This document shows, piece by piece, positions 1 through 64,000 of a DNA stretch of 64,000 bases; the stretch's first letter is position 1, and each line of letters opens with the position of its first letter. The stretch lies in contig NZ_QUNO01000009.1 in the NCBI RefSeq assembly GCF_003387475.1, positions 124,001 to 188,000 on the forward strand, read 5' to 3'. Source of the DNA: Kutzneria buriramensis (lineage in GTDB: Bacteria; Actinomycetota; Actinomycetes; Mycobacteriales; Pseudonocardiaceae). The notes below the pieces were generated by a model, which was not told the origin of the DNA, ran no database searches, and worked only from the letters and a program-made list of their open reading frames with translations. The position numbers were made by a program, and so were the translations under genes.

Positions 1-1053
1 CTGGTGCTGACGTACGCGGCGTCCATGCCGGTGGTCAAGGTGGGGCGGATGGCCGGCCAGTACGCCAAGCCGCGCTCCAAGCCCACCGAGACCATCGACG
101 GCGTGACGCTGCCCAGCTACCGGGGCGACTCCGTGAACGGGTTCGAGTTCACCCCGCACGCGCGGACCCCGGACCCCGAGCGCCTCAAGCGGGCGTACCA
201 CACCTCGTCGGCGACCCTGAACGTGATCCGCGCGCTCATCTCCAGCGGGTACGCCGACCTGCGGCAGCTCCAGACCTGGAACCAGGACCACGTCGAGCTG
301 TCGCCGTCCGGCCGCCGCTACGAGCGGCTGGCCCGGGACATCGACAAGGCGCTCCAGTTCAGCCGCGGCTTCGGCATCGACAGCGAGGCGGCCCGCTCGG
401 TCGAGTTCTTCACCAGCCACGAGGCGCTGCTGCTGGACTACGAGGACGCGCTCACCCGCCCTGACGTGATCACCGGCGAGCTCTACGACCTGTCCGCGCA
501 CATGGTGTGGATCGGCGAGCGCACCCGCCAGCTCGACGGGGCGCACGTCGAGTTCTTCGCCAAGCTGCGCAACCCGATCGGCGTCAAGCTCGGCCCCACC
601 TGCACCGCCGACGAGGCGCTGGCGCTGATCGACCGGCTCGACCCGGACCGCGAGCCCGGCCGGCTCACGTTCACCACCCGGATGGGCGCGGGCAAGGTCC
701 GCGACCTGCTGCCCACCCTGGTGGAGAAGGTGTCCGCGTCCGGCGCGCAGGTGGTGTGGCAGTGCGATCCCATGCACGGCAACACCATCTCCGCGCCCAG
801 CGGCCACAAGACGCGCCTGTTCGACGACGTCGTCGACGAGGTCACCGGCTTCTTCGAGGTGCACCGCGCGCTGGGCACCGTGCCCGGCGGCGTGCACATC
901 GAGGTCACCGGCGAGGACGTCACCGAGTGCGTCGGGGCCGGCACCACCAACGACGACCTGCCGCTGCGGTACGAGACCACGTGCGACCCGCGGCTGAACC
1001 GCAGCCAGGCCCTCGACCTGGCGTTCCTCATCGCGGAGCTCTACCACAGGTGA
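1..1053 (+). CDS. aroG: Class II 3-deoxy-7-phosphoheptulonate (DAHP) synthase, 5'-truncated by the window edge
   Basis: First enzyme of the shikimate pathway: condenses phosphoenolpyruvate and erythrose 4-phosphate. The frame is open from base 1 and the visible 350 residues are the C-terminal three quarters of a protein usually about 460 aa long. Class II signatures are clear: VVKVGRMAGQYAKPRS near the visible start, GTRxx-style ERTRQLDGAH, the metal/substrate segment TRMGAGKVRD and WQCDPMHGNT. The GTG at base 4 is unlikely to be the real start because family sequence continues upstream. A perfect hairpin follows the stop. It is probably a housekeeping gene, although a class II DAHP synthase beside a biosynthetic locus can also be a dedicated copy. 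Confidence 0.93.
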   Translation: MVLTYAASMPVVKVGRMAGQYAKPRSKPTETIDGVTLPSYRGDSVNGFEFTPHARTPDPERLKRAYHTSSATLNVIRALISSGYADLRQLQTWNQDHVELSPSGRRYERLARDIDKALQFSRGFGIDSEAARSVEFFTSHEALLLDYEDALTRPDVITGELYDLSAHMVWIGERTRQLDGAHVEFFAKLRNPIGVKLGPTCTADEALALIDRLDPDREPGRLTFTTRMGAGKVRDLLPTLVEKVSASGAQVVWQCDPMHGNTISAPSGHKTRLFDDVVDEVTGFFEVHRALGTVPGGVHIEVTGEDVTECVGAGTTNDDLPLRYETTCDPRLNRSQALDLAFLIAELYHR

Positions 1054-1062
1054 CCTCGATCC

Positions 1063-1101
1063 GGGTGGCCGCGACCAGCTTCGGGCTGGTCGCGGCCACC
1101 C
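1063..1101 (+). terminator. Perfect 17-bp stem-loop after DAHP synthase
   Basis: Bases 1063-1079 pair perfectly with 1085-1101 around a 5-base loop (TTCGG, a UUCG-type loop). The stem starts 9 bases after the stop. There is no T-run, which is usual for actinobacterial terminators. It insulates the DAHP synthase from the methyltransferase that starts 17 bases later. Confidence 0.85.
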
Positions 1102-1118
1102 CTCTAGGGTTGACCGTC

Positions 1119-1718
1119 GTGGACGACACCAGGGCCGCCTACGACGCCGTCGCACCTGTCTACGCCGAACTCTTCAGCGACATGCTCGCCACGCTCCCGA
1201 TGGAACGGGCGCTGCTCGCCGCGTTCGCGGAACTCGTGACCGGACCGGTCGCGGACATCGGCTGCGGTCCCGGCCAGGTGACGGCCCACCTGCACTCACT
1301 GGGCCTCACCGCCTTCGGCATCGACCTGTCCCCGTCCATGATCGCGCTGGCCCGGGAGGCGCATCCCGATCTGAGGTTCGAGGAGGGATCGATGACCGCC
1401 CTGGACCTCGCCGACGGAGTTCTCGGCGGCATTCTGGCCTTCTACTCCGTCATCCACCTGCCACCCCGGCTGCTGCCGGCCGTGTTCGCCGAGTTCCGGC
1501 GGGTGCTGGCGCCGGGCGGCCACCTGCTGCTCGGGTTCTTCGCCGGCGACGACCCGCTGCCGCAGGAGTTCGACCACAAGGTCACCCTCGCCTACCGATG
1601 GTCGCCCGACACCCTCGCGGACCTGTTGCGCCGGGCCGGTTTCGCCGAGGTGGCCCGGATGGTGCGAGCCCCGCACGAGGGCGAGCGGTTCCAGCAGGCC
1701 TGCCTGCTGGTCAGCTGA
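1119..1718 (+). CDS. Class I SAM-dependent methyltransferase
   Basis: About 199 aa with the Rossmann methyltransferase fold. Motif I is VADIGCGPGQVT (about residues 46-57), the acidic loop-2 residue is in GIDLSPSMIALA, and the post-motif segment is EFRRVLAPGGHLLLGFF. The substrate cannot be read from sequence. The GTG at 1119 is preferred because the protein then begins at the usual YDxVAPxYAELF-like segment; a TTG at 1110 is possible. It sits directly behind the terminator hairpin and converges on the ATP-grasp gene, with which it shares a palindromic stop. It may tailor the product of the neighbouring ligase locus, but that is an inference. Confidence 0.8.
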   Translation: MDDTRAAYDAVAPVYAELFSDMLATLPMERALLAAFAELVTGPVADIGCGPGQVTAHLHSLGLTAFGIDLSPSMIALAREAHPDLRFEEGSMTALDLADGVLGGILAFYSVIHLPPRLLPAVFAEFRRVLAPGGHLLLGFFAGDDPLPQEFDHKVTLAYRWSPDTLADLLRRAGFAEVARMVRAPHEGERFQQACLLVS

Positions 1719-2976
1719 CGACCACCTGGTCGTGGAACCAGTCGACCAGGGCACGGAGATTGGCGGCGCAGCTTTCCTCGTCCGTGCCGGTCATCGTGAC
1801 CCGGCCGGCCCGGATATTGGAGGCGGACTTCGAGTCCGGCACCCTGTCGCCGGGCTTGAGGATCGCCTCGCCGACAACGACATCGGGCCGCCGGCAGAGG
1901 TCCTCGGTGGACGGCACGGATCGGGCGAGGCCAGCCGGCGCGAGCAGGTGCACCCAGCCGAACGGCCGCGGGTCCACGTGCACAGTGTCGGCGGGGAGCC
2001 CGGAGGGCTGGGCCAGCACCGATCGCGCCCACTCGTCGTACAGGTCGACGCCGAACTTGGCGCGGATCGAGTCCAGCACCATGCCGCCGCCGATGCGCCC
2101 GGCGCACTCGCTGAACACCAGCCGCTCGGCCTGCTCGAACGCCTCGGCGTGGAAGACGCCGTCGCGGTGGCCGATGGCCCGCAGCGAGCCGGTCATCAAC
2201 TCATGGGCCTCGCGGTAGACGTCCCCGTACCGCACCGGATCGAGGATCACGGAGCCGACCAGTCCGCCGAGCCGGATGTCGATGACGTTGTCCAGGTAGC
2301 GGGACACGCTGAGGAACAGCACCACGCCGTCGCGCACCACGCCGTCCAGGTGCAGCTCGCCGCCGGTCATGAACTCCTCGACCAGCCACGGCCCCGGCAC
2401 AGTGTCCAGTTTCTGACGGACCCACGCGCGGTCGGACTCGTCGTGAACCGGGTACGTGAACTGGGTGCAGGAGCCGGCGGTCGGCTTGACCACGAACGGC
2501 AGCGGCACCTCGGCCAGGCCGTCGGCGTCGGGCACGACCCGGCAGCCCGCGACCGGCACGCCGGCCTCGCGGACGGCCGCCTTCTGCACGAACTTGTCCC
2601 GCAGCGCCAACGCCGAACCCACCGACATGCCGGGGCGGTCCGCCACGGTGGCGAGGATCGCGGCCGGCACGATACACGGCTCGTGCTCGGAGCAGATGAC
2701 GTCGAAGCCCTGCGGTTGCAGGCCTTCCCGCGCCAGGCCGGCGAGCACATCGTCCACTTTGGTCGGATCGCCGACCGGGACGACCGTGCCGGTGAACCCT
2801 TGCCGCGCCGCCTCGGCGACGTCAGCGCCGCTCATGGCGAAGGTGACCTCGCAGCCGTAGCGGTCCAGGACGGCCGCGACGTCCTGCCACCAGCCCAGCA
2901 CCAGCACCCGGTGCCCAGAGGACGATCTGACGGTGGACAGTCGCGCCGGCGGGGCTTCCGACTCGGCGGAGACCAT
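1711..2976 (-). CDS. ATP-grasp domain ligase
   Basis: 421 aa. ATP-grasp enzymes join a carboxylate, activated as acyl phosphate, to an amine or other nucleophile. The N-terminal about 120 residues form a Rossmann-like preATP-grasp domain (HRVLVLGWWQDVAAVLDRYG). The ATP-binding part follows (DKFVQKAAVREAGVPVAGCR, then PFVVKPTAGSCTQF and WLVEEFMTGGELHLDG) and the metal-binding end is VFSECAGRIGGGMV. Start: ATG at 2976 is preceded by AAGGGA and lies 13 bases after the ridA stop, so the two genes form an operon. The family includes dipeptide and amino-acid ligases; the substrate is unknown. Confidence 0.82.
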   Translation of the reverse strand: MVSAESEAPPARLSTVRSSSGHRVLVLGWWQDVAAVLDRYGCEVTFAMSGADVAEAARQGFTGTVVPVGDPTKVDDVLAGLAREGLQPQGFDVICSEHEPCIVPAAILATVADRPGMSVGSALALRDKFVQKAAVREAGVPVAGCRVVPDADGLAEVPLPFVVKPTAGSCTQFTYPVHDESDRAWVRQKLDTVPGPWLVEEFMTGGELHLDGVVRDGVVLFLSVSRYLDNVIDIRLGGLVGSVILDPVRYGDVYREAHELMTGSLRAIGHRDGVFHAEAFEQAERLVFSECAGRIGGGMVLDSIRAKFGVDLYDEWARSVLAQPSGLPADTVHVDPRPFGWVHLLAPAGLARSVPSTEDLCRRPDVVVGEAILKPGDRVPDSKSASNIRAGRVTMTGTDEESCAANLRALVDWFHDQVVVS

Positions 2977-2989
2977 GGGCAGGTTCCCT

Positions 2990-3370
2990 TCAGGCGGCGG
3001 CGATCGCGTCGATGGTGAGCAGCAGCGGCTCGTCCCACATGTCCGCGACCAGCACGACGATCGCGCAGCGGTGGTCGCCGAGGAACTCGCTGCGGATGCG
3101 CTTGTTGATCTCGCGGTAGCGGCGGCTGGACAGGTACACGGTGACCTTGACCAGGTTCTCGATGCCCAGCTTGTTGGCCTCCAGCACGGACACCAGGTTC
3201 TGCCAGGCCACCCGGCACTGGCCGGCGAAGTCCTCGGGGATGTCGCCGTCCGGCGTCTCCGGGATCTGCCCACTGACGAACAGCAGCGACTCGGCGGACT
3301 TGACGAGCAGGGAATCGGTGAAGTTCCCGGTGTGCGTCATGCCCGGCAGGTCGACGGGGACGATTTCCAT
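2990..3370 (-). CDS. RidA/YjgF-YER057c family protein
   Basis: 126 aa, normal RidA length. RidA proteins hydrolyse reactive enamine/imine intermediates released by PLP enzymes; some relatives have been recruited to biosynthesis. Visible family features are LFVSGQIPE, the central VTVYLSSRRYREINKRI helix and the conserved arginine segment HRCAIVVLV near the C terminus, which normally binds the substrate carboxylate. Start at 3370 (MEIVPVDLPG) is chosen over an upstream ATG because the family begins here. It is cotranscribed with the ATP-grasp gene and diverges from a cystathionine-lyase-like PLP enzyme, its likely functional partner. Confidence 0.85.
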   Translation of the reverse strand: MEIVPVDLPGMTHTGNFTDSLLVKSAESLLFVSGQIPETPDGDIPEDFAGQCRVAWQNLVSVLEANKLGIENLVKVTVYLSSRRYREINKRIRSEFLGDHRCAIVVLVADMWDEPLLLTIDAIAAA

Positions 3371-3383
3371 GCGGCGGACCGTA

Positions 3384-3520
3384 GCAACAAGTTGCCGCCG
3401 GTCGGCAGTGCCGGCCGGCCGCCGTCCCGCCGGCAGGACGGCCACCGGCGAGCGCTTCCCCGCGCCGCCGACCCCCGCCTAGCATTCGACCCCGAACCCC
3501 CTGTCCCCACGTCGAATGCT
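3384..3520. promoter_or_regulatory. Divergent promoter region with two inverted repeats
   Basis: The 159 bases between ridA and the PLP-enzyme gene hold two dyads. One is the palindrome GCAACAAGTTGC (3384-3395), 14 bases upstream of ridA. The other is AGCATTCGAC (3481-3490) matched exactly by GTCGAATGCT (3511-3520), directly abutting the GGAG ribosome-binding site of the PLP-enzyme gene. The second could be an operator or a leader hairpin. Function is inferred from position and symmetry only. Confidence 0.5.
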
Positions 3521-3529
3521 GGAGAAGCC

Positions 3530-5050
3530 GTGTCAGAGCACGCGTTCGCCGGGCTCCGCGTAGCCGACCCGCCCCCGCCATGGCATTCCACTGTGGACAC
3601 GGTCGCGGCCGAGCGCGGCGTCGACCTCGCCGACCACCTGGCCCGCTGCTCGGCCGAGCTGCACCTCGTGCACCACGAGCTCGACGAGTACCTCCAGTAC
3701 TGCCGGCGGGAACACCTGCTGGTGGCCGACGAACTGCTGTCCGACCTCGCGCACGCCGCCCTGGTCGCCGCGACCCGCGTGGACACCCAGGCCTGCCGCC
3801 TGGCGCACGCTCCCGGCCCGGACTGCCTCGCGCTGGCGGAATCCGTGCTGCGCTTCGGTTTGGCCACGCTGGCGTACACGCGGGGCGCGATGGAGTGGTG
3901 TTCGCCGTCCTACGCGCAGGCTCACGCAGTGCAGTTCTTCGCCATCCGGGCGCAGAACTCGCCCACCGTCAACTACGAGCGGTACGAGCACCACGCGCTG
4001 CACCGCGTCGAGTCGCAGCTGCTGGCCATGCTCGACCTCTCCCCCGACACGCACGCCGTGAGCGCCACCTCCTCCGGCGTCGCGGCGTACAGCCTGATCG
4101 AGTCTTTCCTCCTCCGGAAACGCCTGCGCCCCGGCGACATCGTGCTCACCGCGCCGTACCTGTACTTCGAGGCCGGCGAACAGCTCGGCACGCTGCCGTT
4201 CGTGCGGGTCAAGCAGTCGGACGACTACGACGTGGCCACCCTGCTGGCCGACGCCGAACGCCTCCAGCCGCGCTGTGTGTTCGTGGACCCGATCGCCAAC
4301 ACGGCTGCGCAGCGCATGGTCGACATTCCCGCGCTGCTAGCGGGATTGCGCGCGGTTGTGCGCGAGCGGACGACCGTCGTGATCGACGGCACCATGGTGT
4401 CGGCCGGGTTGCCGCCGGAGCTGCTGACCAGCGACGACCGCGTGGAAGTCCTGTACTACGAAAGCTGTTCCAAGTACGCCCAGCTGGGCCTGGATTCCGG
4501 CATGGCGGGCCTGGTGGCGTACCCGGTCGGGCTGCGCGACGCCTTCGCCCGGCAGCGCCGCAACACCGGCACGATCCTCTACCGGCACGGCACGGAGCTG
4601 TTCCCCCGATACCACCCGGCCAGCTACCGACGGCGAATGGCCCGCATCGCGGCCAATGCCCTGCGGATGGCCATGCTGCTGCACGCCGACCCCCGCGTGC
4701 GCGTAGCCGGCCGGGTGCACCACCCCTGCCTGCCGGGCCACCCGGACGCGACGGCGGCCGCAGGCCTGCGGCACACCGGCGGCTGCGTGACCTTCACGTG
4801 CCACGATCCGGCCCGCAACACGCGCGCCTCGTGGGACGAGCTGTTCCACCGGATTCTGACCCGTGCCGCGGCGGAAGGCGTGCACCTGACCAAGGGCCCC
4901 AGCTTCGGCTACGGCGCACCGCGGGTGTCCGCCGCCGACGCCTTCGACGGCGAGCCGCCGTTCCTCCGGCTCTACGTCGGGGATCGGGGCGAGCAGGTCG
5001 CCGCGCTGGCCGACATCATCGGCGCCGCGCTGGCGGAATCCTTTGAGTAA
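3530..5050 (+). CDS. PLP-dependent enzyme of the Cys/Met metabolism (cystathionine lyase/synthase-like) fold
   Basis: 506 aa. The C-terminal about 370 residues are fold-type I PLP enzyme: SATSSGVAAYSLIESFLL cofactor-phosphate region, VFVDPIAN, VVIDGTMVSAG with the PLP aspartate, and YYESCSKYAQLGLDSG with the Schiff-base lysine K315. This resembles the Cys/Met metabolism PLP signature and suggests beta/gamma elimination or replacement on an amino acid. The first about 130 residues are an extra alpha-helical domain not typical of cystathionine enzymes. GTG at 3530 is preceded by GGAG. The gene overlaps a possible TTG start of the exporter gene and heads a three-gene operon. Exact reaction unknown. 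Confidence 0.75.
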   Translation: MSEHAFAGLRVADPPPPWHSTVDTVAAERGVDLADHLARCSAELHLVHHELDEYLQYCRREHLLVADELLSDLAHAALVAATRVDTQACRLAHAPGPDCLALAESVLRFGLATLAYTRGAMEWCSPSYAQAHAVQFFAIRAQNSPTVNYERYEHHALHRVESQLLAMLDLSPDTHAVSATSSGVAAYSLIESFLLRKRLRPGDIVLTAPYLYFEAGEQLGTLPFVRVKQSDDYDVATLLADAERLQPRCVFVDPIANTAAQRMVDIPALLAGLRAVVRERTTVVIDGTMVSAGLPPELLTSDDRVEVLYYESCSKYAQLGLDSGMAGLVAYPVGLRDAFARQRRNTGTILYRHGTELFPRYHPASYRRRMARIAANALRMAMLLHADPRVRVAGRVHHPCLPGHPDATAAAGLRHTGGCVTFTCHDPARNTRASWDELFHRILTRAAAEGVHLTKGPSFGYGAPRVSAADAFDGEPPFLRLYVGDRGEQVAALADIIGAALAESFE

Positions 5051-5063
5051 GGAGCGATACCTG

Positions 5064-6026
5064 ATGTCCGACACCGCACGTGGCCTGCCGCCACTGCTGG
5101 CCTATGCGGTTCTGGCCGGCGCCGTCGACGTGTACGCGGGCGACTACGTGCAGGCGCTGTCCCCCGTCACCGTGGCGGCGATCTCTTTCACCATTGCCAC
5201 CCTCGGCGTCGGCGCGCTCACCGCGGCCCGGCACGGCATAGGCGAAGTGTTCCGTCTGATGTGGACGAACGCGTGGGACGTGCTGGCGCTGAACGTGCTG
5301 ACCGCGATCACGTGGCTGTCGCTGCTGTACTCCCTGAAGTACCTCGAACCGGCCGTGGCCAACGAGATCGCCTTTGCCCTCGGGCCGGCTTTGACCGCGC
5401 TGGCCGAACCGTTGCTGCGCCGGGGAAGCCGGACACTGCGCAGCGAACTCCTTGTCGCCCTGGGCATCCTGGGCCTGATCGGCATGCTGCTCTGGAGCTC
5501 GACCGCCGGCCTCAGCGGCCTCCAGCACACCGATCCCGGCCAGGCGCTGCTCGGCTTCGCGCTGGCCGTCGTGTGCGGGCTCGGCTGCGTCGGCAGCGTG
5601 ATCTACGCCAAGCGGCTCAGCGACGCCGGCGCGAGCGCCGCCGCCACGGTGACCGTCCGCTACGTGCTGTTGGCGGCGTTGTGCTGGGCGCTGGTCGGCG
5701 GCACCGGCACGGGCGCCACCGTCGGCCCGGCGCTGCTGCCGAGCGCGGTGATCGCCATCATCGGCGTCGCTCTGCCGGCATGGCTCGGCCAGGTCGGCAT
5801 CCGTTACGTGGAGCCGATAACCGTGGCGCTGCTGGACACCTTGTCGCCGGTGTTCGCGTTCCTGCTGCAACTGCCCGACAGCCGGCTGCACCCGTCCGCG
5901 CTGACGCTGATCGGGATCGTCGGTGTGACCGTGTTGGTGTGCCTCGGACTGCTGGCCCGGTGGCGGCACGAGCGCCGTCCCGTCCCGGTGCCGCCGCCGG
6001 CGGATCTTCTCCTGGAAAGGCTGTGA
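5064..6026 (+). CDS. EamA/DMT-family exporter
   Basis: 320 aa with ten hydrophobic segments arranged as two five-helix EamA repeats and a short basic tail. Drug/metabolite transporters of this family commonly export amino acids, small peptides and related metabolites. ATG at 5064 lies 11 bases after AAGGAG; the open frame extends to a TTG at 5043 inside the upstream gene. It lies between the PLP enzyme and the PurD-like ligase with almost no intergenic space, so it probably exports, or gives immunity to, the product made by these enzymes. Confidence 0.85.
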   Translation: MSDTARGLPPLLAYAVLAGAVDVYAGDYVQALSPVTVAAISFTIATLGVGALTAARHGIGEVFRLMWTNAWDVLALNVLTAITWLSLLYSLKYLEPAVANEIAFALGPALTALAEPLLRRGSRTLRSELLVALGILGLIGMLLWSSTAGLSGLQHTDPGQALLGFALAVVCGLGCVGSVIYAKRLSDAGASAAATVTVRYVLLAALCWALVGGTGTGATVGPALLPSAVIAIIGVALPAWLGQVGIRYVEPITVALLDTLSPVFAFLLQLPDSRLHPSALTLIGIVGVTVLVCLGLLARWRHERRPVPVPPPADLLLERL

Positions 6027-6027
6027 C

Positions 6028-7323
6028 ATGGACAACGTCATCGTCGTCGACTACAGCGGCCGCGGCCACGCCATCGCCGACCTGTTCGTGCGCACCGATC
6101 CCGGCGTCACCGTGCACTACCTGCCCGGCTGCGAGGCGATCAAGCAGGACCGCATCGTCAGCCAGCCGCAGCTGGCCTTCGACGACCCGGCGCCGATGGT
6201 CCAGTACGCCAGGGACGTCAGTGCCGACCTCGTGCTCGTCGGCCACCCGCGCGCGCTGGCCGCCGGCTACTCCGACCGCTTCCTGGAGGCCGGTTTCCCG
6301 GTGATCAGCCCGACCGAGCGCGCCGCGATGCTGGAGACCAGCAAGGACTACACCAAGCGGCTGTGCGCCAAGTACGGCATCAAGACCGCCGCCCACCGCA
6401 CGTTCGACGACGCCGACGAGGCCATCGACCACATCCGCGAGGTCGGCGCGCCCATCGTGATCAAGGGCGACACGTCGTGCCAGGGCAACGGGGTCTTCGT
6501 CTGCCACACCGTGCGGGACGCGGTCGCCGCCGTGGAGCGGCTCATGGTGAGCCGGGACTTCGGATCCGGCGGCGACCGCGTCGTCATCGAGGAATTCCTG
6601 GACGGCAAGGAGTTGCTGTACTTCGCGCTCGTCGGCGGCGACAACTACCTGCTGCTGCCCAGCGCCGTCGACTACCCGCGGTCCGAGGACGGCAACCAGG
6701 GCCCGATGTGCGGCGGCATGGGCGCGTTCTCCCCCGCCCCGTACGAGACCTACACCGACGTCAAGCGGTTCGAACGGCAGATGATGCGGCCGCTGATGAC
6801 CGCCATCGCCGGCGAGGGCCTCGACTACTTCGGCTTCATCTACCTGGACTGCATGCTGGTCGGGGACCAGCTGTACCTCATCGAGATCAACGCCCGGATG
6901 GGCGACCCCGAGGCCGAGGTGGTGCTGCCGCGCATCACCAGCGACTTCGGCGCCACCTGCACCGCCCTGCTCGACGGCCGGGTGCAGCCGCTGACCATCA
7001 GCGACGAGCACTTCGTCGACGTCGCCGCCACCCAGGGCCCGACCCCCGGCTACCAGGGCTGGCCGTACGGCACCGTCGGCCGCGGCTACCCCATCACCGG
7101 CCTCGACACCCTCACGCCCGAGACCTGCCGCGTCTTCTACGGCGCCGCCCGAACCCTGGCCGACGGCACCCTCGCCACCGACGGCGGCAAATGCCTGCAC
7201 TTCACCGGCCGCGGCGCCACCCGCGCCGAGGCGCGGGCCAACGCCTACCGCGGCATCGCCGGCGTGCACTTCGCCGGCATCCGGTACCGCACCGACATCG
7301 CCGAGGCAATGCCCTGGGACTGA
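6028..7323 (+). CDS. PurD-like (phosphoribosylamine-glycine ligase type) ATP-grasp enzyme
   Basis: 431 aa, close to the length of PurD. The PurD signature is recognisable as QGPMCGGMGAFSPAP, and the metal site as LYLIEINARMGDPEAEVVLPRI (about residues 286-307). The ATP-binding loop GDTSCQGNGVFV differs from the lysine-rich GKGV loop of housekeeping PurD. The gene starts one base after the exporter stop and has no purine neighbours. I infer a paralogue that makes an amide bond on a non-purine amine in the product of this locus. A secondary housekeeping role cannot be excluded without seeing the rest of the genome. Confidence 0.8.
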   Translation: MDNVIVVDYSGRGHAIADLFVRTDPGVTVHYLPGCEAIKQDRIVSQPQLAFDDPAPMVQYARDVSADLVLVGHPRALAAGYSDRFLEAGFPVISPTERAAMLETSKDYTKRLCAKYGIKTAAHRTFDDADEAIDHIREVGAPIVIKGDTSCQGNGVFVCHTVRDAVAAVERLMVSRDFGSGGDRVVIEEFLDGKELLYFALVGGDNYLLLPSAVDYPRSEDGNQGPMCGGMGAFSPAPYETYTDVKRFERQMMRPLMTAIAGEGLDYFGFIYLDCMLVGDQLYLIEINARMGDPEAEVVLPRITSDFGATCTALLDGRVQPLTISDEHFVDVAATQGPTPGYQGWPYGTVGRGYPITGLDTLTPETCRVFYGAARTLADGTLATDGGKCLHFTGRGATRAEARANAYRGIAGVHFAGIRYRTDIAEAMPWD

Positions 7324-7425
7324 CCTTTCGTGCACACCCTCCGTGACAGACCGGTGACGGACTGCCCCCAAAATCGTGGCATGCCGAGATATTCGGCAGC
7401 TATCGGTCAAGGATTGGGGGAAGGC

Positions 7426-7899
7426 ATGAAACGGGCGATTCGCGTGGTCGTCGCCGCGCTGGCGCTGCTGCTGGTCGGCGGCGCCGTCGCGGAGGCGGCG
7501 CCGGCGACGCCGCAGGCGGTGCGGCACTTCGCCAACGTGCGGTTCCAGAAGTGCCTGGACGCCGACACCAACGGCGGCGGCAACGGCACGAGGGTCCAGC
7601 TCTGGGACTGCGGTCCCTGGAACCAGCAGGACTGGGACGTGCGGCCGGACGGCTCGCTGTACAACATGCGGTTCCAGAAGTGCCTGGATGCTGACACCAA
7701 CGGCGGCGGCAACGGCACGGCGGTCCAGCTGTGGGACTGCGGACCGTGGAACCAGCAGTGGTGGGTGCTCCGCAGCGACGGATCCATCTACAACCAGCGG
7801 TTCCAGAAGTGCCTCGACGCCGACACCAACGGCGGCGGCAACGGCACGAGGGTCCAGCTCTGGGACTGCGGTCCCTGGAACCAGCAGTGGTGGCAGTAG
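7426..7899 (+). CDS. Secreted ricin-type beta-trefoil lectin protein
   Basis: 157 aa. A signal peptide (basic MKRAIR, then a hydrophobic stretch ending AEAAPA) is followed by three almost identical units of 43 residues, each carrying RFQKCLDADTNGGGNGT, VQLWDCGPWNQQ and a QxW-type end. Three such units make one complete beta-trefoil, a carbohydrate-binding fold. Each unit has a Cys pair (KCLD and WDC) that can form a disulphide. Start: ATG at 7426 follows GGGGGAAGG. No catalytic domain is attached, so it probably works as a free sugar-binding exoprotein. Confidence 0.88.
   Translation: MKRAIRVVVAALALLLVGGAVAEAAPATPQAVRHFANVRFQKCLDADTNGGGNGTRVQLWDCGPWNQQDWDVRPDGSLYNMRFQKCLDADTNGGGNGTAVQLWDCGPWNQQWWVLRSDGSIYNQRFQKCLDADTNGGGNGTRVQLWDCGPWNQQWWQ
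7540..7896 (+). repeat. Three direct repeats of 129 bp inside the lectin gene
   Basis: Copies begin at 7540, 7669 and 7798, exactly 129 bp apart, and the third stops at the gene end. Copies differ by few bases, mostly silent. The similarity at DNA level indicates recent duplication or ongoing gene conversion of the 43-residue lectin unit. Confidence 0.9.
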
Positions 7900-7902
7900 C
7901 CG

Positions 7903-8628
7903 TCAGGGCTTAGGGGCGTAGCCGAGCAGCGCCTTCATCATCGACACGTCCACACCGGCGCCGCGCAGGGCAGCGATGATCTGCGCGGCGCGCCGGGTCT
8001 CCTGCTCGTCGGCCCGCCGGTACTTCGACCCGCTGAGCTGGAACTGGACGGCCGGAATGTCGTTACGGCGCAAGCGCACGTTGGTGTCGTCGTACCAGGC
8101 CCAGCAGTCGGCGCGGTTGGCGGCGGCGTCGACCGCGCCGATCCAGACGTACCGGACCCGCTGCGGATCGTCGTCCACCCACAACGTGTTCGGCGTGGCC
8201 GCGTTGGGCGGCGCGGCCGGGGCCGGCGGCTCGGCGGCCGCGGCGCGCCGGGACATGCGCTGCGACCGCTGCGGCTCGGGCGCCTGTTCGCGGCGCGGCA
8301 TCCGCAGCGACGGCGTGCGCATCGCGCCGCTGGCCATCTCCGGCGGCGGGGCCGGCTGCCCGCCGACCAGATAGGTGTCGAGGTCGGCGGCGGTGCGCAG
8401 CAGCGTGTCGTAGTCGACCTGCGAGCCGGCGGCCTGGATCCGCATGACGACCGCGCGGGCGAGGTCCACCGACGGGTGCAGCCGGGCCGCGCGGTCGAGG
8501 CTGTCGACGTCGTTGGCGGCGACGTCCAGCGCCTCGGCCAGGCGGCGGAACTCGTCGGCCGCGCGGAGCACCGCCAGTTGCAGTGCTCGCCGGTACGAGT
8601 CCAGGTCGGCCCGGTTGTCGGCGGTCAT
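7903..8628 (-). CDS. Hypothetical actinobacterial protein
   Basis: 241 aa, not recognised. The N-terminal about 90 residues are helical (RALQLAVLRAADEFRRLAEALD), a Pro/Ala/Arg-rich linker follows (about 95-145), and the C-terminal part contains VRYVWIGAVDAAANRADCWAWYDD followed by a helical end. It looks soluble. Start at 8628 is chosen for the upstream AAGGAG; an upstream ATG at 8667 would add 13 residues. It lies just downstream of the NlpC/P60 gene on the same strand, so it may be part of that operon. Its stop faces the lectin gene stop, 3 bases away. Confidence 0.6.
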   Translation of the reverse strand: MTADNRADLDSYRRALQLAVLRAADEFRRLAEALDVAANDVDSLDRAARLHPSVDLARAVVMRIQAAGSQVDYDTLLRTAADLDTYLVGGQPAPPPEMASGAMRTPSLRMPRREQAPEPQRSQRMSRRAAAAEPPAPAAPPNAATPNTLWVDDDPQRVRYVWIGAVDAAANRADCWAWYDDTNVRLRRNDIPAVQFQLSGSKYRRADEQETRRAAQIIAALRGAGVDVSMMKALLGYAPKP

Positions 8629-8684
8629 TTGTGCACGAACTCCTTCCCACGCCTGGCCCCATTCCATCACAGGCCGGCGCGGGG

Positions 8685-9692
8685 TCAGTTCGTGACGAGC
8701 CGCCGGATGACCGTGATGGGGCCGATGGCGTCGATGGGGCTGATCTTGATCGGCTCGCCGAAGGTCGCCGCCTGCACGGCCTGGTTGTGGTCCACGGCCA
8801 TCGCGACGTGCTGGACCGGCTGGTAGAAGTAGATGAGGTCGCCGGCCTTCACATCGGCCCGCGAGACCTGCTGGCCGACCAGCGCCTGGTCCGCGGCGAC
8901 CCGCGGCAGCTCCACCCCGGCGGCGCGGTACGCCTGCTGCACCAGCCCCGAGCAGTCGTACGCGATCGGCCCGTTGCCGCCCCATTCGTACGGCTTGCCC
9001 AGCTGCGCGATGGCGAACCTCAGCGCCGCGCCGACCGTGCCCGGCGGCAGCATCACGTTCGGCGCGGTGGCGCCGCTCTGCATCAGGGAGACCTCGTCCG
9101 GCGGCAGCGCGTTCAGGGCCGCCCGCACCGCCGTCACCCGTTGGTCCAGGTCGGCTCGCTGCGCGCCGACCTTGTTCTCGATCGCCGTTGCCGCCGCGGC
9201 CGCCTTGGACGCTGCCGCCTGCTCCTTCTCGGCCGCCTCTCGCGCCTGGGACGTCTGGGCCAGCGTCTGCGCCGTGGCCGCCTTCACGGCGTCATCGGCG
9301 TCGTGCGCGAATCCGGCGACGATCGACGCCGTGTTGATGTCGTCGGCACTGGCGCTGGTCAGCAGTGCGGAGACGCTGTTGGCGGGTGCGATCGCCTTGA
9401 GCAGGTCGGCTCGCTGCTTGCGGTCGGCCACCAACTGGTCGGCCTGCCGCACCGCCTGCTGCCACTTCGCGTCCGCCGCCCTGAAGGCCGCGTCCGCCGT
9501 CGCCGCCTGCTGCCGTAACGACTGGGCCTGCTCCTGCGCCTTGAGCAGCTGCTCGTTGACCTTCTCGGCCTGGTGGCTCAGATCGATGTAGCGGCCGATC
9601 AGCCCGGCCACCGTCGTCGGCGCGTTGTCGGCGTACGCGACACCCGCCGGCAACATCACCGCCACCAACACCACAACGCCCAGCGCTCGCAT
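8685..9692 (-). CDS. Secreted NlpC/P60 peptidoglycan endopeptidase (RipA-like)
   Basis: 335 aa. A signal peptide ending AYA-DN is followed by an about 200-residue coiled coil (long Ala/Gln/Glu/Lys heptad-like stretch), then a C-terminal NlpC/P60 domain with YDCSGLV (catalytic C247) and HVAMAVDH (catalytic H295). This layout is typical of actinobacterial D,L-endopeptidases that cleave peptidoglycan stem peptides, where the coiled coil regulates access. A start at ATG 9692 fits the signal peptide. The following gene begins 17-56 bases downstream and may be cotranscribed. Confidence 0.9.
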   Translation of the reverse strand: MRALGVVVLVAVMLPAGVAYADNAPTTVAGLIGRYIDLSHQAEKVNEQLLKAQEQAQSLRQQAATADAAFRAADAKWQQAVRQADQLVADRKQRADLLKAIAPANSVSALLTSASADDINTASIVAGFAHDADDAVKAATAQTLAQTSQAREAAEKEQAAASKAAAAATAIENKVGAQRADLDQRVTAVRAALNALPPDEVSLMQSGATAPNVMLPPGTVGAALRFAIAQLGKPYEWGGNGPIAYDCSGLVQQAYRAAGVELPRVAADQALVGQQVSRADVKAGDLIYFYQPVQHVAMAVDHNQAVQAATFGEPIKISPIDAIGPITVIRRLVTN

Positions 9693-9806
9693 GGTCCCCC
9701 CGCCGCCGACAATCCTCCGGGTTCGACCCTAGCGAATTCCGGGGCGCGGGCGGAGGCCCGCGAACACGGACTCCGGGGCACCCCGGGCGGCCCCAATGGG
9801 CGGCCC

Positions 9807-9845
9807 GTGTCGGGCCGGCGGCGTTCCGGGCCGCCGGCCCGACAC
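9807..9845 (-). terminator. 16-bp hairpin after the aldehyde dehydrogenase gene
   Basis: 9807-9822 pairs perfectly with 9830-9845 around a 7-base loop. It lies 94 bases past the stop of the leftward aldehyde dehydrogenase gene and 115 bases before the leftward NlpC/P60 start, so it separates the two transcripts. The rest of the 246-base gap shows nothing else I can name. Confidence 0.7.
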
Positions 9846-9938
9846 CCCCTCCCCCAACTGTCGCCGGGACGGGGTCCCGACCGGACAACCCTCGCGCACC
9901 CCGTTCAGATCCGGATCAGACGGGGTTCGGACCGCTGG

Positions 9939-11252
9939 TCAGAGCGGCTTGTCCAGCACCGCCTTGAGGTGGCTGAACGTGTCGATGGAGTACTTCCCGT
10001 GGTAGCGGCCCATGCCGCTCTCCCCCACCCCTCCGAACGGCAGATCCGGCGCGGTCAGGTGCACCACTGGCAGACCGAAGCCGACGGCGCCGGACGACGT
10101 CTCGTCGAGGATGCGCCGCTTGGACTGGTCCGACTCGGTGAAGGCGTACAGCGCCAGCGGCTTGTCCCGGGCGGTGACGAAGGCGATGGCGGCGTCAAGG
10201 TCGGGCACGGCGATCACCGGCAGGATCGGCCCGAAGATCTCCTCGGCCATCACCGGCGCGTCCGGCTGGACGTCAGCAAGCACGGTGGGCGCGATGTACT
10301 TGGCGTCCCGGTCGGTCTGGCCGCCGGTCACCACCCGCCCGCCGGCGAGCAGCCCGCTGAGCCGGTCGAAGTGCCGGTGGTTGATGATCCGCCCGTACGC
10401 CGGGCTGTCGGCGGGGTCGTCGCCGAACTTGGCGTGCAGCGCCTCGGCCAGCAGCGGTTCGAGCTTCGCGGCGGTGTCGCCGACCGCGAGCACGTAGTCC
10501 GGCGCGACGCAGGTCTGGCCGGCGTTGAGGAACTTGCCGTTGACGATGCGCTCCGCGACGACGGCCAGGTCGACGTCCGAGTCGACGATCACAGGGCTCT
10601 TCCCGCCGAGTTCGAGCGTCACCGGCGTGAGGTGCTTGGCCGCGGCGGTCATCACGATCCGGCCGACGACCCCGTTGCCGGTGTAGAAGATGTGGTCGAA
10701 CCGCTGCTCCAGCAACGCGGTGGTCTCGGGGATCGCGCCCTCGACGACGGCGACGCCGTCCGGGTCGAGGTACCGCGGCACGAACCGGGCGATCGCGGCG
10801 GCCGTCTCCGGGGCCAGCTCGCTCGGCTTGAGCACGACGCCATTGCCGGCGGCGAGCGCCCCGACCAGCGGCGCGAGCACCAGTTGCAGCGGGTAGTTCC
10901 ACGGCCCGATGACCAGGACCAGCCCGAGCGGTTCCCGCACGACCGAGCCGCGCCCGGGCAGCAGCTTGTCCGGCAGCGGCGCGTCCTCCGGCGCGATCCA
11001 GGACTCCAGGTGCGCCAGGGTGTGGTCGACCTCGTTGCAGACGAAGTCGAGCTCGGTGCGCCGGGCCTCGGCCGCGTTCTTGCGGAGGTCGGCGTGCAGC
11101 GCGTCGAGGAACGCGCTTTCCTGCTCCCGCAACATGGTCCGCAGCGCGACGAGCTGCTCGCGCCGCCACGCCGACGGCTTGGTCCGGCCGTCACGGAACG
11201 CGGCGCGCAGCCGGTCGACGACGGCGGGGATCTCCGTGATCGGGTCGGTCAT
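9939..11252 (-). CDS. NAD(P)+-dependent aldehyde dehydrogenase (class 3-like)
   Basis: 437 aa, the shorter length typical of class 3/fatty-aldehyde-type enzymes. Key features: VIGPWNYPLQL, substrate/cofactor loop FYTGNGVVGR, the general-base glutamate in LELGGKSP and the nucleophile in NAGQTCVAPDY, plus the C-terminal PFGGVGESGMGRYHGKYS. It oxidises an aldehyde to the acid; the physiological substrate is not visible. It diverges from the PadR-P450 operon with a 58-base spacer that carries a CCTAAC/GTTAG imperfect dyad, so PadR may also control it. Confidence 0.92.
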   Translation of the reverse strand: MTDPITEIPAVVDRLRAAFRDGRTKPSAWRREQLVALRTMLREQESAFLDALHADLRKNAAEARRTELDFVCNEVDHTLAHLESWIAPEDAPLPDKLLPGRGSVVREPLGLVLVIGPWNYPLQLVLAPLVGALAAGNGVVLKPSELAPETAAAIARFVPRYLDPDGVAVVEGAIPETTALLEQRFDHIFYTGNGVVGRIVMTAAAKHLTPVTLELGGKSPVIVDSDVDLAVVAERIVNGKFLNAGQTCVAPDYVLAVGDTAAKLEPLLAEALHAKFGDDPADSPAYGRIINHRHFDRLSGLLAGGRVVTGGQTDRDAKYIAPTVLADVQPDAPVMAEEIFGPILPVIAVPDLDAAIAFVTARDKPLALYAFTESDQSKRRILDETSSGAVGFGLPVVHLTAPDLPFGGVGESGMGRYHGKYSIDTFSHLKAVLDKPL

Positions 11253-11310
11253 TCGCCGAGCCTAACTCACCTGTTCGGCCCACATCGGGCGACGGCCGCC
11301 ATAGGTTAGC

Positions 11311-11838
11311 GTGACATATGTGTGGGTGGAGATCGTGATGCTGGCCAACCTCGCCCGACAGCCGGCCCACGGCTACGAACTCCGCCACCGCGTCGAGCAG
11401 GACCTGGGGACGGCGCTGTCCAACAACTCCCTGTACCCGACGCTGCGGCGGTTCACCGAGGCCGGCGCGGTGACGCGTTCGGCGCAGCCGCAACGCGGCC
11501 GGCCGACCCGGCACGTGTACGAGATCACCCCGGTCGGCGTCGAGATGCTGCACGACATGCTGGCCGAGCTGCCCGACGAGCTGGCGTCCGACGACGCCGA
11601 GTTCATGGCCCGGCTGGCCCACTTCGACCGGCTCACCCCGGCCGAGCGGGCCGCGATCCTCGACGCCCGCTGCCGCGCGCTGCTGTGCCGTCGGGGCCGC
11701 CTCCAGGAGCTGCTCACCACGGTCGAGCCGGCGAGCTGGGCGCGGATCGTGCTGGACGAGGCACTGGCCCGCTCACACGCCGAGGAAAGGTGGATCGCCA
11801 CCCTGCGCTCCCGCGCCGCTTTACCACTGGAGGACTGA
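11311..11838 (+). CDS. PadR-family transcriptional regulator
   Basis: 175 aa. N-terminal winged helix-turn-helix of PadR type (MLANLARQPAHGYELRHRV, then NNSLYPTLRRFTEAGAV and RPTRHVYEITPVG), with a C-terminal helical dimerisation part. PadR proteins repress neighbouring genes in response to phenolic or other small ligands. The GTG at 11311 sits on GGTTAGC without a ribosome-binding site, suggesting a leaderless transcript. Its stop overlaps the P450 start by one base, so the regulator and the P450 are translated together. Confidence 0.88.
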   Translation: MTYVWVEIVMLANLARQPAHGYELRHRVEQDLGTALSNNSLYPTLRRFTEAGAVTRSAQPQRGRPTRHVYEITPVGVEMLHDMLAELPDELASDDAEFMARLAHFDRLTPAERAAILDARCRALLCRRGRLQELLTTVEPASWARIVLDEALARSHAEERWIATLRSRAALPLED

Positions 11839-13052
11839 TGACCAGCACCGACTCCCGGCCGCGCCTACCGTTCGGCCGGCCCACCGTGATGGACATAGCG
11901 CCGCTGTACGCGGTGCTGCACCGGGAGACCGCGCCCGTCGAGGTGCTCACGCCGGCCGGCGACCCGGCCTGGCTGATCACCCGCTTCGAGCAGGCCCGCC
12001 AGCTGTTCGCCGACCCGCGCCTGGGCCGCTCGCACCCCGCGCCGGAGCAGGCGTCCCGGGTCACCGACGCGGCCATCATCAGCGGCCCGACCGGCGAGTT
12101 CGAGACCGAGAAGGCCACCCACGACCGGATGCGGGCGCTGCTGGTGCCGGCGTTCTCGGCCGGCCGGATGCGCCGGCTCAGCGGCCACGTCCAGGAGCTG
12201 GTCGACGCCCGGATCGACGAGCTGATCGCCACCCACGACGCCGCCCCCGACCAGCCGGTCGACCTGCACGCGCTGCTGTCGTTCCCGCTGCCCGTGCTGG
12301 TGATCTGCGAGCTGCTCGGCGTCCCGTACGAGGACCGCGAGTACTTCCACGACGTGTCGACCCGGCTCGGCCGGATGGACATCGGCGACAAGGCGCAGGA
12401 GGCGTTGGACGACCTGCAGGCCTACATCCGCCGGCTGGCCGAGGTGAAGCGCGCCGACCCGCAGGCGGACGTGCTCAGCGACCTGGTCAAGGCCCAGGCC
12501 GACGACCCCGACTTCGACGACGACGAGTTGGCCCGGCTCGGCGCCGGCCTGCTGTTCGCCGGGCACGAGACCACCATGACCCGCATCGACATGGGCGTGG
12601 TGTTCCTGCTGTCCGACCTGGCGCGCCGGGACCGCTTCGCCGCGGACCCCGACGGCCAGGCGCAGGCCACGGTGGAGGAAGTGCTGCGCATGACCTCGTC
12701 CGGCGACCTGGGACTGCTCCGCTACGCCCATGAGGACGTCGAGGTCGAGGGCGTGACGATCAAGCGCGGCGACGCCGTGCTGCTGGCCTCCGGCGCGGCC
12801 AACCGGGACCCGTCGGTGTTCACCGACCCCGGGGAGTTCGATCCCACCCGCAGCCCCAACATCCACCTCGCGTTCGGGCACGGCATCCACTTCTGCATCG
12901 GGGCCGCCCTGGCCCGCACCGAGCTGCGGATCGCCCTGTCGACGCTGTTCCGCCGGGTGCCGGGGCTGCGGCTGGCGGTGGAACCGTCCGAACTGGACAT
13001 CCGCAAGGGGTCCATCGCCGGCGGCCTGGTGTCGCTGCCGGTGACGTGGTGA
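11838..13052 (+). CDS. Cytochrome P450
   Basis: 404 aa, normal for a soluble bacterial P450. The oxygen-activating I-helix is AGHETT (241-246), the EXXR motif is E281-V-L-R284 and the haem-thiolate loop is FGHGIHFCIG with C353. ATG at 11838 overlaps the PadR stop (TGATG) and has a GGAGG site 5 bases upstream. No ferredoxin gene is next to it, so it must borrow redox partners. It probably hydroxylates or oxidises a small molecule, possibly the one sensed by PadR. Confidence 0.93.
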   Translation: MTSTDSRPRLPFGRPTVMDIAPLYAVLHRETAPVEVLTPAGDPAWLITRFEQARQLFADPRLGRSHPAPEQASRVTDAAIISGPTGEFETEKATHDRMRALLVPAFSAGRMRRLSGHVQELVDARIDELIATHDAAPDQPVDLHALLSFPLPVLVICELLGVPYEDREYFHDVSTRLGRMDIGDKAQEALDDLQAYIRRLAEVKRADPQADVLSDLVKAQADDPDFDDDELARLGAGLLFAGHETTMTRIDMGVVFLLSDLARRDRFAADPDGQAQATVEEVLRMTSSGDLGLLRYAHEDVEVEGVTIKRGDAVLLASGAANRDPSVFTDPGEFDPTRSPNIHLAFGHGIHFCIGAALARTELRIALSTLFRRVPGLRLAVEPSELDIRKGSIAGGLVSLPVTW

Positions 13053-13113
13053 TCATCGCCGGCGGTCCGTCCACGCCCGCCGGCGACGTGATCCGCTAGT
13101 CCCCCACTGCACA

Positions 13114-13190
13114 TGAGTGGCTCACTGGGCGCCGGACGCGGAGTGAGCCACTCACGCGCGCGGATCTCCTCGCACTCCCAGACATCTGGG
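13114..13190. promoter_or_regulatory. Two inverted repeats upstream of the oxoamine synthase-like gene
   Basis: TGAGTGGCTCACT (13114-13126) is matched perfectly by AGTGAGCCACTCA (13142-13154), spacer 15. A second dyad, CCCAGACATCTGGG, lies at 13177-13190, 69 bases before the next start. The first may terminate the P450 transcript or act as operator; the second looks like a regulator site. No T-run is seen. Confidence 0.5.
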
Positions 13191-13258
13191 GGCACATTCC
13201 CATGGCGACCGGGAACGCCGCCTGTCGATAATCGGGGCCGCACCCGAGGGGGATTCGC

Positions 13259-14551
13259 ATGACCCGCACCGATCCGTTCACGCTGTTCGAGCCGGCGCTG
13301 CTCAAGGCCCAACCGCTCGGGCTGATCCAGGCGCACGCCGAGGACGAGCGGCTGGACGGCCGGACCGTGACGGTCGACGGCCGGCGGCTGGTGAACTTCG
13401 GCTCGTGCGGGTACCTGGGGCTGGAGACGCATCCCGCGCTCACCGGGGCCGTCATCGACGCCGTCCGGCGCTACGGCACGCAGTTCTCCTCGACCAGGGC
13501 GTACCTGTCCGCCCCCGACTACCGGCAGGCGGAGCGCCTGTTGAGCGAGATGCTCGGGCGGCCGACGGCGATCGCCGCCAACACCAGCATGGCGAACATG
13601 TCCGTGATCACGACGCTGATCAAGGACGGGGACGTGATGCTGGTGGACGCGCAGGCGCATCGCAGCGTGCAGGCCGCGGCGACGATCGTCCGCGCGCAGG
13701 GCACGCCGACCGAGGTGATCCCGCACGGCAACCTGGAAGTGTTGGAGCGCAAGGTCATCGAGCACGCGGGCCGGCGGGTCTGGTTCCTCGGCGACGGCCT
13801 GTACAGCATGTTCGGGGACATCGCGCCGCTGCGCGAACTCGCGGCCCTCGTGGAACGTCACGACCACCTGTGGATGGTCATCGACGACGCGCATTCCGTG
13901 TCCTGGACGGGTCGTCACGGTCGCGGCCACGCGCTGGAGCGGATGAGCCCCGCCGCCCTGGCCCGCACGGTCGTCACCGGCTCGCTGAACAAGTCCTTCG
14001 GCGCGGCCGGCGGGGTCATGACGTTCCCGACGGAGGCATTGCGGCACGAGGTGCGCACGATCGGCTGGCCGATGATGTTCTCCGGCCCGCTCCAGCCGCC
14101 GATGCTGGCCGCCGTCGTCGCCTCCACGCGCCTGCACCTCGACGACGAGATCCGCGACCGCCAGCGCCGGATCGTCGGCAAGATCGAGCTGTTCAACGCC
14201 GAGGCCGCCCGGCAGGGCATTCCCCTGGTGGACGCCGGCATCACGCCGATCCGTTACGTGGCGGCGGGGAACACCGACTCGACGATCGACCTCGCCAGCC
14301 GGTTGCAGAAGGTCGGCTACTTCACCAACACCGCGATCCACCCGGCGGTGCCGCTCAACCGCGCCGGCATCCGCATCGCGCTGACCCTGCACCAGACCGA
14401 CGAGGACATCGTGGGACTGGTCGAGGCGCTGGCCGCGAACCTGCCGCTGTCGCTGGCGGACAACGGTTTCTCCTCGGAACGGCTGCTGCGCGCGTTCCAC
14501 CGGCAGTTCGCCGGGCGGGAGATCACCCTCCGCGAGGTCGGCGCGTGGTGA
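13259..14551 (+). CDS. Alpha-oxoamine synthase-like PLP enzyme (aminotransferase class I/II)
   Basis: 430 aa. The family (8-amino-7-oxononanoate synthase, 2-amino-3-ketobutyrate CoA ligase, serine palmitoyltransferase) joins an amino acid to an acyl-CoA with decarboxylation. Seen: NFGSCGYLGLETHP, the PLP-stacking DDAHSVSW (H212) and TGSLNKSFGAAGG with the PLP lysine K245. The usual GSR segment is replaced by SSTRAYLSA and the C terminus is about 30 residues longer than usual, so the substrate probably differs from biotin or threonine metabolism. Neighbouring P450, reductase and dehydrogenase genes suggest secondary metabolism. Its stop is 3 bases from that of the PucR gene. Confidence 0.83.
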   Translation: MTRTDPFTLFEPALLKAQPLGLIQAHAEDERLDGRTVTVDGRRLVNFGSCGYLGLETHPALTGAVIDAVRRYGTQFSSTRAYLSAPDYRQAERLLSEMLGRPTAIAANTSMANMSVITTLIKDGDVMLVDAQAHRSVQAAATIVRAQGTPTEVIPHGNLEVLERKVIEHAGRRVWFLGDGLYSMFGDIAPLRELAALVERHDHLWMVIDDAHSVSWTGRHGRGHALERMSPAALARTVVTGSLNKSFGAAGGVMTFPTEALRHEVRTIGWPMMFSGPLQPPMLAAVVASTRLHLDDEIRDRQRRIVGKIELFNAEAARQGIPLVDAGITPIRYVAAGNTDSTIDLASRLQKVGYFTNTAIHPAVPLNRAGIRIALTLHQTDEDIVGLVEALAANLPLSLADNGFSSERLLRAFHRQFAGREITLREVGAW

Positions 14552-14554
14552 GGG

Positions 14555-15712
14555 CTAGGCGCTCGGCTCGTACAGGCCGAGGCCGATCATGCTCGCCGAC
14601 AGCCCGTTCCAGGTGCGCACGTCCCAGCCGGTGAGGTCGCGCCACCGATCGAGCCGGTACCGCACGGTGTTGGCGTGCACGTGCAGGGCGCGACCGGTCG
14701 CCGTCAGCGACAAACCGTTGTCGGCAAAGGACTGCACGGTGCGGGCGAGCTCGGGATGATTGACCGCCGGCTCGCGGCAGGACTGGAGCAGCACCGCCAG
14801 CCGGTCGGAGTGCGGGCGCACGGTGGCGAGCAGCCAGCCGGCGCGGAAGTCGACGACACCGCCGCCGTCCGCGGCGCAGGGCAGCACGTCCCGGGCGTCG
14901 ACGATGCTGGCCGCGGCGCCGGACAATCCCTTGCGCACCAAGCCGATTCCGATCGGTGGCTGCGGATTTCGCGCCCGCATGGCGTGCACGACGGCGTCGG
15001 CGGGAACGCGTTGCGCCACGGCGATCATCACCGTGCCGCGATTGGCGCACCGCAGGGTGCCTCGCCGCCGGTTGAGCTGCCGGCGCAGTTCGGTGAGGTC
15101 CTCGTCGGACCACAGCTCGGCCGGCGAGCAGAAGGCCTGGAACGCGGCGACGGGGTCGAACGCCAGCGCCTGCGCCAGCTGCGTGACGCTGCCGTGCCCG
15201 GACACGCCGGTGACCAGCGCCTCCAGGAACCGGTAGGTGAGACTGAGCTGCGCCGACTCCTCGGCGCGGACGGCCTCGCCGTAGGCGTCGGCGGCGGCGC
15301 TACTGGCCTGCTGCACCCACGTCCACACCGTCCCCACCACCCGCACCAACTGCGCCGAGATCTCCGGCCCACGGGCGTCAGCCCGGCTCAGCAGCGCGTC
15401 CCACATCTCGCGGTAGCCGACGTGGAACGCGCCGAGCATCGCCTCCAGCGGCAGGCCCTCACGGGCCCGCTGACGGCCGAGCGCACGGGCGTGTTCGATC
15501 TCCTCACGCGACGGCGCGCGGTGCGCGATCAGCCCGTCGAGCAATCCTCGGTACTGCCGCGCCACGCCTATTTCGTGCTGCGCCCGATCGATCACCAGGT
15601 AATCCGGCTTCTCCTGTCTGATCCGGTCGACGGTCTGCGCGACCAGCAGGGGCAGATCGGCGGCCATCGACTCGCACAGGTCGACGACGAACTGCCAGTC
15701 GTCCGTCGCCAT
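14555..15712 (-). CDS. PucR-type (CdaR-like) transcriptional regulator
   Basis: 385 aa. A long helical N-terminal region (residues 1-160) and a central GGDEF-like degenerate domain precede the C-terminal PucR helix-turn-helix, read as LSLTATGRALHVHANTVRYR followed by LDRWRDLTGWD, the hallmark of the family. Such proteins usually activate adjacent catabolic or biosynthetic genes on sensing a metabolite. It is 18 bases downstream of the aldo/keto reductase on the same strand, so both can share a transcript. The target is probably local but unproven. Confidence 0.85.
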   Translation of the reverse strand: MATDDWQFVVDLCESMAADLPLLVAQTVDRIRQEKPDYLVIDRAQHEIGVARQYRGLLDGLIAHRAPSREEIEHARALGRQRAREGLPLEAMLGAFHVGYREMWDALLSRADARGPEISAQLVRVVGTVWTWVQQASSAAADAYGEAVRAEESAQLSLTYRFLEALVTGVSGHGSVTQLAQALAFDPVAAFQAFCSPAELWSDEDLTELRRQLNRRRGTLRCANRGTVMIAVAQRVPADAVVHAMRARNPQPPIGIGLVRKGLSGAAASIVDARDVLPCAADGGGVVDFRAGWLLATVRPHSDRLAVLLQSCREPAVNHPELARTVQSFADNGLSLTATGRALHVHANTVRYRLDRWRDLTGWDVRTWNGLSASMIGLGLYEPSA

Positions 15713-15730
15713 CCGGGTCAGCCTTCCTCG

Positions 15731-16615
15731 TCACCACCGCCGCGTCGCGGTCAGGGTAGACGAGACACGCCGATTCTCCAGGTCCGAACCGGTGCGAACC
15801 GGCAACCCGGCCCGTTTTCCGTTCACCTGACGAACACAGCCGGCGTATTCGTCGAGCTGTCTCGGCGTCCGCGGTGAAAGCACAACCGCCCACGGCCGAT
15901 GTCGGGACACCGTAACCCCGAAAACGTGCCTGATCAGACGGATTCGGCGCTCGGCCGGAATGCCCTTGAGCGCGGCGCCGCCGGCGAACAGCTCGCTGAC
16001 GACGAGCCGGTGCCCGGCATCGGACAGCGACGCCGCGAGGTGCGGCCGGCGGTGCAGGGTGGCGGCCGGGACCATGACGGGCATCGGCGTGGGCAGGTCC
16101 AGCAGCAGATCGGCCTCGTCGTCGGCGCGGATCGAGACGCCGACCTCGCTCGTCAACTCCGACAGCAACGCCAGCTCGTGCAGCCGCAGCCAGTCCAGCG
16201 AGGCCAGCACGTCCGCGGGTGGATGGTGCACGAAGACGCACTCCACCGACGGCCGCCGCAGCCGCCGGCAGGAATTGCGCAGCGTGGCGAGCATGCCGGC
16301 GATGCTGTAGTCGGGCCGAGGCAGCACGCCGCCGACGTCCGTGCCGACCTTGGTCCAGATCCGAGCGGCGGCCGCGCCGTGGGCGCGGCCGAGGTCGGCT
16401 TCGGCGAAACCGCGGGCGTGCACGGGCGAGGTGTCGAACAGGTCCACGCCCAGCAGCCGCGCCGCCCTCATGAGCCGCGAGGCCGCCGCGGCGTCCCGAT
16501 CGCGCACCACGACACCGTCGAAGTGACCGGACATTCGCCGCGTGCCGAGCGCGATGTGGGGCAATGCCTCTCCGTCCACCTCACCAGAATGGGTCACCGC
16601 AGGTGAGTCGGTCAT
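15731..16615 (-). CDS. Aldo/keto reductase family protein with altered catalytic tetrad
   Basis: 294 aa. The TIM-barrel AKR pattern is recognisable: VDLFDTSPVHARGFAEADLG, the lysine in ARIWTKVG, the histidine in VECVFVHHPP, and a late VVLSPRTPRQLDEY in the NADP-binding area. The tetrad Asp (D61), Lys and His are present, but the position of the catalytic tyrosine holds His (H66). It may therefore be a non-reductase or an atypical enzyme. Start at ATG 16615 is supported weakly, with GGAG 13 bases upstream. It diverges from the Leu/Phe-dehydrogenase-like gene. Confidence 0.72.
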   Translation of the reverse strand: MTDSPAVTHSGEVDGEALPHIALGTRRMSGHFDGVVVRDRDAAAASRLMRAARLLGVDLFDTSPVHARGFAEADLGRAHGAAAARIWTKVGTDVGGVLPRPDYSIAGMLATLRNSCRRLRRPSVECVFVHHPPADVLASLDWLRLHELALLSELTSEVGVSIRADDEADLLLDLPTPMPVMVPAATLHRRPHLAASLSDAGHRLVVSELFAGGAALKGIPAERRIRLIRHVFGVTVSRHRPWAVVLSPRTPRQLDEYAGCVRQVNGKRAGLPVRTGSDLENRRVSSTLTATRRW

Positions 16616-16633
16616 GCAGGGAACCGAGAACTC

Positions 16634-16764
16634 CAACGGGACCGTTTCGTGGAATCCACAGGTCCCGTTGCGCACCCCACCCGGTTCACTACGGTCCGGT
16701 CTGCACAACCGCGCAGGGCCGGCCACATCTGACCTGATATTCCTTTGCCACAAGGAAGTTGACA
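16634..16764. promoter_or_regulatory. Divergent promoter region with inverted repeats and a TTGACA box
   Basis: In the 241 bases between two divergent genes, CAACGGGACC (16634-16643) is matched exactly by GGTCCCGTTG (16661-16670). TTCCTT (16740-16745) pairs with AAGGAA (16752-16757), and TTGACA at 16759-16764 is a perfect -35 hexamer for the rightward gene; the -10 is not clear. The first dyad lies 18 bases upstream of the leftward start and is a good operator candidate. Confidence 0.5.
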
Positions 16765-16856
16765 CGTTGCGTGATCTCGGCGAACCTAAATTCACCACCC
16801 ACGGGGAATCCGGCCGGGGAATGGCTCGGCGGCCGGTCGGGGAAGCGAGAGGAAAG

Positions 16857-17918
16857 ATGCAGGCGCACTGCGATGCCTTCGACGGCGAGTGGGTGGTGCA
16901 TTGTCGCGACGAGCGCGTCGGCCTGCGGGCGGTGATCGCGATCGACGATCCCGCGCTGGGTCCGGGTCTCGGCGGCGTGCGCATGGGCCGCTACCCGCAT
17001 CTGGACGCCGGCACGGCCGAGGCCAAGCGGCTCGCGGCGGCGGCCACCAGCAAGCTCGCCTTCGCCGGACTGCCCTATGGGGGCGCGAAGTCCGTCATCC
17101 TCGACCCGGGCCGGCCGGTCGGGCGCTCGGCGCTGATGCGCCGGTTCGGGGAGTTCGTCCGCCGCCTCGACGGCGCGTACGTGCCGGGCTACGACTTCGG
17201 CACCACCAGCCAGGACATGCTGGACGTGGGCAGCGGCGGCGCCGAGGTGACGTGCACGCAGGACGACCCGATGTCGTCCACGGCGGCCGGGCTGGTCGCC
17301 GCCATCGAAGCGTCCGTCGGCTACCTGATCGGCGGCGACCTCGCGGGCGTCCGCATTGTGGTGCAAGGCGCCAGCCGGACCAGCGGCGACATGGCGCGGT
17401 TGCTGGCCGCCCGGGGCGCGCACGTGCTGATCGGTCGGCCGAACGAAGTCGTCATCACGCCGTCGGACGTCCTGTGCGTGGAGTCCGCGGTGATCGACGC
17501 CGACGCCGCCGAGGTGCTGAACTCGCGGATCGTGATCGGCACGGCCAACGACCTGCTGGTCGCCCCGCGCGACGCCGAAACCCTGGCCGACCGCGGCATC
17601 ACGTACGTGCCCGACTTCGTCGGCACCGCCGGCGGCGCGATCCGCGTGCACGGGCGGCGCGCCGGCTGGGATGACACCCGGGTGCGCGCCGAGGTCGCCG
17701 CCATCGGCGACCGGGTCCGCGCCCTGCTGGAGGAATCCGACCGCACCGGCGCCACTCCCCTGCACCTGGCGCGGCAGACGGTCGCCACGTCGGTGCGGTT
17801 ACTTCGGTCGAACGCCGTGGGCGCCGGCCCGCTCGGTGGCCCGTTCGATGTCCCACCGCGCGCCGAAAGTCCCGTACACGGCGATGGCCTCGTCGAGAGC
17901 GGCCTGAGCCTGCGCTAG
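16857..17918 (+). CDS. Glu/Leu/Phe/Val dehydrogenase-like protein with degenerate nucleotide-binding motif
   Basis: 353 aa. The N-terminal catalytic domain matches leucine/phenylalanine dehydrogenases: GPGLGGVRMGRYP, TSKLAFAGLPYGGAKS with both family lysines (K66, K78), and GYDFGTTSQDM with the catalytic aspartate. The Rossmann glycine motif, usually GxGxVG, reads VVQGASRTSG, and the next strand is shortened, so NAD binding is doubtful. Start ATG 16857 follows AGAGGAAAG. The last 40 residues lie in DNA shared with the opposite-strand regulator gene. It may have been recruited for imine reduction or deamination in the local pathway, or be catalytically altered. Confidence 0.72.
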   Translation: MQAHCDAFDGEWVVHCRDERVGLRAVIAIDDPALGPGLGGVRMGRYPHLDAGTAEAKRLAAAATSKLAFAGLPYGGAKSVILDPGRPVGRSALMRRFGEFVRRLDGAYVPGYDFGTTSQDMLDVGSGGAEVTCTQDDPMSSTAAGLVAAIEASVGYLIGGDLAGVRIVVQGASRTSGDMARLLAARGAHVLIGRPNEVVITPSDVLCVESAVIDADAAEVLNSRIVIGTANDLLVAPRDAETLADRGITYVPDFVGTAGGAIRVHGRRAGWDDTRVRAEVAAIGDRVRALLEESDRTGATPLHLARQTVATSVRLLRSNAVGAGPLGGPFDVPPRAESPVHGDGLVESGLSLR

Positions 17919-20900
17919 CTCACCCTGGGCGGCGTGCAGGACGGCCAGATCCTCAAGCGCCTGACCGAGTTCGACCGCACGCCCGAAGCGCCGGTAGTGA
18001 TCGGCGGCCTGCCGAGCGGGCGTGGGATCGCCGGTGACGAGAGCCCGGCAGCGCAGCGACGCCGCGAACGCGCGCGCGGGATGCTGCTCGCGGCTGGCCT
18101 CGTCGTCACACTGTTCCGCCGCGGCACGGGCGGTGTCGAGGTCGCCACGCTGCACCGCGAGCCGCGCCAGGTCCGGCAACCACTGGTGGCGCAGGGTCAT
18201 CTGCGAGTAGTCGGCCTTGAGGTTGGGCGTGAGCAGCGAGATCGCCTCATCGATGCGACCTTCCTGTTCCGCCGCAACCGCTTGCGCCGCAACGAGGAAG
18301 TCGCAGTTCTCCCGCTCCGCCGGGCTGGCGACGGGCAGTTCGGCGGCGGCCTGGAGGTGCGCGAGGGCGGCATCGTCGTCGGCCCGGCGAAGCGCGATGA
18401 GCGCGGCGATTCCGTGCAGGAGAAGCAGCGTGACGGTGCTTTCGCGCAGGCCGTAGAAGGTCATCTCCGGGCTGTCCTGGGCCACGCCGTCGAGGTCGGC
18501 CAGCGTCTCGTCCCAGCGGCCGACCCAGTAGTGGTGCACGGCGGCGGGCACGTGCAGCTCGGTCGGCACGGCGTGCTGGCGGCCGAGCTCGCGCGCGAAG
18601 TCCAGGGTCTCGTCGACCTCGGCGAGCCGGTCCAGGTTCTGGAGGCTGAACAGGCGGTTGTCCAGAACGCTCAGCCGCAGCCCGACCAGCTCGGGATCGC
18701 CGGCGACGGTGGCGATCGCCTGGTCCGCGACGGTGATGGCCGCCGCGTGCTCGCGCCGTACGGAGTGCACGACCCACAGCTCCTGGAGGCCGTGCGCGGT
18801 GGCGAACGCGTCCCCGCACTCCTGGCCACGCTTGACCGCCCGGCGGGCGCTCGCCTCCGTCGCCGTGAGGTCGTGGTTGCCGGTCCGCTCGGCGGTCGCG
18901 GTCAGCACCTCGTGCCGCGCCTTCCAGTGCTCCGGCACGTTCGGGCCCTCGATGGACTCCCGCAGCATCTCCACCGCGGCGGCGCCCTCGCCACGCCGGC
19001 ACAGCACGTGGGCAAGGATCGACCGCATCTCGGACAGCCGCTCGACGTCGTCGGTGCGGCCGATCACGTAGCGCACCTCGGCTTCCGGCGTGCCGCCGAG
19101 ACCGAAGGACAGCATCGCGAGCTCCGCGGTCAGGGCCGTTCGCGCGGCCGTGGTGATCGTCGGCGTGGCCAGGGCGCGGCGGATCAGGTCCATGGTGATC
19201 TGCGGGGCCCGCTGGCCGAGCACGGAAGCGTTGTCCTGCAACCAGGTGACGACCCAGTTCTCGACCGCGCCGGGCACCGCCAGCAGCTGCTCGGCGACCT
19301 GCTCGCGCGGGGCGCCCGCCTTGGCGAGCGCCTGCGCGGCATGGTTGTGCAGGGCGAGGCGGACGGCGTTCGGCGTGCCCTCGTACAGTGCCTGCCGGAT
19401 CAGGCCGTGCCGGAACGCCAGGTACGACCCGTTGTGGACGAGGACCTTGCCGGTGATCGCCTCGTCGAGGAGGGTCATGAGGTCGGGGACCGGGCGGTCG
19501 CTGACGATGGCCAGGTCGTCGAGGACGAACTCGCCGCCGAGCAGCGAGGCCCATTGCAGGGCCTCCTTCGCGCCTGTGGACAGGAAGCTGAGACGTCGGG
19601 TCAGGGCGGCGACGAGCGAACCCGGTGCGGTGACGGCGGTCTGGTGCTGGATCTCGGCGCTGCCGTCGGCGACGGTGATCGCGTGTTCGCGGTCAAGGGC
19701 GTCGAGGAGCTCGCGCACGTAGAGGGGGTTGCCGCCGGCGCGGGCGGTCAGGTTGGCCAGCTCGGGGCCGGGTGGCGCGCCGACGGATTCGCGGACGATG
19801 TCCTGCACCGCGGATTCCGTCAGGGGTTCGAGGGCGACGATGTAACCGTTGTCCGCCTCGGCCGCTCGGCGCACCTCCGCCACGTGCGGGCGGCGGGGCA
19901 GGGTGCGGGCGCTGCCCGTGAGGAGGAGCGGGAGGCGGGTCGTGGCGCGGCAGAGTCGGTGCCATACCAGCAGACTCGTCTCATCGGCCCATTGCAGATC
20001 GTCCACCACGAGCAGCAGCGGGGCGTCTTCGGTGAGCGTCTCGACGAAGGCCAGCAGGCGGTCGACGGCGGCGGTCACCGGGTCCACACCGGGCAGGAGG
20101 GCGTTCGCCGGACCGTGCAGGGTGGCCGCGAGTTCGGCGCGGCGCGGGTCGGCGGAGCGGCCGTCGACGTCCAGACAGTCGAGGATGGTTCGCAGCGGGA
20201 AGCGTTGCCCCAGCTCGTCGGCGACCGCCCAGCCGAGCTGGCAGCCCTGTCCTTCGGCACCCTTCAGGCCGGCCGCGAGTAGCGAGGACTTGCCGATACC
20301 GGGCTCGCCCTCGATCCAGATGATGCCGCCGCTGCCGGCGGCGGCCTGCGCGACCATGGCCTGCATGCGGGCGATTTCCGCCTCGCGGCTGACGAATCCG
20401 TCCGGGATGCGGATGTGGTGGCTCGCTCGGGCCGGGACGGTGCGCGCGGGGCGCTGCGGCGGTTCGTTTGCCTTGATCCGCTCGTAGAGGCGGGTCAGGG
20501 GCGGGCTCGGTTCGATGCCCAACTCGTCGGAGAGGAGCTTGCTCGCGTCGTCGTAGACCTCGAGGGCCTCGGCGCGGCGGCCGCCGCGCCACAAGGCGGT
20601 CATGAGCAGCGCGCGGAGGCGTTCCCGCAGCGGGTAGGCCTCGGTCAGCCGGGTCAGTTCGTCCAGGACGTCCGCGCCCATTTCGATCATCGTCTCGACG
20701 CGGTGGACCCGGGTGGCGAGGCGGAGTTCGGCGAGACTGGCGCGGCGTCTTTCCGCGTAGGGGCCGGGGATGCCGCCGAGGGCGTCTTCGTCGGTGGGCC
20801 AGAGCGCCAGGGCGGCGTCGAGGGTGCGGACGGCTGCCGTGCCGGTCAGGGTGGTGGCCTGCTGGCGGAGCATTTCGAACCGGGTGAGGTCGACGTCCTC

Positions 20901-21200
20901 GGCCGGCAGGCGGAGGACGTAGCCGCCGCCCGAGGACTCCAAGAGCTGGCTCGGGGCTCGGTTCGGGCGGTTCGGCTCGAGGGCTCGGCGGAGGTCGGAG
21001 ATGTAGGTGAAGATGCTGCCGTCCGCGCTGGCCGGGGGATCCTCGCCCCAGATGCCGTCGACCAGTTCGCTGCGGGAGACCACCGTGTTGACGCTCGCCG
21101 CCAGCATGGCGAACACCGCCCGCTGGCGCGGCGGCCCCAAGGAGATCTCGCCGGTGTCGGACCATGCCCGGACGGTGCCGAGCAATTCCACCTTGACCAA
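17799..21200 (-). CDS. AfsR/SARP-type regulator with AAA ATPase and TPR domains
   Basis: 1133 aa. Order: OmpR-like winged helix (1-95), bacterial transcriptional activation domain (about 96-245; AYPLRERLRALLMTALWRGG), STAND/AAA ATPase with P-loop GEPGIGKSSLLAAG (K304) and Walker B LLLVVDDLQWADE, then about 600 residues of helical TPR-like repeats. Large SARPs switch on antibiotic-type gene clusters. The start is uncertain: the TTG at 21200 gives MVKVELLGTVRAW, and the GTG a few codons inside is also possible. The 3' end overlaps the dehydrogenase-like gene by 120 bases, tail to tail. Confidence 0.88.
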   Translation of the reverse strand: MVKVELLGTVRAWSDTGEISLGPPRQRAVFAMLAASVNTVVSRSELVDGIWGEDPPASADGSIFTYISDLRRALEPNRPNRAPSQLLESSGGGYVLRLPAEDVDLTRFEMLRQQATTLTGTAAVRTLDAALALWPTDEDALGGIPGPYAERRRASLAELRLATRVHRVETMIEMGADVLDELTRLTEAYPLRERLRALLMTALWRGGRRAEALEVYDDASKLLSDELGIEPSPPLTRLYERIKANEPPQRPARTVPARASHHIRIPDGFVSREAEIARMQAMVAQAAAGSGGIIWIEGEPGIGKSSLLAAGLKGAEGQGCQLGWAVADELGQRFPLRTILDCLDVDGRSADPRRAELAATLHGPANALLPGVDPVTAAVDRLLAFVETLTEDAPLLLVVDDLQWADETSLLVWHRLCRATTRLPLLLTGSARTLPRRPHVAEVRRAAEADNGYIVALEPLTESAVQDIVRESVGAPPGPELANLTARAGGNPLYVRELLDALDREHAITVADGSAEIQHQTAVTAPGSLVAALTRRLSFLSTGAKEALQWASLLGGEFVLDDLAIVSDRPVPDLMTLLDEAITGKVLVHNGSYLAFRHGLIRQALYEGTPNAVRLALHNHAAQALAKAGAPREQVAEQLLAVPGAVENWVVTWLQDNASVLGQRAPQITMDLIRRALATPTITTAARTALTAELAMLSFGLGGTPEAEVRYVIGRTDDVERLSEMRSILAHVLCRRGEGAAAVEMLRESIEGPNVPEHWKARHEVLTATAERTGNHDLTATEASARRAVKRGQECGDAFATAHGLQELWVVHSVRREHAAAITVADQAIATVAGDPELVGLRLSVLDNRLFSLQNLDRLAEVDETLDFARELGRQHAVPTELHVPAAVHHYWVGRWDETLADLDGVAQDSPEMTFYGLRESTVTLLLLHGIAALIALRRADDDAALAHLQAAAELPVASPAERENCDFLVAAQAVAAEQEGRIDEAISLLTPNLKADYSQMTLRHQWLPDLARLAVQRGDLDTARAAAEQCDDEASREQHPARAFAASLRCRALVTGDPTPARQAADHYRRFGRAVELGQALEDLAVLHAAQGELAQAQAALDEAIAVYGTFGARWDIERATERAGAHGVRPK

Positions 21201-21319
21201 GGGTGACCAACGCTCTCGCTGGACGGGGGGTGTACGGAGCCGAGCATACGGCGCTACGGACAGACGACTGCAAGGGGTTGTCGGGTTTGTCTGTTTCCGT
21301 GGTGGCGGGGAGTGCGGTT

Positions 21320-21490
21320 TCGGGGGTTATTCGTTGCCTCGGGGCTGTTTTGGCGACTCCGGGGGATGTTGCCTTCGCCGGGGGTTTGTCGGCTCCACGG
21401 AGTCGCCGTCGACAATCCGTGGGGATTGCCGTTTGGGTTGCCTTTGCGGAGGCTTTTGTTGCCTACTCGGGGGTTGTTCGTTGCCTACGC
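21320..21490 (+). repeat. Five degenerate direct repeats around TTGCCT
   Basis: TTGCCT occurs at 21334, 21369, 21438, 21459 and 21481, mostly preceded by T/G and followed within a few bases by a CGGGG-like run. The last three copies are 21-22 bp apart, which is two helical turns. The region (21201-21724) is T/G-rich on this strand and has no credible gene. It could be a protein-binding array or the remnant of a tandem repeat. Confidence 0.5.
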
Positions 21491-21606
21491 GGGGATTTTG
21501 TGTGGAGCCTCTGGACGATGGCTTCGAGGGGCACTTCCGGGGCAGGCTACGCCTGCCCCTCACGCCGACAAGCTTAAGCCATCGTCCCCCTCCACACAAA
21601 ATCCCC
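21491..21606. repeat. Large interrupted inverted repeat with an inner hairpin, upstream of the DUF222-HNH gene
   Basis: Outer arms: a 17-base GGGGATTTTG... arm (21491-21507) is the exact complement of 21590-21606. A second pair, GGACGATGGCTT (21513-21524) and AAGCCATCGTCC (21576-21587), is also perfect. Inside, GGGGCAGGC (21539-21547) pairs with GCCTGCCCC (21551-21559). The whole could fold as one 116-base cruciform or RNA hairpin. The inner GGCAGGCTACGCCTGCC resembles intergenic repeat units of actinomycetes. Possible small mobile repeat or terminator. Confidence 0.75.
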
Positions 21607-21724
21607 ACTCAATCTTTTTCGCCACCGTGCACGTCGCACGGGGTAGTCGGCGGCAATTATGCATGAAACAGGTTCACCCGTTAGGGATTCGAATTGGATC
21701 TTGCAGGTCGGTATTCTTAGAGGT

Positions 21725-22867
21725 ATGAAACTCACCCGAGAGTTGGAAAAAGCGGAGCCCAGTGGGGCCCTGTTCAACCTCCTCGCGGGTCTCGAGTTCG
21801 ACGCCCTTTCGGATGACCAGCGGGTCACCGTCACCATTCTCGCCCGCAAGATCAAGGCCTTCGCCGACTATGTAGAGTTGGCCGTGCTGCGGGGTGTCGA
21901 GGACACCGCCGAGTTGGCGATGGCCATCACCGAACCCGAGCAGACCGTGGCCCGCCGCAAGGAGTTGACCCAGGATCTGCGGACCCTGCCCCGCCTGATG
22001 GACCAGTTGCGGCAGGGGCGCCTGGACCTGCGCCGGCTCGAAGCGGTCCGTGATCGGGTCCGCAACCTGCCGTCCGTGGCGCTCATCGCCGAGGTCGAAG
22101 ACACGCTAGTTGAGGCGGCTCCCGGGTTGACCCACTCCCAGCTCAGCCGGCGGACCACCGCGCTGGTCGCGCAAGCCGACCCCACCGGCTACGAACAACG
22201 CCACCAGAAAGCCAAAGCCGAGCGTCGCGTGGAGATCCGGCCGCTCCCGGACGGCATGGCCCACCTCACCGCCGTGCTGCCCGCCGTCGAGGCCCGCATG
22301 ATCCACGACCTGCTCTGCGCCGACGCCAAAGACCTCCCCACCGACGAGCGCACCACCGACCAGAAACGAGCGGATGCCTTCCTCGACCGGTTCCTCGGCC
22401 AGGCCAAGGAACGTGACGTGCGGGTGCACGTCACCATCTCGATGGAGACCTTGATGGGGTTGACCGAAGACCCCGCCCTACTCGAGGGCTACGGCCCCAT
22501 CACCGCCGACACCGCCCGAGAGTTGGCCATGGACGGCATCTGGCGGGCGATCCTGCTCGACGAACACGACCAAGCCGACACCATCGGCAAACACACCTAC
22601 CGACCAGGCCAACGCCTCAAAGAACTCGTCGGCGTCCGCGCCGGCAACGTCTGCTCCGCCCCCGGCTGCACCCGACCCATCCAAGAAGGCGACCACGTCA
22701 CCCCCTGGCCCAAAGGCCACACCACACTCCCCAACCTCAAAGGCCTCTGCACCCGCCACCACCACCTCAAACACGACACCCACAAAGCCACCGTCGACAA
22801 CGACGGCACCCTGCACTGGACCACCCCACACGGCCGCACCTACACCACCACACCCCACAACTACTGA
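21725..22867 (+). CDS. DUF222 / HNH endonuclease (13E12-type) protein
   Basis: 380 aa. The long N-terminal DUF222 helical domain (RVTVTILARKIKAFADYVE onward) is followed by a C-terminal HNH nuclease: CSAPGCTRP, DHVTPWPKGHTTLPNL and LCTRHHHLKH, with the zinc cysteines and the catalytic His. Such genes are multicopy in actinomycetes and are often linked to repeats; their role is unknown. ATG 21725 has AGAGGT 3 bases upstream and a TATTCT-like -10, so the transcript may be almost leaderless. The codon use towards the 3' end becomes strongly C-ending, merging into the C-rich region that follows. Confidence 0.9.
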   Translation: MKLTRELEKAEPSGALFNLLAGLEFDALSDDQRVTVTILARKIKAFADYVELAVLRGVEDTAELAMAITEPEQTVARRKELTQDLRTLPRLMDQLRQGRLDLRRLEAVRDRVRNLPSVALIAEVEDTLVEAAPGLTHSQLSRRTTALVAQADPTGYEQRHQKAKAERRVEIRPLPDGMAHLTAVLPAVEARMIHDLLCADAKDLPTDERTTDQKRADAFLDRFLGQAKERDVRVHVTISMETLMGLTEDPALLEGYGPITADTARELAMDGIWRAILLDEHDQADTIGKHTYRPGQRLKELVGVRAGNVCSAPGCTRPIQEGDHVTPWPKGHTTLPNLKGLCTRHHHLKHDTHKATVDNDGTLHWTTPHGRTYTTTPHNY

Positions 22868-23285
22868 CCGGCCCGGCGGCCCAAAGCCCCACACACCAGC
22901 AAGCCGCCTCAATCGTGGCCACCCCGTCGGGCCACCCCACCGCCCCGCCGGACCCCACCCAGCCTGACCCCAGCCCGCCGGACCACCGCGCCACCCAACC
23001 TCCGCCCCGCCGGACCACCGCGCCACCCAACCTCCGCCCCGCCGGACCCCACCCAGCCACCCCACCCCCAAACCCGGCCACCCCGCGACTCCCATCCCCA
23101 ACGCCCCCACCATTATCGCCACTCCGAACCCCGGCATCCCACCCTGAGCGCCATCACCACTCCAAACCCCTTGCAGCCCACCCCAACCACCATCACCACG
23201 CCCAACCCCCAGCACCACCATCAACACCCGAAACCCCCACGCACCCCACCGCCATCACCAATCGCACCCCCAGCACCATCACCCC
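22868..23285. other. C-rich, G-poor low-complexity stretch without a credible gene
   Basis: About 420 bases made mainly of C and A on the plus strand (runs such as CCACC, CCCCA, CATCACCA), so one strand is almost free of G. The open frames here translate to Pro/His/Thr-rich or Gly/Trp-rich low-complexity sequence with no matching start signals and are read as composition artefacts. The asymmetry begins inside the 3' part of the HNH gene and fades inside the next gene. Confidence 0.7.
22981..23044 (+). repeat. Perfect tandem duplication of a 32-bp unit
   Basis: 22981-23012 is repeated exactly at 23013-23044, and a diverged partial copy follows from 23045 (GACCCCACCCAGCC). A related GCCGGACCCCACCCAGCC segment lies just upstream at 22948. 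Slippage in the C-rich stretch is the likely cause. Confidence 0.85.
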
Positions 23286-24200
23286 CTACCCACCAACCTC
23301 CGCATGTGCTGTCCCCTCCACCTCCCACCGCCTAACCCGCCACCACCCTCCCCGCTCCTTCCGCTCCACCCGCACCACCGCATTCGCCCGTTCCGAGTTC
23401 CGGCACACCGCCCCCCTCCGCCCGTCCGGCTCCCGATACGGCACGGCCAGCACCCGCCCCTCCACCAACTCCACGTCCACCCGCACTCGAATTCCGCGCC
23501 CACTCCCCCACACCGACCACCGCGACCACCCGATCCGCGCCCGCATCACGGGCAACAGCCCCGGTATCCAGTCCTCCCCACCCACCCGCAACCGCACGAA
23601 CGTCAGCGGCGGCAGCCACCGCAGCACCGGCCGTCCAGACACCCCGCCAACAACCTCCAACACATCTCCGCCACCCAGATCCGCGTGCAGCCAAATCCAC
23701 CGCAACGCGTTCCCGTGCCCGTAAATACGTGCCGTCGCCCCGACTCCATCGGCAATCCGAAGAACTGAATCTCCCCACCGCATCTCGCCGTCGAACCGAG
23801 CCCCCGGCGCCACCACCATGTGCGCGGTCGGCAGCACTTCCCGCCGCCAAGCCCATTCCGGGAACGTGAACATCGGACGTCCACCGCCGCTCACGCCCAG
23901 ATCCCAGCTGAGACCCTCGGCGCTGCCCGCCAACCGCTCCCCGGCCACCAGAACGTCCCCGGCCCGAAACCCGTCGCCACCCCAAAAAGGCAGATCACCG
24001 AAGCGCCCGCTCACCACCGGGCCGTCGACGGGAAACACCGCCGCCCACCCCCACGCGAACGCCTGGCCACCGCCGGACGGCGCGATGAGCTCGTGGTGCA
24101 GCCACACTCCGGTCCCGCTGACAGGATCGGTCAGCGTCGTGTACCAGACCTCGAGCCGCCCGGGCGTCCCGTCCCACCTCGGCCGCAGGTAGTCGTCCAT
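23286..24200 (-). CDS. Lipocalin/AttH-like (tocopherol cyclase-type) protein, tentative
   Basis: 304 aa. The N terminus (RLEVWYTTLTDPVSGTGVWL followed by HHELIAP) and the many short aromatic beta-strands resemble the calycin-type fold of AttH, carotenoid hydratase and tocopherol cyclase proteins. I do not recognise a catalytic motif and the assignment is by pattern only. Start at ATG 24200 is chosen for GGAGG 8 bases upstream. There is no signal peptide or membrane segment. The 3' third has strong codon asymmetry, continuing the C-rich plus-strand bias. It diverges from the APC transporter gene. Confidence 0.6.
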   Translation of the reverse strand: MDDYLRPRWDGTPGRLEVWYTTLTDPVSGTGVWLHHELIAPSGGGQAFAWGWAAVFPVDGPVVSGRFGDLPFWGGDGFRAGDVLVAGERLAGSAEGLSWDLGVSGGGRPMFTFPEWAWRREVLPTAHMVVAPGARFDGEMRWGDSVLRIADGVGATARIYGHGNALRWIWLHADLGGGDVLEVVGGVSGRPVLRWLPPLTFVRLRVGGEDWIPGLLPVMRARIGWSRWSVWGSGRGIRVRVDVELVEGRVLAVPYREPDGRRGAVCRNSERANAVVRVERKERGGWWRVRRWEVEGTAHAEVGG

Positions 24201-24363
24201 GCCCGCATCCTCCGGGCAGATCGCGCTCCTCGCCACAAAAGTCGCCGCCCGATCGCGCCGGGCACCCTCCGTGACGTATCTTCTCCCCCGGCTCGCAGAG
24301 CTCGCAGAGTGTGTTCGGCATTCCGGAACGCTCGACCCCGTTCACCACGTCCCGGAGGCAGAC

Positions 24364-25908
24364 ATGACCGAAGTAGTCGCGCGCGCGGTGCCCCCTTCCG
24401 CCGACGGCAAGGGCCTGCGCACCGGAGCGCTCGGTATGGTGTCCTCGGTGGTGATCGGGACGGCCTCGACCGCACCCGCCTACTCCATCGCCGCCACGCT
24501 CGGCCTGCTCGTGGTCGGCGGCACCGGCTTCAAGGCGGCCGGCTTCGTGCTGTGGGCCTTCGTGCCGGTGCTGTTCGTCGCCCTCGCCTACCGCGAGCTG
24601 AACTCCGCCGAACCCGACTGCGGCACGAACTTCACCTGGTCCACCCGGGCCTTCGGCAGCCGCACCGGCTGGATGGTCGGCTGGGTGGTGACGGTCGCGC
24701 AGCTGCTGGCGATGTCCAGCCAGTCCGCCATCTCCGGCAAGTACACACTCCTGCTGTTCGGCCTGGACTCGTTGGCGGACAACAAGTACGCCACCCTGGC
24801 GGTCGGCCTGCTCTGGCTGGTCCTGCTGTGCTGGATCTGCTACCGGGGCATCGAGGTCTCGGCCCGGATGCAGTGGATCCTGCTGGCGGTCGAGCTGACC
24901 GTCCTCGTGATCTTCGCGGTGGTCGCGCTGGTCCGGGTGTTCAACGGCACGGCCGGGCCGCAGGCCTCGGCGCCGCAGTGGAGCTGGCTGTGGCCGTCCG
25001 GGATCGGGCTCGGCGCCTTCGTCGCCGCCACGCTGCCCGCCGTGTTCCTGTACTGGGGTTGGGACAGCTCGATCTCCGTCAACGAGGAGTCGGCCGACCC
25101 ACGGCACGGCCCGGGCAAGGCGGCCGTGCTGTCGACCCTGCTGCTGGTGCTGAACTACGTGGTCGTCGCCATCGCCGCGCTGGCCTTCGCCGGCGTCGGC
25201 AAGGACGGCATCGGCCTCGGCAACCCCGACAACTCCTCGGACGTGCTGGCCGGCCTCGGCTCGGCGGTGTTCGGCGGCGGCGCCTTCGGCAAGATCATGG
25301 GCGTGCTGCTGATCATCTCGGTGCTGACCAGCGCCGCCGCCAGCAGCCAGGCCACCATCATGCCGTCCGCCCGGACCACCCTGTCCATGGCCGTGCACGG
25401 CGCGCTGCCCTCGGCCTTCGGCAAGGTGCACCCGCGCTACCTCACCCCCACCGTCTCGACCTGGGCATTCGGCATCGTGTCCTTCGTCCTGTACGTGCTC
25501 TTGTCGCTCTGGAGTGACGATGTGCTCGCCGACTCCGTCAGCGCCATCGGCCTCACCATCGGCACCGAATACGCCATGACCGCGCTCGCCTGCGTCTGGG
25601 TGTTCCGCCGCACCCTGTTCACCAGCGTCCGCAACTTCGCCCTGCGCGGGCTGCTGCCGCTGGTCGGCGGCCTGTTCTTCGTGCTGGTCCTGATCATGGC
25701 GGTCGTCTACTACGCGCAGCCCGACAGCGGCTCGACCACCGTGTTCGGCATCGGCGGCGTCGCCGTGATCGGCGTGCTCGCCATCGTCATCGGCGTGCCG
25801 CTCATGCTGCTCATCTATCGGAGCTGCCGGAACTTCTTCGCAGGCCGCACGCTTCCCCGCGGGTCCGTGCCCGCCGGCGGCGATTCGATCGTGCCTGACG
25901 TGGCCTGA
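24364..25908 (+). CDS. APC-superfamily amino acid permease
   Basis: 514 aa with about 12 hydrophobic helices. The start of helix 1 (LGMVSSVVIGTASTAPAYSI) has the small-residue unwound segment typical of APC transporters, and YWGWDSSISVNEESADP marks the helix-6 substrate region. Likely takes up an amino acid or polyamine. ATG 24364 follows CGGAGGCAG. Its last 94 bases overlap the 3' end of the leftward EamA gene, so the two transcripts are complementary at their ends. The C-terminal tail beyond helix 12 is therefore less certain. Confidence 0.88.
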   Translation: MTEVVARAVPPSADGKGLRTGALGMVSSVVIGTASTAPAYSIAATLGLLVVGGTGFKAAGFVLWAFVPVLFVALAYRELNSAEPDCGTNFTWSTRAFGSRTGWMVGWVVTVAQLLAMSSQSAISGKYTLLLFGLDSLADNKYATLAVGLLWLVLLCWICYRGIEVSARMQWILLAVELTVLVIFAVVALVRVFNGTAGPQASAPQWSWLWPSGIGLGAFVAATLPAVFLYWGWDSSISVNEESADPRHGPGKAAVLSTLLLVLNYVVVAIAALAFAGVGKDGIGLGNPDNSSDVLAGLGSAVFGGGAFGKIMGVLLIISVLTSAAASSQATIMPSARTTLSMAVHGALPSAFGKVHPRYLTPTVSTWAFGIVSFVLYVLLSLWSDDVLADSVSAIGLTIGTEYAMTALACVWVFRRTLFTSVRNFALRGLLPLVGGLFFVLVLIMAVVYYAQPDSGSTTVFGIGGVAVIGVLAIVIGVPLMLLIYRSCRNFFAGRTLPRGSVPAGGDSIVPDVA

Positions 25909-26750
25909 GCGATCAGCAGGACGCCGGCGATGCTGACGGCGCCGCCGAGGAGTTCGGTCGGTTGCGGCACCTCGCCCAGCCACACGAACGACACCGCCAG
26001 CGCGACAACCGGAACCAGATACAGCGCAGCTGTGGCCACGGTGACGCTGTAACGAGCGACGCCGTAGCCCCACAACACAAAGCCGACGACTGACGGCAGC
26101 AAGGCGAGGAATACCACGGCAATGGTGGCGTCGATCGGTGCCCGCGCGACACCGGCGACAGCCTCCGGCGCGAGCGGCAGCGAAAACGCAGTGCCGGCCC
26201 AGATCGCGTAGCAGGCGACCTCGAGCCCGGAATACCTGAGCAGCAACGGCTTGCTGGCGAAGTGATACATGCCCTGGACGGCCGCGGCGGCGAGCAGCAC
26301 CCAGGCGGAGGTCGAGTACTGCACGCTGCCGCCGGACAGGGCGATCAATGCCGAGCCGGCCAAAGCGATCACGCTGCCGATGATCTTACGGCCGGTGAGC
26401 CGCTCACCGAGCCAAACAGCGGCGAGCCCGGCGCTGAACACGGGCGCGGGCGCCACGAGCAGGCTGGCGGTGCCGGCGGCCACGTGCAACTCGCCCCAGT
26501 TCAGCAGCAATTGGTACGCGGTCATGCCGGTGAACCCGCACAGCGCGATCAGCGGGAGGTCCCGTCGCCGCGGCAGCCGCACGCCGAGCAGCGGCGCGGC
26601 CAGCAGCAGCGTCACGGACGCCACGGCGAGACGGAGGAACGACAGGCCGAACGGGCCGTATCCCTGGAGGCCGACGCGGACCGCCGGGAACGCCGACGCC
26701 CACAGCACAACGGTGGCGGCGATCGCGAGCGGGGCTTTGAGGTTGCGCAC
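25815..26750 (-). CDS. EamA/DMT-family transporter
   Basis: 311 aa, ten transmembrane helices in two EamA repeats (VVLWASAFPAVRVGL and LGERLTGRKIIGSVIALAGS are typical). It probably exports a small metabolite. It diverges from a LysR gene with only 72 bases between the starts, a common arrangement in which the LysR protein controls the exporter. The 3' end overlaps the APC permease gene by 94 bases; those shared codons form a hydrophilic tail. Confidence 0.88.
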   Translation of the reverse strand: MRNLKAPLAIAATVVLWASAFPAVRVGLQGYGPFGLSFLRLAVASVTLLLAAPLLGVRLPRRRDLPLIALCGFTGMTAYQLLLNWGELHVAAGTASLLVAPAPVFSAGLAAVWLGERLTGRKIIGSVIALAGSALIALSGGSVQYSTSAWVLLAAAAVQGMYHFASKPLLLRYSGLEVACYAIWAGTAFSLPLAPEAVAGVARAPIDATIAVVFLALLPSVVGFVLWGYGVARYSVTVATAALYLVPVVALAVSFVWLGEVPQPTELLGGAVSIAGVLLIAQATSGTIESPPAGTDPRGSVRPAKKFRQLR

Positions 26751-26822
26751 GGCCCCTAGTCTGGGAGCCGAAACCCAGAAGGTCTATTTAGTCTTTCCAC
26801 TGAAATCGGTTAGGGTCAGTTT
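26751..26822. promoter_or_regulatory. EamA/lysR divergent promoter
   Basis: A 72-base, AT-richer spacer (TCTATTTAGTCTTTCC, ACTGAAATCGGTTAGGGTCAG) holds both promoters. TTTCCACTGAAA is an imperfect dyad with T-N11-A spacing variants as used by LysR regulators. No ribosome-binding site precedes the lysR ATG. Confidence 0.45.
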
Positions 26823-27713
26823 ATGATTGACGTGCGCAGGCTGAAGTTGCTGCACGAACTCGCGCAGCAGGGCACGGTGGCCGCCACCGCCGATGCGTTG
26901 CAGCTCACGGGCCCGGCGGTGTCGCAGCAGCTGGCCGTGCTGGAACGCGAGGCCGGCGTGCCGCTGCTGGAGAAACGCGGTCGGAACGTGGTGCTCACCG
27001 CGGCCGGCCGGCTGCTGGTGTCGCACGCCGACATCATCCTCGGCGACGTCAGCGCTGCCGAGTCCGCGCTGGCGGCGTTGAAGGCCAACGGCTCCGGCAC
27101 AGTCCGCATCGCCGCCTTCGCCACCGCCGCGCGCACCCTCGTCGCTCCTATCTGGACGGACGTGCCCGGCGTGCAGCTGCGCCTCGTCGACGCCGAGCCG
27201 GACGCGGCGACTTCCCTGCTGCACCAGACCATCGACATCGCCATCGTGCACAGCTACACCCTGCTGCCGCGGCCGACGCCGGCCAACTGCGAGGTGCACG
27301 AACTCCTCGAGGAACCCGTGCTGTTCGCGGTGTCGCCGAAAACTGCCGCGCAGAAACACCTTGTGGAAGGCCAGAAGGTCCGGCTGACCCGGTTCGCCGA
27401 CGAACGGTGGCTCGCGCCGACCAAGGAGTTCTCCTGCCACGAGATGATCCAGCGCGCCTGCGGCGCCGCCGGTTTCGTGCCGGACATCGTCGCCGAGGCA
27501 TCGGACTTCGCCGTGCTGGTCGCCCTCGTCGCCGCCGGCGCGGGTGTCGCCCTGGTGCCGCGCATGGCCATCCCCGACGGCCACGAACCCGTCAGCCTGC
27601 ACCCACTGGCCGTGCCGGTGACGAGGAAGATCTACGCCCTGACCCGGATGGGATCGGCACGGCGGCCGGATATTCGCGCAGTGTTGGAGCGTCTGCGCGC
27701 CAGCACTGACTAG
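26823..27713 (+). CDS. LysR-family transcriptional regulator
   Basis: 296 aa. N-terminal winged helix (VRRLKLLHELAQQGTVAATA followed by DALQLTGPAVSQQLAVLE, residues 4-42) and a periplasmic-binding-protein-like effector domain (about 90-295). It most likely controls the divergent EamA exporter gene and perhaps the hydrolase gene that starts 8 bases after its stop. ATG at 26823 has no obvious ribosome-binding site, so it may be leaderless. The effector cannot be deduced. Confidence 0.92.
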   Translation: MIDVRRLKLLHELAQQGTVAATADALQLTGPAVSQQLAVLEREAGVPLLEKRGRNVVLTAAGRLLVSHADIILGDVSAAESALAALKANGSGTVRIAAFATAARTLVAPIWTDVPGVQLRLVDAEPDAATSLLHQTIDIAIVHSYTLLPRPTPANCEVHELLEEPVLFAVSPKTAAQKHLVEGQKVRLTRFADERWLAPTKEFSCHEMIQRACGAAGFVPDIVAEASDFAVLVALVAAGAGVALVPRMAIPDGHEPVSLHPLAVPVTRKIYALTRMGSARRPDIRAVLERLRASTD

Positions 27714-27721
27714 CCTGAGGT

Positions 27722-28477
27722 ATGAGCACCGAACTCGCGTTCCGAAGCAGCGCCGGCACCGGCCGCACGGTCGTGTTCCTGCACGGAAACTCGTCCTCGT
27801 CAAGCACCTGGCAGGGTCTGCTCGACGGACCCTTCGGCCAACGGTTCCATTGCCTCGCCCTGGATCTGCCCGGCCATGGCGGGTCGAGACCCGCCGACGA
27901 CTACTCGGTCCCCGCCCATGCGTCGGCGCTGGCAGAGTTTCTACAGAAGAACGAGGACGTCGTTGTCGTCGGCTGGAGCCTCGGCGGCCACATCACCCTG
28001 CACGCCGCGAACGCGCTCACGCGGGCCGCCGGATTCGTGATCTTCGGTACGCCACCGATCGAGACGGCCGCCTCGCTCGCCGAGGGATTCCTGCCGAACC
28101 CGGCCTTCAACACCGGCTTCCAGGGCGAGATCAGCCCCGAGGAAGCCCTGGCGTACGCGAAGTCCATGCTCGCCCCCGACTCTGCGGTGTCGCCGGACGT
28201 GCTCGTGCCGGACATCCTCGCCACCGATCCCGGCGCGCGCACGGGCCTCGGCGCCAGCGTCGCCGAGGGCCGGTTCGTCGACGAGGTCGAGGTCATCGCC
28301 AACCTCTCCCAGCCGCTGCTCGTCCTGCACGGGGCCGAGGACCAGCTGGTGTCCCTCGACTACCTCCGCAAGCTCGACCTGCCGGTCGAGGTGTTCGACG
28401 GCATCGGGCACGCCATCCAGCTCGAGGCGCCGGACCTGTTGGCACGCCGGCTCACGGAGTTCGTCGAGGGACTCTGA
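27722..28477 (+). CDS. Alpha/beta hydrolase
   Basis: 251 aa. Oxyanion-hole VFLHGNSSSSSTW, nucleophile elbow VVGWSLGGH (S86), an acid in LHGAEDQLV and the catalytic GIGHAIQ (H230). The substrate is unknown; the lid region is short. It begins 8 bases after the lysR stop with TGAGGT as ribosome-binding site, so it belongs to the lysR transcript and may act on the compound sensed by LysR or moved by the EamA transporter. Confidence 0.9.
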   Translation: MSTELAFRSSAGTGRTVVFLHGNSSSSSTWQGLLDGPFGQRFHCLALDLPGHGGSRPADDYSVPAHASALAEFLQKNEDVVVVGWSLGGHITLHAANALTRAAGFVIFGTPPIETAASLAEGFLPNPAFNTGFQGEISPEEALAYAKSMLAPDSAVSPDVLVPDILATDPGARTGLGASVAEGRFVDEVEVIANLSQPLLVLHGAEDQLVSLDYLRKLDLPVEVFDGIGHAIQLEAPDLLARRLTEFVEGL

Positions 28478-28516
28478 CAAGGAGGCGGGGCACGCCGAGC
28501 GCGCCCCGCCAAGGAA

Positions 28517-29497
28517 TCACGGGCAGCGCGGCTGGCCGGGGCCACCGCAGGGCGGCGGCTGCTGGCGCGGCTGGTAGTACGAATCGGTGAAGCCGCCGCC
28601 GTCGGCCGTCAACGGTCCGGGTATCGCCAGGTTCTGGTACCCGCCGAGCACATACGCCTGGAGGGTGATCGCCTGGGGACCGCCCGCCGCGATCGACGAG
28701 CACGACCCGCCCTGCACATACACCGGCGCCCAGCACGCGCCCGCGAACGTGACGCTGTGGAAGTTGGCCAGCGGCAGAATCCCGCCCGAGTACGGCGCTT
28801 CCACGATCCACTCGGCCGTCGTGCCGGCTGGCGAGGACGCCAGCGGCACGCTGATGCACGTGTTGATCGTGAAGTTGCAGACGCCGGCCTGGGCTCCGCT
28901 CGCGGTGTACAGGCCGACGCCGCCGACGAAGTCACCGGGGTGCACCGGCAGGTTGTTGATCCTCTGCTCGCTGCCGGTGTCCCCGGTGCCGCCCACGATC
29001 TCGTACCAGGCGTAGTACGTGGTCGCCCCGTTGGCCGCCACGTCCTGCGTCGTGCCGGCCTGGATGAGCGCTCCGGAGCCGGCGTTGAAGCCGCCGCCGA
29101 TGCCGGCCCACGTCGAGGAGTAGTAGCCCCTGGTCGAGTAGCCGGGCACCGGCGCGGTCACCGTCGGCACGGTCCAGCCGGCCTGCGCGTAGTTGGCGTG
29201 CTGGGTGACCTGGTAGCCCGACCAGTTCGACGACACCAGGTCGTTGACGACCTTCGGGTCGTGCCGGATGCCGGTCGCCGTGCACCTCAGGGTCGTCAGC
29301 CAGGTGACGTGCCGGTGCAGCGCCTCGGCAAGCATCCCGTTCGACGACGCGGCGGCGTCCGCCGCGGTCGGCACCACCGCGCCGCGGGCGCTCGCACAGC
29401 CGGAACCGGCCGGCGCGGCGGCCGCCGTGGCCGTCGTGGCCCCGGCGATCAGGCAGCCGGCGATCGCGGCCGCGGCCAGCCATCGTGATCTTCGCAT
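28517..29497 (-). CDS. Secreted G1-family glutamic peptidase
   Basis: 326 aa. A signal peptide ends near ATAAAAPAG, followed by a short pro-region and a catalytic domain with the G1 (eqolisin) pattern: SSNWSGYQV, AGWTVPTV, STWAGIGG, the glutamine region GALIQAGTTQDV (Q146) and AEWIVEAP (E229), followed by a Pro-rich end. Such enzymes are acid-active endopeptidases. GAGAGG precedes the ATG at 29497. It diverges from a SARP gene with a 90-base spacer. Assignment rests on the combination of Gln and Glu motifs in the expected order. Confidence 0.85.
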   Translation of the reverse strand: MRRSRWLAAAAIAGCLIAGATTATAAAAPAGSGCASARGAVVPTAADAAASSNGMLAEALHRHVTWLTTLRCTATGIRHDPKVVNDLVSSNWSGYQVTQHANYAQAGWTVPTVTAPVPGYSTRGYYSSTWAGIGGGFNAGSGALIQAGTTQDVAANGATTYYAWYEIVGGTGDTGSEQRINNLPVHPGDFVGGVGLYTASGAQAGVCNFTINTCISVPLASSPAGTTAEWIVEAPYSGGILPLANFHSVTFAGACWAPVYVQGGSCSSIAAGGPQAITLQAYVLGGYQNLAIPGPLTADGGGFTDSYYQPRQQPPPCGGPGQPRCP

Positions 29498-29587
29498 CTG
29501 TCCACCTCTCCGTAGCGGCAAGGCAATCCCGCCGGGGCGTATGATTTGCCGCCACCGCACACACGGGCGCACATCGGCGGGGGCGCG

Positions 29588-32500
29588 ATGGAATTGGGCG
29601 TGCTGGGTCCGCTGCGCATCCACAGCGCACACGGCACGGTGGCGCCGCGCCGCCGGATGACCGGTCTGGTGCTGGGAGTACTGGCCCTTCGCCCGAACGC
29701 CGCGATGCCGATCGGCCGGCTCACCGACTGCCTGTGGAACGGCCGCCCGCCCGCGTCGGCGTCGTCCAACCTCCGCACCCACGTCGCCGAGCTGCGCGGC
29801 CTGTTGCGCACGGCCGACGGCAGCGGCCCGTGCATCGAGTCCCGGCAGGGCCGCTACACCCTGCGCGTGACCGCCGATCAGCTCGACGCGCTCCGCTTCG
29901 ACGGCCTGTTCGAGACGGGCCGGCGCGAGCTCACCGGCGGTCATCCCGAGATCGCGGCCGACCATCTGCGACGGGCGGTCGAGTTGTGGCGGGGGCCGGT
30001 GCTGGACGGTCTCGCCGTGCCGGACGAGTTCCGGAACGAGGTGGAACGGCTTGCGGCGCAACGGATCGAGGCCATCGAGGACTGGGTGGAGGCCCGGCTG
30101 GCGATCGGCCAGCACGACCGGCTCGCGGTCGAGCTCGCCGGCCTGGTCGAGCAGTACCCGCTGCGCGAGCGGCTGTGGGGCCAGCTCATGACCAGCCTGT
30201 ACGCCGTCGGGCGGCAGGCGGAGGCGTTGGGCGCGTACCAGCGGCTGCATGCGTTGCTGGACAACGAACTCGGCGTCCAGCCGGGATCGGCGATCCGGGA
30301 GCTGCACCAGCGCATGCTGCGCGGCGACCAGCTCGGCGGGCCGCCGGTGCGACTGCGTGCCCGACCGAGACCCCGGCAGCTGCCGCGAGATCCGTCGATC
30401 TTCGTCGGCCGGGACGCGGAGCTGGCGGCGTTGGCCGCCGACACCGGGCCGGTGATCGTGTCGGCGATCAGCGGCACGGCCGGTGTCGGGAAAACCGCCC
30501 TCGCCCTGCGGTGGGCCCACGGCGCGACGGCCGATTACCCCGACGGCTGCCTTTACGTCGATCTTCGCGGCTTCGGGCCGCAGCCGCCGCTGGATCCGGT
30601 CGCGGTGCTCGACGGTTTCCTGCGCAGCCTCGGCGTCTCCGCCGAGGAACGCCCCACCGAGCTCGACGCCCTGGCCGCGCGCTACCGCACCGAGCTCGCC
30701 GACCGGCGGGTCCTGGTGCTGCTGGACAACGCCGAGTCCGCCGAGCAGGTCCGGCCGCTGCTGCCCGGCGGCTCGTCGAGTCGCGTCGTCGTGACCAGCC
30801 GCGACTCGCTGGCCGGGCTCGTCGCCCGCGACGGCGCGCGCCGCCTGGACCTGGGGCTGTTGCCCATGGACGCCGCGATCGACCTTCTGCGGCACCTCAT
30901 CGGGCCCCGGGTCGATGACGAGCCGGATGCGGCGCGGGCACTGGCCGAGCAGTGCGCCCGGCTACCGCTCGCGCTGCGGGTGGCCGCCGAGCTGGCGATC
31001 TCCCGTCGCGGCGGCACGCTCGGCGACCTCGTCGCGGAGCTCGGGCTTCAGACCCGCAAGCTCGATCTGCTCGCGGCCGGCGGCGATCCCATGACCGCCG
31101 TGCGGGCGGTGTTCTCCTGGTCGTACCAACAGTTGTCGGTGCCGGCGGCGAACGCGTTCCGGTTGCTCGGGCTGCATCCGGGCCGGGACCTCGACCGGTA
31201 CGCCGCCGGCGCCCTGGTCGACGGCGATCCGGACATGCTGGCCACGCTCGTCAGCGGGCATCTGCTCGATGAGCAGGACGGCCGGTACCGGATGCACGAC
31301 CTGCTCCGCACCTACGCCCGCGAGCTGGTCACGCCGCCGGAGAGCGACGCGGCGACGACCCGGCTGATCGACCACTACGTCTACACCGCCTCGCTGGCCA
31401 TGGATGTGGCCGTCGAGTACGAAAAGGACAGACGCCCGCGGGTCACGCCGCCGGGGTCGGAATCACCGGTTTTCCACGACATCGACGCCGCGACCGCGTG
31501 GCTGGATGCCGAGCGTGCCAACCTGATCGCCGTGGCCCCGCACGCCTCTGCGTGCCAGGTCGGCCAGCTGTCCGCGATCCTGCACCGGTATCTCGACAAC
31601 GGCGGCTACTACCACGAGGCCCTGGTGCTGCACGCGGCCGCGGCGCGGCGAGCCGAGCCCGAGGTCCGCGCCGCGATTCTGTGCAACCTCGGGGTGATCT
31701 TCTGGCGGATCGACCGGCCGCAGCAGGCCCTGGACCGGTACCTCCAGGCGCTGGAAGTCGCCCGCGACAACGGTGATCGCACGATCGAGGCACGGGCCTT
31801 GAACAACATCGGCCTGGTCGACGAGCACCTCGGTCGGTACGAGGAGGCCCTGGGCCGCTTCGGCCAGGCGGCGCGGGTGGCGGCCGAGGTCGGCGACCGC
31901 CCCGGCCAGGCCCGCGCGCTGGACAACCTCGGCAATGTCACCGAGTACCTCGGCCGCTACGACGAAGCCTTGGCGCACAAGCAGAACGCGCTCGCGATCG
32001 CCCGCGAGATCGGCGACCTCGTCGGCGAGGCCAGCAGCCTCAACAACATCGGCAACGTCTACGAGCGCATCGCCGATCACCGCACCGCGCTCGACCACTA
32101 CCAGCAGGCGCTGGCCATCGGTCGACGGCTCGGGCACGCCGAGATCGAGGGCCACGCCCTGGACAACGTCGGCGCCGCCTACCGTCACATCGGGGACTGC
32201 GCGCAGGCGTTGGAGCACCACCGACCGGCCATCGACCTCGCCCGCAAGTCCGGCAACAACTACCTGCTCGCCCGCACCCTCAACAATCTCGGCGAGACCC
32301 TGCGCCGGCGCGACGACCTCGACGCCGCCGCCGACGCCCACCGCGAAGCCCTGGCCGTCGCCGTCACCCTCGGCGAACTCCAGACGCAGGCCCGCGCCCA
32401 CGACGGCATCGCCCACGTTCTCGCCACCCGCGGCAAGGCGAAGGACGCCCACGACCACTGGCAACTCGCCCTGGACATCTACACCCGCCTGGGCGCCCCC

Positions 32501-32605
32501 GAAGCCGCCGAAGTCTCCGCCAACCTCCGCGAGTCGCGCGCGAGGTCGCGCCGGCCTCTGGACCGCGGGCTCAGCTCGATCGAATCTTCTCATCGATCGA
32601 GCTGA
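29588..32605 (+). CDS. AfsR/SARP-type regulator with NB-ARC and TPR domains
   Basis: 1005 aa. Winged helix (1-90, MELGVLGPLRIHSAHGTVAP), activation domain (about 95-245), NB-ARC ATPase with P-loop GTAGVGKTALAL (K302) and VLVLLDNAESAEQVRPLLPG, then at least seven TPR units from about 640 to 985, each with an NNIG/DNLG start. This is the AfsR layout. ATG 29588 is chosen because the SARP domain starts there. The open frame extends 14 codons further up. A large hairpin covers its stop codon. It may regulate the adjacent peptidase or the carboxylic acid reductase. Confidence 0.9.
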   Translation: MELGVLGPLRIHSAHGTVAPRRRMTGLVLGVLALRPNAAMPIGRLTDCLWNGRPPASASSNLRTHVAELRGLLRTADGSGPCIESRQGRYTLRVTADQLDALRFDGLFETGRRELTGGHPEIAADHLRRAVELWRGPVLDGLAVPDEFRNEVERLAAQRIEAIEDWVEARLAIGQHDRLAVELAGLVEQYPLRERLWGQLMTSLYAVGRQAEALGAYQRLHALLDNELGVQPGSAIRELHQRMLRGDQLGGPPVRLRARPRPRQLPRDPSIFVGRDAELAALAADTGPVIVSAISGTAGVGKTALALRWAHGATADYPDGCLYVDLRGFGPQPPLDPVAVLDGFLRSLGVSAEERPTELDALAARYRTELADRRVLVLLDNAESAEQVRPLLPGGSSSRVVVTSRDSLAGLVARDGARRLDLGLLPMDAAIDLLRHLIGPRVDDEPDAARALAEQCARLPLALRVAAELAISRRGGTLGDLVAELGLQTRKLDLLAAGGDPMTAVRAVFSWSYQQLSVPAANAFRLLGLHPGRDLDRYAAGALVDGDPDMLATLVSGHLLDEQDGRYRMHDLLRTYARELVTPPESDAATTRLIDHYVYTASLAMDVAVEYEKDRRPRVTPPGSESPVFHDIDAATAWLDAERANLIAVAPHASACQVGQLSAILHRYLDNGGYYHEALVLHAAAARRAEPEVRAAILCNLGVIFWRIDRPQQALDRYLQALEVARDNGDRTIEARALNNIGLVDEHLGRYEEALGRFGQAARVAAEVGDRPGQARALDNLGNVTEYLGRYDEALAHKQNALAIAREIGDLVGEASSLNNIGNVYERIADHRTALDHYQQALAIGRRLGHAEIEGHALDNVGAAYRHIGDCAQALEHHRPAIDLARKSGNNYLLARTLNNLGETLRRRDDLDAAADAHREALAVAVTLGELQTQARAHDGIAHVLATRGKAKDAHDHWQLALDIYTRLGAPEAAEVSANLRESRARSRRPLDRGLSSIESSHRSS

Positions 32606-32640
32606 GACAAGGGAAGAGGCCGGCTTGGAAGCGACCTCGC
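32540..32640 (+). terminator. Nested hairpin over the SARP stop codon
   Basis: Inner stem: CTCAGCTCGATCG (32570-32582) pairs perfectly with 32594-32606 around an 11-base loop and includes the TGA. Outer pairs: GCGAGGTCGC (32540-32549) with 32631-32640, and GCCGGCCTCT (32550-32559) with AGAGGCCGGC (32615-32624). It probably terminates the SARP transcript. The remaining spacer to the CAR gene holds a small CCGCGCG/CGCGCGG hairpin and AT-richer promoter-like sequence (GTATACGAATAC). Confidence 0.75.
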
Positions 32641-32836
32641 CCCGCGCGGAACGCGCGGCACAAGCACAGGCACGGCGAATGTAGGTTTCGGGCACCCGGC
32701 AAGAGCTGGGCATATTACCACCAGTGCGCGTGCAGATACCACGCGTTCCTGCTCACAGTTGCTCCGTGTAGACGAATGGACACCCCAGGTATACGAATAC
32801 TTCGCGTAAGGCATCTAACTGGGGAAGGTGCGTCTC

Positions 32837-35800
32837 ATGTCGACGGACGACCGCGAGGCGGAGCTGTACGCCAGGGACCCGCAGGTGCGGGACGCGAGGC
32901 CGGATGACGCGATCACGGCGGCGCTCCGCGAGCCGGGGCTGTCGCTGGACCGGCAGGTCGAGCTGGTGATGAGCGGCTACTCGGACCGCCCGGCGCTGGG
33001 CGACCGAGCCGCGGAGACCGTGACGGATCCCGCGACCGGCCGAGCCACGCGCCGCCTGCTGCCGCGCTTCGACACCGTGACCTACGGCGAGCTCTGGGAA
33101 CGCGCCGCCGCGATCAGCACCGAGTGGCGACAGACCCTCAAGCCCGGGGACGTGGTGTGCTCGCTGGGCTTCACCAGCGGCGACTACGTGACCATCGACC
33201 TGGCGTGCATCCGCAGCGGCGCGCTGTCCGTGCCGTTGCAGAACAGCGCGACGGCCGCCAGTCTGAAGCCGATCATCGCGGAGACCGAGCCCGTGCTGAT
33301 GGCGACCAGCATCGCGCTCGTGGACGTCGCCATCGGCGCCACCGAGGACAGCGCCTCGCTGCGACGGATCGTGGTGTTCGACTACCACCCCGAGGTGGAC
33401 GACGAGCGTGAGAAGTTCGAGGCGGCACGGCAGCAGCTGGCCGCAAAGGGAATCGCCCTCGACACACTGTCCACTGTGGTCGAAAACGGCCGTCAGCTGC
33501 CGCCGGTCCCCGCGCACGGTTGGGAGCCGGACGAACTTGCCCTGCTGGTGTACACCTCCGGCAGCACCGGCACGCCGAAGGGCGCGATGTACCCGTCCTG
33601 GCTGGTCGGCACGCTCTGGCGGGGCGTGTTCCAGATCAGCCGCCAGACGATGCCCTCCATCGGCCTCAACTACATGCCGCTCAACCACGTTGCCGGCCGC
33701 ATAATGGTGGTCAAGTCGCTGATCCGCGGCGGCACGTGCTACTTCACCGCCCGCAGCGACCTCTCCACGCTGTTCGAGGACTTCGAGCTGGCCCGGCCGA
33801 CCGAGGCGATGCTCGTGCCACGCGTCTGCGACATGCTCTACCAGCGCCACCGCCACGACGACGCCCGCCTCCTGGGCGGCCGCATGCTGTGGGCGATGAC
33901 CGGATCGGCGCCGCTGTCCGCGGAGATCGCCGAGTTCATGGGGTCCCGCCTCGGCTTCGCGCCGATCGACGGCTTCGGCTCCACCGAGGCCGGCGAGATC
34001 CTCATGGACGGCAGGGTGTCCCGCCCTCCGGTCCTGGACTACAAGCTCGACGACGTGCCCGAACTGGGCTACTACCACACCGACACGCCGCATCCGCGCG
34101 GCGAACTGCTGCTGCGGTCCGCGACGCTCACCCCCGGCTACTACAAGCGGCCCGATGTCACGGCGGAGGTCTTCGACGAGGACGGCTACTACCGCACCGG
34201 CGACATCATGGCCGAGATCGCGCCGGATCACCTCGTGTACGTGGACCGCCGCAAGAACGTGCTCAAGCTGTCGCAGGGCGAGTTCGTGGCAGTGTCCAAA
34301 CTGGAGGCTCTGTTCGTCGCCAGCCCGCTGATCCGCCAGATCTACGTGTACGGCAGCAGCGAGCGCGCCTACCTGCTCGCGGTGATCGTGCCGGCCGAGG
34401 ACGCGACCAAGCCGGCGATTGCCGAATCGCTGCACCGGATCGCCCGCGACGCCGGCCTGAACTCGTACGAGGTCCCGCGCGACTTCCTACTCGTGGACGA
34501 GCCCTTCACCACGGCGAACGGCCTGCTCACCGACTTGCGGAAGCTGATGCGGCCACGGCTGAAGGACCGCTACGGGGCCGCGCTGGAGGCGCTGTACCAG
34601 GAGCTCGCCGACCGTGAGACGAGCGAGGTGGACGCGCTGCGGCGGGCCGGCCGCGAACAGCCGGTGCTCGACGCCGTGCTGCGCGCCGCACAGGCCGTGC
34701 TGAGCCACTCCCCCGCCCCGGACAGCCACTTCACCGATCTCGGCGGCGATTCGCTGTCCGCGCTGACGTTTTCCACCCTGCTCAGGGAGATCTTCGACGT
34801 CGACGTGCCGGTCGGCACGGTCATCGGGCCGGCCGGCACGCTGCGGCGACTCGCCGAGCACATCGAGTCCGCGCTCGCGTCCGGCGTCACCACACCGACT
34901 GTCGCCACCGTGCACGGCACCGGCCCAGCCCGCGCGTCCGATCTGACGCTGCCCAAGTTCATCGACGCCGGCACGTTGGCAACCGCAGTCTCTCTGAGCC
35001 TTCCTGACGGTCCAATCAGGACGGTGCTACTGACCGGCGCCAACGGCTATCTCGGCCGGTTCCTGTGCCTGGAGTGGTTGGAACGCCTAGCGCCGGTCGG
35101 CGGCAAGCTGATCTGCGTCGTCCGGGGCCGCGACGCCGACGCCGCGTACCAGCGCCTGGAGAGCGTCTTCGACAGCGGCGATCCCGAGCTGCTGCAACAC
35201 TTCCGTGACCTTAGCCCGCACCTGGAGGTCCTCGCCGGCGACATCGGCGAGCCGAACCTGGGCCTGGACAACGAGATGTGGCAACGCCTCGCCGACACCG
35301 TCGACCTGATCAGCCATCCCGCCGCGCTGGTCAACCACGTGCTGCCCTACGAGCAGTTGTTCGGGCCGAACGTGGTCGGCACCGCCGAGCTGATCCGTCT
35401 CGCCCTGACCACCAAGCTCAAGCCCGTCACCTACCTGTCGACGGTCGCCGTCATCGACGGGCAGGCGTCGATCGCCGACGAGGACGCCGACATCCGCGTC
35501 ACCAGCACCGTTCGGGAACTCGGCGACGACTACGCCAATGGCTACGCCACCAGCAAGTGGGCCGGCGAGGTTCTGCTTCGCGAGGCCCATGACCTGTGCG
35601 GGCTGCCGGTGGCGGTGTTCCGCTCCGACATGATCCTCGCGCACAGCCGCTACCGTGGACAGCTGAACGTGCCGGACATGTTCACTCGCTTGCTGCTCAG
35701 CGTCCTCGCCACCGGCGTCGCACCGAAGTCTTTCTACCGCGCCGACTCCGCGGCGCACTACGACGGGCTGCCGGTGGACTTCACCGCCGAGGCCGTCACC

Positions 35801-36190
35801 ACGCTCGGCGAGCAGGCGACCAGCGGGTTCCACACGTTCAACGTGCTCAACCCCCATGCCGACGGCATCTCGCTGGACGTGTTCGTGGACTGGCTGATCG
35901 CCGCCGGCCACACCATCGTCCGCGTCGACGACTACGGGGCGTGGTTCACCCGCTTCGAACGTGCGATCCGCGCCCTGCCGGAGCGGCAGCGCCAGCACTC
36001 CCTCCTGCCGCTGCTGCACGCCTTCGCCACGCCCGCCGAGCCCGTCAACGGCGCCGGCGTCCCGGTCGACCGCTTCCAGGCCGCCGTGCAGGCCGCGAAG
36101 ATCGGACCCGACAAGGACATCCCCCACATCACCGAGGAGTTGATCCGCAAGTACGCCGCGGACCTGCGGCGGCTGAGCCTCATTCGCTGA
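32837..36190 (+). CDS. car: Carboxylic acid reductase (CAR), A-T-R three-domain enzyme
   Basis: 1117 aa. Reduces a carboxylic acid to the aldehyde using ATP and NADPH. Adenylation domain: [15 protein letters not shown] (from Y239) and [11 protein letters not shown]. Thiolation domain: [10 protein letters not shown] with the phosphopantetheine serine S639. Reductase domain: NADPH loop [13 protein letters not shown] (about 729-742) and the short-chain-dehydrogenase pair in YATSK (Y903, K907). It needs a PPTase, none of which is in the window. ATG 32837 lies after GGGGAAGG; the open frame begins at GTG 32828. Its stop overlaps the TetR gene by 11 bases. Confidence 0.94.
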
Positions 36191-36737
36191 CGGCACCGCG
36201 CAGGAAGATCGTGCTGACCGCGGCGGCGGCGCCTTCGACGCCGAGTCGGTCCACAAGGGACATTCGCAGCACGGAGTCGAGCAGGCCGACGAAGGTCTGC
36301 ATCAGTAGCTCCGGCGGCAGGTCCGGGCGCACCGCGCCCTCGGCGGCGGCCCGTTCGAAGAACTCGCGAATGGGCCGCCGGATGCGGCGGTCCAACTCGG
36401 CCGGGTCGATGTGCTTGCCGCCGCTGCGGAACAGCGCGAGGTACTTGCCGTTGGCCGCCGCCGTCGCGCGGGCCAGCCGGGCGATGCCCTCCTCGAACGA
36501 AACCGTCGTCAGCTCGGCGTTCTCGACCCGTTCGCCGAGATCGTCCAGCGCGACCTCCGTGAGCGCGCGCATCAGCGACTCGCGGTTCGGGAAGTAGCGG
36601 TAGAGCGTCGCCCGACCGACGCCGGCCGAGTCCGCCACGTCGGCCATGCTCGCCGCGTCGCCGCGCTCCGCCAGCACCGTGGCGGCGACGTCGAGGATGC
36701 CGGCCGCGGCCCGGTCGCGCAGAATGCCCACCCCCAC
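36180..36737 (-). CDS. TetR-family transcriptional regulator
   Basis: 185 aa. N-terminal TetR helix-turn-helix ([31 protein letters not shown]) and a ligand-binding helical C-terminal domain. It is convergent with the CAR gene and divergent from the short-chain dehydrogenase. Two palindromic sites in the 65-base spacer are its likely operators, so it probably represses itself and the dehydrogenase; control of CAR is less clear. Ligand unknown, possibly an acid or aldehyde. Confidence 0.9.
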
Positions 36738-36759
36738 ACGCTACCCGAGTTGACGCCGA

Positions 36760-36793
36760 TGTCTCACAGTGAGACAGTGGTGTCTCACGTGAG
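36760..36793. promoter_or_regulatory. Paired palindromic TetR operator
   Basis: TGTCTCACAGTGAGACA (36760-36776) is a perfect 17-base dyad with 8-base arms. Its half-site TGTCTCAC recurs at 36781-36788 as part of CTCACGTGAG (36784-36793). The two half-sites are 21 bp apart, two helical turns. They lie between the divergent TetR and dehydrogenase genes, ending 9 bases before the dehydrogenase start. Confidence 0.75.
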
Positions 36794-36802
36794 GGGGTAG
36801 CC

Positions 36803-37654
36803 ATGGAACCGGTGCTGATCACCGGATGTTCGTCGGGCATCGGCAGAGCCACCGCATTAGCCCTGGCCCAACGAGGCTTGACCGTGTGGGCGACGGCGCG
36901 CCGGCCCGAGTCACTGGACGCATTGGCCGATGCCGGCTGCCGAGTGCTGCCGCTCGATGTCACCGACGAGCAGTCCAGGATCGCCGCGGTCGAAGCGGTG
37001 GAGGCCGAGCACGGCTCGGTCGGCACACTGGTCAACAACGCCGGCTACGCCCAGGGCGGTCCACTCGAGGAGGTGCGGCTGGACGACGTGCGCCGACAGT
37101 TCGAGACCAACGTGTTCGGCCCGTTACGGATGTGCCAGCTGGTGTTACCCGCGATGCGCGCCGCCGGCCGCGGCCGGATCGTCACCATGGGATCGGCCGC
37201 CGGGCTGATCGGCACGCCCGGCGCGAGCGCATACGGCATGACCAAGTGGGCGCTGGAGAACATGGCCGACTCGCTGCGCTACGAGGTGCGCCGGTTCGGC
37301 GTCGACGTGGTGCTGATGGAACCGGGCGGCGTGCTCACGAACTTCGCCGGCACGGAGACCTCCACCTGGCCGGCGACCGACGGCCCGTACACCGCCTTCC
37401 GACACAACACCCACAAGCAGATGGAGCGATTCTTCCGCGAGGGCTCCCGCGTCGTGTCCAAGCCGGAGGACGTGGCCGCGCTCGTGGTCAGGGCGGTCAC
37501 CGCGCGCCGGCCGCGAACCCGGTACAAGATCGGCGTCGCGCCCCGGTTGATGCCGTTGCTCTACCGCCTCCTGCCCAACCGGTGGTGGGACCGGTTCATG
37601 GCCGGACAGTTCCCGATGGACCAGCCACCCTCCGGTCGACTCAGCACAGCCTAA
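36803..37654 (+). CDS. Short-chain dehydrogenase/reductase
   Basis: 283 aa classical SDR: cofactor loop TGCSSGIGRA (residues 7-16), NNAG, the catalytic serine in GSAAGL and YGMTK. The arginine-rich cofactor region TARRPESL suggests NADP(H). The length and C-terminal extension resemble SDRs acting on retinol- or steroid-like and acyl substrates, but the substrate is unknown. The gene has three TTA leucine codons (36857, 37124, 37145), rare in this high-GC DNA and dependent on the bldA-type tRNA in streptomycete relatives. It is under the TetR operator and may reduce the aldehyde made by CAR. Confidence 0.9.
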   Translation: MEPVLITGCSSGIGRATALALAQRGLTVWATARRPESLDALADAGCRVLPLDVTDEQSRIAAVEAVEAEHGSVGTLVNNAGYAQGGPLEEVRLDDVRRQFETNVFGPLRMCQLVLPAMRAAGRGRIVTMGSAAGLIGTPGASAYGMTKWALENMADSLRYEVRRFGVDVVLMEPGGVLTNFAGTETSTWPATDGPYTAFRHNTHKQMERFFREGSRVVSKPEDVAALVVRAVTARRPRTRYKIGVAPRLMPLLYRLLPNRWWDRFMAGQFPMDQPPSGRLSTA

Positions 37655-37667
37655 CCTAAGTTAGGCT
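37648..37667 (+). promoter_or_regulatory. Iron-box-like palindrome (IdeR/DmdR1 type)
   Basis: AGCCTAAC (37648-37655) and GTTAGGCT (37660-37667) form a perfect dyad with a 4-base centre CTAA. Together with the TTAGGCT core this closely resembles the actinobacterial iron-regulator box. It overlaps the stop codon of the upstream gene and lies 37 bases before the formyltransferase start, a suitable place for iron repression. Confidence 0.7.
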
Positions 37668-37704
37668 GCACTCACCTGATCACCGACCACGGGAGGCACC
37701 CCGC

Positions 37705-38640
37705 ATGCGCGTCGCCATGTTCGGCTACCAGACCTGGGGTCACCGCACCCTGCGGGCCCTGATCGACGCCGGTCACGACGTCGCCCTGGTGGTCACGCAC
37801 CCGCAGAGCGACCACGCCTACGAGCGCATCTGGGCGGACTCCGTCGCCGACCTCGCGGCGAGCAACGGCATCCGGGTGCTGCTGCGGGACCGGCCCGACG
37901 ACGCGGAGCTGCTGGCCGATCTCGCGGCGGCCGACCTGGACCTGATCGTGGCCAACAACTGGCGCACCTGGCTGCCGCCGCAGATCTTCGACCTGCCCCG
38001 GCACGGCACCCTCAACATCCACGACTCGCTGCTGCCGGCCTACGCCGGCTTCTCCCCCATCATCTGGGCCCTGCTCAACGACGAGCCAGAGGTCGGCGTG
38101 ACCGCGCACATGATGGACGCCGAGCTCGACGCCGGCGACATCGTGCTGCAACGGGCGGTCGCGGTCGGCCCGACCGACACGGCGACCGATCTCTTCCATC
38201 GCACCGTCGACTTGATCGCGCCGATCACCGCCGAGGCGATCGAGCTGATCGAGACCGGCTTCACCCCGGTGCCGCAGGACCGGTCCAAGGCCAGCTTCTT
38301 CCACAAGCGGGCCAAGCGGGACAGCCGGATCGACTGGACGCAGTCGCCGTACGACATCGAACGGCTCGTGCGCGCCCAGTCCAACCCGTACCCCAACGCC
38401 TTCACCCACCACCGCGGCGAGGAGCTGCGCGTGGTCAAGGCGTCCGTCTCGACGGGCCACTACGGCGGGACGCCGGGCCGGATCTTCATCCGCGAGGGCG
38501 ACGGCGTGGTGATCGTCGCCGGTCCCGACGCCCGCCGCGGCACCTCGCCCGGCCTGGTGATCGAACGCGTCCGCACCGCCGACGGCGCCGAACTGGCCGC
38601 CGCCGACTACTTCAAGACCATGGGCGGCTACCTGGATTGA
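37705..38640 (+). CDS. Formyltransferase of the siderophore N5-hydroxyornithine type (Fmt-like)
   Basis: 311 aa with the methionyl-tRNA formyltransferase fold. The N-terminal domain has the catalytic trio: NIHDSLLPAYAGFSP (Asn, His) and LDAGDIV (Asp). The C-terminal OB-like domain is present (QSNPYPNAFTHHRGEELRVV). The N terminus MFGYQTWGHRTLRALIDAGH differs from housekeeping Fmt and resembles proteins that formylate hydroxyornithine in coelichelin- or erythrochelin-like siderophores, using formyl-tetrahydrofolate. The iron-box palindrome upstream supports an iron-related role. No peptide synthetase gene is nearby; the prophage begins immediately after it. Confidence 0.82.
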   Translation: MRVAMFGYQTWGHRTLRALIDAGHDVALVVTHPQSDHAYERIWADSVADLAASNGIRVLLRDRPDDAELLADLAAADLDLIVANNWRTWLPPQIFDLPRHGTLNIHDSLLPAYAGFSPIIWALLNDEPEVGVTAHMMDAELDAGDIVLQRAVAVGPTDTATDLFHRTVDLIAPITAEAIELIETGFTPVPQDRSKASFFHKRAKRDSRIDWTQSPYDIERLVRAQSNPYPNAFTHHRGEELRVVKASVSTGHYGGTPGRIFIREGDGVVIVAGPDARRGTSPGLVIERVRTADGAELAAADYFKTMGGYLD

Positions 38641-38661
38641 GATCCCACACCATCGATGCCT

Positions 38662-38685
38662 CTGACCTGCACTTCTGCGGGTCAG
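38662..38685 (+). terminator. Small hairpin after the formyltransferase gene
   Basis: CTGACC (38662-38667) pairs with GGTCAG (38680-38685), with an additional GCA/TGC pair inside. It lies 22 bases after the stop and in the interval where the prophage attachment site must be, so it could be terminator, att arm or both. Confidence 0.45.
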
Positions 38686-38733
38686 GGCCATCAATCTAGA
38701 CAAGCTCAGCGCTGCCAGTCAAGATATCGACCC

Positions 38734-39693
38734 ATGTCCTCCGACCCCGTATCCGCCAAGGACACCGCCCGGCGGACCGCGACCAGTACTGCGGACACCC
38801 TTACCGCTGAAGACCTGACCGAGCTGCTGGATTCGTGGCTGCTGCACCTGCGCGCGGAGCGCAAGAGCAAACAGACGGTAAAAAACTACCGCGACGGGGT
38901 GCGCCGGTTCCTCGTCTGGAGCGCGGAGGCGAGGGTTGAGCCGACGCTGACCAAACCGGTGGTCAACCAGTTCGTCGCCGACCTGATCGAGGCCGGCGCC
39001 GAAGGCTCGACCGCGGTGTCACGGCAGCTCGCGGTGCGGCAGTTCTCGAAGTGGCTGGCCGACGAGGGCGAGATCGACCGGGACGAACTGCTCGGCCTGA
39101 AACGACCAAAGCTGGATGAAAAGGTCATCGAGCCGCTGACCGACGAGCAGCTGATCGCCTTCTTCGCGGCTTGCAAAGGCAAGGAGTTTCGGGACCGCCG
39201 GGACGAGGCGCTGGCACGGACGATGGCCGAGACCATGTGCCGAAGCGATGAAGCTCTCAACATGACGGTCTCCGACACGGACCTCAAGCGTGGCCTCGCG
39301 GTGATCCGCCGAGGCAAGGGCGGCAAGGGCCGACTGGTCCCGTTCGGCGCTAAGACCGGCGTCGCACTGGACCGCTACCTGCGGATGCGGCGCACGCACC
39401 GACTAGCCGGCACGAACGATCTCTGGCTCGGCGCCCGCGGCAAGGGGTTCGGCTACTACGGGCTGTACGTCGCGCTGACCCGGCGGGCCGAGATGGCCGG
39501 CATCCCCGACTTCCACCCGCACAGACTCAGAGCCACCGGGGCAACCAACTGGCTGGCCGCCGGCGGCAGCGAGGGTGGCCTGATGGCGGTCGCTGGCTGG
39601 GCCCGGCCGGACATGCTCCTCCGCTACACCAAATTCACCCGGAACGAGCGGGCGATTGATGAAGCGCGTGGACTCAATCTGGGTGACCTGTAG
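38734..39693 (+). CDS. int: Phage tyrosine recombinase (integrase)
   Basis: 319 aa. N-terminal SAM-like core-binding domain (LLDSWLLHLRAERKSKQTVK, about residues 30-115) and catalytic domain with R170 (ETMCRSDEAL), the lysine in the RRGKGGKGR hairpin, H263 and R266 (HPHRLRATGATNW), and the nucleophile Y298 (LLRYTKF). The usual second His is W/A in GWARPD. It integrates and probably excises the element. ATG 38734 is chosen because the extension to 38656 has no domain character. It reads into the prophage, with its own terminator behind it. Confidence 0.92.
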   Translation: MSSDPVSAKDTARRTATSTADTLTAEDLTELLDSWLLHLRAERKSKQTVKNYRDGVRRFLVWSAEARVEPTLTKPVVNQFVADLIEAGAEGSTAVSRQLAVRQFSKWLADEGEIDRDELLGLKRPKLDEKVIEPLTDEQLIAFFAACKGKEFRDRRDEALARTMAETMCRSDEALNMTVSDTDLKRGLAVIRRGKGGKGRLVPFGAKTGVALDRYLRMRRTHRLAGTNDLWLGARGKGFGYYGLYVALTRRAEMAGIPDFHPHRLRATGATNWLAAGGSEGGLMAVAGWARPDMLLRYTKFTRNERAIDEARGLNLGDL

Positions 39694-39704
39694 CCCAAAC
39701 GCGT

Positions 39705-39745
39705 GAATGCCGGACCCGATGACCGGGGGATCGGGTCCGGCATTC
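39705..39745 (+). terminator. 16-bp hairpin after the integrase gene
   Basis: GAATGCCGGACCCGAT (39705-39720) pairs perfectly with 39730-39745 around a 9-base loop, 12 bases after the integrase stop. It also faces the end of the leftward gene at 39753, so it can serve both transcripts. Confidence 0.85.
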
Positions 39746-39752
39746 TCGGCAA

Positions 39753-40028
39753 TCAGTCCACTGGCCGCAGAGTGCGAACACATCCCGTGTCGGGTTCGAT
39801 CCCGACAGCAATCAGCGCCGCCTGCGCCCGGCGTCTCTTTCTCTCGATCGCATCTCGCACTAGAAGGTCGCCCGCGACGACGCACGAGATGATCCACAGC
39901 GATCGAACGAGATCAGTCCACGCCAACATCGGCCGCGACGGATCCGCCATCAGGTCGTACGTGAATCCGTAGCCGTAGACGACCGTCAAAACAAGCGCGA
40001 CCGACAGAACTCCACCCCTAAGAGCCAC
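39753..40028 (-). CDS. Small membrane protein of the prophage
   Basis: 91 aa, not recognised. Two hydrophobic segments (about residues 3-25, and about 40-55 around LWIISCVVAGDLLVRD) suggest a two-pass membrane protein with a basic cytoplasmic RKRRRAQAA stretch and a short tail. GTG at 40028 is chosen because GGAGGAG lies 4-11 bases upstream; the longer ATG start is unsupported. It lies downstream of the repressor on the same strand, the place of lysogenic-conversion or superinfection-exclusion genes; that role is an inference. Confidence 0.6.
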   Translation of the reverse strand: MALRGGVLSVALVLTVVYGYGFTYDLMADPSRPMLAWTDLVRSLWIISCVVAGDLLVRDAIERKRRRAQAALIAVGIEPDTGCVRTLRPVD

Positions 40029-40158
40029 GCCGCTCCTCCTATCGACCCGAGCCACCCATGCGGGTCATCGTGTAATGGTTGAATCGTCACGAAGACAACG
40101 CAGTGTTAACGACTTAGGCCGTGAGTTGGAGGAATGGCGCATATATCGCTCGAATGGA

Positions 40159-40614
40159 CTAGCTAACGGTGCGGTCCCTGCGCTGATTACCGGGCCCACC
40201 CGGGGGCGGCGGCTCCCGTAGCGCGAGCGCACGGCGTAGGAATTCGTCGGCGACCTCGCGCCCCATGACCTCCTCGACGTCCTGCCGCAGCGCCACCAGC
40301 TCCTCGGGCGTCGCACTGAGGATGCGGGTTCGCGTGCGTACGACCTCCGCTCGCGCGGGCGCCGGAAGATCGGGTGCAGTCGTGACGAGACCGGCGAGCA
40401 CATCGGCGACGGTGCCGGCCGGCAGCTGAAGGGCTTGTTCAATGCCGGCGTAGTTGTACTCCTCCGGGCGAACGCGCCCCTTCTCCCAGGTGATCCAGGT
40501 CTGGCGATGGACGCCGGCCAGGTCGGCGGCGCGTGGCTGGCTCAGCCGTAGCGCCTTCCGTCGAGGTGCGATCAGCTCCGCAAGCGTCAGCGGCTTCTGA
40601 CTGTTCACGTCCAT
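40159..40614 (-). CDS. XRE-family regulator, likely prophage repressor
   Basis: 151 aa. A Cro/C1-type helix-turn-helix covers about residues 10-62 (LIAPRRKALRLSQPRAADLA, GVHRQTWITWEKGRVRP). The C-terminal half is charged and helical (RTRILSATPEELVALRQDVE) and has no LexA-like protease motif. It is leftward, facing away from the rightward small XRE gene, the usual geometry of a repressor/Cro pair. GGGGG lies before the ATG. Likely maintains lysogeny by binding the repeats in the 111-base spacer. Confidence 0.85.
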   Translation of the reverse strand: MDVNSQKPLTLAELIAPRRKALRLSQPRAADLAGVHRQTWITWEKGRVRPEEYNYAGIEQALQLPAGTVADVLAGLVTTAPDLPAPARAEVVRTRTRILSATPEELVALRQDVEEVMGREVADEFLRRALALREPPPPGGPGNQRRDRTVS

Positions 40615-40628
40615 GCCCCCGATGATTC

Positions 40629-40707
40629 CAGTCTGATCCCGTATGAACCAGTATGTCCTACCGTTACTGACGTGTCACGCAGTCTGAGGTTGTCTATTGC
40701 AGTATGA
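40629..40707. promoter_or_regulatory. Immunity-region operator: duplicated CAGTCTGA/CAGTATG sites
   Basis: CAGTCTGA occurs at 40629 and 40680, CAGTATGT at 40649 and CAGTATGA at 40700. The two pairs have identical 20-bp internal spacing and lie 51 bp apart, between the divergent repressor and Cro-like genes. An extra CGTATGAA lies at 40640. This is the expected place for repressor operators and both promoters. Confidence 0.7.
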
Positions 40708-40725
40708 GGCTGTACGTTCCCCGCT

Positions 40726-40983
40726 ATGATCACGACAACCGCCAACGTCGCCATCGCCCGCGACGTGCTCCGCCGGCGGCGTCAACTCTGCGGCGAGACA
40801 CAGGAGTCCCTCGCCGAGAAGGCGAACGTCACCTCCGGCTACATCAGCCACATCGAGATCGGTCGTCGCACGTTGGTCAGTCCGCCTGTGTTCGTCCGGA
40901 TCTGCGAAGCCCTCGGGCTCATGAGCGCCACGGAGCGCGAGCAGCTGATCCGTACGGACGACGACACGGACGGCGACGCATGA
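40726..40983 (+). CDS. Small XRE-family (Cro-like) DNA-binding protein
   Basis: 85 aa, essentially one helix-turn-helix domain: VLRRRRQLCGETQESLAEKA, NVTSGYISHIEIGRRTL. The acidic tail is DDDTDGDA. It is the first gene of the rightward early operon and diverges from the repressor. No ribosome-binding site is visible before ATG 40726 and the AT-rich CTATGATC context suggests a leaderless start. Probably the Cro-type switch protein or early activator. Confidence 0.85.
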   Translation: MITTTANVAIARDVLRRRRQLCGETQESLAEKANVTSGYISHIEIGRRTLVSPPVFVRICEALGLMSATEREQLIRTDDDTDGDA

Positions 40984-41234
40984 CGCCGGAGCAGCGTCGG
41001 ATGCGCGCCCAAGCCGGCGCCCACTCCATGTGGGCGAAAACCGGCGACCGGACCGAGCGCACCGCGATCGCGCGCAAGAAGTTCCTTGACCGGTTCGAGA
41101 AGCAGGTCGACCCCAACGGCGAGCTCACCCCCGCCGAGCGCGCCAAGCGCGCCGCCAGCGCCCGCCGGGCCTACTTCACGGGGTTGGCCCTCCGGTCGTC
41201 CGTCGCCCGCGCCGCCCGCAAGAAGCCCGCCTAG
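40980..41234 (+). CDS. Small basic phage protein
   Basis: 84 aa, not recognised. It starts in an ATGA overlap with the XRE gene. Rich in Arg, Lys and Ala with helical segments (LTPAERAKRAASARRAYFTG); the alternation of basic residues suggests nucleic-acid contact. Proteins of this size and composition are common in the early region of actinobacterial prophages. Function unknown. Confidence 0.6.
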   Translation: MTPEQRRMRAQAGAHSMWAKTGDRTERTAIARKKFLDRFEKQVDPNGELTPAERAKRAASARRAYFTGLALRSSVARAARKKPA

Positions 41235-41245
41235 CGCAAACAAGA

Positions 41246-41277
41246 GCGGGCCGCCCGGCAGCCACCGGACGACCCGC
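41246..41277 (+). promoter_or_regulatory. GC-rich leader hairpin (imperfect)
   Basis: 41246-41258 pairs with 41265-41277 with two mismatches around CAGCCA. It fills the gap between two early genes and is followed by a purine-rich site (ACAGGAG). It is one of four such hairpins at the non-overlapping junctions of the early operon. Confidence 0.5.
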
Positions 41278-41301
41278 GTGACCACAGGAGTGCTGACCTC
41301 C

Positions 41302-41448
41302 GTGACCGATTCCCAGCCTACCGGCCGTCACCGGCGGCCCGAGAGCGACGAGACCGATGCCGAACGCACCCAGCGCCATCCGGCGCTGCAGCAGGTCGTC
41401 GACGACTGGCTCACCGAGTGGCCGTCGACCGACCCCGACAGGTCGTAA
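41302..41448 (+). CDS. Small acidic hypothetical protein
   Basis: 48 aa, hydrophilic and acidic (ESDETDAERTQRHPALQQVV), no known domain. GTG at 41302 has GGAG 12 bases upstream, a loose spacing, so support is moderate. It sits between two hairpins in the early region and is the only frame here in keeping with the gene order. Confidence 0.4.
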   Translation: MTDSQPTGRHRRPESDETDAERTQRHPALQQVVDDWLTEWPSTDPDRS

Positions 41449-41471
41449 CCCCTTCTCCCCCAACACAAAGC

Positions 41472-41502
41472 TGGACCGCCCGGCTCTCACCCGGGCGGTC
41501 CA
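41472..41502 (+). promoter_or_regulatory. Perfect 12-bp leader hairpin
   Basis: TGGACCGCCCGG (41472-41483) pairs exactly with 41491-41502, loop CTCTCAC. It lies 25 bases before the next start (41528). It could be an attenuator/terminator between early genes or an RNA-stability element. Confidence 0.65.
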
Positions 41503-41527
41503 CGTGACCAACGAATTCGAGGCTCCG

Positions 41528-41947
41528 ATGACCACTGCCCACCAGAGTACGAGATCGGCCCGTCCGCCACAGCCCCCGTCGATCACGGGCGTCGCGCGGG
41601 CCCGCCGGCCCGCACGCCGGCTGTGCACCCGCTCGCGGCGGCCGCTGACGCCGGCAGGCGCGGCCGCGGTGCTGGCGCGCGCCCAGTTCGAGATCCACGA
41701 CATCGCCGGCGAGGTGCTGCTGGCCCACCGCGAGCTCGCCGGCGGCGAGCACGTGACGGTGATCCTCACCCCGCGCCGCGCGCACCAGTACGTGATCCTG
41801 AACCTCCGCGACGGCGGCGTGCCGTTGCCGGCGATCGTCGAGACCGGACAGATGGTGGCCGGACAGTGGCGCTGGCACGACCAGGCCGCCGCGGTCCGTC
41901 GCGCGCTGACTGAGGTGCACCTGCGCCGGGTCGGCGGTGTGCGGTGA
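41528..41947 (+). CDS. Hypothetical phage protein
   Basis: 139 aa, not recognised. A basic, Pro/Arg-rich N-terminal 45 residues precede a compact beta-rich part (FEIHDIAGEVLLAHRELAGG, HVTVILTPRRAHQYVILNLR). No motif is visible. It ends in a GTGA overlap with the next gene, beginning a chain of translationally coupled genes that runs to 42921 and beyond. Confidence 0.6.
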   Translation: MTTAHQSTRSARPPQPPSITGVARARRPARRLCTRSRRPLTPAGAAAVLARAQFEIHDIAGEVLLAHRELAGGEHVTVILTPRRAHQYVILNLRDGGVPLPAIVETGQMVAGQWRWHDQAAAVRRALTEVHLRRVGGVR

Positions 41948-42201
41948 CCGGGCCGAACGGAGTGGTGCCGGCCGAGTTGCGCCACCGCCACCTTGAGTTG
42001 CTGGCCCGGCGCGCGTCGGCGGCCAGTGACACGGCGGTCGCGGAGATCGAGGACGAGATCGCCGTCGTGTGTGACCAGCTGGCCGATGCCCTGTACCCGC
42101 ACGACGAGTTGCTGGGCGGATTGGCGTTGCACGCCGCCGAGTACTGGCGCGACCGGGCCGCCGAGACCCGCGGTCGCTTCGAGGCCGGTGGTGCGCAGTG
42201 A
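41944..42201 (+). CDS. Small helical phage protein
   Basis: 85 aa, GTG start in a GTGA overlap with the upstream stop. Predicted all-helical, acidic/Ala-rich (ELRHRHLELLARRASAASDT, AEIEDEIAVVCDQLADALYP). Unknown function; probably an early regulatory or anti-host protein by position. Confidence 0.6.
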   Translation: MTGPNGVVPAELRHRHLELLARRASAASDTAVAEIEDEIAVVCDQLADALYPHDELLGGLALHAAEYWRDRAAETRGRFEAGGAQ

Positions 42202-42581
42202 ACGCGGTGCTGTTGGAGAACCTGCTGTCGGTCATGGCGGCCCTGGAGGGACGCCGGACCGTGGGCCGCTTCGTGAGTCTGTCCGGAGCGGACGACGCGG
42301 TCAGCGCCCACCTGGTCCACGGTGAGGACTCCGCCGAACAGTTGCTGGCCTGGTTCTACCTGCTCGACGAGCCCCGGATCGCCCATCGCCCTTACGACGA
42401 CTACGTGTCCGTGGATGTGTGGGGTCGGTATCACGGTGTGCCCGTGCGGGCCTGGACGGCCTTCTACACGCCGGCCGAGCGGGAGTTGCTGACCGAGACC
42501 CCGGGCAACGTCGAGGCGCGGTTGTCGGTGCACCGGCTGCGGCGGCTGCAGATCTTGCAGCGGACGGGGGTGGCCGCGTGA
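42198..42581 (+). CDS. Hypothetical phage protein
   Basis: 127 aa, GTG start overlapping the previous stop. It has aromatic-rich beta segments (YDDYVSVDVWGRYHGVPVRA, WTAFYTPAERELLTETPG) and a basic helical end. No recognised domain. Its stop overlaps the start of a 27-residue membrane peptide, so it is coupled to both neighbours. Confidence 0.6.
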   Translation: MNAVLLENLLSVMAALEGRRTVGRFVSLSGADDAVSAHLVHGEDSAEQLLAWFYLLDEPRIAHRPYDDYVSVDVWGRYHGVPVRAWTAFYTPAERELLTETPGNVEARLSVHRLRRLQILQRTGVAA

Positions 42582-42661
42582 AGCACCCGAATCGCGTGTT
42601 CGTGGGCCTGTACGCGGCGATGGTCGCGGTCGGCCTGCTGGTCGGGGCGGTGATCGGCTGA
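42578..42661 (+). CDS. 27-residue single-pass membrane peptide
   Basis: GTG at 42578 overlaps the upstream stop (GTGA) and TGA at 42659 overlaps the next ATG, so the little frame is tied into the operon at both ends. It is basic at the N terminus (KHPNR) followed by one hydrophobic helix (FVGLYAAMVAVGLLVGAVIG). Too short for standard gene finders. Possibly a membrane-active peptide or accessory subunit; this is inference from shape only. Confidence 0.5.
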   Translation: MKHPNRVFVGLYAAMVAVGLLVGAVIG

Positions 42662-42921
42662 TGGCCCTCATCGAGGAGAACGCGGAGCCGCCGGCCGTGT
42701 CGGTTCCGTTCGGGGTGGGCATGGCGGAGATCGCGCGGGCCGCCGCACGGTGCGGCCTGACGGTCGCGGCCGCCTGGCAGATGGTGACGGTGATCGGCGC
42801 GGCGAAGGCCGAATCGTTGGCGATCGTGCGCGGCGAGCAACCGCTGACCGAGGGCGCGGTGAGCCGCGCGGCCGCCGCGCTGGCGGCCGAGGATCGGCTG
42901 ATCGGGGGCGGTCGTGGCTGA
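42661..42921 (+). CDS. Small Ala-rich phage protein
   Basis: 86 aa, ATG in a TGATG overlap. A short flexible N terminus is followed by helices (MAEIARAAARCGLTVAAAWQ, GAVSRAAAALAAEDRLIGGG). No recognised motif. Coupled to the membrane peptide upstream and overlapping the next gene by 8 bases. Confidence 0.6.
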   Translation: MALIEENAEPPAVSVPFGVGMAEIARAAARCGLTVAAAWQMVTVIGAAKAESLAIVRGEQPLTEGAVSRAAAALAAEDRLIGGGRG

Positions 42922-43240
42922 CCGGGCATCCACTGTGGACGGCGTGCTGCACGCGGTGTTGAGCCTGGTCGCGTTCGCGGCGTGGCTGATCATCGCGTGC
43001 TGCGCGGTGGCCGCGCCGGCGTTCGCAATCCATGACCGGTTCGGGCCGATCGCCGGCGTGGTCACCGCGCAGGTGTGCGCGGCGTTGGTGGTCGCCGCGG
43101 CGATCACCTGGTGCGCGCGGCATCTGCGCACCGTGGCCGCGGCCACGCCGGCGTGCACGTGTCTGGACTCGCCGCGCCCGTGCCGCCTGCATCGCGCGCC
43201 CGAACTGGTCGGCCGGCACCGGCGGGAGGACGCGCCATGA
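42914..43240 (+). CDS. Two-pass membrane protein with Cys-containing tail
   Basis: 108 aa. Two hydrophobic helices (AVLSLVAFAAWLIIACCAVA and IAGVVTAQVCAALVVAAAIT) are followed by a basic tail with TPACTCLDSPRPCRLHRAPE, which has the CxC...C spacing of a small metal site. GTG start overlaps the preceding gene. Unknown function; a membrane anchor for a zinc module is one reading. Confidence 0.6.
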   Translation: MADRASTVDGVLHAVLSLVAFAAWLIIACCAVAAPAFAIHDRFGPIAGVVTAQVCAALVVAAAITWCARHLRTVAAATPACTCLDSPRPCRLHRAPELVGRHRREDAP

Positions 43241-43413
43241 GCTGGCTGTACCTGTGGCTCGTGCGGCGCCTCAGCCACCGCCAGCCCGCGCCGCCGCCGG
43301 CGGTTCCCGCGCCGAGCCCGAGCCCCATCGCCACCGTCACCGAGTTGCACGGCCGCTGTTGCGTGTGCGGCCAGTCCCGATCCTCTTGCCCGCACTGGAG
43401 ATCAGCATGTTGA
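43237..43413 (+). CDS. Small Pro-rich protein with Cys cluster
   Basis: 58 aa, ATG in an ATGA overlap. Basic N terminus, Pro/Ala/Ser linker, then CCVCGQSRSSCPHW, a plausible zinc-binding knuckle. The last bases overlap the start of the coiled-coil gene. It shares the Cys/His style of several neighbours in this region. Confidence 0.55.
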   Translation: MSWLYLWLVRRLSHRQPAPPPAVPAPSPSPIATVTELHGRCCVCGQSRSSCPHWRSAC

Positions 43414-44429
43414 CCGACCCGACCGTCCACACCGGACACGTGACCGCGGCGCCGCACCCGGAGGGCGAGGCCCTGCGCGTCGAACTGGAGCTGGCCGCCG
43501 AGCGGCTGCAGGCCGCGACGCGCGGCCTGATCGACGGCGGCCTGCTGCCCGCGCCGGCAGCGACCGCTAGCGACGTGTGGCACCGCGTCGCGCGCCGTGT
43601 GCACCAGGAGATGCACCACGACCCGGGCGAGCCGTGCCAGCGGTGCGTGGATTGGACGCGCGCGGCGATGGCCGAGGTGCAGCCCGAGCTGGCGCAGCTG
43701 GCCGGCGACGTGCGGTGGTTGCGCAAGACCAAGCTGCAACTGACCCAGGCCATCGACCGGCTGGTGGCCGACCTGGCGGCCGCGCGCGCCCGGATCGCGG
43801 CGGTCCGCACCGCCATGGCCGGCTTGGACAGCATGGCCGCGGTGCTGCGCGACGAGCGGATCGCCGATGCGACGCCGGACCAGCTCGGCGAGCTGGCCGA
43901 GCGTTTCATGCGGGAGCACGAGGCGATGCAGGCCGCGCTGGCCGACGACGCTGCGCCGGCGGAGATGGACGTGCCCGGCGAGGCGGCGGCGCTGCTGGAC
44001 GTGCGGGTCATGCGCGCGGTGACCTCGCAGCGGGACCAGGCCGTCAACGACCTTGACCGGGTGACCGGCGAGCGGGACCGGCTGGTCAACGAGATGGAGC
44101 TGATGGCCGTCGAGGTGCGCCAGCTGCGCAACGTGAATGGGCTGTTGGAGCAGGCCCTCGACCACGTCGGCGAGGTGTTTCAGGCCAAGGACACCGGCAA
44201 GCACGGCTGGCGGTGTGTGATGTGCGACTGGCTCGGTAGCGGTTTGGACAGCGAGATGGCCGCCTATCAGGAGCTGACCCGGCACTGGTCCACCGTGGAC
44301 CATGACGGCAGCTCCGCACGCGAGGAACTGGCAGCGCTGCAGGCCCGGGTGCAGGAGCTGCTGGGCCCGATCCGGCCCGAGCTCGCCGAAACGCCGGAGC
44401 AGCCGTCGGCCGAGGTGGTGGGGCTGTGA
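43407..44429 (+). CDS. Coiled-coil phage protein with C-terminal zinc-ribbon-like motif
   Basis: 340 aa. Residues about 90-130 and 190-250 are long charged coiled coils (RLVADLAAARARIAAVRTAM, RDQAVNDLDRVTGERDRLVN). There is an early DPGEPCQRCVDWTRAAM motif and a later GKHGWRCVMCDWLGSG followed by ELTRHW, which together resemble a C2H-type metal site. No enzyme motif. It may be a structural or DNA-associated early protein. ATG 43407 begins inside the preceding gene. Confidence 0.6.
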   Translation: MLTDPTVHTGHVTAAPHPEGEALRVELELAAERLQAATRGLIDGGLLPAPAATASDVWHRVARRVHQEMHHDPGEPCQRCVDWTRAAMAEVQPELAQLAGDVRWLRKTKLQLTQAIDRLVADLAAARARIAAVRTAMAGLDSMAAVLRDERIADATPDQLGELAERFMREHEAMQAALADDAAPAEMDVPGEAAALLDVRVMRAVTSQRDQAVNDLDRVTGERDRLVNEMELMAVEVRQLRNVNGLLEQALDHVGEVFQAKDTGKHGWRCVMCDWLGSGLDSEMAAYQELTRHWSTVDHDGSSAREELAALQARVQELLGPIRPELAETPEQPSAEVVGL

Positions 44430-44794
44430 ACGAGCCGACGATGGACGCTCTTCAGCAGCGGGCCTCCCAGCTCGCCTCGCACGCCGGGAACCTGATCAGC
44501 CAGTGGCAGGCGCTGGCCACAGCGCTGGCCGAGCTGCACGAGCAGGTACCCACGCTCACGCTGATCGGGTTGCGCTACCTCGACGACACCGGCGAGACGT
44601 CCTATCTGGACCCGGTCGTCGGCGGCGCGTCGCCAAGCCGGATCACGCAGTGGCTCGGTCTCGCGCAGGCCGACGTCGACGCCATCGTCGCCGGCTACCA
44701 GCGAACACACGTGTCGGCCATGCGCCGCACCGCGGCCGCGCTGCGCGAGTGGCATACGACGGCGGCCGCCGTCGCCGACGAGCCGCTGTCCTGA
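44426..44794 (+). CDS. Hypothetical phage protein
   Basis: 122 aa, GTG start in a GTGA overlap. Mostly helical with a central TLIGLRYLDDTGETSYLDPV strand segment and a QADVDAIVAGYQRTHVSAMR helix. Not recognised. It is the last gene of the tightly coupled chain before a leader hairpin. Confidence 0.6.
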   Translation: MNEPTMDALQQRASQLASHAGNLISQWQALATALAELHEQVPTLTLIGLRYLDDTGETSYLDPVVGGASPSRITQWLGLAQADVDAIVAGYQRTHVSAMRRTAAALREWHTTAAAVADEPLS

Positions 44795-44797
44795 CCT

Positions 44798-44836
44798 GGT
44801 GGTCGGTGCCGACCTCTCCCGGCGGCACCGGCCACC
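44798..44836 (+). promoter_or_regulatory. Leader hairpin before a strong ribosome-binding site
   Basis: 44798-44811 pairs with 44823-44836 (14 bp with one G-U pair in RNA). It is followed by CCGGAGGTGA and the ATG at 44861. The same hairpin-plus-CCGGAGGTGA layout recurs at 45099-45165. Confidence 0.6.
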
Positions 44837-44860
44837 ACCCCCGATCCGGAGGTGACCACG

Positions 44861-45076
44861 ATGACCAGGCCCAAGCGCAAGGCCACGCCGCTGCCGGACG
44901 TGCATGGCCGCGGCTGTCCGCCGTGCGACGCCGCCCGCGAGGTCGTCGAGGCGTTGGCGGCGACGTGGGACCCGCTCGACAACTGGGCCGAGGTCGAGAT
45001 CGAGGGCATCCCGGTCGAGCGGCACGCGGTGGCCACCGTCGCCGGCGTGCTGCACACCCACCTGCCCGTCACCTGA
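44861..45076 (+). CDS. Small phage protein with CxxC motif
   Basis: 71 aa. Basic N terminus, then VHGRGCPPCDAAREVVEALA, a CPPC pair as in thioredoxin-like or metal-binding sites, and an acidic C-terminal part (WAEVEIEGIPVERHAVATVA). ATG 44861 has GGAGG 8 bases upstream. Too short for a full thioredoxin fold. Function unknown. Confidence 0.6.
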   Translation: MTRPKRKATPLPDVHGRGCPPCDAAREVVEALAATWDPLDNWAEVEIEGIPVERHAVATVAGVLHTHLPVT

Positions 45077-45098
45077 AGCCGTAGCCGCAACCCAAGCC

Positions 45099-45141
45099 GG
45101 GCGGCCGGCGCCGCTGACCCCTGTCGCGGCACCGGCCGCCC
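45099..45141 (+). promoter_or_regulatory. Second copy of the leader hairpin
   Basis: 45099-45114 pairs with 45126-45141 with a single mismatch. The right arm shares CGGCACCGGCC with the hairpin at 44823, and CCGGAGGTGA follows it 10 bases later. The pair looks like a duplicated regulatory cassette. Confidence 0.6.
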
Positions 45142-45162
45142 ATCCACATACCGGAGGTGATC

Positions 45163-45255
45163 ATGAGCCGTCCACTCGGGCCGGTCGCGCTCATCTCCTT
45201 AAGCGACAACCACGGCAGCACGCATCCCGTGCTGCTGCACCACCTGGGGGTGTGA
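45163..45255 (+). CDS. 30-residue peptide downstream of the second leader hairpin
   Basis: ATG 45163 has a strong GGAGG 7 bases upstream and the frame closes at 45255, two bases before the next gene. The sequence MSRPLGPVALISLSDNHGST... is unrecognised and contains one rare TTA codon. It could be a short protein or a leader peptide that couples translation to the replication-type gene. Confidence 0.45.
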   Translation: MSRPLGPVALISLSDNHGSTHPVLLHHLGV

Positions 45256-45256
45256 C

Positions 45257-46333
45257 TTGCCATGGGGCAAGATCGACGACAAGGCCCGCGGCAACGCCAA
45301 GCTGCGCGCGATCGGCAAGAGTGCCCGCGGCGGCCTGTGGATGGTGTGGGCCTACTGCGCTGAGCAGCCCACCAACGGCTGGGTGCCCGACTGGGTCGTG
45401 CAGCAGGAGCTGACCGCCGCCGAGCTCAAGCTGGTCACCACCGTCAAGGCCAACGGCCGCGCGCCGCTGGTGCACGTCTACGGCGACGGCTCGGACTGCG
45501 ACTGCCTGATCGGCCACGAGTGGACCGAGGAGATGGGCGGCTACTGGGTCCACGACTGGCTGGTCCACAACCCGTCCAAGGGCGAGAACACCGTGCACCG
45601 CGCCAAGCGGCGCGAGCTGGGCGACCTCGACCTGCGCCACGCGGTCCGCCAGCGCGACGGCAACGCGTGCCGCTACTGCGGCATCGTCGTGCCCTGGCAG
45701 GACAAGAAGGGCCCGAGCCGGCTGTCCATCGACCACGTCGACCCGACGATCGCCGGCGGCGCGGCCAACCTCGTCGTCGCCTGCACCCCCTGCAACAGCG
45801 CCAAGAAGGACGCTCGCACGCCGGAGGCGGCTGGCCTGGCGCTGCTGCCCCCGCCGGTGCCCGGCAGCGTCCCGGAGAACGGGTGGGCCAAGGGCACCGA
45901 CCCCGCCACGATCGCCCGCGAGTGGCCGCCGGATCACCCCGCGATCGCCGATCCGATCACGCCGATATCGCGCGATCCGATCGGCGATCCGATCTCCGAT
46001 CCGACCGGTGATCCGAACGCGATCACCGACCGATCCGATCATGACCCCGCACCGGGGCGCAGCCATGCCGAAAACCGGCCCGACCAGCCAGATGCCACCA
46101 GCACGGCATCGGCCGATGCGACCGGAGCTGCCCTGCCTCCTGGGAGGGGAAGGGATGGGTCGGGGGGCCGCACATCACCTGATCTACGGGCAGGAGACGC
46201 CGGCCCAGCAGGACGACGCCAGGTCATCGGACCAGCCACCACCCCCCGCACCGCGGCCAACCCGCCCACCTACCGCAAGTCCGCCACCAGCAACCCCCCG
46301 CCACCTGACCAGCCCCCGGAGGTGCCGCCGTGA
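45257..46333 (+). CDS. Replication-type phage protein with HNH endonuclease domain
   Basis: 358 aa. The N terminus PWGKIDDKARGNAKLRAIGK matches the start of actinophage replication-initiator-like winged-helix proteins (residues 1-110). An HNH nuclease follows (about 130-190): CRYCGIVVPWQ, LSIDHVDPTIAGGAANLV, CTPCNSAKKD. The last 150 residues are a Pro/Asp-rich linker containing four-residue DPxx repeats and look disordered. The start must be TTG 45257, because the nearby ATG is out of frame. It may bind the repeats inside its own gene. Confidence 0.75.
   Translation: MPWGKIDDKARGNAKLRAIGKSARGGLWMVWAYCAEQPTNGWVPDWVVQQELTAAELKLVTTVKANGRAPLVHVYGDGSDCDCLIGHEWTEEMGGYWVHDWLVHNPSKGENTVHRAKRRELGDLDLRHAVRQRDGNACRYCGIVVPWQDKKGPSRLSIDHVDPTIAGGAANLVVACTPCNSAKKDARTPEAAGLALLPPPVPGSVPENGWAKGTDPATIAREWPPDHPAIADPITPISRDPIGDPISDPTGDPNAITDRSDHDPAPGRSHAENRPDQPDATSTASADATGAALPPGRGRDGSGGRTSPDLRAGDAGPAGRRQVIGPATTPRTAANPPTYRKSATSNPPPPDQPPEVPP
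45950..46038 (+). repeat. Iteron-like GATCCGA repeats inside the replication-type gene
   Basis: GATCCGA occurs at 45950, 45974, 45986, 45998, 46010 and 46032. Four central copies have an exact 12-bp period, encoding DPIG, DPIS, DPTG and DPNA. Tandem short repeats within a phage initiator gene recall the lambda origin inside gene O. The alternative is a simple coding repeat. Confidence 0.7.
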
Positions 46334-46869
46334 CCCGCACCCAGCGCACCGAGCCCTCGCTGCAGTGGTGGATGGACCAGCAGCACGCCCTGACCGTGCC
46401 CTGCCCCGACCCCACCTGCCGGCAGCCCGTCGGCGAGCCGTGCGTGCGGGCCGACGGCCAGCTGCTGACCGGCCCACCCGCCCACGGCAACCGCCTACGT
46501 GACGCCGACCGCGCGGCCGGCGTCCCCCACCCCGCACCGCCAGCACCAGCCCGGAAGGTCGTCGACGCGATGGAGCCCGAGCGGCTCGACCACCACCAGC
46601 GGCCGTGCAGCCACTGCCGCGCGCCGATCCTGTGGGCCCGCACCGACGGCGACCGGCTCATGCCCGTCGACGCCGACCCGGTCGCCGACGGCAACGTGCT
46701 GCTGACCGTCGAGCGCGACCACCTGCGCGCCGGCGTGCTCGGCGTCAACCAGGCCGCCGGCGCCCGCGACCGCGGCCTGTCGCTGTACCGGCACCACAAG
46801 GTCTCGTGTCCGCACGCGGACCGCTGGTGCCGTTCCCCGCGCACTACCCGAAGGAGCACACGGCGATGA
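46330..46869 (+). CDS. Phage protein with two zinc-binding modules
   Basis: 179 aa, GTG start overlapping the preceding stop. First module: VPCPDPTCRQPVGEPCVRAD followed by HGNRLRD, a CxxxxC...C...H pattern frequent in actinophage early proteins. Second: RPCSHCRAPILWARTDG. The C-terminal part ends HHKVSCPHADRWC. Probably binds zinc and possibly nucleic acid. No catalytic site is seen. Confidence 0.65.
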   Translation: MTRTQRTEPSLQWWMDQQHALTVPCPDPTCRQPVGEPCVRADGQLLTGPPAHGNRLRDADRAAGVPHPAPPAPARKVVDAMEPERLDHHQRPCSHCRAPILWARTDGDRLMPVDADPVADGNVLLTVERDHLRAGVLGVNQAAGARDRGLSLYRHHKVSCPHADRWCRSPRTTRRSTRR

Positions 46870-47240
46870 CCCGACACCCCGCACCCCGGACCTTCCTCGA
46901 CTGGGCCATGGACCAGGCGGCCGTTCGCTACGGCGACGCCGGCGTCTCGCGGTTCATCCCGCTGGTGCCGGCGCCCGGCGGCACGGTCATGCCGTGGCTG
47001 TCGGCGCCGCGGCAGATGGTCCGGACGCTGCCCGCCCGGCTCGACGTGGCCGTGGACGCGTTCGGCTACGACCACGCCGGCCAGCCGGCCGTGCTGGCGC
47101 CGGCGCGGCCGCTGGTGCGCATCACCGAGGCCCGTAAGGCCGATTTTCGGTCGTACCGCATGTTCTTCGGCCGGCGCTACGAATTCGCGTTGCATACCGC
47201 GGCCGCCGGCGCGCGCTGGACTCCGGCGAGGTGCCGATGA
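46866..47240 (+). CDS. Hypothetical phage protein
   Basis: 124 aa, ATG in an overlap with the previous stop and with AAGGAG upstream. N terminus RHPAPRTFLDWAMDQAAVRY; the middle is rich in short beta-like stretches (GGTVMPWLSAPRQMVRTLPA) and the end is basic. No motif known to me. Confidence 0.55.
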   Translation: MTRHPAPRTFLDWAMDQAAVRYGDAGVSRFIPLVPAPGGTVMPWLSAPRQMVRTLPARLDVAVDAFGYDHAGQPAVLAPARPLVRITEARKADFRSYRMFFGRRYEFALHTAAAGARWTPARCR

Positions 47241-47635
47241 GCTGGTACGGGCGCACGTGCTCCGGCTGTGGCCGCAACGTGGCCGCACGCGAGCCGGAAG
47301 GCGTCGGCACAGTGCTGTGCACCACCTGCCACAAGGGGGATTTGCCGTTCACGGTCGTGCGGGCCGATCCCGAACCGCTGCTGCCCACGCCGGCCGCCGC
47401 CGGCGACCTGTACGAGCAGCTGGTGCACCTGGCCGAGATCCTGCACGTGTTCGACGCGCCGTACTTCGACCAGATCAAGCTGACCCAGCAGCAACTCGAC
47501 GCCGTTCGTGCCCGCTTCCCACCCGAGTCGCCCAATCCGGAGCTCAACCCGGCGGCGTGGCTGACGGGCATCCCGATCGTGCTCGTCGACACCGTCGAGG
47601 AGTCCACACCATACGAGCGCGGCTGGCTGCCATGA
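47237..47635 (+). CDS. Small phage protein with N-terminal zinc ribbon
   Basis: 132 aa. CSGCGRN near residue 9 and LCTTCHKG near residue 30 make a four-cysteine zinc ribbon. The rest is helical and Pro-rich (YEQLVHLAEILHVFDAPYFD). ATG 47237 overlaps the upstream stop. Possibly a transcription- or host-interaction factor, by analogy with other short ribbon proteins. Confidence 0.6.
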   Translation: MSWYGRTCSGCGRNVAAREPEGVGTVLCTTCHKGDLPFTVVRADPEPLLPTPAAAGDLYEQLVHLAEILHVFDAPYFDQIKLTQQQLDAVRARFPPESPNPELNPAAWLTGIPIVLVDTVEESTPYERGWLP

Positions 47636-48315
47636 GCCCGCTGTGCCTGATCTGCTCCACACCGGACCGGCAGCGCGCGGCCGAGCCCGAGATGAACATC
47701 TGCTTCCGCTGCCACGGACGCATCCTCGGCCGGCTGTCCGATCTGGAGATCTGGCTGCCCACCCTGGACCCCACGCCGCAGGTGCGCGGGGATCACGTGC
47801 ACTCGCCGGGCTACACCTCGCGGCCGCCGATCAACCTCGACGTGATCGCGGCGCTGGACTGGCGCACGGTTCCCACCGAGGAGGATCCGAACCGGTCGAT
47901 CGCGGCCAGCGTGCACGGCATCGCGCAGGCGGCCTGGGAGCAGCTTCGCTGGCCCAGCCAGCCGCCGGGCTGGTTTCACGGAGACGTCGCGTGGCTGCGC
48001 GAGTACCTGGTCGAGATCGCCGGCCTGGACGACATCGCCGAGATCGACGACGACCTGCGCGAGCTGCACGACCAGTTGCGCCGGCTCGTCGACGAGCAGC
48101 GCGAGCAGGTCGCCACCTGCATCAACACCATCGACCTCGGCCGCACCACCCGCGGCTGCCGCGGCCGCGTCTACGAGTACCAGTGGATCGACCAGACGAA
48201 CGGCGACTCGCACACCGCGGCGCAGTGCAACGACTGCCGCCGGATCTACGTCGGGCTGGACCTGGTCCGGCTCTGGCGCTCCCAAACCCGACGCACAGAA
48301 CGGAAATCCTCGTGA
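47632..48315 (+). CDS. Phage protein with Cys pairs at both ends
   Basis: 227 aa, ATG in an ATGA overlap. N-terminal CLICSTP and ICFRCHG form one possible metal site, and AQCNDCRRIYVG with CRGRVYEYQW another near the C terminus. The middle is helical and acidic (DIAEIDDDLRELHDQLRRLV). Unknown role; its Cys-pair layout is like its neighbours. Confidence 0.6.
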   Translation: MSPLCLICSTPDRQRAAEPEMNICFRCHGRILGRLSDLEIWLPTLDPTPQVRGDHVHSPGYTSRPPINLDVIAALDWRTVPTEEDPNRSIAASVHGIAQAAWEQLRWPSQPPGWFHGDVAWLREYLVEIAGLDDIAEIDDDLRELHDQLRRLVDEQREQVATCINTIDLGRTTRGCRGRVYEYQWIDQTNGDSHTAAQCNDCRRIYVGLDLVRLWRSQTRRTERKSS

Positions 48316-48803
48316 TCGTCACGACCGAAACCACCATCACCATCACCCCGCCGCACGGCTTGTTCCTGCCCACCTCGTTCAGCGAGCACATCGGCCGTCA
48401 GGTCCGGGTCCAGGGCCTCGACCACCGCTACGAGCACACGCTGACCGGCGTGCAGGTCGCCGACGACGGCGCGAGGGCCACGCTGACCATCCAGACCCGG
48501 CCACCGCACCGGATCGAGGTGCAGCACTACCTGGCGGTGCTCAACGACGCCCCGCACGCCAACATCCGGGTCGTGCACGCCGACACCGGCGAGCAGTTGG
48601 CCGAGGCGCGGCTGCACGCGCCGCTGGCGGTCGGCGCAGAGGTGCTCGTCGCCGGCGACCCGCACACCGTCGTCGAGGCCGGCTGGCCCAGCCGCGACCC
48701 GGACACCGGCGCGTCCACCGCGGACGTCGACCAGCAGCTCGTGCTGGTGCGGCCTGTGCTGGAACTGCCCGATGTCCAGTTCGACCTGCCGGCGGGATCG
48801 TGA
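48312..48803 (+). CDS. Beta-rich phage protein
   Basis: 163 aa, GTG start overlapping the previous stop. The sequence alternates hydrophobic and polar residues (VTTETTITITPPHGLFLPTS, HTLTGVQVADDGARATLTIQ) consistent with a beta-sandwich or barrel. No recognised family. Ends in a GTGA overlap with the next gene. Confidence 0.55.
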   Translation: MIVTTETTITITPPHGLFLPTSFSEHIGRQVRVQGLDHRYEHTLTGVQVADDGARATLTIQTRPPHRIEVQHYLAVLNDAPHANIRVVHADTGEQLAEARLHAPLAVGAEVLVAGDPHTVVEAGWPSRDPDTGASTADVDQQLVLVRPVLELPDVQFDLPAGS

Positions 48804-49180
48804 CGCGCGCGGTGGTGAACGGCACCGCGCGAGTGCAGGATCAGGCCATGCCCAAGCCGACACGCCTCGGTCGAGCCGATGCTCAGAAACGCATCGCCGC
48901 CGGATCGGAAGTCCTGCGCACCGCCGGCCGCGCCGCGCCGAGCTGGCGGCGTACCGACAATCCTGACGGCACGATCAGCTACCACGCCGCCGATGGTGAG
49001 CACTTGTTCGACCTCGCCGGCATGTGGGCGCTGCCGGTCGCGGTCTACCTCGACGCCGTGCACCCCATCCACGGCGTGGGATTCGCCGAGCTCCTCTGGC
49101 AGCTCGGCGGCGGTGGCGGCGACGCGCTCAGCACGGCGGCCGGCGTCGCCGACCAGATAGCGCGGAGTTCGCGAAAGTGA
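48800..49180 (+). CDS. Hypothetical phage protein
   Basis: 126 aa. A basic N terminus, then a short WRRTDNPDGTISYHAADGEH strand pair, and a hydrophobic helical end (HPIHGVGFAELLWQLGGGGG). GTG start in a GTGA overlap. An internal ATG at residue 17 is a possible alternative start. Not recognised. Confidence 0.5.
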   Translation: MTRAVVNGTARVQDQAMPKPTRLGRADAQKRIAAGSEVLRTAGRAAPSWRRTDNPDGTISYHAADGEHLFDLAGMWALPVAVYLDAVHPIHGVGFAELLWQLGGGGGDALSTAAGVADQIARSSRK

Positions 49181-49214
49181 TCAAGAACCGGATCGACCGG
49201 CACGCGGAGGGCCA

Positions 49215-49625
49215 GTGGACGAGCTGATCGAGTTCCTTAACCTCCGATACAAGGAAGATGCCGACATCGCCCTGGACGTGCCGAATCAGCGCTGGGAAGC
49301 CACACCCAGCTGGGGTGTCCAGACCTTCTCCGGCAAGGTGGGCCCGTTCAAGATCACGCCCGAGCCGGTCGCCGACAGCTGCCGAATGCCCGGTGCGGCG
49401 GCGCATATGGCACGCCATGATCCTGATCGCGAGTTGCGCGAGGTCATGGCGAAGCGGCGCGTCGTCGAGCACTACGTCGCGACGCGGAGGGCCCTGGCCG
49501 CCGCCGAGGGAACACCCCTTGAGGCCGCGCTGAAGATCAGGCTCGGGGCGTACGAGAACGCGGTGCGGATCCTTGGTGCGGTCTACGCCGACCACGCCGA
49601 CTACCGGATGGAGTGGGCGGCGTGA
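49215..49625 (+). CDS. DUF6221-like phage protein
   Basis: 136 aa. The pattern DELIEFLNLRYKEDADIALD at the start, a W/H-rich middle and RHDPDRELREVMAKRRVVEH in the centre, then the terminal YADHADYRMEWAA fit the small DUF6221-type proteins found in many actinobacterial phages. Function unknown. GTG 49215 follows GGAGGGCC. Its stop overlaps the next start. Confidence 0.7.
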   Translation: MDELIEFLNLRYKEDADIALDVPNQRWEATPSWGVQTFSGKVGPFKITPEPVADSCRMPGAAAHMARHDPDRELREVMAKRRVVEHYVATRRALAAAEGTPLEAALKIRLGAYENAVRILGAVYADHADYRMEWAA

Positions 49626-49825
49626 GCGCCGCAGAGCCCGCGGCGCGGCGCGTCCCGGCCGCGTTGGCGTTGCTGGCCCTGCGCCAGTCCGGCTACGCCA
49701 TCGCGGCGGCGACGTTGCGCTCGTGGGTGTTCCGCGGGCACATCACCCGCACCGACGACGGATACGACCTGGACGAGATCACGTCCTACCTGGACCGACG
49801 CGCCGAGGATGATCACCGTGCTTGA
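49622..49825 (+). CDS. Small helix-turn-helix protein (excisionase/MerR-like)
   Basis: 67 aa. YAIAAATLRSWVFRGHITRT followed by DDGYDLDEITSYLDRR is the winged helix seen in excisionases and small MerR-like phage regulators. GTG start overlaps the upstream stop. Its position at the end of the early operon, just before the late genes, fits a late-gene activator as well as an excisionase. Confidence 0.65.
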   Translation: MSAAEPAARRVPAALALLALRQSGYAIAAATLRSWVFRGHITRTDDGYDLDEITSYLDRRAEDDHRA

Positions 49826-50000
49826 CGTGCAGGTCAGTGGGGTGCAACGCTTTCGGTGGGCGTGAGCTCTGCCCATCGAGCGGCCGGCGGAAGTGCCGAT
49901 GCAGTGTCCGGACGGCCCAGGCGTACACGCCCTGGCCGCCGGCCGTCCCCCTCGATCTCCCCAAGGAAGGGCCCGGCCGCTTACCCCTATCCGGGATCGC

Positions 50001-50039
50001 TCGACCAGGCCGAGGCTCGATCACCCTCGGCCTGGTCGA
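50001..50039 (+). terminator. 15-bp hairpin ending the early operon
   Basis: TCGACCAGGCCGAGG (50001-50015) pairs perfectly with 50025-50039. It lies in the 245-base gap between the early and late genes. I see no credible gene in that gap (49826-50070). Confidence 0.8.
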
Positions 50040-50070
50040 TGTCGAATGCCAGGGCTAGGAGGTGCGGTCC

Positions 50071-50526
50071 GTGCCCCTCCGGCCATGTTTGGACTGCTCG
50101 GCGTTGCACCGCAATAGATCCCGGTGCGATTCCTGCCAGGCTCGATGGGACCGTGCGCACGACGCCGGTCGAGGCTCGGCCACCGAGCGGGGCTACGACG
50201 CGGCCTACCAACGTCTGGCCGGCCAGATTGTGGCCGAGCACCGCGGCCGCTCCGGCGATTGGTGCCCCGGCTGGCAGCGGCCGGCCCACCAGGCCACCGA
50301 CCTCACGGCCGACCACATCGTGCCGCTGGCCGCCGGCGGCAGCAACGAGCAGCACAACCTCGCCGTGCTGTGCCGGTCCTGCAACTCGGCCAAGCGTGAG
50401 CGCCAGGCCGACGGCCAGGCCGAGCCGGCCGGCCAGCCAGCCCGCGCCGGCGGCCAGCGAGCCGGCCCCCGGCGGGCCGACAGCCCGCGACACGCCGGCT
50501 ACGGCGCCCCTCGACGGCACCGGTGA
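50071..50526 (+). CDS. Phage HNH endonuclease adjacent to terminase
   Basis: 151 aa. Zinc cysteines in RPCLDCSALHRNRSRCDSCQ and the HNH core DLTADHIVPLAAGGSNEQHN with LAVLCRSCNSAKRERQ. HNH proteins next to the terminase are typical of cos-type siphophages, where they assist genome cleavage during packaging. GTG 50071 is chosen because AGGAGG lies 8 bases upstream; a GTG at 50062 is inside that site. The C-terminal 45 residues are low-complexity and basic. Confidence 0.87.
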   Translation: MPLRPCLDCSALHRNRSRCDSCQARWDRAHDAGRGSATERGYDAAYQRLAGQIVAEHRGRSGDWCPGWQRPAHQATDLTADHIVPLAAGGSNEQHNLAVLCRSCNSAKRERQADGQAEPAGQPARAGGQRAGPRRADSPRHAGYGAPRRHR

Positions 50527-50762
50527 CGCGGTGTGACACACTGCGGGTGGGCACCCCCCGTGCCGCATACCGGGGGTGGGTATATCTCGCGATGATCCAC
50601 TAGCCCGGACCCGGCCGCCCGCCTCGCGCGTGCACGCTCAAAACTCCCGCTAGATCACCAATTTTTGATCACAGCGGAGCTGATCACCGACCGCAATCGT
50701 CCACAATGGACCCTCGGTCAAGCGTGGCCGAACCGGTGGCCCAAGAGATCCGGGGGGTGGCC
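50527..50762 (+). other. Non-coding segment between HNH and terminase genes, possible cos region
   Basis: 236 bases without a supported gene. It holds CACCCCC (50552-50558) opposite GGGGGTG (50572-50578), the AT-rich GGGTATATCTCGCGATG, an AATTTTTGATCA tract and two TGATCA sites flanking AGCGGAGC. Cos sites often lie here in HK97-type phages. No end sequence can be assigned from the window. Confidence 0.4.
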
Positions 50763-51461
50763 ATGCCAGGCGGACGCCCACCCAAGCCGGTCGAGCAGAA
50801 GGCGGCCGTCGGCCGCTCGGCTGGCCGCGACTCCGGCGGCCGCAAGCTGCCCGAGACGGTCGTCGAGCTGCCCACCGCCGAGGGTGTGCCGGATCCGCCG
50901 GCCGACCTGGTCACCTCGGACAAGGCGACGCTGTGCTCGTTCGCCCGGACCAGTCCGCTCGACGAGGACGAGTCCGGCCTGGATTCCCCGGACGCCGCGC
51001 GGTGGCGGCCGCCGCCCGGCGAGGCACCGCTGCCGCGCTGCGAGATCTGCGAGGCCGACATCGGCGCCACCGCGTGGCGCGAGCTGTGGACGCAGGGCAA
51101 GACCTGGCTGTCGATGCAGCGCGACCGGCACATCATCGTCCGGCTGTGCCGCGCCTACGTCGAAGAGGCCCACCTGCGGTCGGCGCTGGACGAGGACGGC
51201 CCGTTCGTGAAGGGCCAGCGCGGCGGCCTGGTCGCGCACCCGGCCGTGTCGATGCTGCGCACGCTGGAAGTGCAGATCACGAAGTGGGAGGGGCTCTGTG
51301 GGTTCAACCCCTCCGACGGCGGCCGGCTCGGCATCAAGGTCGGCAAGCGCGGCGCGACGCCGCTCGAAGAGCTCCTCGCCCGGCGCGCGGAGGCCCGCGG
51401 TCAACGCGGTGGCACTGCCCAGCGTGCTGCCCGCCCGAAGCGGCCTGCGAGCGGCAACTGA
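50763..51461 (+). CDS. terS: Phage terminase small subunit (P27 family)
   Basis: 232 aa. MPGGRPPKP is the standard start of P27-type small subunits, and HPAVSMLRTLEVQITKWEGL followed by CGFNPSDGGRLGIK is their conserved C-terminal part. TerS recognises the phage DNA for packaging. An extra PRCEICEADIGATAWRELW segment (about residue 85) adds a CxxC pair not usual in the family. ATG 50763 follows GGGGGG and the family start. It overlaps the large subunit gene by about 50 bases. Confidence 0.88.
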   Translation: MPGGRPPKPVEQKAAVGRSAGRDSGGRKLPETVVELPTAEGVPDPPADLVTSDKATLCSFARTSPLDEDESGLDSPDAARWRPPPGEAPLPRCEICEADIGATAWRELWTQGKTWLSMQRDRHIIVRLCRAYVEEAHLRSALDEDGPFVKGQRGGLVAHPAVSMLRTLEVQITKWEGLCGFNPSDGGRLGIKVGKRGATPLEELLARRAEARGQRGGTAQRAARPKRPASGN

Positions 51462-53088
51462 CATCGGTGACGGGGTCCGGCTGCCGCGCGGTTCGCCGCC
51501 GCGGTGGCCGGCCCGGCTCCCACGCGGGCCGGAACTGTGGGAGCCGGCACAGACCCGGTGGAACGAGACCACCACCGATGGCCTGTTCACCTGCGACCTG
51601 ATCCAGACCTACATCCGGCTGACCAAGGGCCCGCTGGCGGGCCAGCCGATGCGGTTGCGGATGTGGCAGGGCGACCTGGTCTGCGACATGCTGCGCCTGG
51701 ACGAGCACGGCCGGCGCGTCTACTGGACGTACCTGGTCCTGTTGCCCAGAAAGAACAGCAAGTCGTTGCTCGGGTCCGGCCTGGCCATCGACGGGCTGCT
51801 GGACGAGCCCGGCGCCGAGGTCTACTCGTGCGCCGCGGACAAGGACCAGGCCAAGATCGTGTTCGGCGAGGTCCGCAAGGCCGTCGAGGCCAGCGCGGAC
51901 CTGGACGCCAAGCAGGGCGGCCTGTTCAAGTGCTACAAGGACGCCATCGAGTACCCCGCCGGCGGGAGCGTCTACAAGGCACTGTCATCTGAGGCGTTCA
52001 CCAAGGAGGGTCTCAACCCGTCACGGGTGCTGTTCGACGAGCTGCACGCACAGCCCAACTGGGAACTGTGGAACGTGATGAACCAGGGCTCCGACACCCG
52101 CGAGCAGCCCCTGATCGTCGCGATCTCCACGTTCGGCGTGATGACCGACACGACCGGCAAGACCTCGGTGTGCAAGGCCCAGCACGACTACGCCGAGCAG
52201 ATCCGCACCGGCGAGGTCTCTGACGCCCGCTACGGCGCCCGGATCTACGCCACCAACCAGCACCAGCGCGGATTCAACCACCGCGACCCGCGGTTCTGGG
52301 CGGCGGCCAACCCCGCGCTGGGTGACTTCCTGCACGCGGACAAGATGGACGCGGCCTGCAAGAAGATGCCGCAGGCCGATTTCCAGACCAAGAGATTGAA
52401 CATCTGGGTCAACAGCATGTTGCCCTGGCTGCCGGATGGCGCCTGGGACCGGCTGATCGACACCGAGCGGGTGATCGCCGACGGCGACGAGGTCGTGCTG
52501 GCTTTCGACGGCTCGTACAACAACGACTCCACCGGCCTGACCGTGGTCGGCTGCCCGAGGACCGTCGACCGCGCCGGCGCGCTGCTGGAAGTCCCGACCA
52601 AGCCGCACATCGACGTTGTGGCGTTGTGGGAGAAGCCGGCCGAGGGAACCCCGGACTTCGATCCGGACTGGACGGTGCCGATCCTGGAAGTCGAGGACAC
52701 GATCCGGGCGGCGTGCAAGCGATGGCAGGTCCGCGAGATCGTCGTCGACCCGGCACGGTTCGCTCGCTCCTACCAGATCCTCGAAGGCGAGGGCCTGCCC
52801 GTCGTGGAGTACCCGCAGTCGCCGGCGCGGATGATCCCGGCCACGCAACGGTTCTACGAAGGTGTCACGAACCGGTCGTTCACGCAGTCCGGTGACGCCC
52901 GGCTCAAGCGGCACATCGGCAACGCCGTGCTGAAGATGTCCAGCCGCGGCGGCCAAGTCGCCAAGGCAACCAAGAACAGTCCCAACAAGATCGACCTCGG
53001 GGTGTGCGCGATCATGGGCCTGGACCGTGCGTGCCAGGTTCCCGAACGCAAGCCCGAGGTGAACTTCATTGCCTGGGACGAGCTGTAG
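51409..53088 (+). CDS. terL: Phage terminase large subunit
   Basis: About 559 aa. ATPase: Walker A variant LLPRKNSKS (P113-S119), Walker B RVLFDELHAQ (D210, E211). C-terminal nuclease: VLAFDGSYNNDSTGL, VDPARFARS and KIDLGVCAIMGLDRA, supplying the acidic residues that cut DNA. It drives DNA packaging with TerS and the portal. The exact start is uncertain; GTG 51409, overlapping terS, is preferred, and further GTG codons lie within the next 20 residues. Confidence 0.92.
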   Translation: MALPSVLPARSGLRAATDIGDGVRLPRGSPPRWPARLPRGPELWEPAQTRWNETTTDGLFTCDLIQTYIRLTKGPLAGQPMRLRMWQGDLVCDMLRLDEHGRRVYWTYLVLLPRKNSKSLLGSGLAIDGLLDEPGAEVYSCAADKDQAKIVFGEVRKAVEASADLDAKQGGLFKCYKDAIEYPAGGSVYKALSSEAFTKEGLNPSRVLFDELHAQPNWELWNVMNQGSDTREQPLIVAISTFGVMTDTTGKTSVCKAQHDYAEQIRTGEVSDARYGARIYATNQHQRGFNHRDPRFWAAANPALGDFLHADKMDAACKKMPQADFQTKRLNIWVNSMLPWLPDGAWDRLIDTERVIADGDEVVLAFDGSYNNDSTGLTVVGCPRTVDRAGALLEVPTKPHIDVVALWEKPAEGTPDFDPDWTVPILEVEDTIRAACKRWQVREIVVDPARFARSYQILEGEGLPVVEYPQSPARMIPATQRFYEGVTNRSFTQSGDARLKRHIGNAVLKMSSRGGQVAKATKNSPNKIDLGVCAIMGLDRACQVPERKPEVNFIAWDEL

Positions 53089-53101
53089 AAGGGAATCCCC
53101 G

Positions 53102-53449
53102 ATGACCCCCAACCCCGCAACCCCGCCGCCGAGCATCGTGAACTACAAGCTCAGTGACGGCGACGTCTCCGCGATCGCCGCCCAGCTGCCGCGCGACACC
53201 GGCGGCGTGCTCCGCAACCAGGTGCTCGCCGGCGACGTCTACCCGGCGATGGTGGTGCGCACGTTCGACCCGAGCGTGACGACGTCGAATCTGCAGGTGT
53301 TCCTCGACGGGAACTGCACTTTCTGGGCGACCTCGCGTGTCGAGGGAACCGTGCCGGGCACCTGGTCCCGGCCGGCGGCCGGCCCGACCGCGCCGGCGCC
53401 GGACAACAGCCCCGACGCCGTGCTCGCGCGCTACCGCGAAGGCCAGTAG
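53102..53449 (+). CDS. Small phage protein between terminase and portal
   Basis: 115 aa, not recognised. Beta-rich core (GDVYPAMVVRTFDPSVTTSN, LQVFLDGNCTFWATSRVEGT) and a disordered Pro/Ala end. ATG 53102 has AAGGGA upstream. Part of the late operon, 13 bases after terL; possibly a minor structural protein. Confidence 0.65.
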   Translation: MTPNPATPPPSIVNYKLSDGDVSAIAAQLPRDTGGVLRNQVLAGDVYPAMVVRTFDPSVTTSNLQVFLDGNCTFWATSRVEGTVPGTWSRPAAGPTAPAPDNSPDAVLARYREGQ

Positions 53450-53451
53450 CC

Positions 53452-53934
53452 GTGAGCAGCACACCGAGCGGCGCTGGCCCTCGAGTTCGGATCGTCAGCG
53501 AGGGCCTGGCCGCCGATCAGGTCCAGGTCCTCGTCGACGACGTGCCGCTGACCAACGTCACCCGGGTGACCTGGACGGCGGCCGCCGGCGACTACACGCG
53601 GGCGACGCTGGAGCTCGTCGACGTTGACCTGGACGCGCAGCAGGCCGACGTGATCGCGCTGCTGCGGCCGGTCGGGGCCGAGCCGGCGCCGGCGGTCGTC
53701 GAGCTCGCCGAGCTCGCGCGGGTGCAGGCCCGTCCGGGGGACGTGTTCATCGTGACCGTCCCGGCTGAGATCGACATGGAGCAGGCGGCGCGGCTGCGGG
53801 AGTGGTTCAGCGCCTGGGTCCCCGGTCACGAGGTCGGGGTGCTCTTCGGCGGCATCAAGGCCTCGCTCATCCGCCGCGAGCACGTCGCCGACCTCGACGA
53901 ACACACCGCCGCCGCGCTCGACGCCGGCGCATAA
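53452..53934 (+). CDS. Hypothetical late-operon phage protein
   Basis: 160 aa, GTG start two bases after the upstream stop. N-terminal half is beta-rich (VQVLVDDVPLTNVTRVTWTA, YTRATLELVDVDLDAQQADV); the second half contains PGDVFIVTVPAEIDMEQAAR and a GHEVGVLFGGIKASLIRREH strand-helix. No known family. Confidence 0.6.
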   Translation: MSSTPSGAGPRVRIVSEGLAADQVQVLVDDVPLTNVTRVTWTAAAGDYTRATLELVDVDLDAQQADVIALLRPVGAEPAPAVVELAELARVQARPGDVFIVTVPAEIDMEQAARLREWFSAWVPGHEVGVLFGGIKASLIRREHVADLDEHTAAALDAGA

Positions 53935-53955
53935 GGGAAGCGGAAAGGGGTGGCC

Positions 53956-54249
53956 ATGGACGAGGACCCGACGACCGCGGCCGGCCGCCGGCGCGGCACC
54001 GTGCTGTCGACCGTCGTCGAGCTCGCCGGTCTGGCCGCGTTCGTCGCGGCCGGCTGGCTGATCGCGCCATGGCTCGGGCTGGTCGTGGCCGGCTGTGCGC
54101 TGCTGCTGATCGGGCAGGCCCTCGACGGCGCGATCGTGCCGTCGCCGGCGGCCGTCTGGGCCCGGATCCCCTGGGCGACGCTGGGCGGCTGGCTGCGGCG
54201 TAAGCCGGCCGCGCCGGCAGCCGAGCCGGCTGGGGTGGCCACGTCGTGA
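53956..54249 (+). CDS. Small two-pass membrane protein
   Basis: 97 aa. Two adjacent hydrophobic helices (STVVELAGLAAFVAAGWLIA and LGLVVAGCALLLIGQAL) between a short acidic N terminus and a basic, Ala/Pro-rich end. Small membrane proteins are common just before the portal gene in actinophages; role unknown. Stop overlaps the portal start. Confidence 0.65.
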   Translation: MDEDPTTAAGRRRGTVLSTVVELAGLAAFVAAGWLIAPWLGLVVAGCALLLIGQALDGAIVPSPAAVWARIPWATLGGWLRRKPAAPAAEPAGVATS

Positions 54250-55526
54250 CGATCGTCCGCCGCGCGTTCTCCCGGCCGGCCGGCGAGCAGCGCGTCTACC
54301 TGCCCTCGGGCGCCGGCGACCCGTGGGCGATCCCGTCCAACGGCTCGCTGGCGGCCTACACCTCATCCGGGGTGCCGGTCACCGAGGACACCGCGATGCA
54401 GCTCGGCGCGGTGTGGGCGTGCGTCCGGATCCTGTCCACCGCGCTGGCCGGGCTGCCGCTGGACGCGGTACGGATGATGGACGTCGACGGCTACCAGATC
54501 CGCAAGACCATCGAGCCGCCCCCGATCATCGTTTCCGATCCGTTCGGCGGCGCGAACAACGTGCGATTCCCGAGTCGTCGCAAGGGGTTCGCGCAGATGA
54601 TGGTCAGCCTGTTGTTGCGTGGCAACGCCTACGCGCTGATCACCGCACGGGACTACCTGCTGCGGCCGGTCCGGATGCAGGTGCTGCACCCCGACCGGGT
54701 CGGTGTCGGCCTGGACGACGACGGCGGCAAGACCTTCAAGATCAACCGCCAGGATGTGCCGGCGGAGAACATGGTCCACCTGGTTGGCATGTGTATGCCC
54801 GAGTCGCCGGTGGGCATGTCGGTGATCACCGCGCTACGCGAGGCGATCGGGCTCGGCCTGGCCGCACAGGAGTTCGGCGCCAGGTTCTTCGGGCGCGGCA
54901 GCCACATGTCCGGCATCGTCGAGGTGCCCGGCGACCTGGACAACGACCGCGCGCGGCAGCTCAAGGAGCGCATGGAGAGCCGGCACGCCGGCCTGTCCAA
55001 CTCGCACACCCTGGGAATCCTCACCGGTGGCGCGACGTTCAAGCCAATCTCGATCAGCCCCGAGGACGCCCAGTTCCTCGGCACGCGGGCCGCGCAAAAC
55101 CTCGACATGGCCATGGTGTTCGGGGTGCCCCCGCACATGCTCGGCCAGGTCGACCGCACCACCAGCTGGGGCACCGGCATCGAGCAGCAGAGCCTGGGGT
55201 TCCTCAAGTACACGTTGTCCGACTGGGTGGGCGGGTTCGAGGACGCGTGGAGCGCGATGTTGCCGCGGCCGCAGGTGTCCAAGTTCAACCTGGACGCTCT
55301 ACTTCGGACGGACACTGCGGGCCGGTTCGCGGTGTACACGCAGGCCCGCAACATCGCCGCGCTGACCATCGACGAGATCCGCGCGAAGGAAGACATGCCG
55401 CCGTTGCCGGGTGGCAAGGGCGCCGACCCGTTCGCGCCGCTCAACTCGGCGCACACCGACACCCCCGCGGTCGACCCTGGGTCTGCGACCCCGAAGTCGG
55501 CGGCAGAGTCCGGAATGGAGCCGTGA
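54246..55526 (+). CDS. HK97-family portal protein
   Basis: 426 aa. Typical segments: AMQLGAVWACVRILSTALAG, LLLRGNAYALITARDYLLRP, SPVGMSVITALREAIGLGLA and FGVPPHMLGQVDRTTSWGTG followed by EQQSLGFLKYTL. It forms the dodecameric channel at the capsid vertex for DNA entry and exit. GTG start overlaps the preceding gene (GTGA) and its stop overlaps the protease start. The C-terminal 30 residues are Pro/Ala-rich. Confidence 0.95.
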   Translation: MTIVRRAFSRPAGEQRVYLPSGAGDPWAIPSNGSLAAYTSSGVPVTEDTAMQLGAVWACVRILSTALAGLPLDAVRMMDVDGYQIRKTIEPPPIIVSDPFGGANNVRFPSRRKGFAQMMVSLLLRGNAYALITARDYLLRPVRMQVLHPDRVGVGLDDDGGKTFKINRQDVPAENMVHLVGMCMPESPVGMSVITALREAIGLGLAAQEFGARFFGRGSHMSGIVEVPGDLDNDRARQLKERMESRHAGLSNSHTLGILTGGATFKPISISPEDAQFLGTRAAQNLDMAMVFGVPPHMLGQVDRTTSWGTGIEQQSLGFLKYTLSDWVGGFEDAWSAMLPRPQVSKFNLDALLRTDTAGRFAVYTQARNIAALTIDEIRAKEDMPPLPGGKGADPFAPLNSAHTDTPAVDPGSATPKSAAESGMEP

Positions 55527-56257
55527 TGACCACCGATCTGAGCCAGCGCGCGGAGACGCCGCGCGTCGTCGAGCGGCGGTCGATGCCGTTCCGGGGTGTC
55601 GAGCTCCGCGCCAAGCCCGACGGCACTGGCGGAGAGACGCTCGCGTTCACCGGCTACGCCTCGGTGACCGAGACCCCCTACGAGATGTACGACTGGCTGG
55701 GCCCGTTCACCGAGGTCATGCGCGCCGGCGCGTTCAAGAAGACGCTCAACGACGGCGCGGACGTCCCGTTCCTGATCAACCACGGCGGCACCACGCTGGC
55801 CCGCACCAAGTCCGGCACGCTGCGGCTGTCCGAGGACGACACCGGCCTGTACACCGAGGCCGACCTGGACCCGGCGTCGCCGCCGGTGCAGACGCTGCGC
55901 TCGGCGATGCAGCGCGGCGACATGGACGAGATGTCGTTCGCGTTCTGGATCGTCCGGTCGCAGTGGAGCCCGGACTTCGAGCAGCGTGACGTGCTGGAAG
56001 TGAACCTGAACAAGGGCGACGTCAGCGTCGTGAACTACGGCGCGAACCCGGCCACCGCCGGCGCCCATCTCAACGCCCGCGAGCTCGGCGCCCGCCTGGC
56101 CCAGCTCGACGAGCGCGACCGGCGCGAGGTCTACGAGCGCCTGGCCGCCGAGTTCGCGCCGGCGGCGGCCGCCGCCGAGGCCGAGGCCGCGCCGGCCGGC
56201 CGCGGGAACCTTGGCCTGTACCTCGCCCGCGCCCAGGCCATCGGTCTGGGCGCCTAG
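55526..56257 (+). CDS. HK97-family prohead protease
   Basis: 243 aa. The serine-protease core is clear: FTGYASVTETPYEMYDWLGP, the catalytic histidine in FLINHGGT (H86), and DMDEMSFAFWI with the catalytic serine S137, followed by DVSVVNYGANPATAGAHLNA. It trims the capsid protein's N-terminal scaffold during maturation. The C-terminal Ala/Glu-rich tail may serve as a packaging signal. ATG 55526 overlaps the portal stop (TGATG). Confidence 0.93.
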   Translation: MTTDLSQRAETPRVVERRSMPFRGVELRAKPDGTGGETLAFTGYASVTETPYEMYDWLGPFTEVMRAGAFKKTLNDGADVPFLINHGGTTLARTKSGTLRLSEDDTGLYTEADLDPASPPVQTLRSAMQRGDMDEMSFAFWIVRSQWSPDFEQRDVLEVNLNKGDVSVVNYGANPATAGAHLNARELGARLAQLDERDRREVYERLAAEFAPAAAAAEAEAAPAGRGNLGLYLARAQAIGLGA

Positions 56258-56276
56258 CACACACCCCTGACAACTT

Positions 56277-56302
56277 CCCCGGCCGCCGATAGCGGCGCGG
56301 GG
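56277..56302 (+). terminator. Imperfect hairpin between protease and capsid genes
   Basis: CCCCGGCCGC (56277-56286) can pair with GCGGCGCGGGG (56292-56302) with one bulge. The 211-base gap before the capsid gene otherwise holds Pro-codon-like repeats (ACGCCGGACCC twice) and no supported gene. The hairpin could protect or boost the capsid transcript. Confidence 0.4.
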
Positions 56303-56468
56303 TATTTGGCCTGCCCGGCGGCCGCGCCGGAGCCGACGCCGGACCCCACGCCGGACCCGCTCCCTCGAGTTCATGGGGCGGGCACCACCTGGGGCACCAC
56401 CTCGGCCACCACCCGAACCCGCGTGCAGGCACACCGCGAGCAACCAATCCCAGAGAGGGGAGCCTGGA

Positions 56469-57848
56469 ATGTCCAGGACACTGGTCCAGACCCTCGTCGA
56501 GCGGCGTGCCGAGAAGCGAGGCAAGCTCGACGAACTACTGCGCACGCCGGTCGCCGAAGAGCGCGACCTCACCCAGCAGGAGCGCGAGACGTTCGACGCG
56601 ATCGCCGCGGAGATCGGCGAGATCGACGAGCGAGTCGCCGAGCTGTCCGACCTGGTCGTGCGCGACGAGCAGGCCGCCGAGGTGTCCCGCCGCGTGGTCG
56701 GCGGCACCCAGGTCATCCGCGAGCCCGAGGTCTACCGCAAGGGCCCGCACGGCCGCTCGTTCATCCGCGACATGTGGAACGCCCGCCAGAAGGGCGACCG
56801 TGACGCGCACGAGCGGTTGCAGCGCAACAACAAGATGCGCGCCGACGCGCTGGAGCGGCTGGCAGTCCAGGACGGGCAGCTGCCCGAGCAGCGCGCGATC
56901 TCCACCACCGGCGGCGCCGGCGGCGAGCTCGTTCCGCCGCTGTGGCTGGAGCAGGAGTTCATCAAGTTCGTCCGCCCGGGACGGATCACGGCGAACCTGT
57001 GCCACGCCTCCGAGCTGCCGATGGGCACCGACCAGATCAACATCCCGAAGATCCTGACCGGTACCGCGACCGCGCCGCAGGCCTCCCAGAACACCGGCGT
57101 GCAGCAGACCGACCTGACCACCGGTTCGGTGTCCAGCCCGGTCGTCACGATCGCCGGCGGCCAGGTGGTGGCGCTTCAGCTGATCGAGCAGTCACCGCTG
57201 AACATCGACGAGATCGTTCTGAGTGATCTCGCCGCGGATTACGCGAAGCAGTTGAACACGCAGGTGATCTCCGGTTCGGGCACCGGCGGCACCATGACCG
57301 GGATCCTGACCCTGTCGGGCACCCAGTCGGTGGCCTGGACGCAGGCCACGCCGGCGCTGGGCGGCGCCGGCGGCCTGTACTCGAAGCTGGGCAACGGGAT
57401 CCAGCTCATTCACACCTCGCGGTTCCTGCCGCCGACGGCGATCCTGATGCACCCGCGCCGGTGGGCCTGGGCCGAGACGCAGTCCGACAGCCAGGGCCGG
57501 CCGCTGGTCGTGCCGCTCGCCGGCGGACCGCTCAATGTGCTGGCCAACCTCGACGAGCAGGTCTCCCAGGGCCTGGTCGGGTCGATGCTGGGTCTGCCGG
57601 TCTACGTCGACCCGCTGCTGCCGGTCAACCTGGGCGCGGGCACCAACCAGGACGAGATCGTGGCCGCCAAGATGGACGACCTGTGGCTGTGGGAGGGCCA
57701 AATCAAGGCCGAGGCGTTCGCCCAGACCTACGCGCAGAACATGAGCGTGTTCGTGCGGCTGTACAACTACGCGTCGTTCCAGCCGGGCCGCTACCCGCAG
57801 AGCATCGCCAGCATCACCGGCACCGGCGCGGTCACCCCCGTGTTCTGA
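56469..57848 (+). CDS. HK97-family major capsid protein
   Basis: 459 aa. An N-terminal coiled-coil delta domain (residues 1-115, LVERRAEKRGKLDELLRTPV, EIGEIDERVAELSDLVV) is followed, from ISTTGGAGGELVPPLWLEQE, by the HK97 capsid fold with P- and A-domain patterns (VALQLIEQSPLNIDEIVLSD, PPTAILMHPRRWAWAET, AQTYAQNMSVFVRLYNYASF). The delta domain serves as an internal scaffold removed by the protease. ATG 56469 follows GAGAGGGGA. Confidence 0.95.
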   Translation: MSRTLVQTLVERRAEKRGKLDELLRTPVAEERDLTQQERETFDAIAAEIGEIDERVAELSDLVVRDEQAAEVSRRVVGGTQVIREPEVYRKGPHGRSFIRDMWNARQKGDRDAHERLQRNNKMRADALERLAVQDGQLPEQRAISTTGGAGGELVPPLWLEQEFIKFVRPGRITANLCHASELPMGTDQINIPKILTGTATAPQASQNTGVQQTDLTTGSVSSPVVTIAGGQVVALQLIEQSPLNIDEIVLSDLAADYAKQLNTQVISGSGTGGTMTGILTLSGTQSVAWTQATPALGGAGGLYSKLGNGIQLIHTSRFLPPTAILMHPRRWAWAETQSDSQGRPLVVPLAGGPLNVLANLDEQVSQGLVGSMLGLPVYVDPLLPVNLGAGTNQDEIVAAKMDDLWLWEGQIKAEAFAQTYAQNMSVFVRLYNYASFQPGRYPQSIASITGTGAVTPVF

Positions 57849-57924
57849 CCACCCCCCACCGTCCGGCGGCCCGTCTGCGGGGTCGGGCCGCCGGACCCCC
57901 TTACCTGGCAAGGAGAGTCAGCAC

Positions 57925-58266
57925 ATGGCCGCAACCATCGTCGCCTCGGCGGCACGCACCGTCACCGGCGCCTCGGGCGCGATCCCGATCGGATCCGGCC
58001 CGTCGACCGTCGAGCTGGAGCTGGAAGTCACCGCGGCGTCGGGCACCTCCCCGACGCTGGTACTGGGCGTCCAGTGGTCCGACGACGGCGTGAACTTCGG
58101 CAACAACGACGGCAGCGCGGACGCGTTCGCCTCCGTCAACGCGGTCGGCAACGTCGTCAAGAACGTGCCGGTCCGCGCCCCCTACATGCAGATCACCTGG
58201 ACGATCGGCGGCACCAGCCCCTCGTTCACCTTCGCGGTGCTCGACGCCACGTCGAACGCCATCTGA
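57925..58266 (+). CDS. Small beta-rich head protein (possible decoration protein)
   Basis: 113 aa directly after the capsid gene with AAGGAG upstream. Beta-rich, Ser/Thr/Gly-rich (SGPSTVELELEVTAASGTSP, MQITWTIGGTSPSFTFAVLD), no cysteine. Position and composition suggest a head decoration or minor head protein; homology is not established. Confidence 0.7.
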   Translation: MAATIVASAARTVTGASGAIPIGSGPSTVELELEVTAASGTSPTLVLGVQWSDDGVNFGNNDGSADAFASVNAVGNVVKNVPVRAPYMQITWTIGGTSPSFTFAVLDATSNAI

Positions 58267-58284
58267 CCAGGAAGGACAGTCGAC

Positions 58285-58635
58285 ATGCGACTGGAGAACT
58301 ACGCCGCCGGTCTCGTCGAGGAGCTGGCCGGCTACGAGCGGGCGGGCATGAAGGACCGCGCCAAGGACGTCCGGGCCGAGCTGGACCGGATCTCCCCGGA
58401 CCTGCCTCGCGCGCTGGCGGTCGCCGAGACCGACTTCGTCTCGGGCATCAAGCTGTACGACGTCAAGGACCCGGAGCAGGTCCGGGCGGTGTTCGAGGCC
58501 CAGCCGGAGGTGCAGCGGCTGCGCCGGCTCGAGAACGACCTGACCGACCTCGGCTACTACGGCGCGAGCCGCAAGCGCACCACCCGGGCACCGGGCGCGC
58601 CCGAGACGGTCGTCCCGCCGGCGCCGGTGGCCTGA
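58285..58635 (+). CDS. Small helical late protein
   Basis: 116 aa. N-terminal helices (VEELAGYERAGMKDRAKDVR), then FVSGIKLYDVKDPEQVRAVF and a basic/Pro-rich tail. AGGAAGGAC precedes the ATG. Not recognised; sits where head-tail joining accessory proteins are usually encoded. Confidence 0.65.
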   Translation: MRLENYAAGLVEELAGYERAGMKDRAKDVRAELDRISPDLPRALAVAETDFVSGIKLYDVKDPEQVRAVFEAQPEVQRLRRLENDLTDLGYYGASRKRTTRAPGAPETVVPPAPVA

Positions 58636-58639
58636 CGCG

Positions 58640-59194
58640 GTGGCCGGCGCAGCAGTCACCACCGACAACCCGCTGCGCCGGCACCTGCGGCATGTGCGTA
58701 GCCAACACCAGGCCCACTGGCACGTCACCACCCGCCGGCACATCGCCGGCGGCCGCCGGTCCGGGCACCACGGCGGCCACTCGCACCACCACGCCCACGG
58801 CCGCCACAGCCACGCCCACCACCACGCACGGGCCGGCCAGGTCACCCACGCCCGGCACGTGCGGCACGCCGCCAAGGGCAACCACCTGCGCCGCCAGCAG
58901 CACGTGCGGCACGTGTCCCACCACACCGGACACCGCACCGCTGCCCGCGCCGGCCACCGCACCCACCGGCCCGGGGTGCACCACCATCACGTCGGCTCGC
59001 ACAAGCCCCGCCGCAAGGGCCTGCACCGGCCCTTGACCCACCGCCGGCGACACGTCGCCGGCCACCGCGTCGTGCACCGCCGGCACGGTCTGCACCACCC
59101 GCACAAGGGCGTCAAGGGCCACCACAAGCGCATCGGCGCGACGCACCGCGCCCACCACACCGGCCGCCGGCGCGCACGCCGCTACGGCCACTAG
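58640..59194 (+). CDS. Histidine/arginine-rich phage protein
   Basis: 184 aa, of which about 49 are His and most of the remainder Arg, Ala, Gly and Thr, with clusters HHGGHSHHHAH, HSHAHHHARAG and VHHHHVGSH. There is no hydrophobic core or known fold. The frame starts 4 bases after the previous stop and ends 18 bases before the next start, so it fills the slot exactly, which supports real coding. Nucleic-acid or metal binding is likely from composition. Nothing comparable is standard at this place in HK97-type phages. Confidence 0.65.
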   Translation: MAGAAVTTDNPLRRHLRHVRSQHQAHWHVTTRRHIAGGRRSGHHGGHSHHHAHGRHSHAHHHARAGQVTHARHVRHAAKGNHLRRQQHVRHVSHHTGHRTAARAGHRTHRPGVHHHHVGSHKPRRKGLHRPLTHRRRHVAGHRVVHRRHGLHHPHKGVKGHHKRIGATHRAHHTGRRRARRYGH

Positions 59195-59212
59195 AACCGG
59201 CAAGGGGGCGAC

Positions 59213-60088
59213 GTGGCGTACATCTTCTTCCAGGGGCAGGACGTGCCGCTGGCCGCGAGCGTGGTCAACGACTCCGGCACGCCGGCGAATGCCACCACCG
59301 TGACGCTGACGGTGACCAATCCGGACGGCACCACCCAGACGCCGGCGGTCAGCAACCAGGGCACCGGCTCGTACACCGCGGTGGTGCCGGCCGTGGCGCA
59401 GACCGGCGTCTACCTCTATCGGTGGACCGCGACCGGGTCGGGGTTCTCCTGGGCCAGCGAGGGCCAGTTCCAGACGCGCGCCTCGGCGATCGAACTGATG
59501 GTCGACCTGCCCTCGGTCAAGGCGCACCTGAACATGCCGCTGAACGACACCAGCCAGGACGACGAGCTGCAGGGGTTCATCCTCGCGGCCGAGCCGATCG
59601 TCGAGGACCTCGTCGGCACCGTGATGCCCAAGACCTATGTCGAGTACTTCAACGGCGCGAGCGAAACCGTGGTGCTCTCACATCAGCCGGTCATCTCGAT
59701 CCAGTCTGTGTACGAGTACTACGGCCTGTCCGCGTTCCTGCTCACCGAGCAACCCTTGGGCGCGCAGATGAACGCGTTCGCGTTCACGGTGGACTACACC
59801 ACCGGGCAGCTGCTGCGCAGAACGTTCGGCGGCCAGGCCGCGCGGTTCGCGATCGGCGACAAAAACATCAAGGTGTCCTACACCGCCGGCCTGACCACCG
59901 TGGCGTACAACATCCGGCTGGGCACGCTGGAACTGCTCCGCCACTGGTGGCAGCTCACCCAGCAGGGACGCCGGCCTACCCGCGGCGGCGGCGACGGCGG
60001 CGACGGACACGTGCCGACCGGGTTCGCCGTCCCCGACCGGGTGGTCGAGCTGCTGCAGCCGCAACGCCGGCCGCCGGGGGTGGCCTGA
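59213..60088 (+). CDS. Head-tail connector (adaptor) protein with N-terminal Ig-like domain
   Basis: 291 aa. Residues 1-90 form an Ig-like beta-sandwich (VPLAASVVNDSGTPANATTV, GSYTAVVPAVAQTGVYLYRW). From about 95 the helical gp6-type connector begins (LPSVKAHLNMPLNDTSQDDE, LQGFILAAEPIVEDL) and ends with YTAGLTTVAYNIRLGTLELL RHWW. Connectors sit under the portal. The fusion to an Ig domain is unusual, as Ig domains are normally on capsid or tail surfaces. GTG 59213 has AGGGGG upstream. Confidence 0.8.
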   Translation: MAYIFFQGQDVPLAASVVNDSGTPANATTVTLTVTNPDGTTQTPAVSNQGTGSYTAVVPAVAQTGVYLYRWTATGSGFSWASEGQFQTRASAIELMVDLPSVKAHLNMPLNDTSQDDELQGFILAAEPIVEDLVGTVMPKTYVEYFNGASETVVLSHQPVISIQSVYEYYGLSAFLLTEQPLGAQMNAFAFTVDYTTGQLLRRTFGGQAARFAIGDKNIKVSYTAGLTTVAYNIRLGTLELLRHWWQLTQQGRRPTRGGGDGGDGHVPTGFAVPDRVVELLQPQRRPPGVA

Positions 60089-60540
60089 TGCCGGTGATCC
60101 CGCCCAGCAGCGTCAAGGCCGTCCGGCCGGCGCTGTTCACCCAGCTGCAGACCACCATCACCGGCACGGACCTGTTGGTGTCACTGGGAAAACCGGGCAC
60201 CTACAACCCGTCGGACATCGTGTGGGTCGGCAACGCCCACCGCACGACCAAGCCCAGCCACATGGTCGGCTCGGGCGGCGCCGGCTGGCTCGACGAGTCC
60301 TACCAGATCCAGGTGACCGTCGAGGTGTTCCGCGGCGGCGACGAGGAACTGGTCGTGTGGAACCGCACCTGCGACCTGGTCGACGCGGTCGAGGCCGCCG
60401 TGCGTACCGATCCGTCGATCGGCGGGCTGGTGCTGTGGTCCTACCCGCAACAGGCCTCGTACGACTCCGACTGGGAGCCCGAGGGCAAAGGCCGCCTCGC
60501 GGTGGCCGAGCTGCTCATCCACTTCGAGGCGATCCAGTAA
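60088..60540 (+). CDS. Head-tail joining / tail terminator-like protein
   Basis: 150 aa. The layout, a helix at the start (PSSVKAVRPALFTQLQTTIT), VWVGNAHRTTKPSHM in the middle and RGGDEELVVWNRTCDLVDAV and EGKGRLAVAELLIHFEAIQ at the end, fits tail-terminator/neck proteins of siphophages. ATG 60088 overlaps the connector stop. Assignment is by position and shape. Confidence 0.65.
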   Translation: MPVIPPSSVKAVRPALFTQLQTTITGTDLLVSLGKPGTYNPSDIVWVGNAHRTTKPSHMVGSGGAGWLDESYQIQVTVEVFRGGDEELVVWNRTCDLVDAVEAAVRTDPSIGGLVLWSYPQQASYDSDWEPEGKGRLAVAELLIHFEAIQ

Positions 60541-60551
60541 AGGGGGGCCAC

Positions 60552-60854
60552 GTGCTGAAACGGTTGCAGAACAGGCTGTTCGAGGCGATCGTCGCGTTCG
60601 ACATCAGCCCGCTGCACATCTACGGGCTGATCGTGCTCGGCGTGTGCCTGCTGACGTTCACCCAGAACACCAGCTTCGAGTTGGTCGGCGGGAACTACAC
60701 CAACCTGATCTCGGCGCTGGTGTCCACGCTGGTGCTGCGGGAGGCACGCGCCCAGCACCGCGACCTGACCCGCCGGCACCGCTGGCTGTCCCAGGACGTG
60801 CAGGCGCTGCACGACCACCTCGGCATCACCACCGACCCCCAGGAGCGTCCCTGA
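60552..60854 (+). CDS. Small membrane-associated late protein
   Basis: 100 aa. Two hydrophobic stretches (IYGLIVLGVCLLTFTQNTSF and NYTNLISALVSTLVL) followed by a charged helix (EARAQHRDLTRRHRWLSQDV). A membrane protein inside the tail-gene block is odd; it could be a holin-like or superinfection protein. AAAGGGGGG precedes the GTG. Confidence 0.6.
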   Translation: MLKRLQNRLFEAIVAFDISPLHIYGLIVLGVCLLTFTQNTSFELVGGNYTNLISALVSTLVLREARAQHRDLTRRHRWLSQDVQALHDHLGITTDPQERP

Positions 60855-61204
60855 TGCGTCTGCGCTACCTCGGCGACCCCGGCCGCCACTACCCCGATCT
60901 GGGCCTGCTGGCCTACCCCGACGACGTCCGCGAGCTCGCCGACGATCCGGGCGACGGCCGGTGGGTCGAGGTCGACCCGGACACCCCGCTGACCGAACGC
61001 CTCGCCTGCGAACCGGCCACCGCGCCCGTCGACGAGCACCAGGCCGACGCGCAACTCGTCGACAAGGGCCAGGCGCCCGCCGGCAGCGTGGTCGAGCCGG
61101 CCGGCGCGGCCGGCGCGGCGCAGGCCGGCGTCGTCGACGGACAGTCCACCTCGGAGCAGGCGAACACCCGTGGTGCGCGCCGCAGCGGCAAGGAGACCAC
61201 CTGA
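60854..61204 (+). CDS. Small late protein with disordered acidic tail
   Basis: 116 aa. The first 50 residues (MRLRYLGDPGRHYPDLGLLA) are compact, possibly an SH3-like or capsid-tail joining fold; the rest is Ala/Glu/Gln-rich and likely unstructured. TGATG overlaps on both sides couple it to the preceding protein and the tail tube gene. Confidence 0.6.
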   Translation: MRLRYLGDPGRHYPDLGLLAYPDDVRELADDPGDGRWVEVDPDTPLTERLACEPATAPVDEHQADAQLVDKGQAPAGSVVEPAGAAGAAQAGVVDGQSTSEQANTRGARRSGKETT

Positions 61205-62403
61205 TGCCCTACCCCCCGTTGTTCACCAAGGTCGGCATCGTCAAGGAGACGACCTACGGCACCGGCGGCACCGCCACGAGCTTCGTCGCGCTCAACGGCG
61301 AGCCCAAGCCCAAGCCCAACCTCAAGATGTTGGAGGACAAGAGCTGGCGCGGGTGGATGGGTGAAGACCAGGACTTCATCCCCGGCCCCTATGACACCTC
61401 GATCGACTGGGACGGCAACGCCTACCCGGACATCGTGGGGTTCCCGATCGTAGGCGTGCTCGGCGACGTCTCCTACTCCGGCTCGACGATCGCCCCGACC
61501 GGCACGGTCGGCACCGGCGGCTCGGCGGTCGGCGCGACCTCGATCCCCAGCTCGGTGTCCATCCCGGCCAGCACCCTGATTCAGATCGACACCGGTCTGC
61601 TCTCGGAGGTCGTGACCACCTCGGGCGCGCCGACCGGCGCCGGCCCCTTCACCATCCCGGTTCCGGCGCTGAAGTACGCGCACCTGGCGGGCGTCCCGAT
61701 CACCGCGATCAACACCGCCGGCCCGTTCACCACGGTGGCCTCGGTGCTCAACTCCGGCACCGGGCAGCCCCCGTCGTACGCGATCACCGACGCCTACGGT
61801 CCGGCGGCCCGCCAGTACCCCGGGATCATCTTCACCGAGTTCGGGCTCAAGGCCGAAGCCGCCGGGCTGCTCACATATTCGGCCAAGTGCATGGGACTGC
61901 CCGAGACCGTGGTGTCCGCGCCGACGGCGTCCTACTCGGCCGAGCGGGCGATCGCCGCCTACAGCGGCGCGGTCACCCTCGGCGGAGTCTCGACCAACAT
62001 CGTCGAGTCGATGGAACTGACGGTCAAGCGGGAGGCCGAGGGCATCCAGGCCGTCGACGGCACCCAGGCGCCGCGGCAGATCTGGGGCGGCATGGTGTCG
62101 ACGGACGGCAAGATGACGATCACGGTCGAGGATGAGGTCCAGTACCTGAACTTCATCAACAACTCGCAGCCCTCCCTCGACCTGAACTACGCGTTCGGCA
62201 CTGGTGTCAACGCCCGGCAGGTCAAGTTCCACCTGAGCAAGGCCGCCTACACCGCGGTGGCGATCGCCCGCGGCAAGAAGTGGGTGCAGCTGGACGTCAC
62301 GTTCAAGGGCCGGTTCAACACCACAGACGTCGGGCCGTCCGGCGGGGCGTCGCCGATCGCGGTCACGCTGCAGAACGCCATCACCCCCGGCACCTACAAG
62401 TAG
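61204..62403 (+). CDS. Major tail (tube) protein
   Basis: 399 aa. The start (YPPLFTKVGIVKETTYGTGG followed by TATSFVALNGEPKPKP) is typical of actinophage tail tube proteins, as are the Gly/Thr/Ser-rich middle and the end (GKKWVQLDVTFKGRFNTTDV). It precedes the tail-assembly chaperone, as in all siphophages. It polymerises into the tail tube. ATG 61204 overlaps the previous stop. Confidence 0.88.
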   Translation: MPYPPLFTKVGIVKETTYGTGGTATSFVALNGEPKPKPNLKMLEDKSWRGWMGEDQDFIPGPYDTSIDWDGNAYPDIVGFPIVGVLGDVSYSGSTIAPTGTVGTGGSAVGATSIPSSVSIPASTLIQIDTGLLSEVVTTSGAPTGAGPFTIPVPALKYAHLAGVPITAINTAGPFTTVASVLNSGTGQPPSYAITDAYGPAARQYPGIIFTEFGLKAEAAGLLTYSAKCMGLPETVVSAPTASYSAERAIAAYSGAVTLGGVSTNIVESMELTVKREAEGIQAVDGTQAPRQIWGGMVSTDGKMTITVEDEVQYLNFINNSQPSLDLNYAFGTGVNARQVKFHLSKAAYTAVAIARGKKWVQLDVTFKGRFNTTDVGPSGGASPIAVTLQNAITPGTYK

Positions 62404-62437
62404 GGCCGGTTTCCTCTACACAGCAAGGAATAACCCC

Positions 62438-62878
62438 GTGAGCAAGACCACTGTGGACCTGGGCAAGCACGGCACGGCGACGTTGCGCGACCCGGAGGAC
62501 GTGCCGGAGAAGCTGCGCCGGCGCGTGCAGCGAGCCAACCTCGCCTCGCAGATCTTCGTCGAGGAGCTCCGCACACGCGGCGACATCCCCGCCGACATCG
62601 ATCTGTCCGACGTCGACGAGCAGACGACCCGCACCATCGGGCGGATCGTCATGACCGAGCACCCCGAGTACATGGAGCAGCAGCAGGATGCGGTCATCCT
62701 GGCGCTGGTCGAGGACTGGCCGTTCGAGTACCCCAAGACCGCCGAGGGCCTGGCGGAGATCCCCGGGACGGCCTACGACAAGCTGCTGGCCGCGTGCAAG
62801 GCCCTGGAGCCGCTGCTGAGCCCCAACCTCACGGCGCCGACGCCGCCGGAGGCGGGGAACACCCCTTTCGACAGCTGA
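62438..62878 (+). CDS. Tail assembly chaperone, upstream (G-type) frame
   Basis: 146 aa, acidic and helical (KLRRRVQRANLASQIFVEEL, DAVILALVEDWPFEYPKTAE). Its position between tail tube and tape measure, and the downstream overlapping frame, identify it as the tail assembly chaperone, which coats the tape measure protein during tail assembly. GTG 62438 follows AAGGAATAA. A CCCTTTC slippery heptamer lies three codons before the stop. Confidence 0.85.
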   Translation: MSKTTVDLGKHGTATLRDPEDVPEKLRRRVQRANLASQIFVEELRTRGDIPADIDLSDVDEQTTRTIGRIVMTEHPEYMEQQQDAVILALVEDWPFEYPKTAEGLAEIPGTAYDKLLAACKALEPLLSPNLTAPTPPEAGNTPFDS

Positions 62879-63099
62879 GCCGGCTCCGGCTGCACCTGAT
62901 CGAGGGTCGTTCGTATCCGGAGTGCCTGCTGCCCATGGAGCCCTGGCGGATCTATCGGCTGTGCCGGATGTTCGGCCGGTTCCCGCGGCCGGGCAGCCTC
63001 GATGACCAACCGGCGGGGCTCAACGACTGGCTGCTGGCCATCGACGACATCTACCGCGAGCTGGACGCGCGCCGGGAACGGGCGCGCTATCCGGCCTGA
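62438..63099 (+). CDS. Tail assembly chaperone, -1 frameshift product (G-T type)
   Basis: Predicted 220-aa fusion: the first 144 codons are read in the G frame, then ribosomes slip back one base at 62863-62869 and continue to 63099. The added 76 residues begin RQLSRLRLHLIEGRSYPECL and include MEPWRIYRLCRMFGRFPRPG. The downstream frame has no start of its own that matches its conserved content, which is helical and Arg-rich, so expression by frameshift is the natural explanation and is the rule in siphophages. Confidence 0.8.
62863..62869 (+). promoter_or_regulatory. -1 ribosomal frameshift slippery site CCCTTTC
   Basis: In the G frame the bases read C CCT TTC, an exact X-XXY-YYZ heptamer. 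Both tRNAs can re-pair after a one-base slip (CCT to CCC, TTC to TTT). The G-frame stop is at 62876-62878 and the -1 frame stays open to 63099. Confidence 0.8.
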
Positions 63100-63120
63100 C
63101 CACACGAGAACGGGGGGTGT

Positions 63121-63609
63121 GTGGTGATCGGCATCTCGACGGTGATCAGCGGGGCCGAGGACGCGATCAAGGAGTTCAACGCGATCCCGCTGCGCGCGAA
63201 CCGGGCGGTGGCCTCGGCCATCCGCACGGTCGAGCGGAAGATCGTGGCCAAGGTCCGCGCCAACATGGGCGGCAAGCCGCGGTGGAACCACCGTGGCCGT
63301 TCCCGGGTCTACGCCACCCCGGTCAATCTCGGCGGTCCCGAGCACAGCCCGCGTGGCGGCGGACCCGGGGTGTTCACCGGCCGCCTCCGCAAGGGTGTGG
63401 GCGGCAGCAGGCCGGTGACCCTCGGCAACACCACCACCGCGTGGGTGGGTGTCGGCGGTTCCCGGCTGAACGAGAACAATCTCAAGAAGGGGCGTCTCGA
63501 ACAGCGCTACCCGTACTTTGAGCCCGGCGTGAAGGCGGCCGAGGACGGTCTGGTCGGCATCTACGAGTCGGCGCTGGACGCCGCGCTCAAGCGCCGTGGT
63601 GGCCTGTAG
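63121..63609 (+). CDS. Minor tail / HK97 gp10-like morphogenesis protein, tentative
   Basis: 162 aa. AIKEFNAIPLRANRAVASAI, VERKIVAKVRANMGGKPRWN, GGGPGVFTGRLRKGVGGSRP and the end FEPGVKAAEDGLVGIYESAL resemble the gp10-type tail-completion proteins with a basic amphipathic start. It lies between the chaperone and the tape measure, an unusual place for this family. Two GTG codons (63121, 63124) are possible starts. Confidence 0.6.
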   Translation: MVIGISTVISGAEDAIKEFNAIPLRANRAVASAIRTVERKIVAKVRANMGGKPRWNHRGRSRVYATPVNLGGPEHSPRGGGPGVFTGRLRKGVGGSRPVTLGNTTTAWVGVGGSRLNENNLKKGRLEQRYPYFEPGVKAAEDGLVGIYESALDAALKRRGGL

Positions 63610-64000
63610 TGGGCATCGAGAAGGTCGGCGTCGAGGTCACCGGCGTCATCGGTGGCCTCGCGACGGCGATGCAGGGCGCCATCGGCTGGATCAAGAAGGT
63701 CGAGAAGGCGAACACCGACGGTGCCAGCTCGGCGCAGAAGGCCGCCGCGGTCGGCGGGGCGGCGCTCGCGGTGGTCGGCGGCGCCGCGGTCGCCGCCGGC
63801 GTCAAGTTCGTCGGCATGGCCGCCGATTTCGAGTCCTCCCAGACTCGGCTCGCGACCTCGGCCGGCGAGTCGAAGGACAACCTGCAGATGGTCGGCGACG
63901 GCGTGCTCAAGCTCGCCGGCGACGTCGGTGACAGCACCAAGGAGCTGGAAGCCGGCATGTACACCGTGGAATCCGCCGGGTTCCACGGCAAGGCCGGCCT
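63609..64000 (+). CDS. Tape measure protein, 5' part (continues beyond the window)
   Basis: The frame is open from GTG 63609 (overlapping the previous TAG by one base) to the end of the window, 130 codons. VGIEKVGVEVTGVIGGLATA, a hydrophobic AVGGAALAVVGGAAVAAGVK segment, and AADFESSQTRLATSAGESKD followed by MYTVESAGFHG are highly typical of actinophage tape measure N termini. The complete protein normally exceeds 1000 aa and sets tail length. Confidence 0.9.
   Translation, partial: MGIEKVGVEVTGVIGGLATAMQGAIGWIKKVEKANTDGASSAQKAAAVGGAALAVVGGAAVAAGVKFVGMAADFESSQTRLATSAGESKDNLQMVGDGVLKLAGDVGDSTKELEAGMYTVESAGFHGKAG

Follow-up and report, generated by a model that had tools for sequence, protein, structure and literature searches.

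A histidine-rich polycationic protein encoded directly upstream of the head-tail connector in a Kutzneria buriramensis prophage and in related loci

The DNA analysed here, referred to as the window, is a stretch of 64,000 nucleotides from Kutzneria buriramensis (RefSeq assembly GCF_003387475.1, contig NZ_QUNO01000009.1, positions 124,001 to 188,000 of the forward strand). It carries a prophage of a 12.0-Mb host genome, and the same prophage is present in IMG/VR as a 34.6-kb record. Besides an integrase gene (38656), genes for a small and a large terminase and a tail tube, the prophage contains a tape measure gene that extends beyond the end of the window. The head operon on the forward strand begins with the portal protein (54246–55526; Pfam PF04860, 1.2e-74), a prohead serine protease of the S78 type (55523–56257; PF04586, 2.6e-29) and a major capsid protein of the HK97 type (56373–57848; PF05065, 3.6e-18; phrog_2263, 5.5e-55), the true start of which may lie downstream of the first ATG. 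These are followed by a 113-aa protein (57925–58266; weak match to phrog_9522, 8.1e-5), a 116-aa protein with a basic, alanine-rich end (58285–58635; weak match to phrog_6852, 0.0056), the histidine-rich open reading frame (ORF) that is the subject of this work (58640–59194), and a head-tail connector (59213–60088; phrog_442, 5.2e-20), which served as the anchor for finding relatives. Farther along, after the tail tube gene, two overlapping frames (62438–62878 and 62794–63099, within 62438–63099) resemble the customary frameshifted pair of genes for tail assembly chaperones.

The histidine-rich ORF, characterized by translation, shuffles, dN/dS and alignment, starts with GTG at 58640, stops with TAG at 59194 and is open throughout. 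The TGA of the 116-aa gene at 58635 lies 4 nt before this GTG and the connector gene starts 18 nt past the stop, so that an earlier note on this DNA had correctly placed the ORF in the space between two genes of the head operon. Neither a sigma-70-like promoter nor a terminator-like site was detected in 57850–59300, the sigma-70 consensus being the only promoter model scanned; given this result and the gaps of 4 and 18 nt, production of the protein together with the structural proteins is suggested. The predicted product of 184 residues comprises 49 His, 35 Arg, 21 Gly, 19 Ala, 14 Val, 11 Thr, 6 each of Leu, Ser and Lys, 5 each of Pro and Gln, 2 each of Asn and Ile, and a single Asp, Trp and Tyr, with no Cys or Glu. 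It therefore contains 26.6% His, in agreement with the 27% given in the earlier note, and 22.3% Arg plus Lys. The same note had expected the charge to switch with pH, which is borne out by computation: assuming a histidine pKa of 6.0, the net charge rises from about +42 at pH 7.4 to +64 at pH 6 and +85 at pH 5. Two segments stand out in the alignment of relatives described below, namely a conserved N-terminal block, LRRHLRHVRSQHQAHWHV (codons 12–29; 58673–58726, forward strand), and the C-terminal residues 176–184, RRRARRYGH (59165–59191, forward strand).

The histidine content lies far above what shuffled DNA yields. Dinucleotide-preserving shuffles of the same 552 bases gave 19.6 ± 3.4 in-frame histidines with a maximum of 31 (n = 2000), versus the 49 observed; moreover, CAC and CAT codons number 49, 2 and 11 over the three phases of the ORF, and the densest 150-residue stretch holds 45 histidines in this frame versus 27 in the other five frames across the whole window. 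The open frame on its own is weak evidence for coding, because an in-frame stop was absent from 1423 of the 2000 shuffles and because an antisense frame (58463–59527) is likewise open in the window, as it is in one close relative (L004; loci are cited here by L-number). An antisense gene was rejected, since this frame carries 2, 1, 1 and 2 stops in L002, L012, L013 and L020, respectively.

The assignment of the ORF as coding rests instead on comparison with close relatives, which were found on three other viral contigs (L002, L003 and L004, of which L002 and L003 encode an identical histidine-rich protein). In-frame dN/dS is 0.284 for the window and L002, 0.370 for the window and L004, and 0.258 for L002 and L004, and the five other frames give 0.46–4.6 in these three pairs, above the histidine-rich frame in each pair. 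A second set of relatives behaves in the same way, with 0.450 in frame versus 0.82–1.73 in the other frames for L012 and L013; the values are 0.51 for L012 and L020 and 0.44 for L013 and L020, each the lowest among the six frames. The frame stays intact even though L002 exceeds the window's protein by 8 codons and L004 by 14. Among the window, L002 and L004, the neighbouring genes give 0.15–0.24 for the connector and 0.45–0.61 for the 116-aa protein, with the histidine-rich gene in between. Comparisons of the window group with L012, L013 and L020 gave dN/dS of 0.60–1.10, and another frame was lower in 5 of the 9 comparisons; we read these values as saturation and uncertain alignment, which makes them uninformative on coding. 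On this codon-level evidence, the ORF is protein-coding. The earlier note's expectation that it is probably translated is thus supported by the values of 0.26–0.37 in the three close pairs, and the frameshifts or missing codon constraint that it had named as evidence to the contrary were not found in the close relatives, the distant comparisons being saturated. As an observation apart, the first 16 codons (58640–58687) show no nucleotide difference between the window, L002 and L004, with many synonymous changes in the rest of the gene, which perhaps reflects a constraint on translation start or recombination.

Base composition was also considered as the origin of the frame. Among the 15 histidine-rich members of the family alignment, the share of histidine is independent of GC3 (r = 0.09), and the share of CAT codons reaches 39% in members of low GC3; what has been kept is therefore histidine itself and not the base composition, this residue being maintained from GC3 0.69 to 0.98 through synonymous codon changes. 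An untranslated open frame in C-rich DNA would fit the high G+C content that keeps frames open, as in the shuffles and the antisense strand, and it would fit the distant codon comparisons in which no constraint is visible. Nevertheless, the codon constraint found within each set of close relatives, the stops of the antisense frame in four loci, the retention of histidine across GC3 and the recurrence of the ORF in the same slot all speak against such an artefact, which was rejected on dN/dS, shuffles and GC3 independence and is regarded as extremely improbable.

The recurrence of the ORF was followed by connector-anchored scans of viral contigs and species genomes, together with a search of one genome family with a histidine-rich profile. 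As a result, 89 connector-bearing loci were collected, of which 73 are distinct. Of these loci, 21 have a histidine-rich ORF immediately ahead of the connector, namely 16 loci of an 84-locus scan, L021 (identical to L020) and L054–L057, and a shorter version of low histidine content occupies the same slot in four more (L095, L108, L110 and L114). In the 84-locus scan, 20 loci had first given candidates; L067, L070, L074 and L019 were removed because their ORF lay 203–893 nt before the connector and contained acidic residues, as was the second ORF found in L020. The 73 distinct rows thus divide into 17 with a histidine-rich gene, 4 with a low-histidine gene and 52 that have neither; in L098 and L116 the sequence starts only at the connector and the slot is not assessable, which leaves 50 absences among 71 assessable distinct rows. 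One connector clade of 41 rows (40 assessable) has the gene in none. L020 and L021 (positions 1–10879) represent a side observation, in that a prophage identical across 10,879 bases occurs in two Kitasatospora isolates listed as separate species.

In the family of the Kitasatospora isolate, 6 of 394 genomes matched the histidine-rich profile, including two already known. Single matches, in each case the window itself, came from 394 genomes of the window's class, 297 of its family and 396 of its phylum; these absences are soft, as the scans scored just 8–11 candidates in most genomes. As a control, the profile recovered 4 of 4 known members and nothing in L019, where the slot lacks the gene, a control that is not independent because its members or identical copies sat in the profile alignment. 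Among 297 genomes of the window's family, 18 gave matches to the window connector, only two of them strong, and a scan of these 18 connector-matched loci for a histidine-rich ORF yielded no further member. A pattern made from the core motif matched 11 viral stretches, four of which are known members (L130, L131, L132 and L138) and seven of which were judged unrelated by composition; in L033/L042, a 425-codon frame with 16 histidines in 60 residues lies on the strand opposite to the match and was taken as out of frame.

The family alignment comprises 19 members, the near-copies or repeats L003, L021, L059, L102 and L105 and the truncated L107 having been left out. All 19 lie directly upstream of a connector of the phrog_442 type, which is also how members were found, except for those from the profile search of the Kitasatospora isolate's family. 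The connector match starts 13–37 nt past the ORF stop in 16 loci and at an equivalent place in L054–L057 and the four low-histidine members; these distances are taken from the connector match, as the first start codon with 200 open codons may be out of frame (for L012, 11 versus 18). Every aligned member has no Cys, 0–2 acidic residues and 20.8–36.1% Arg plus Lys. A core resembling HRHTLRxHR is common to part of the family, and the C-terminal end is RRYR in 13 of the 19 and RRYGH in three, including the window, with other ends in L058, L071 and L112. Histidine ranges from 9.3 to 40.1%, with 15 members at 21–40% and four at 9–13%, and is highest in L013 (81 of 202 residues). The four low-histidine members are still basic and still end in RRYR. 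In the connector tree, which was rooted at the midpoint for drawing only, they fall within a part that also holds histidine-rich members: L095 and L108 are sister to L102 and L105, and L110 and L114 stand beside L113, which lacks the gene, and L097. We infer from these placements that histidine was reduced at least twice with basicity kept, the opposite direction being possible too. As far as the alignment indicates, strong basicity, not histidine, is the constant trait, and the ORFs appear to form one undescribed family of small polycationic proteins encoded just upstream of the head-tail connector.

These compositions bear directly on the proposal that the protein, carried in the phage or supplied to the lysogen, binds or stores metal (Ni, Zn or Cu). 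The 21–40% His of 15 aligned members, with many histidines adjacent to one another, would suit this role, and metal binding by the histidine clusters is chemically likely. However, the family has no cysteine, its 21–36% Arg plus Lys is unneeded for metal binding, and no NCBIfam metal-protein model was matched by five members. Furthermore, since the members with 9–13% His in the same slot keep their basicity instead, a core function in metal storage becomes less likely, and altogether a metal protein is considered improbable.

The genes around the histidine-rich ORF vary independently of it. Relatives of the 113-aa and 116-aa proteins were not found in L020, L057, L097 and L103, and the histidine-rich gene is still there; the 113-aa gene itself is single in some relatives and doubled in others, for example in L014 (3896–4621) and L058 (2041–2770), where two diverged copies stand in tandem. 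In L058, an additional ORF (1231–1965) between the capsid and 113-aa genes has a sequence resembling that of an HNH-type homing endonuclease. The slot may also be filled differently: a relative of the window's phage, L011 (4382–4951), has a different, non-basic 189-aa protein before the connector, prophiGD43A-5 has a 114-aa protein of another kind, and Mycobacterium phage Minerva (L143), with a capsid 38.6% identical, has genes annotated as glycosyltransferases, kinase and methyltransferase. In Minerva (8936–11364), the RefSeq product names of genes 18–21 (glycosyltransferase, galactosyl transferase, zinc-finger protease and UDP-glucose dehydrogenase) clash with the record's own notes (head-to-tail connector).

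As the enzyme-annotated genes of Minerva show, proteins other than virion components can be encoded in this slot. The product could then be a binder of nucleic acids that works inside the cell and stays unpackaged, for instance by coating phage DNA or RNA, by aiding packaging or by disturbing the host nucleoid late in infection. The polycationic composition would suit this role equally well, and the gene is dispensable across the lineage; on the other hand, its position between capsid and connector, the short intergenic gaps and the lack of a promoter-like site of its own suggest that the protein is made with the structural proteins. On balance, an unpackaged binder seems unlikely.

Structure prediction points to a protein that is largely disordered. 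The AlphaFold2 model of the window protein, based on the 19-row alignment, has a mean pLDDT of 52 and a single helix at residues 11–29, which covers the conserved N-terminal block. The model of the low-histidine L108 reaches a pLDDT of 74 with helices at residues 4–20 and 42–103, so that a helical instead of a disordered structure is possible for some members. An amphipathic N-terminal anchor is unsupported, as the best hydrophobic moment was matched by 16 to 235 of 500 shuffles among 15 members, L013 being the best. Another possible role is that of an adhesive on the head surface or at the connector, in which a displayed polycation would attach to soil particles, metals or cell-envelope polyanions. 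The position after the capsid gene is a common one for decoration proteins, and the histidine clusters and positive charge would suit such binding; nonetheless, no fold, signal or attachment domain was predicted or matched, and proteases would presumably attack a basic, disordered chain exposed on the exterior of the head, which makes an adhesive quite unlikely.

Database searches returned no families from Pfam and NCBIfam for five members, the filters of which may penalize biased composition, and none from PHROGs for six (window, L004, L012, L013, L020 and L095); a PDB profile search gave no match to the family, and the family named here is absent from the profile libraries searched. The remark of the earlier note that it knew of no standard HK97-type gene of this kind at this place accords with the lack of a PHROGs or Pfam head-family match. 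L013, L103 and L108 had no match among 50,697 phage records with the low-complexity filter on, nor was there a phage match for the DNA of 58285–60540 or for the connectors of the window and L020; against plasmids, the L020 connector gave two weak matches of 33% and 29% identity. The negatives for the family are weakened by the masking or penalizing of biased composition in the search programs. Among the matches listed from the open-licence literature, no description of such a protein was found: "histidine-rich" refers there to T4 gp17 and gp37 and not to such a family (PMC9958956, PMC6832132), and the word histidine is absent from the main text of PMC11302927 (Samy prophage) and PMC10023795. 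Small basic phage proteins are already known; this family itself appears to be undescribed.

Taken together, the explanation favoured here, to which a probability of about 0.48 is assigned, is that of a real, translated late prophage gene for an accessory, largely disordered polycation that accompanies the head and attaches to DNA by electrostatic forces, its histidines tuning this binding by pH or metal. Expressed in the lytic cycle, the polycation would be synthesized alongside the capsid and connector proteins and would associate with the head, most plausibly meeting the DNA during head filling or staying with it in the virion. The putative DNA binding would be electrostatic, by analogy with protamine or a T4 internal protein, and the histidines would strengthen it at low pH or with divalent metal; metal binding is unlikely to be the core role in view of the low-histidine members. 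Several observations count against this explanation, namely the absence of the gene from 50 of 71 connector rows, the low-histidine members, which show histidine to be dispensable, the slot shared with enzyme-annotated genes in Minerva, the lower dN/dS of another frame in 5 of the 9 distant comparisons, and an N-terminal amphipathicity not clearly above shuffles. So does the available part of PMC3281028, according to which evidence is lacking for any large contribution of basic proteins to the neutralization of phage dsDNA.

A bolder version, in which the family would be the first protamine-like head protein of a tailed phage with a grip on DNA switched by pH or metal, packaged with the genome, which it would hold in place inside the virion, and loosened or carried along at cell entry, is regarded as doubtful. 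If true, such a head polycation would break with the view that phage DNA is hardly neutralized by basic proteins, and a His/Arg-rich protein nearly devoid of acidic residues, its gene lying between those for capsid and connector in prophages from several hosts, offers a direct test of that view as given in the available part of PMC3281028. At the same time, the family offers natural polycations with up to 40% His whose viral role is measurable.

Among known systems, the window protein resembles the nickel-binding Hpn and Hpn-like proteins of Helicobacter in its small size and extreme histidine content; as far as the available portions of PMC8704837 and PMC4671568 describe them, those are cellular metal proteins, whereas the window protein is strongly rich in Arg and Lys, lacks an NCBIfam match and is encoded in a phage head operon. 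A functional comparison may be drawn with baculovirus P6.9, a very basic, small, protamine-like core protein that condenses viral DNA according to the accessible text of PMC6669607 and PMC5899202; proteins of this type are described there as Arg-rich and belong to insect viruses, whereas the present family combines its Arg and Lys with much histidine, and its DNA binding is putative. The T4 internal proteins IPI–IPIII are also comparable, by description and composition rather than by sequence, in that they are small basic head proteins, which the available part of PMC9026906 reports at about 300 copies each per head, as DNA-binding at low salt, as targeted by a cleaved propeptide, and with the roles of two still open. 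The family described here differs from them in its 9–40% His and its near lack of acidic residues, and a prohead protease gene is present in the window prophage.
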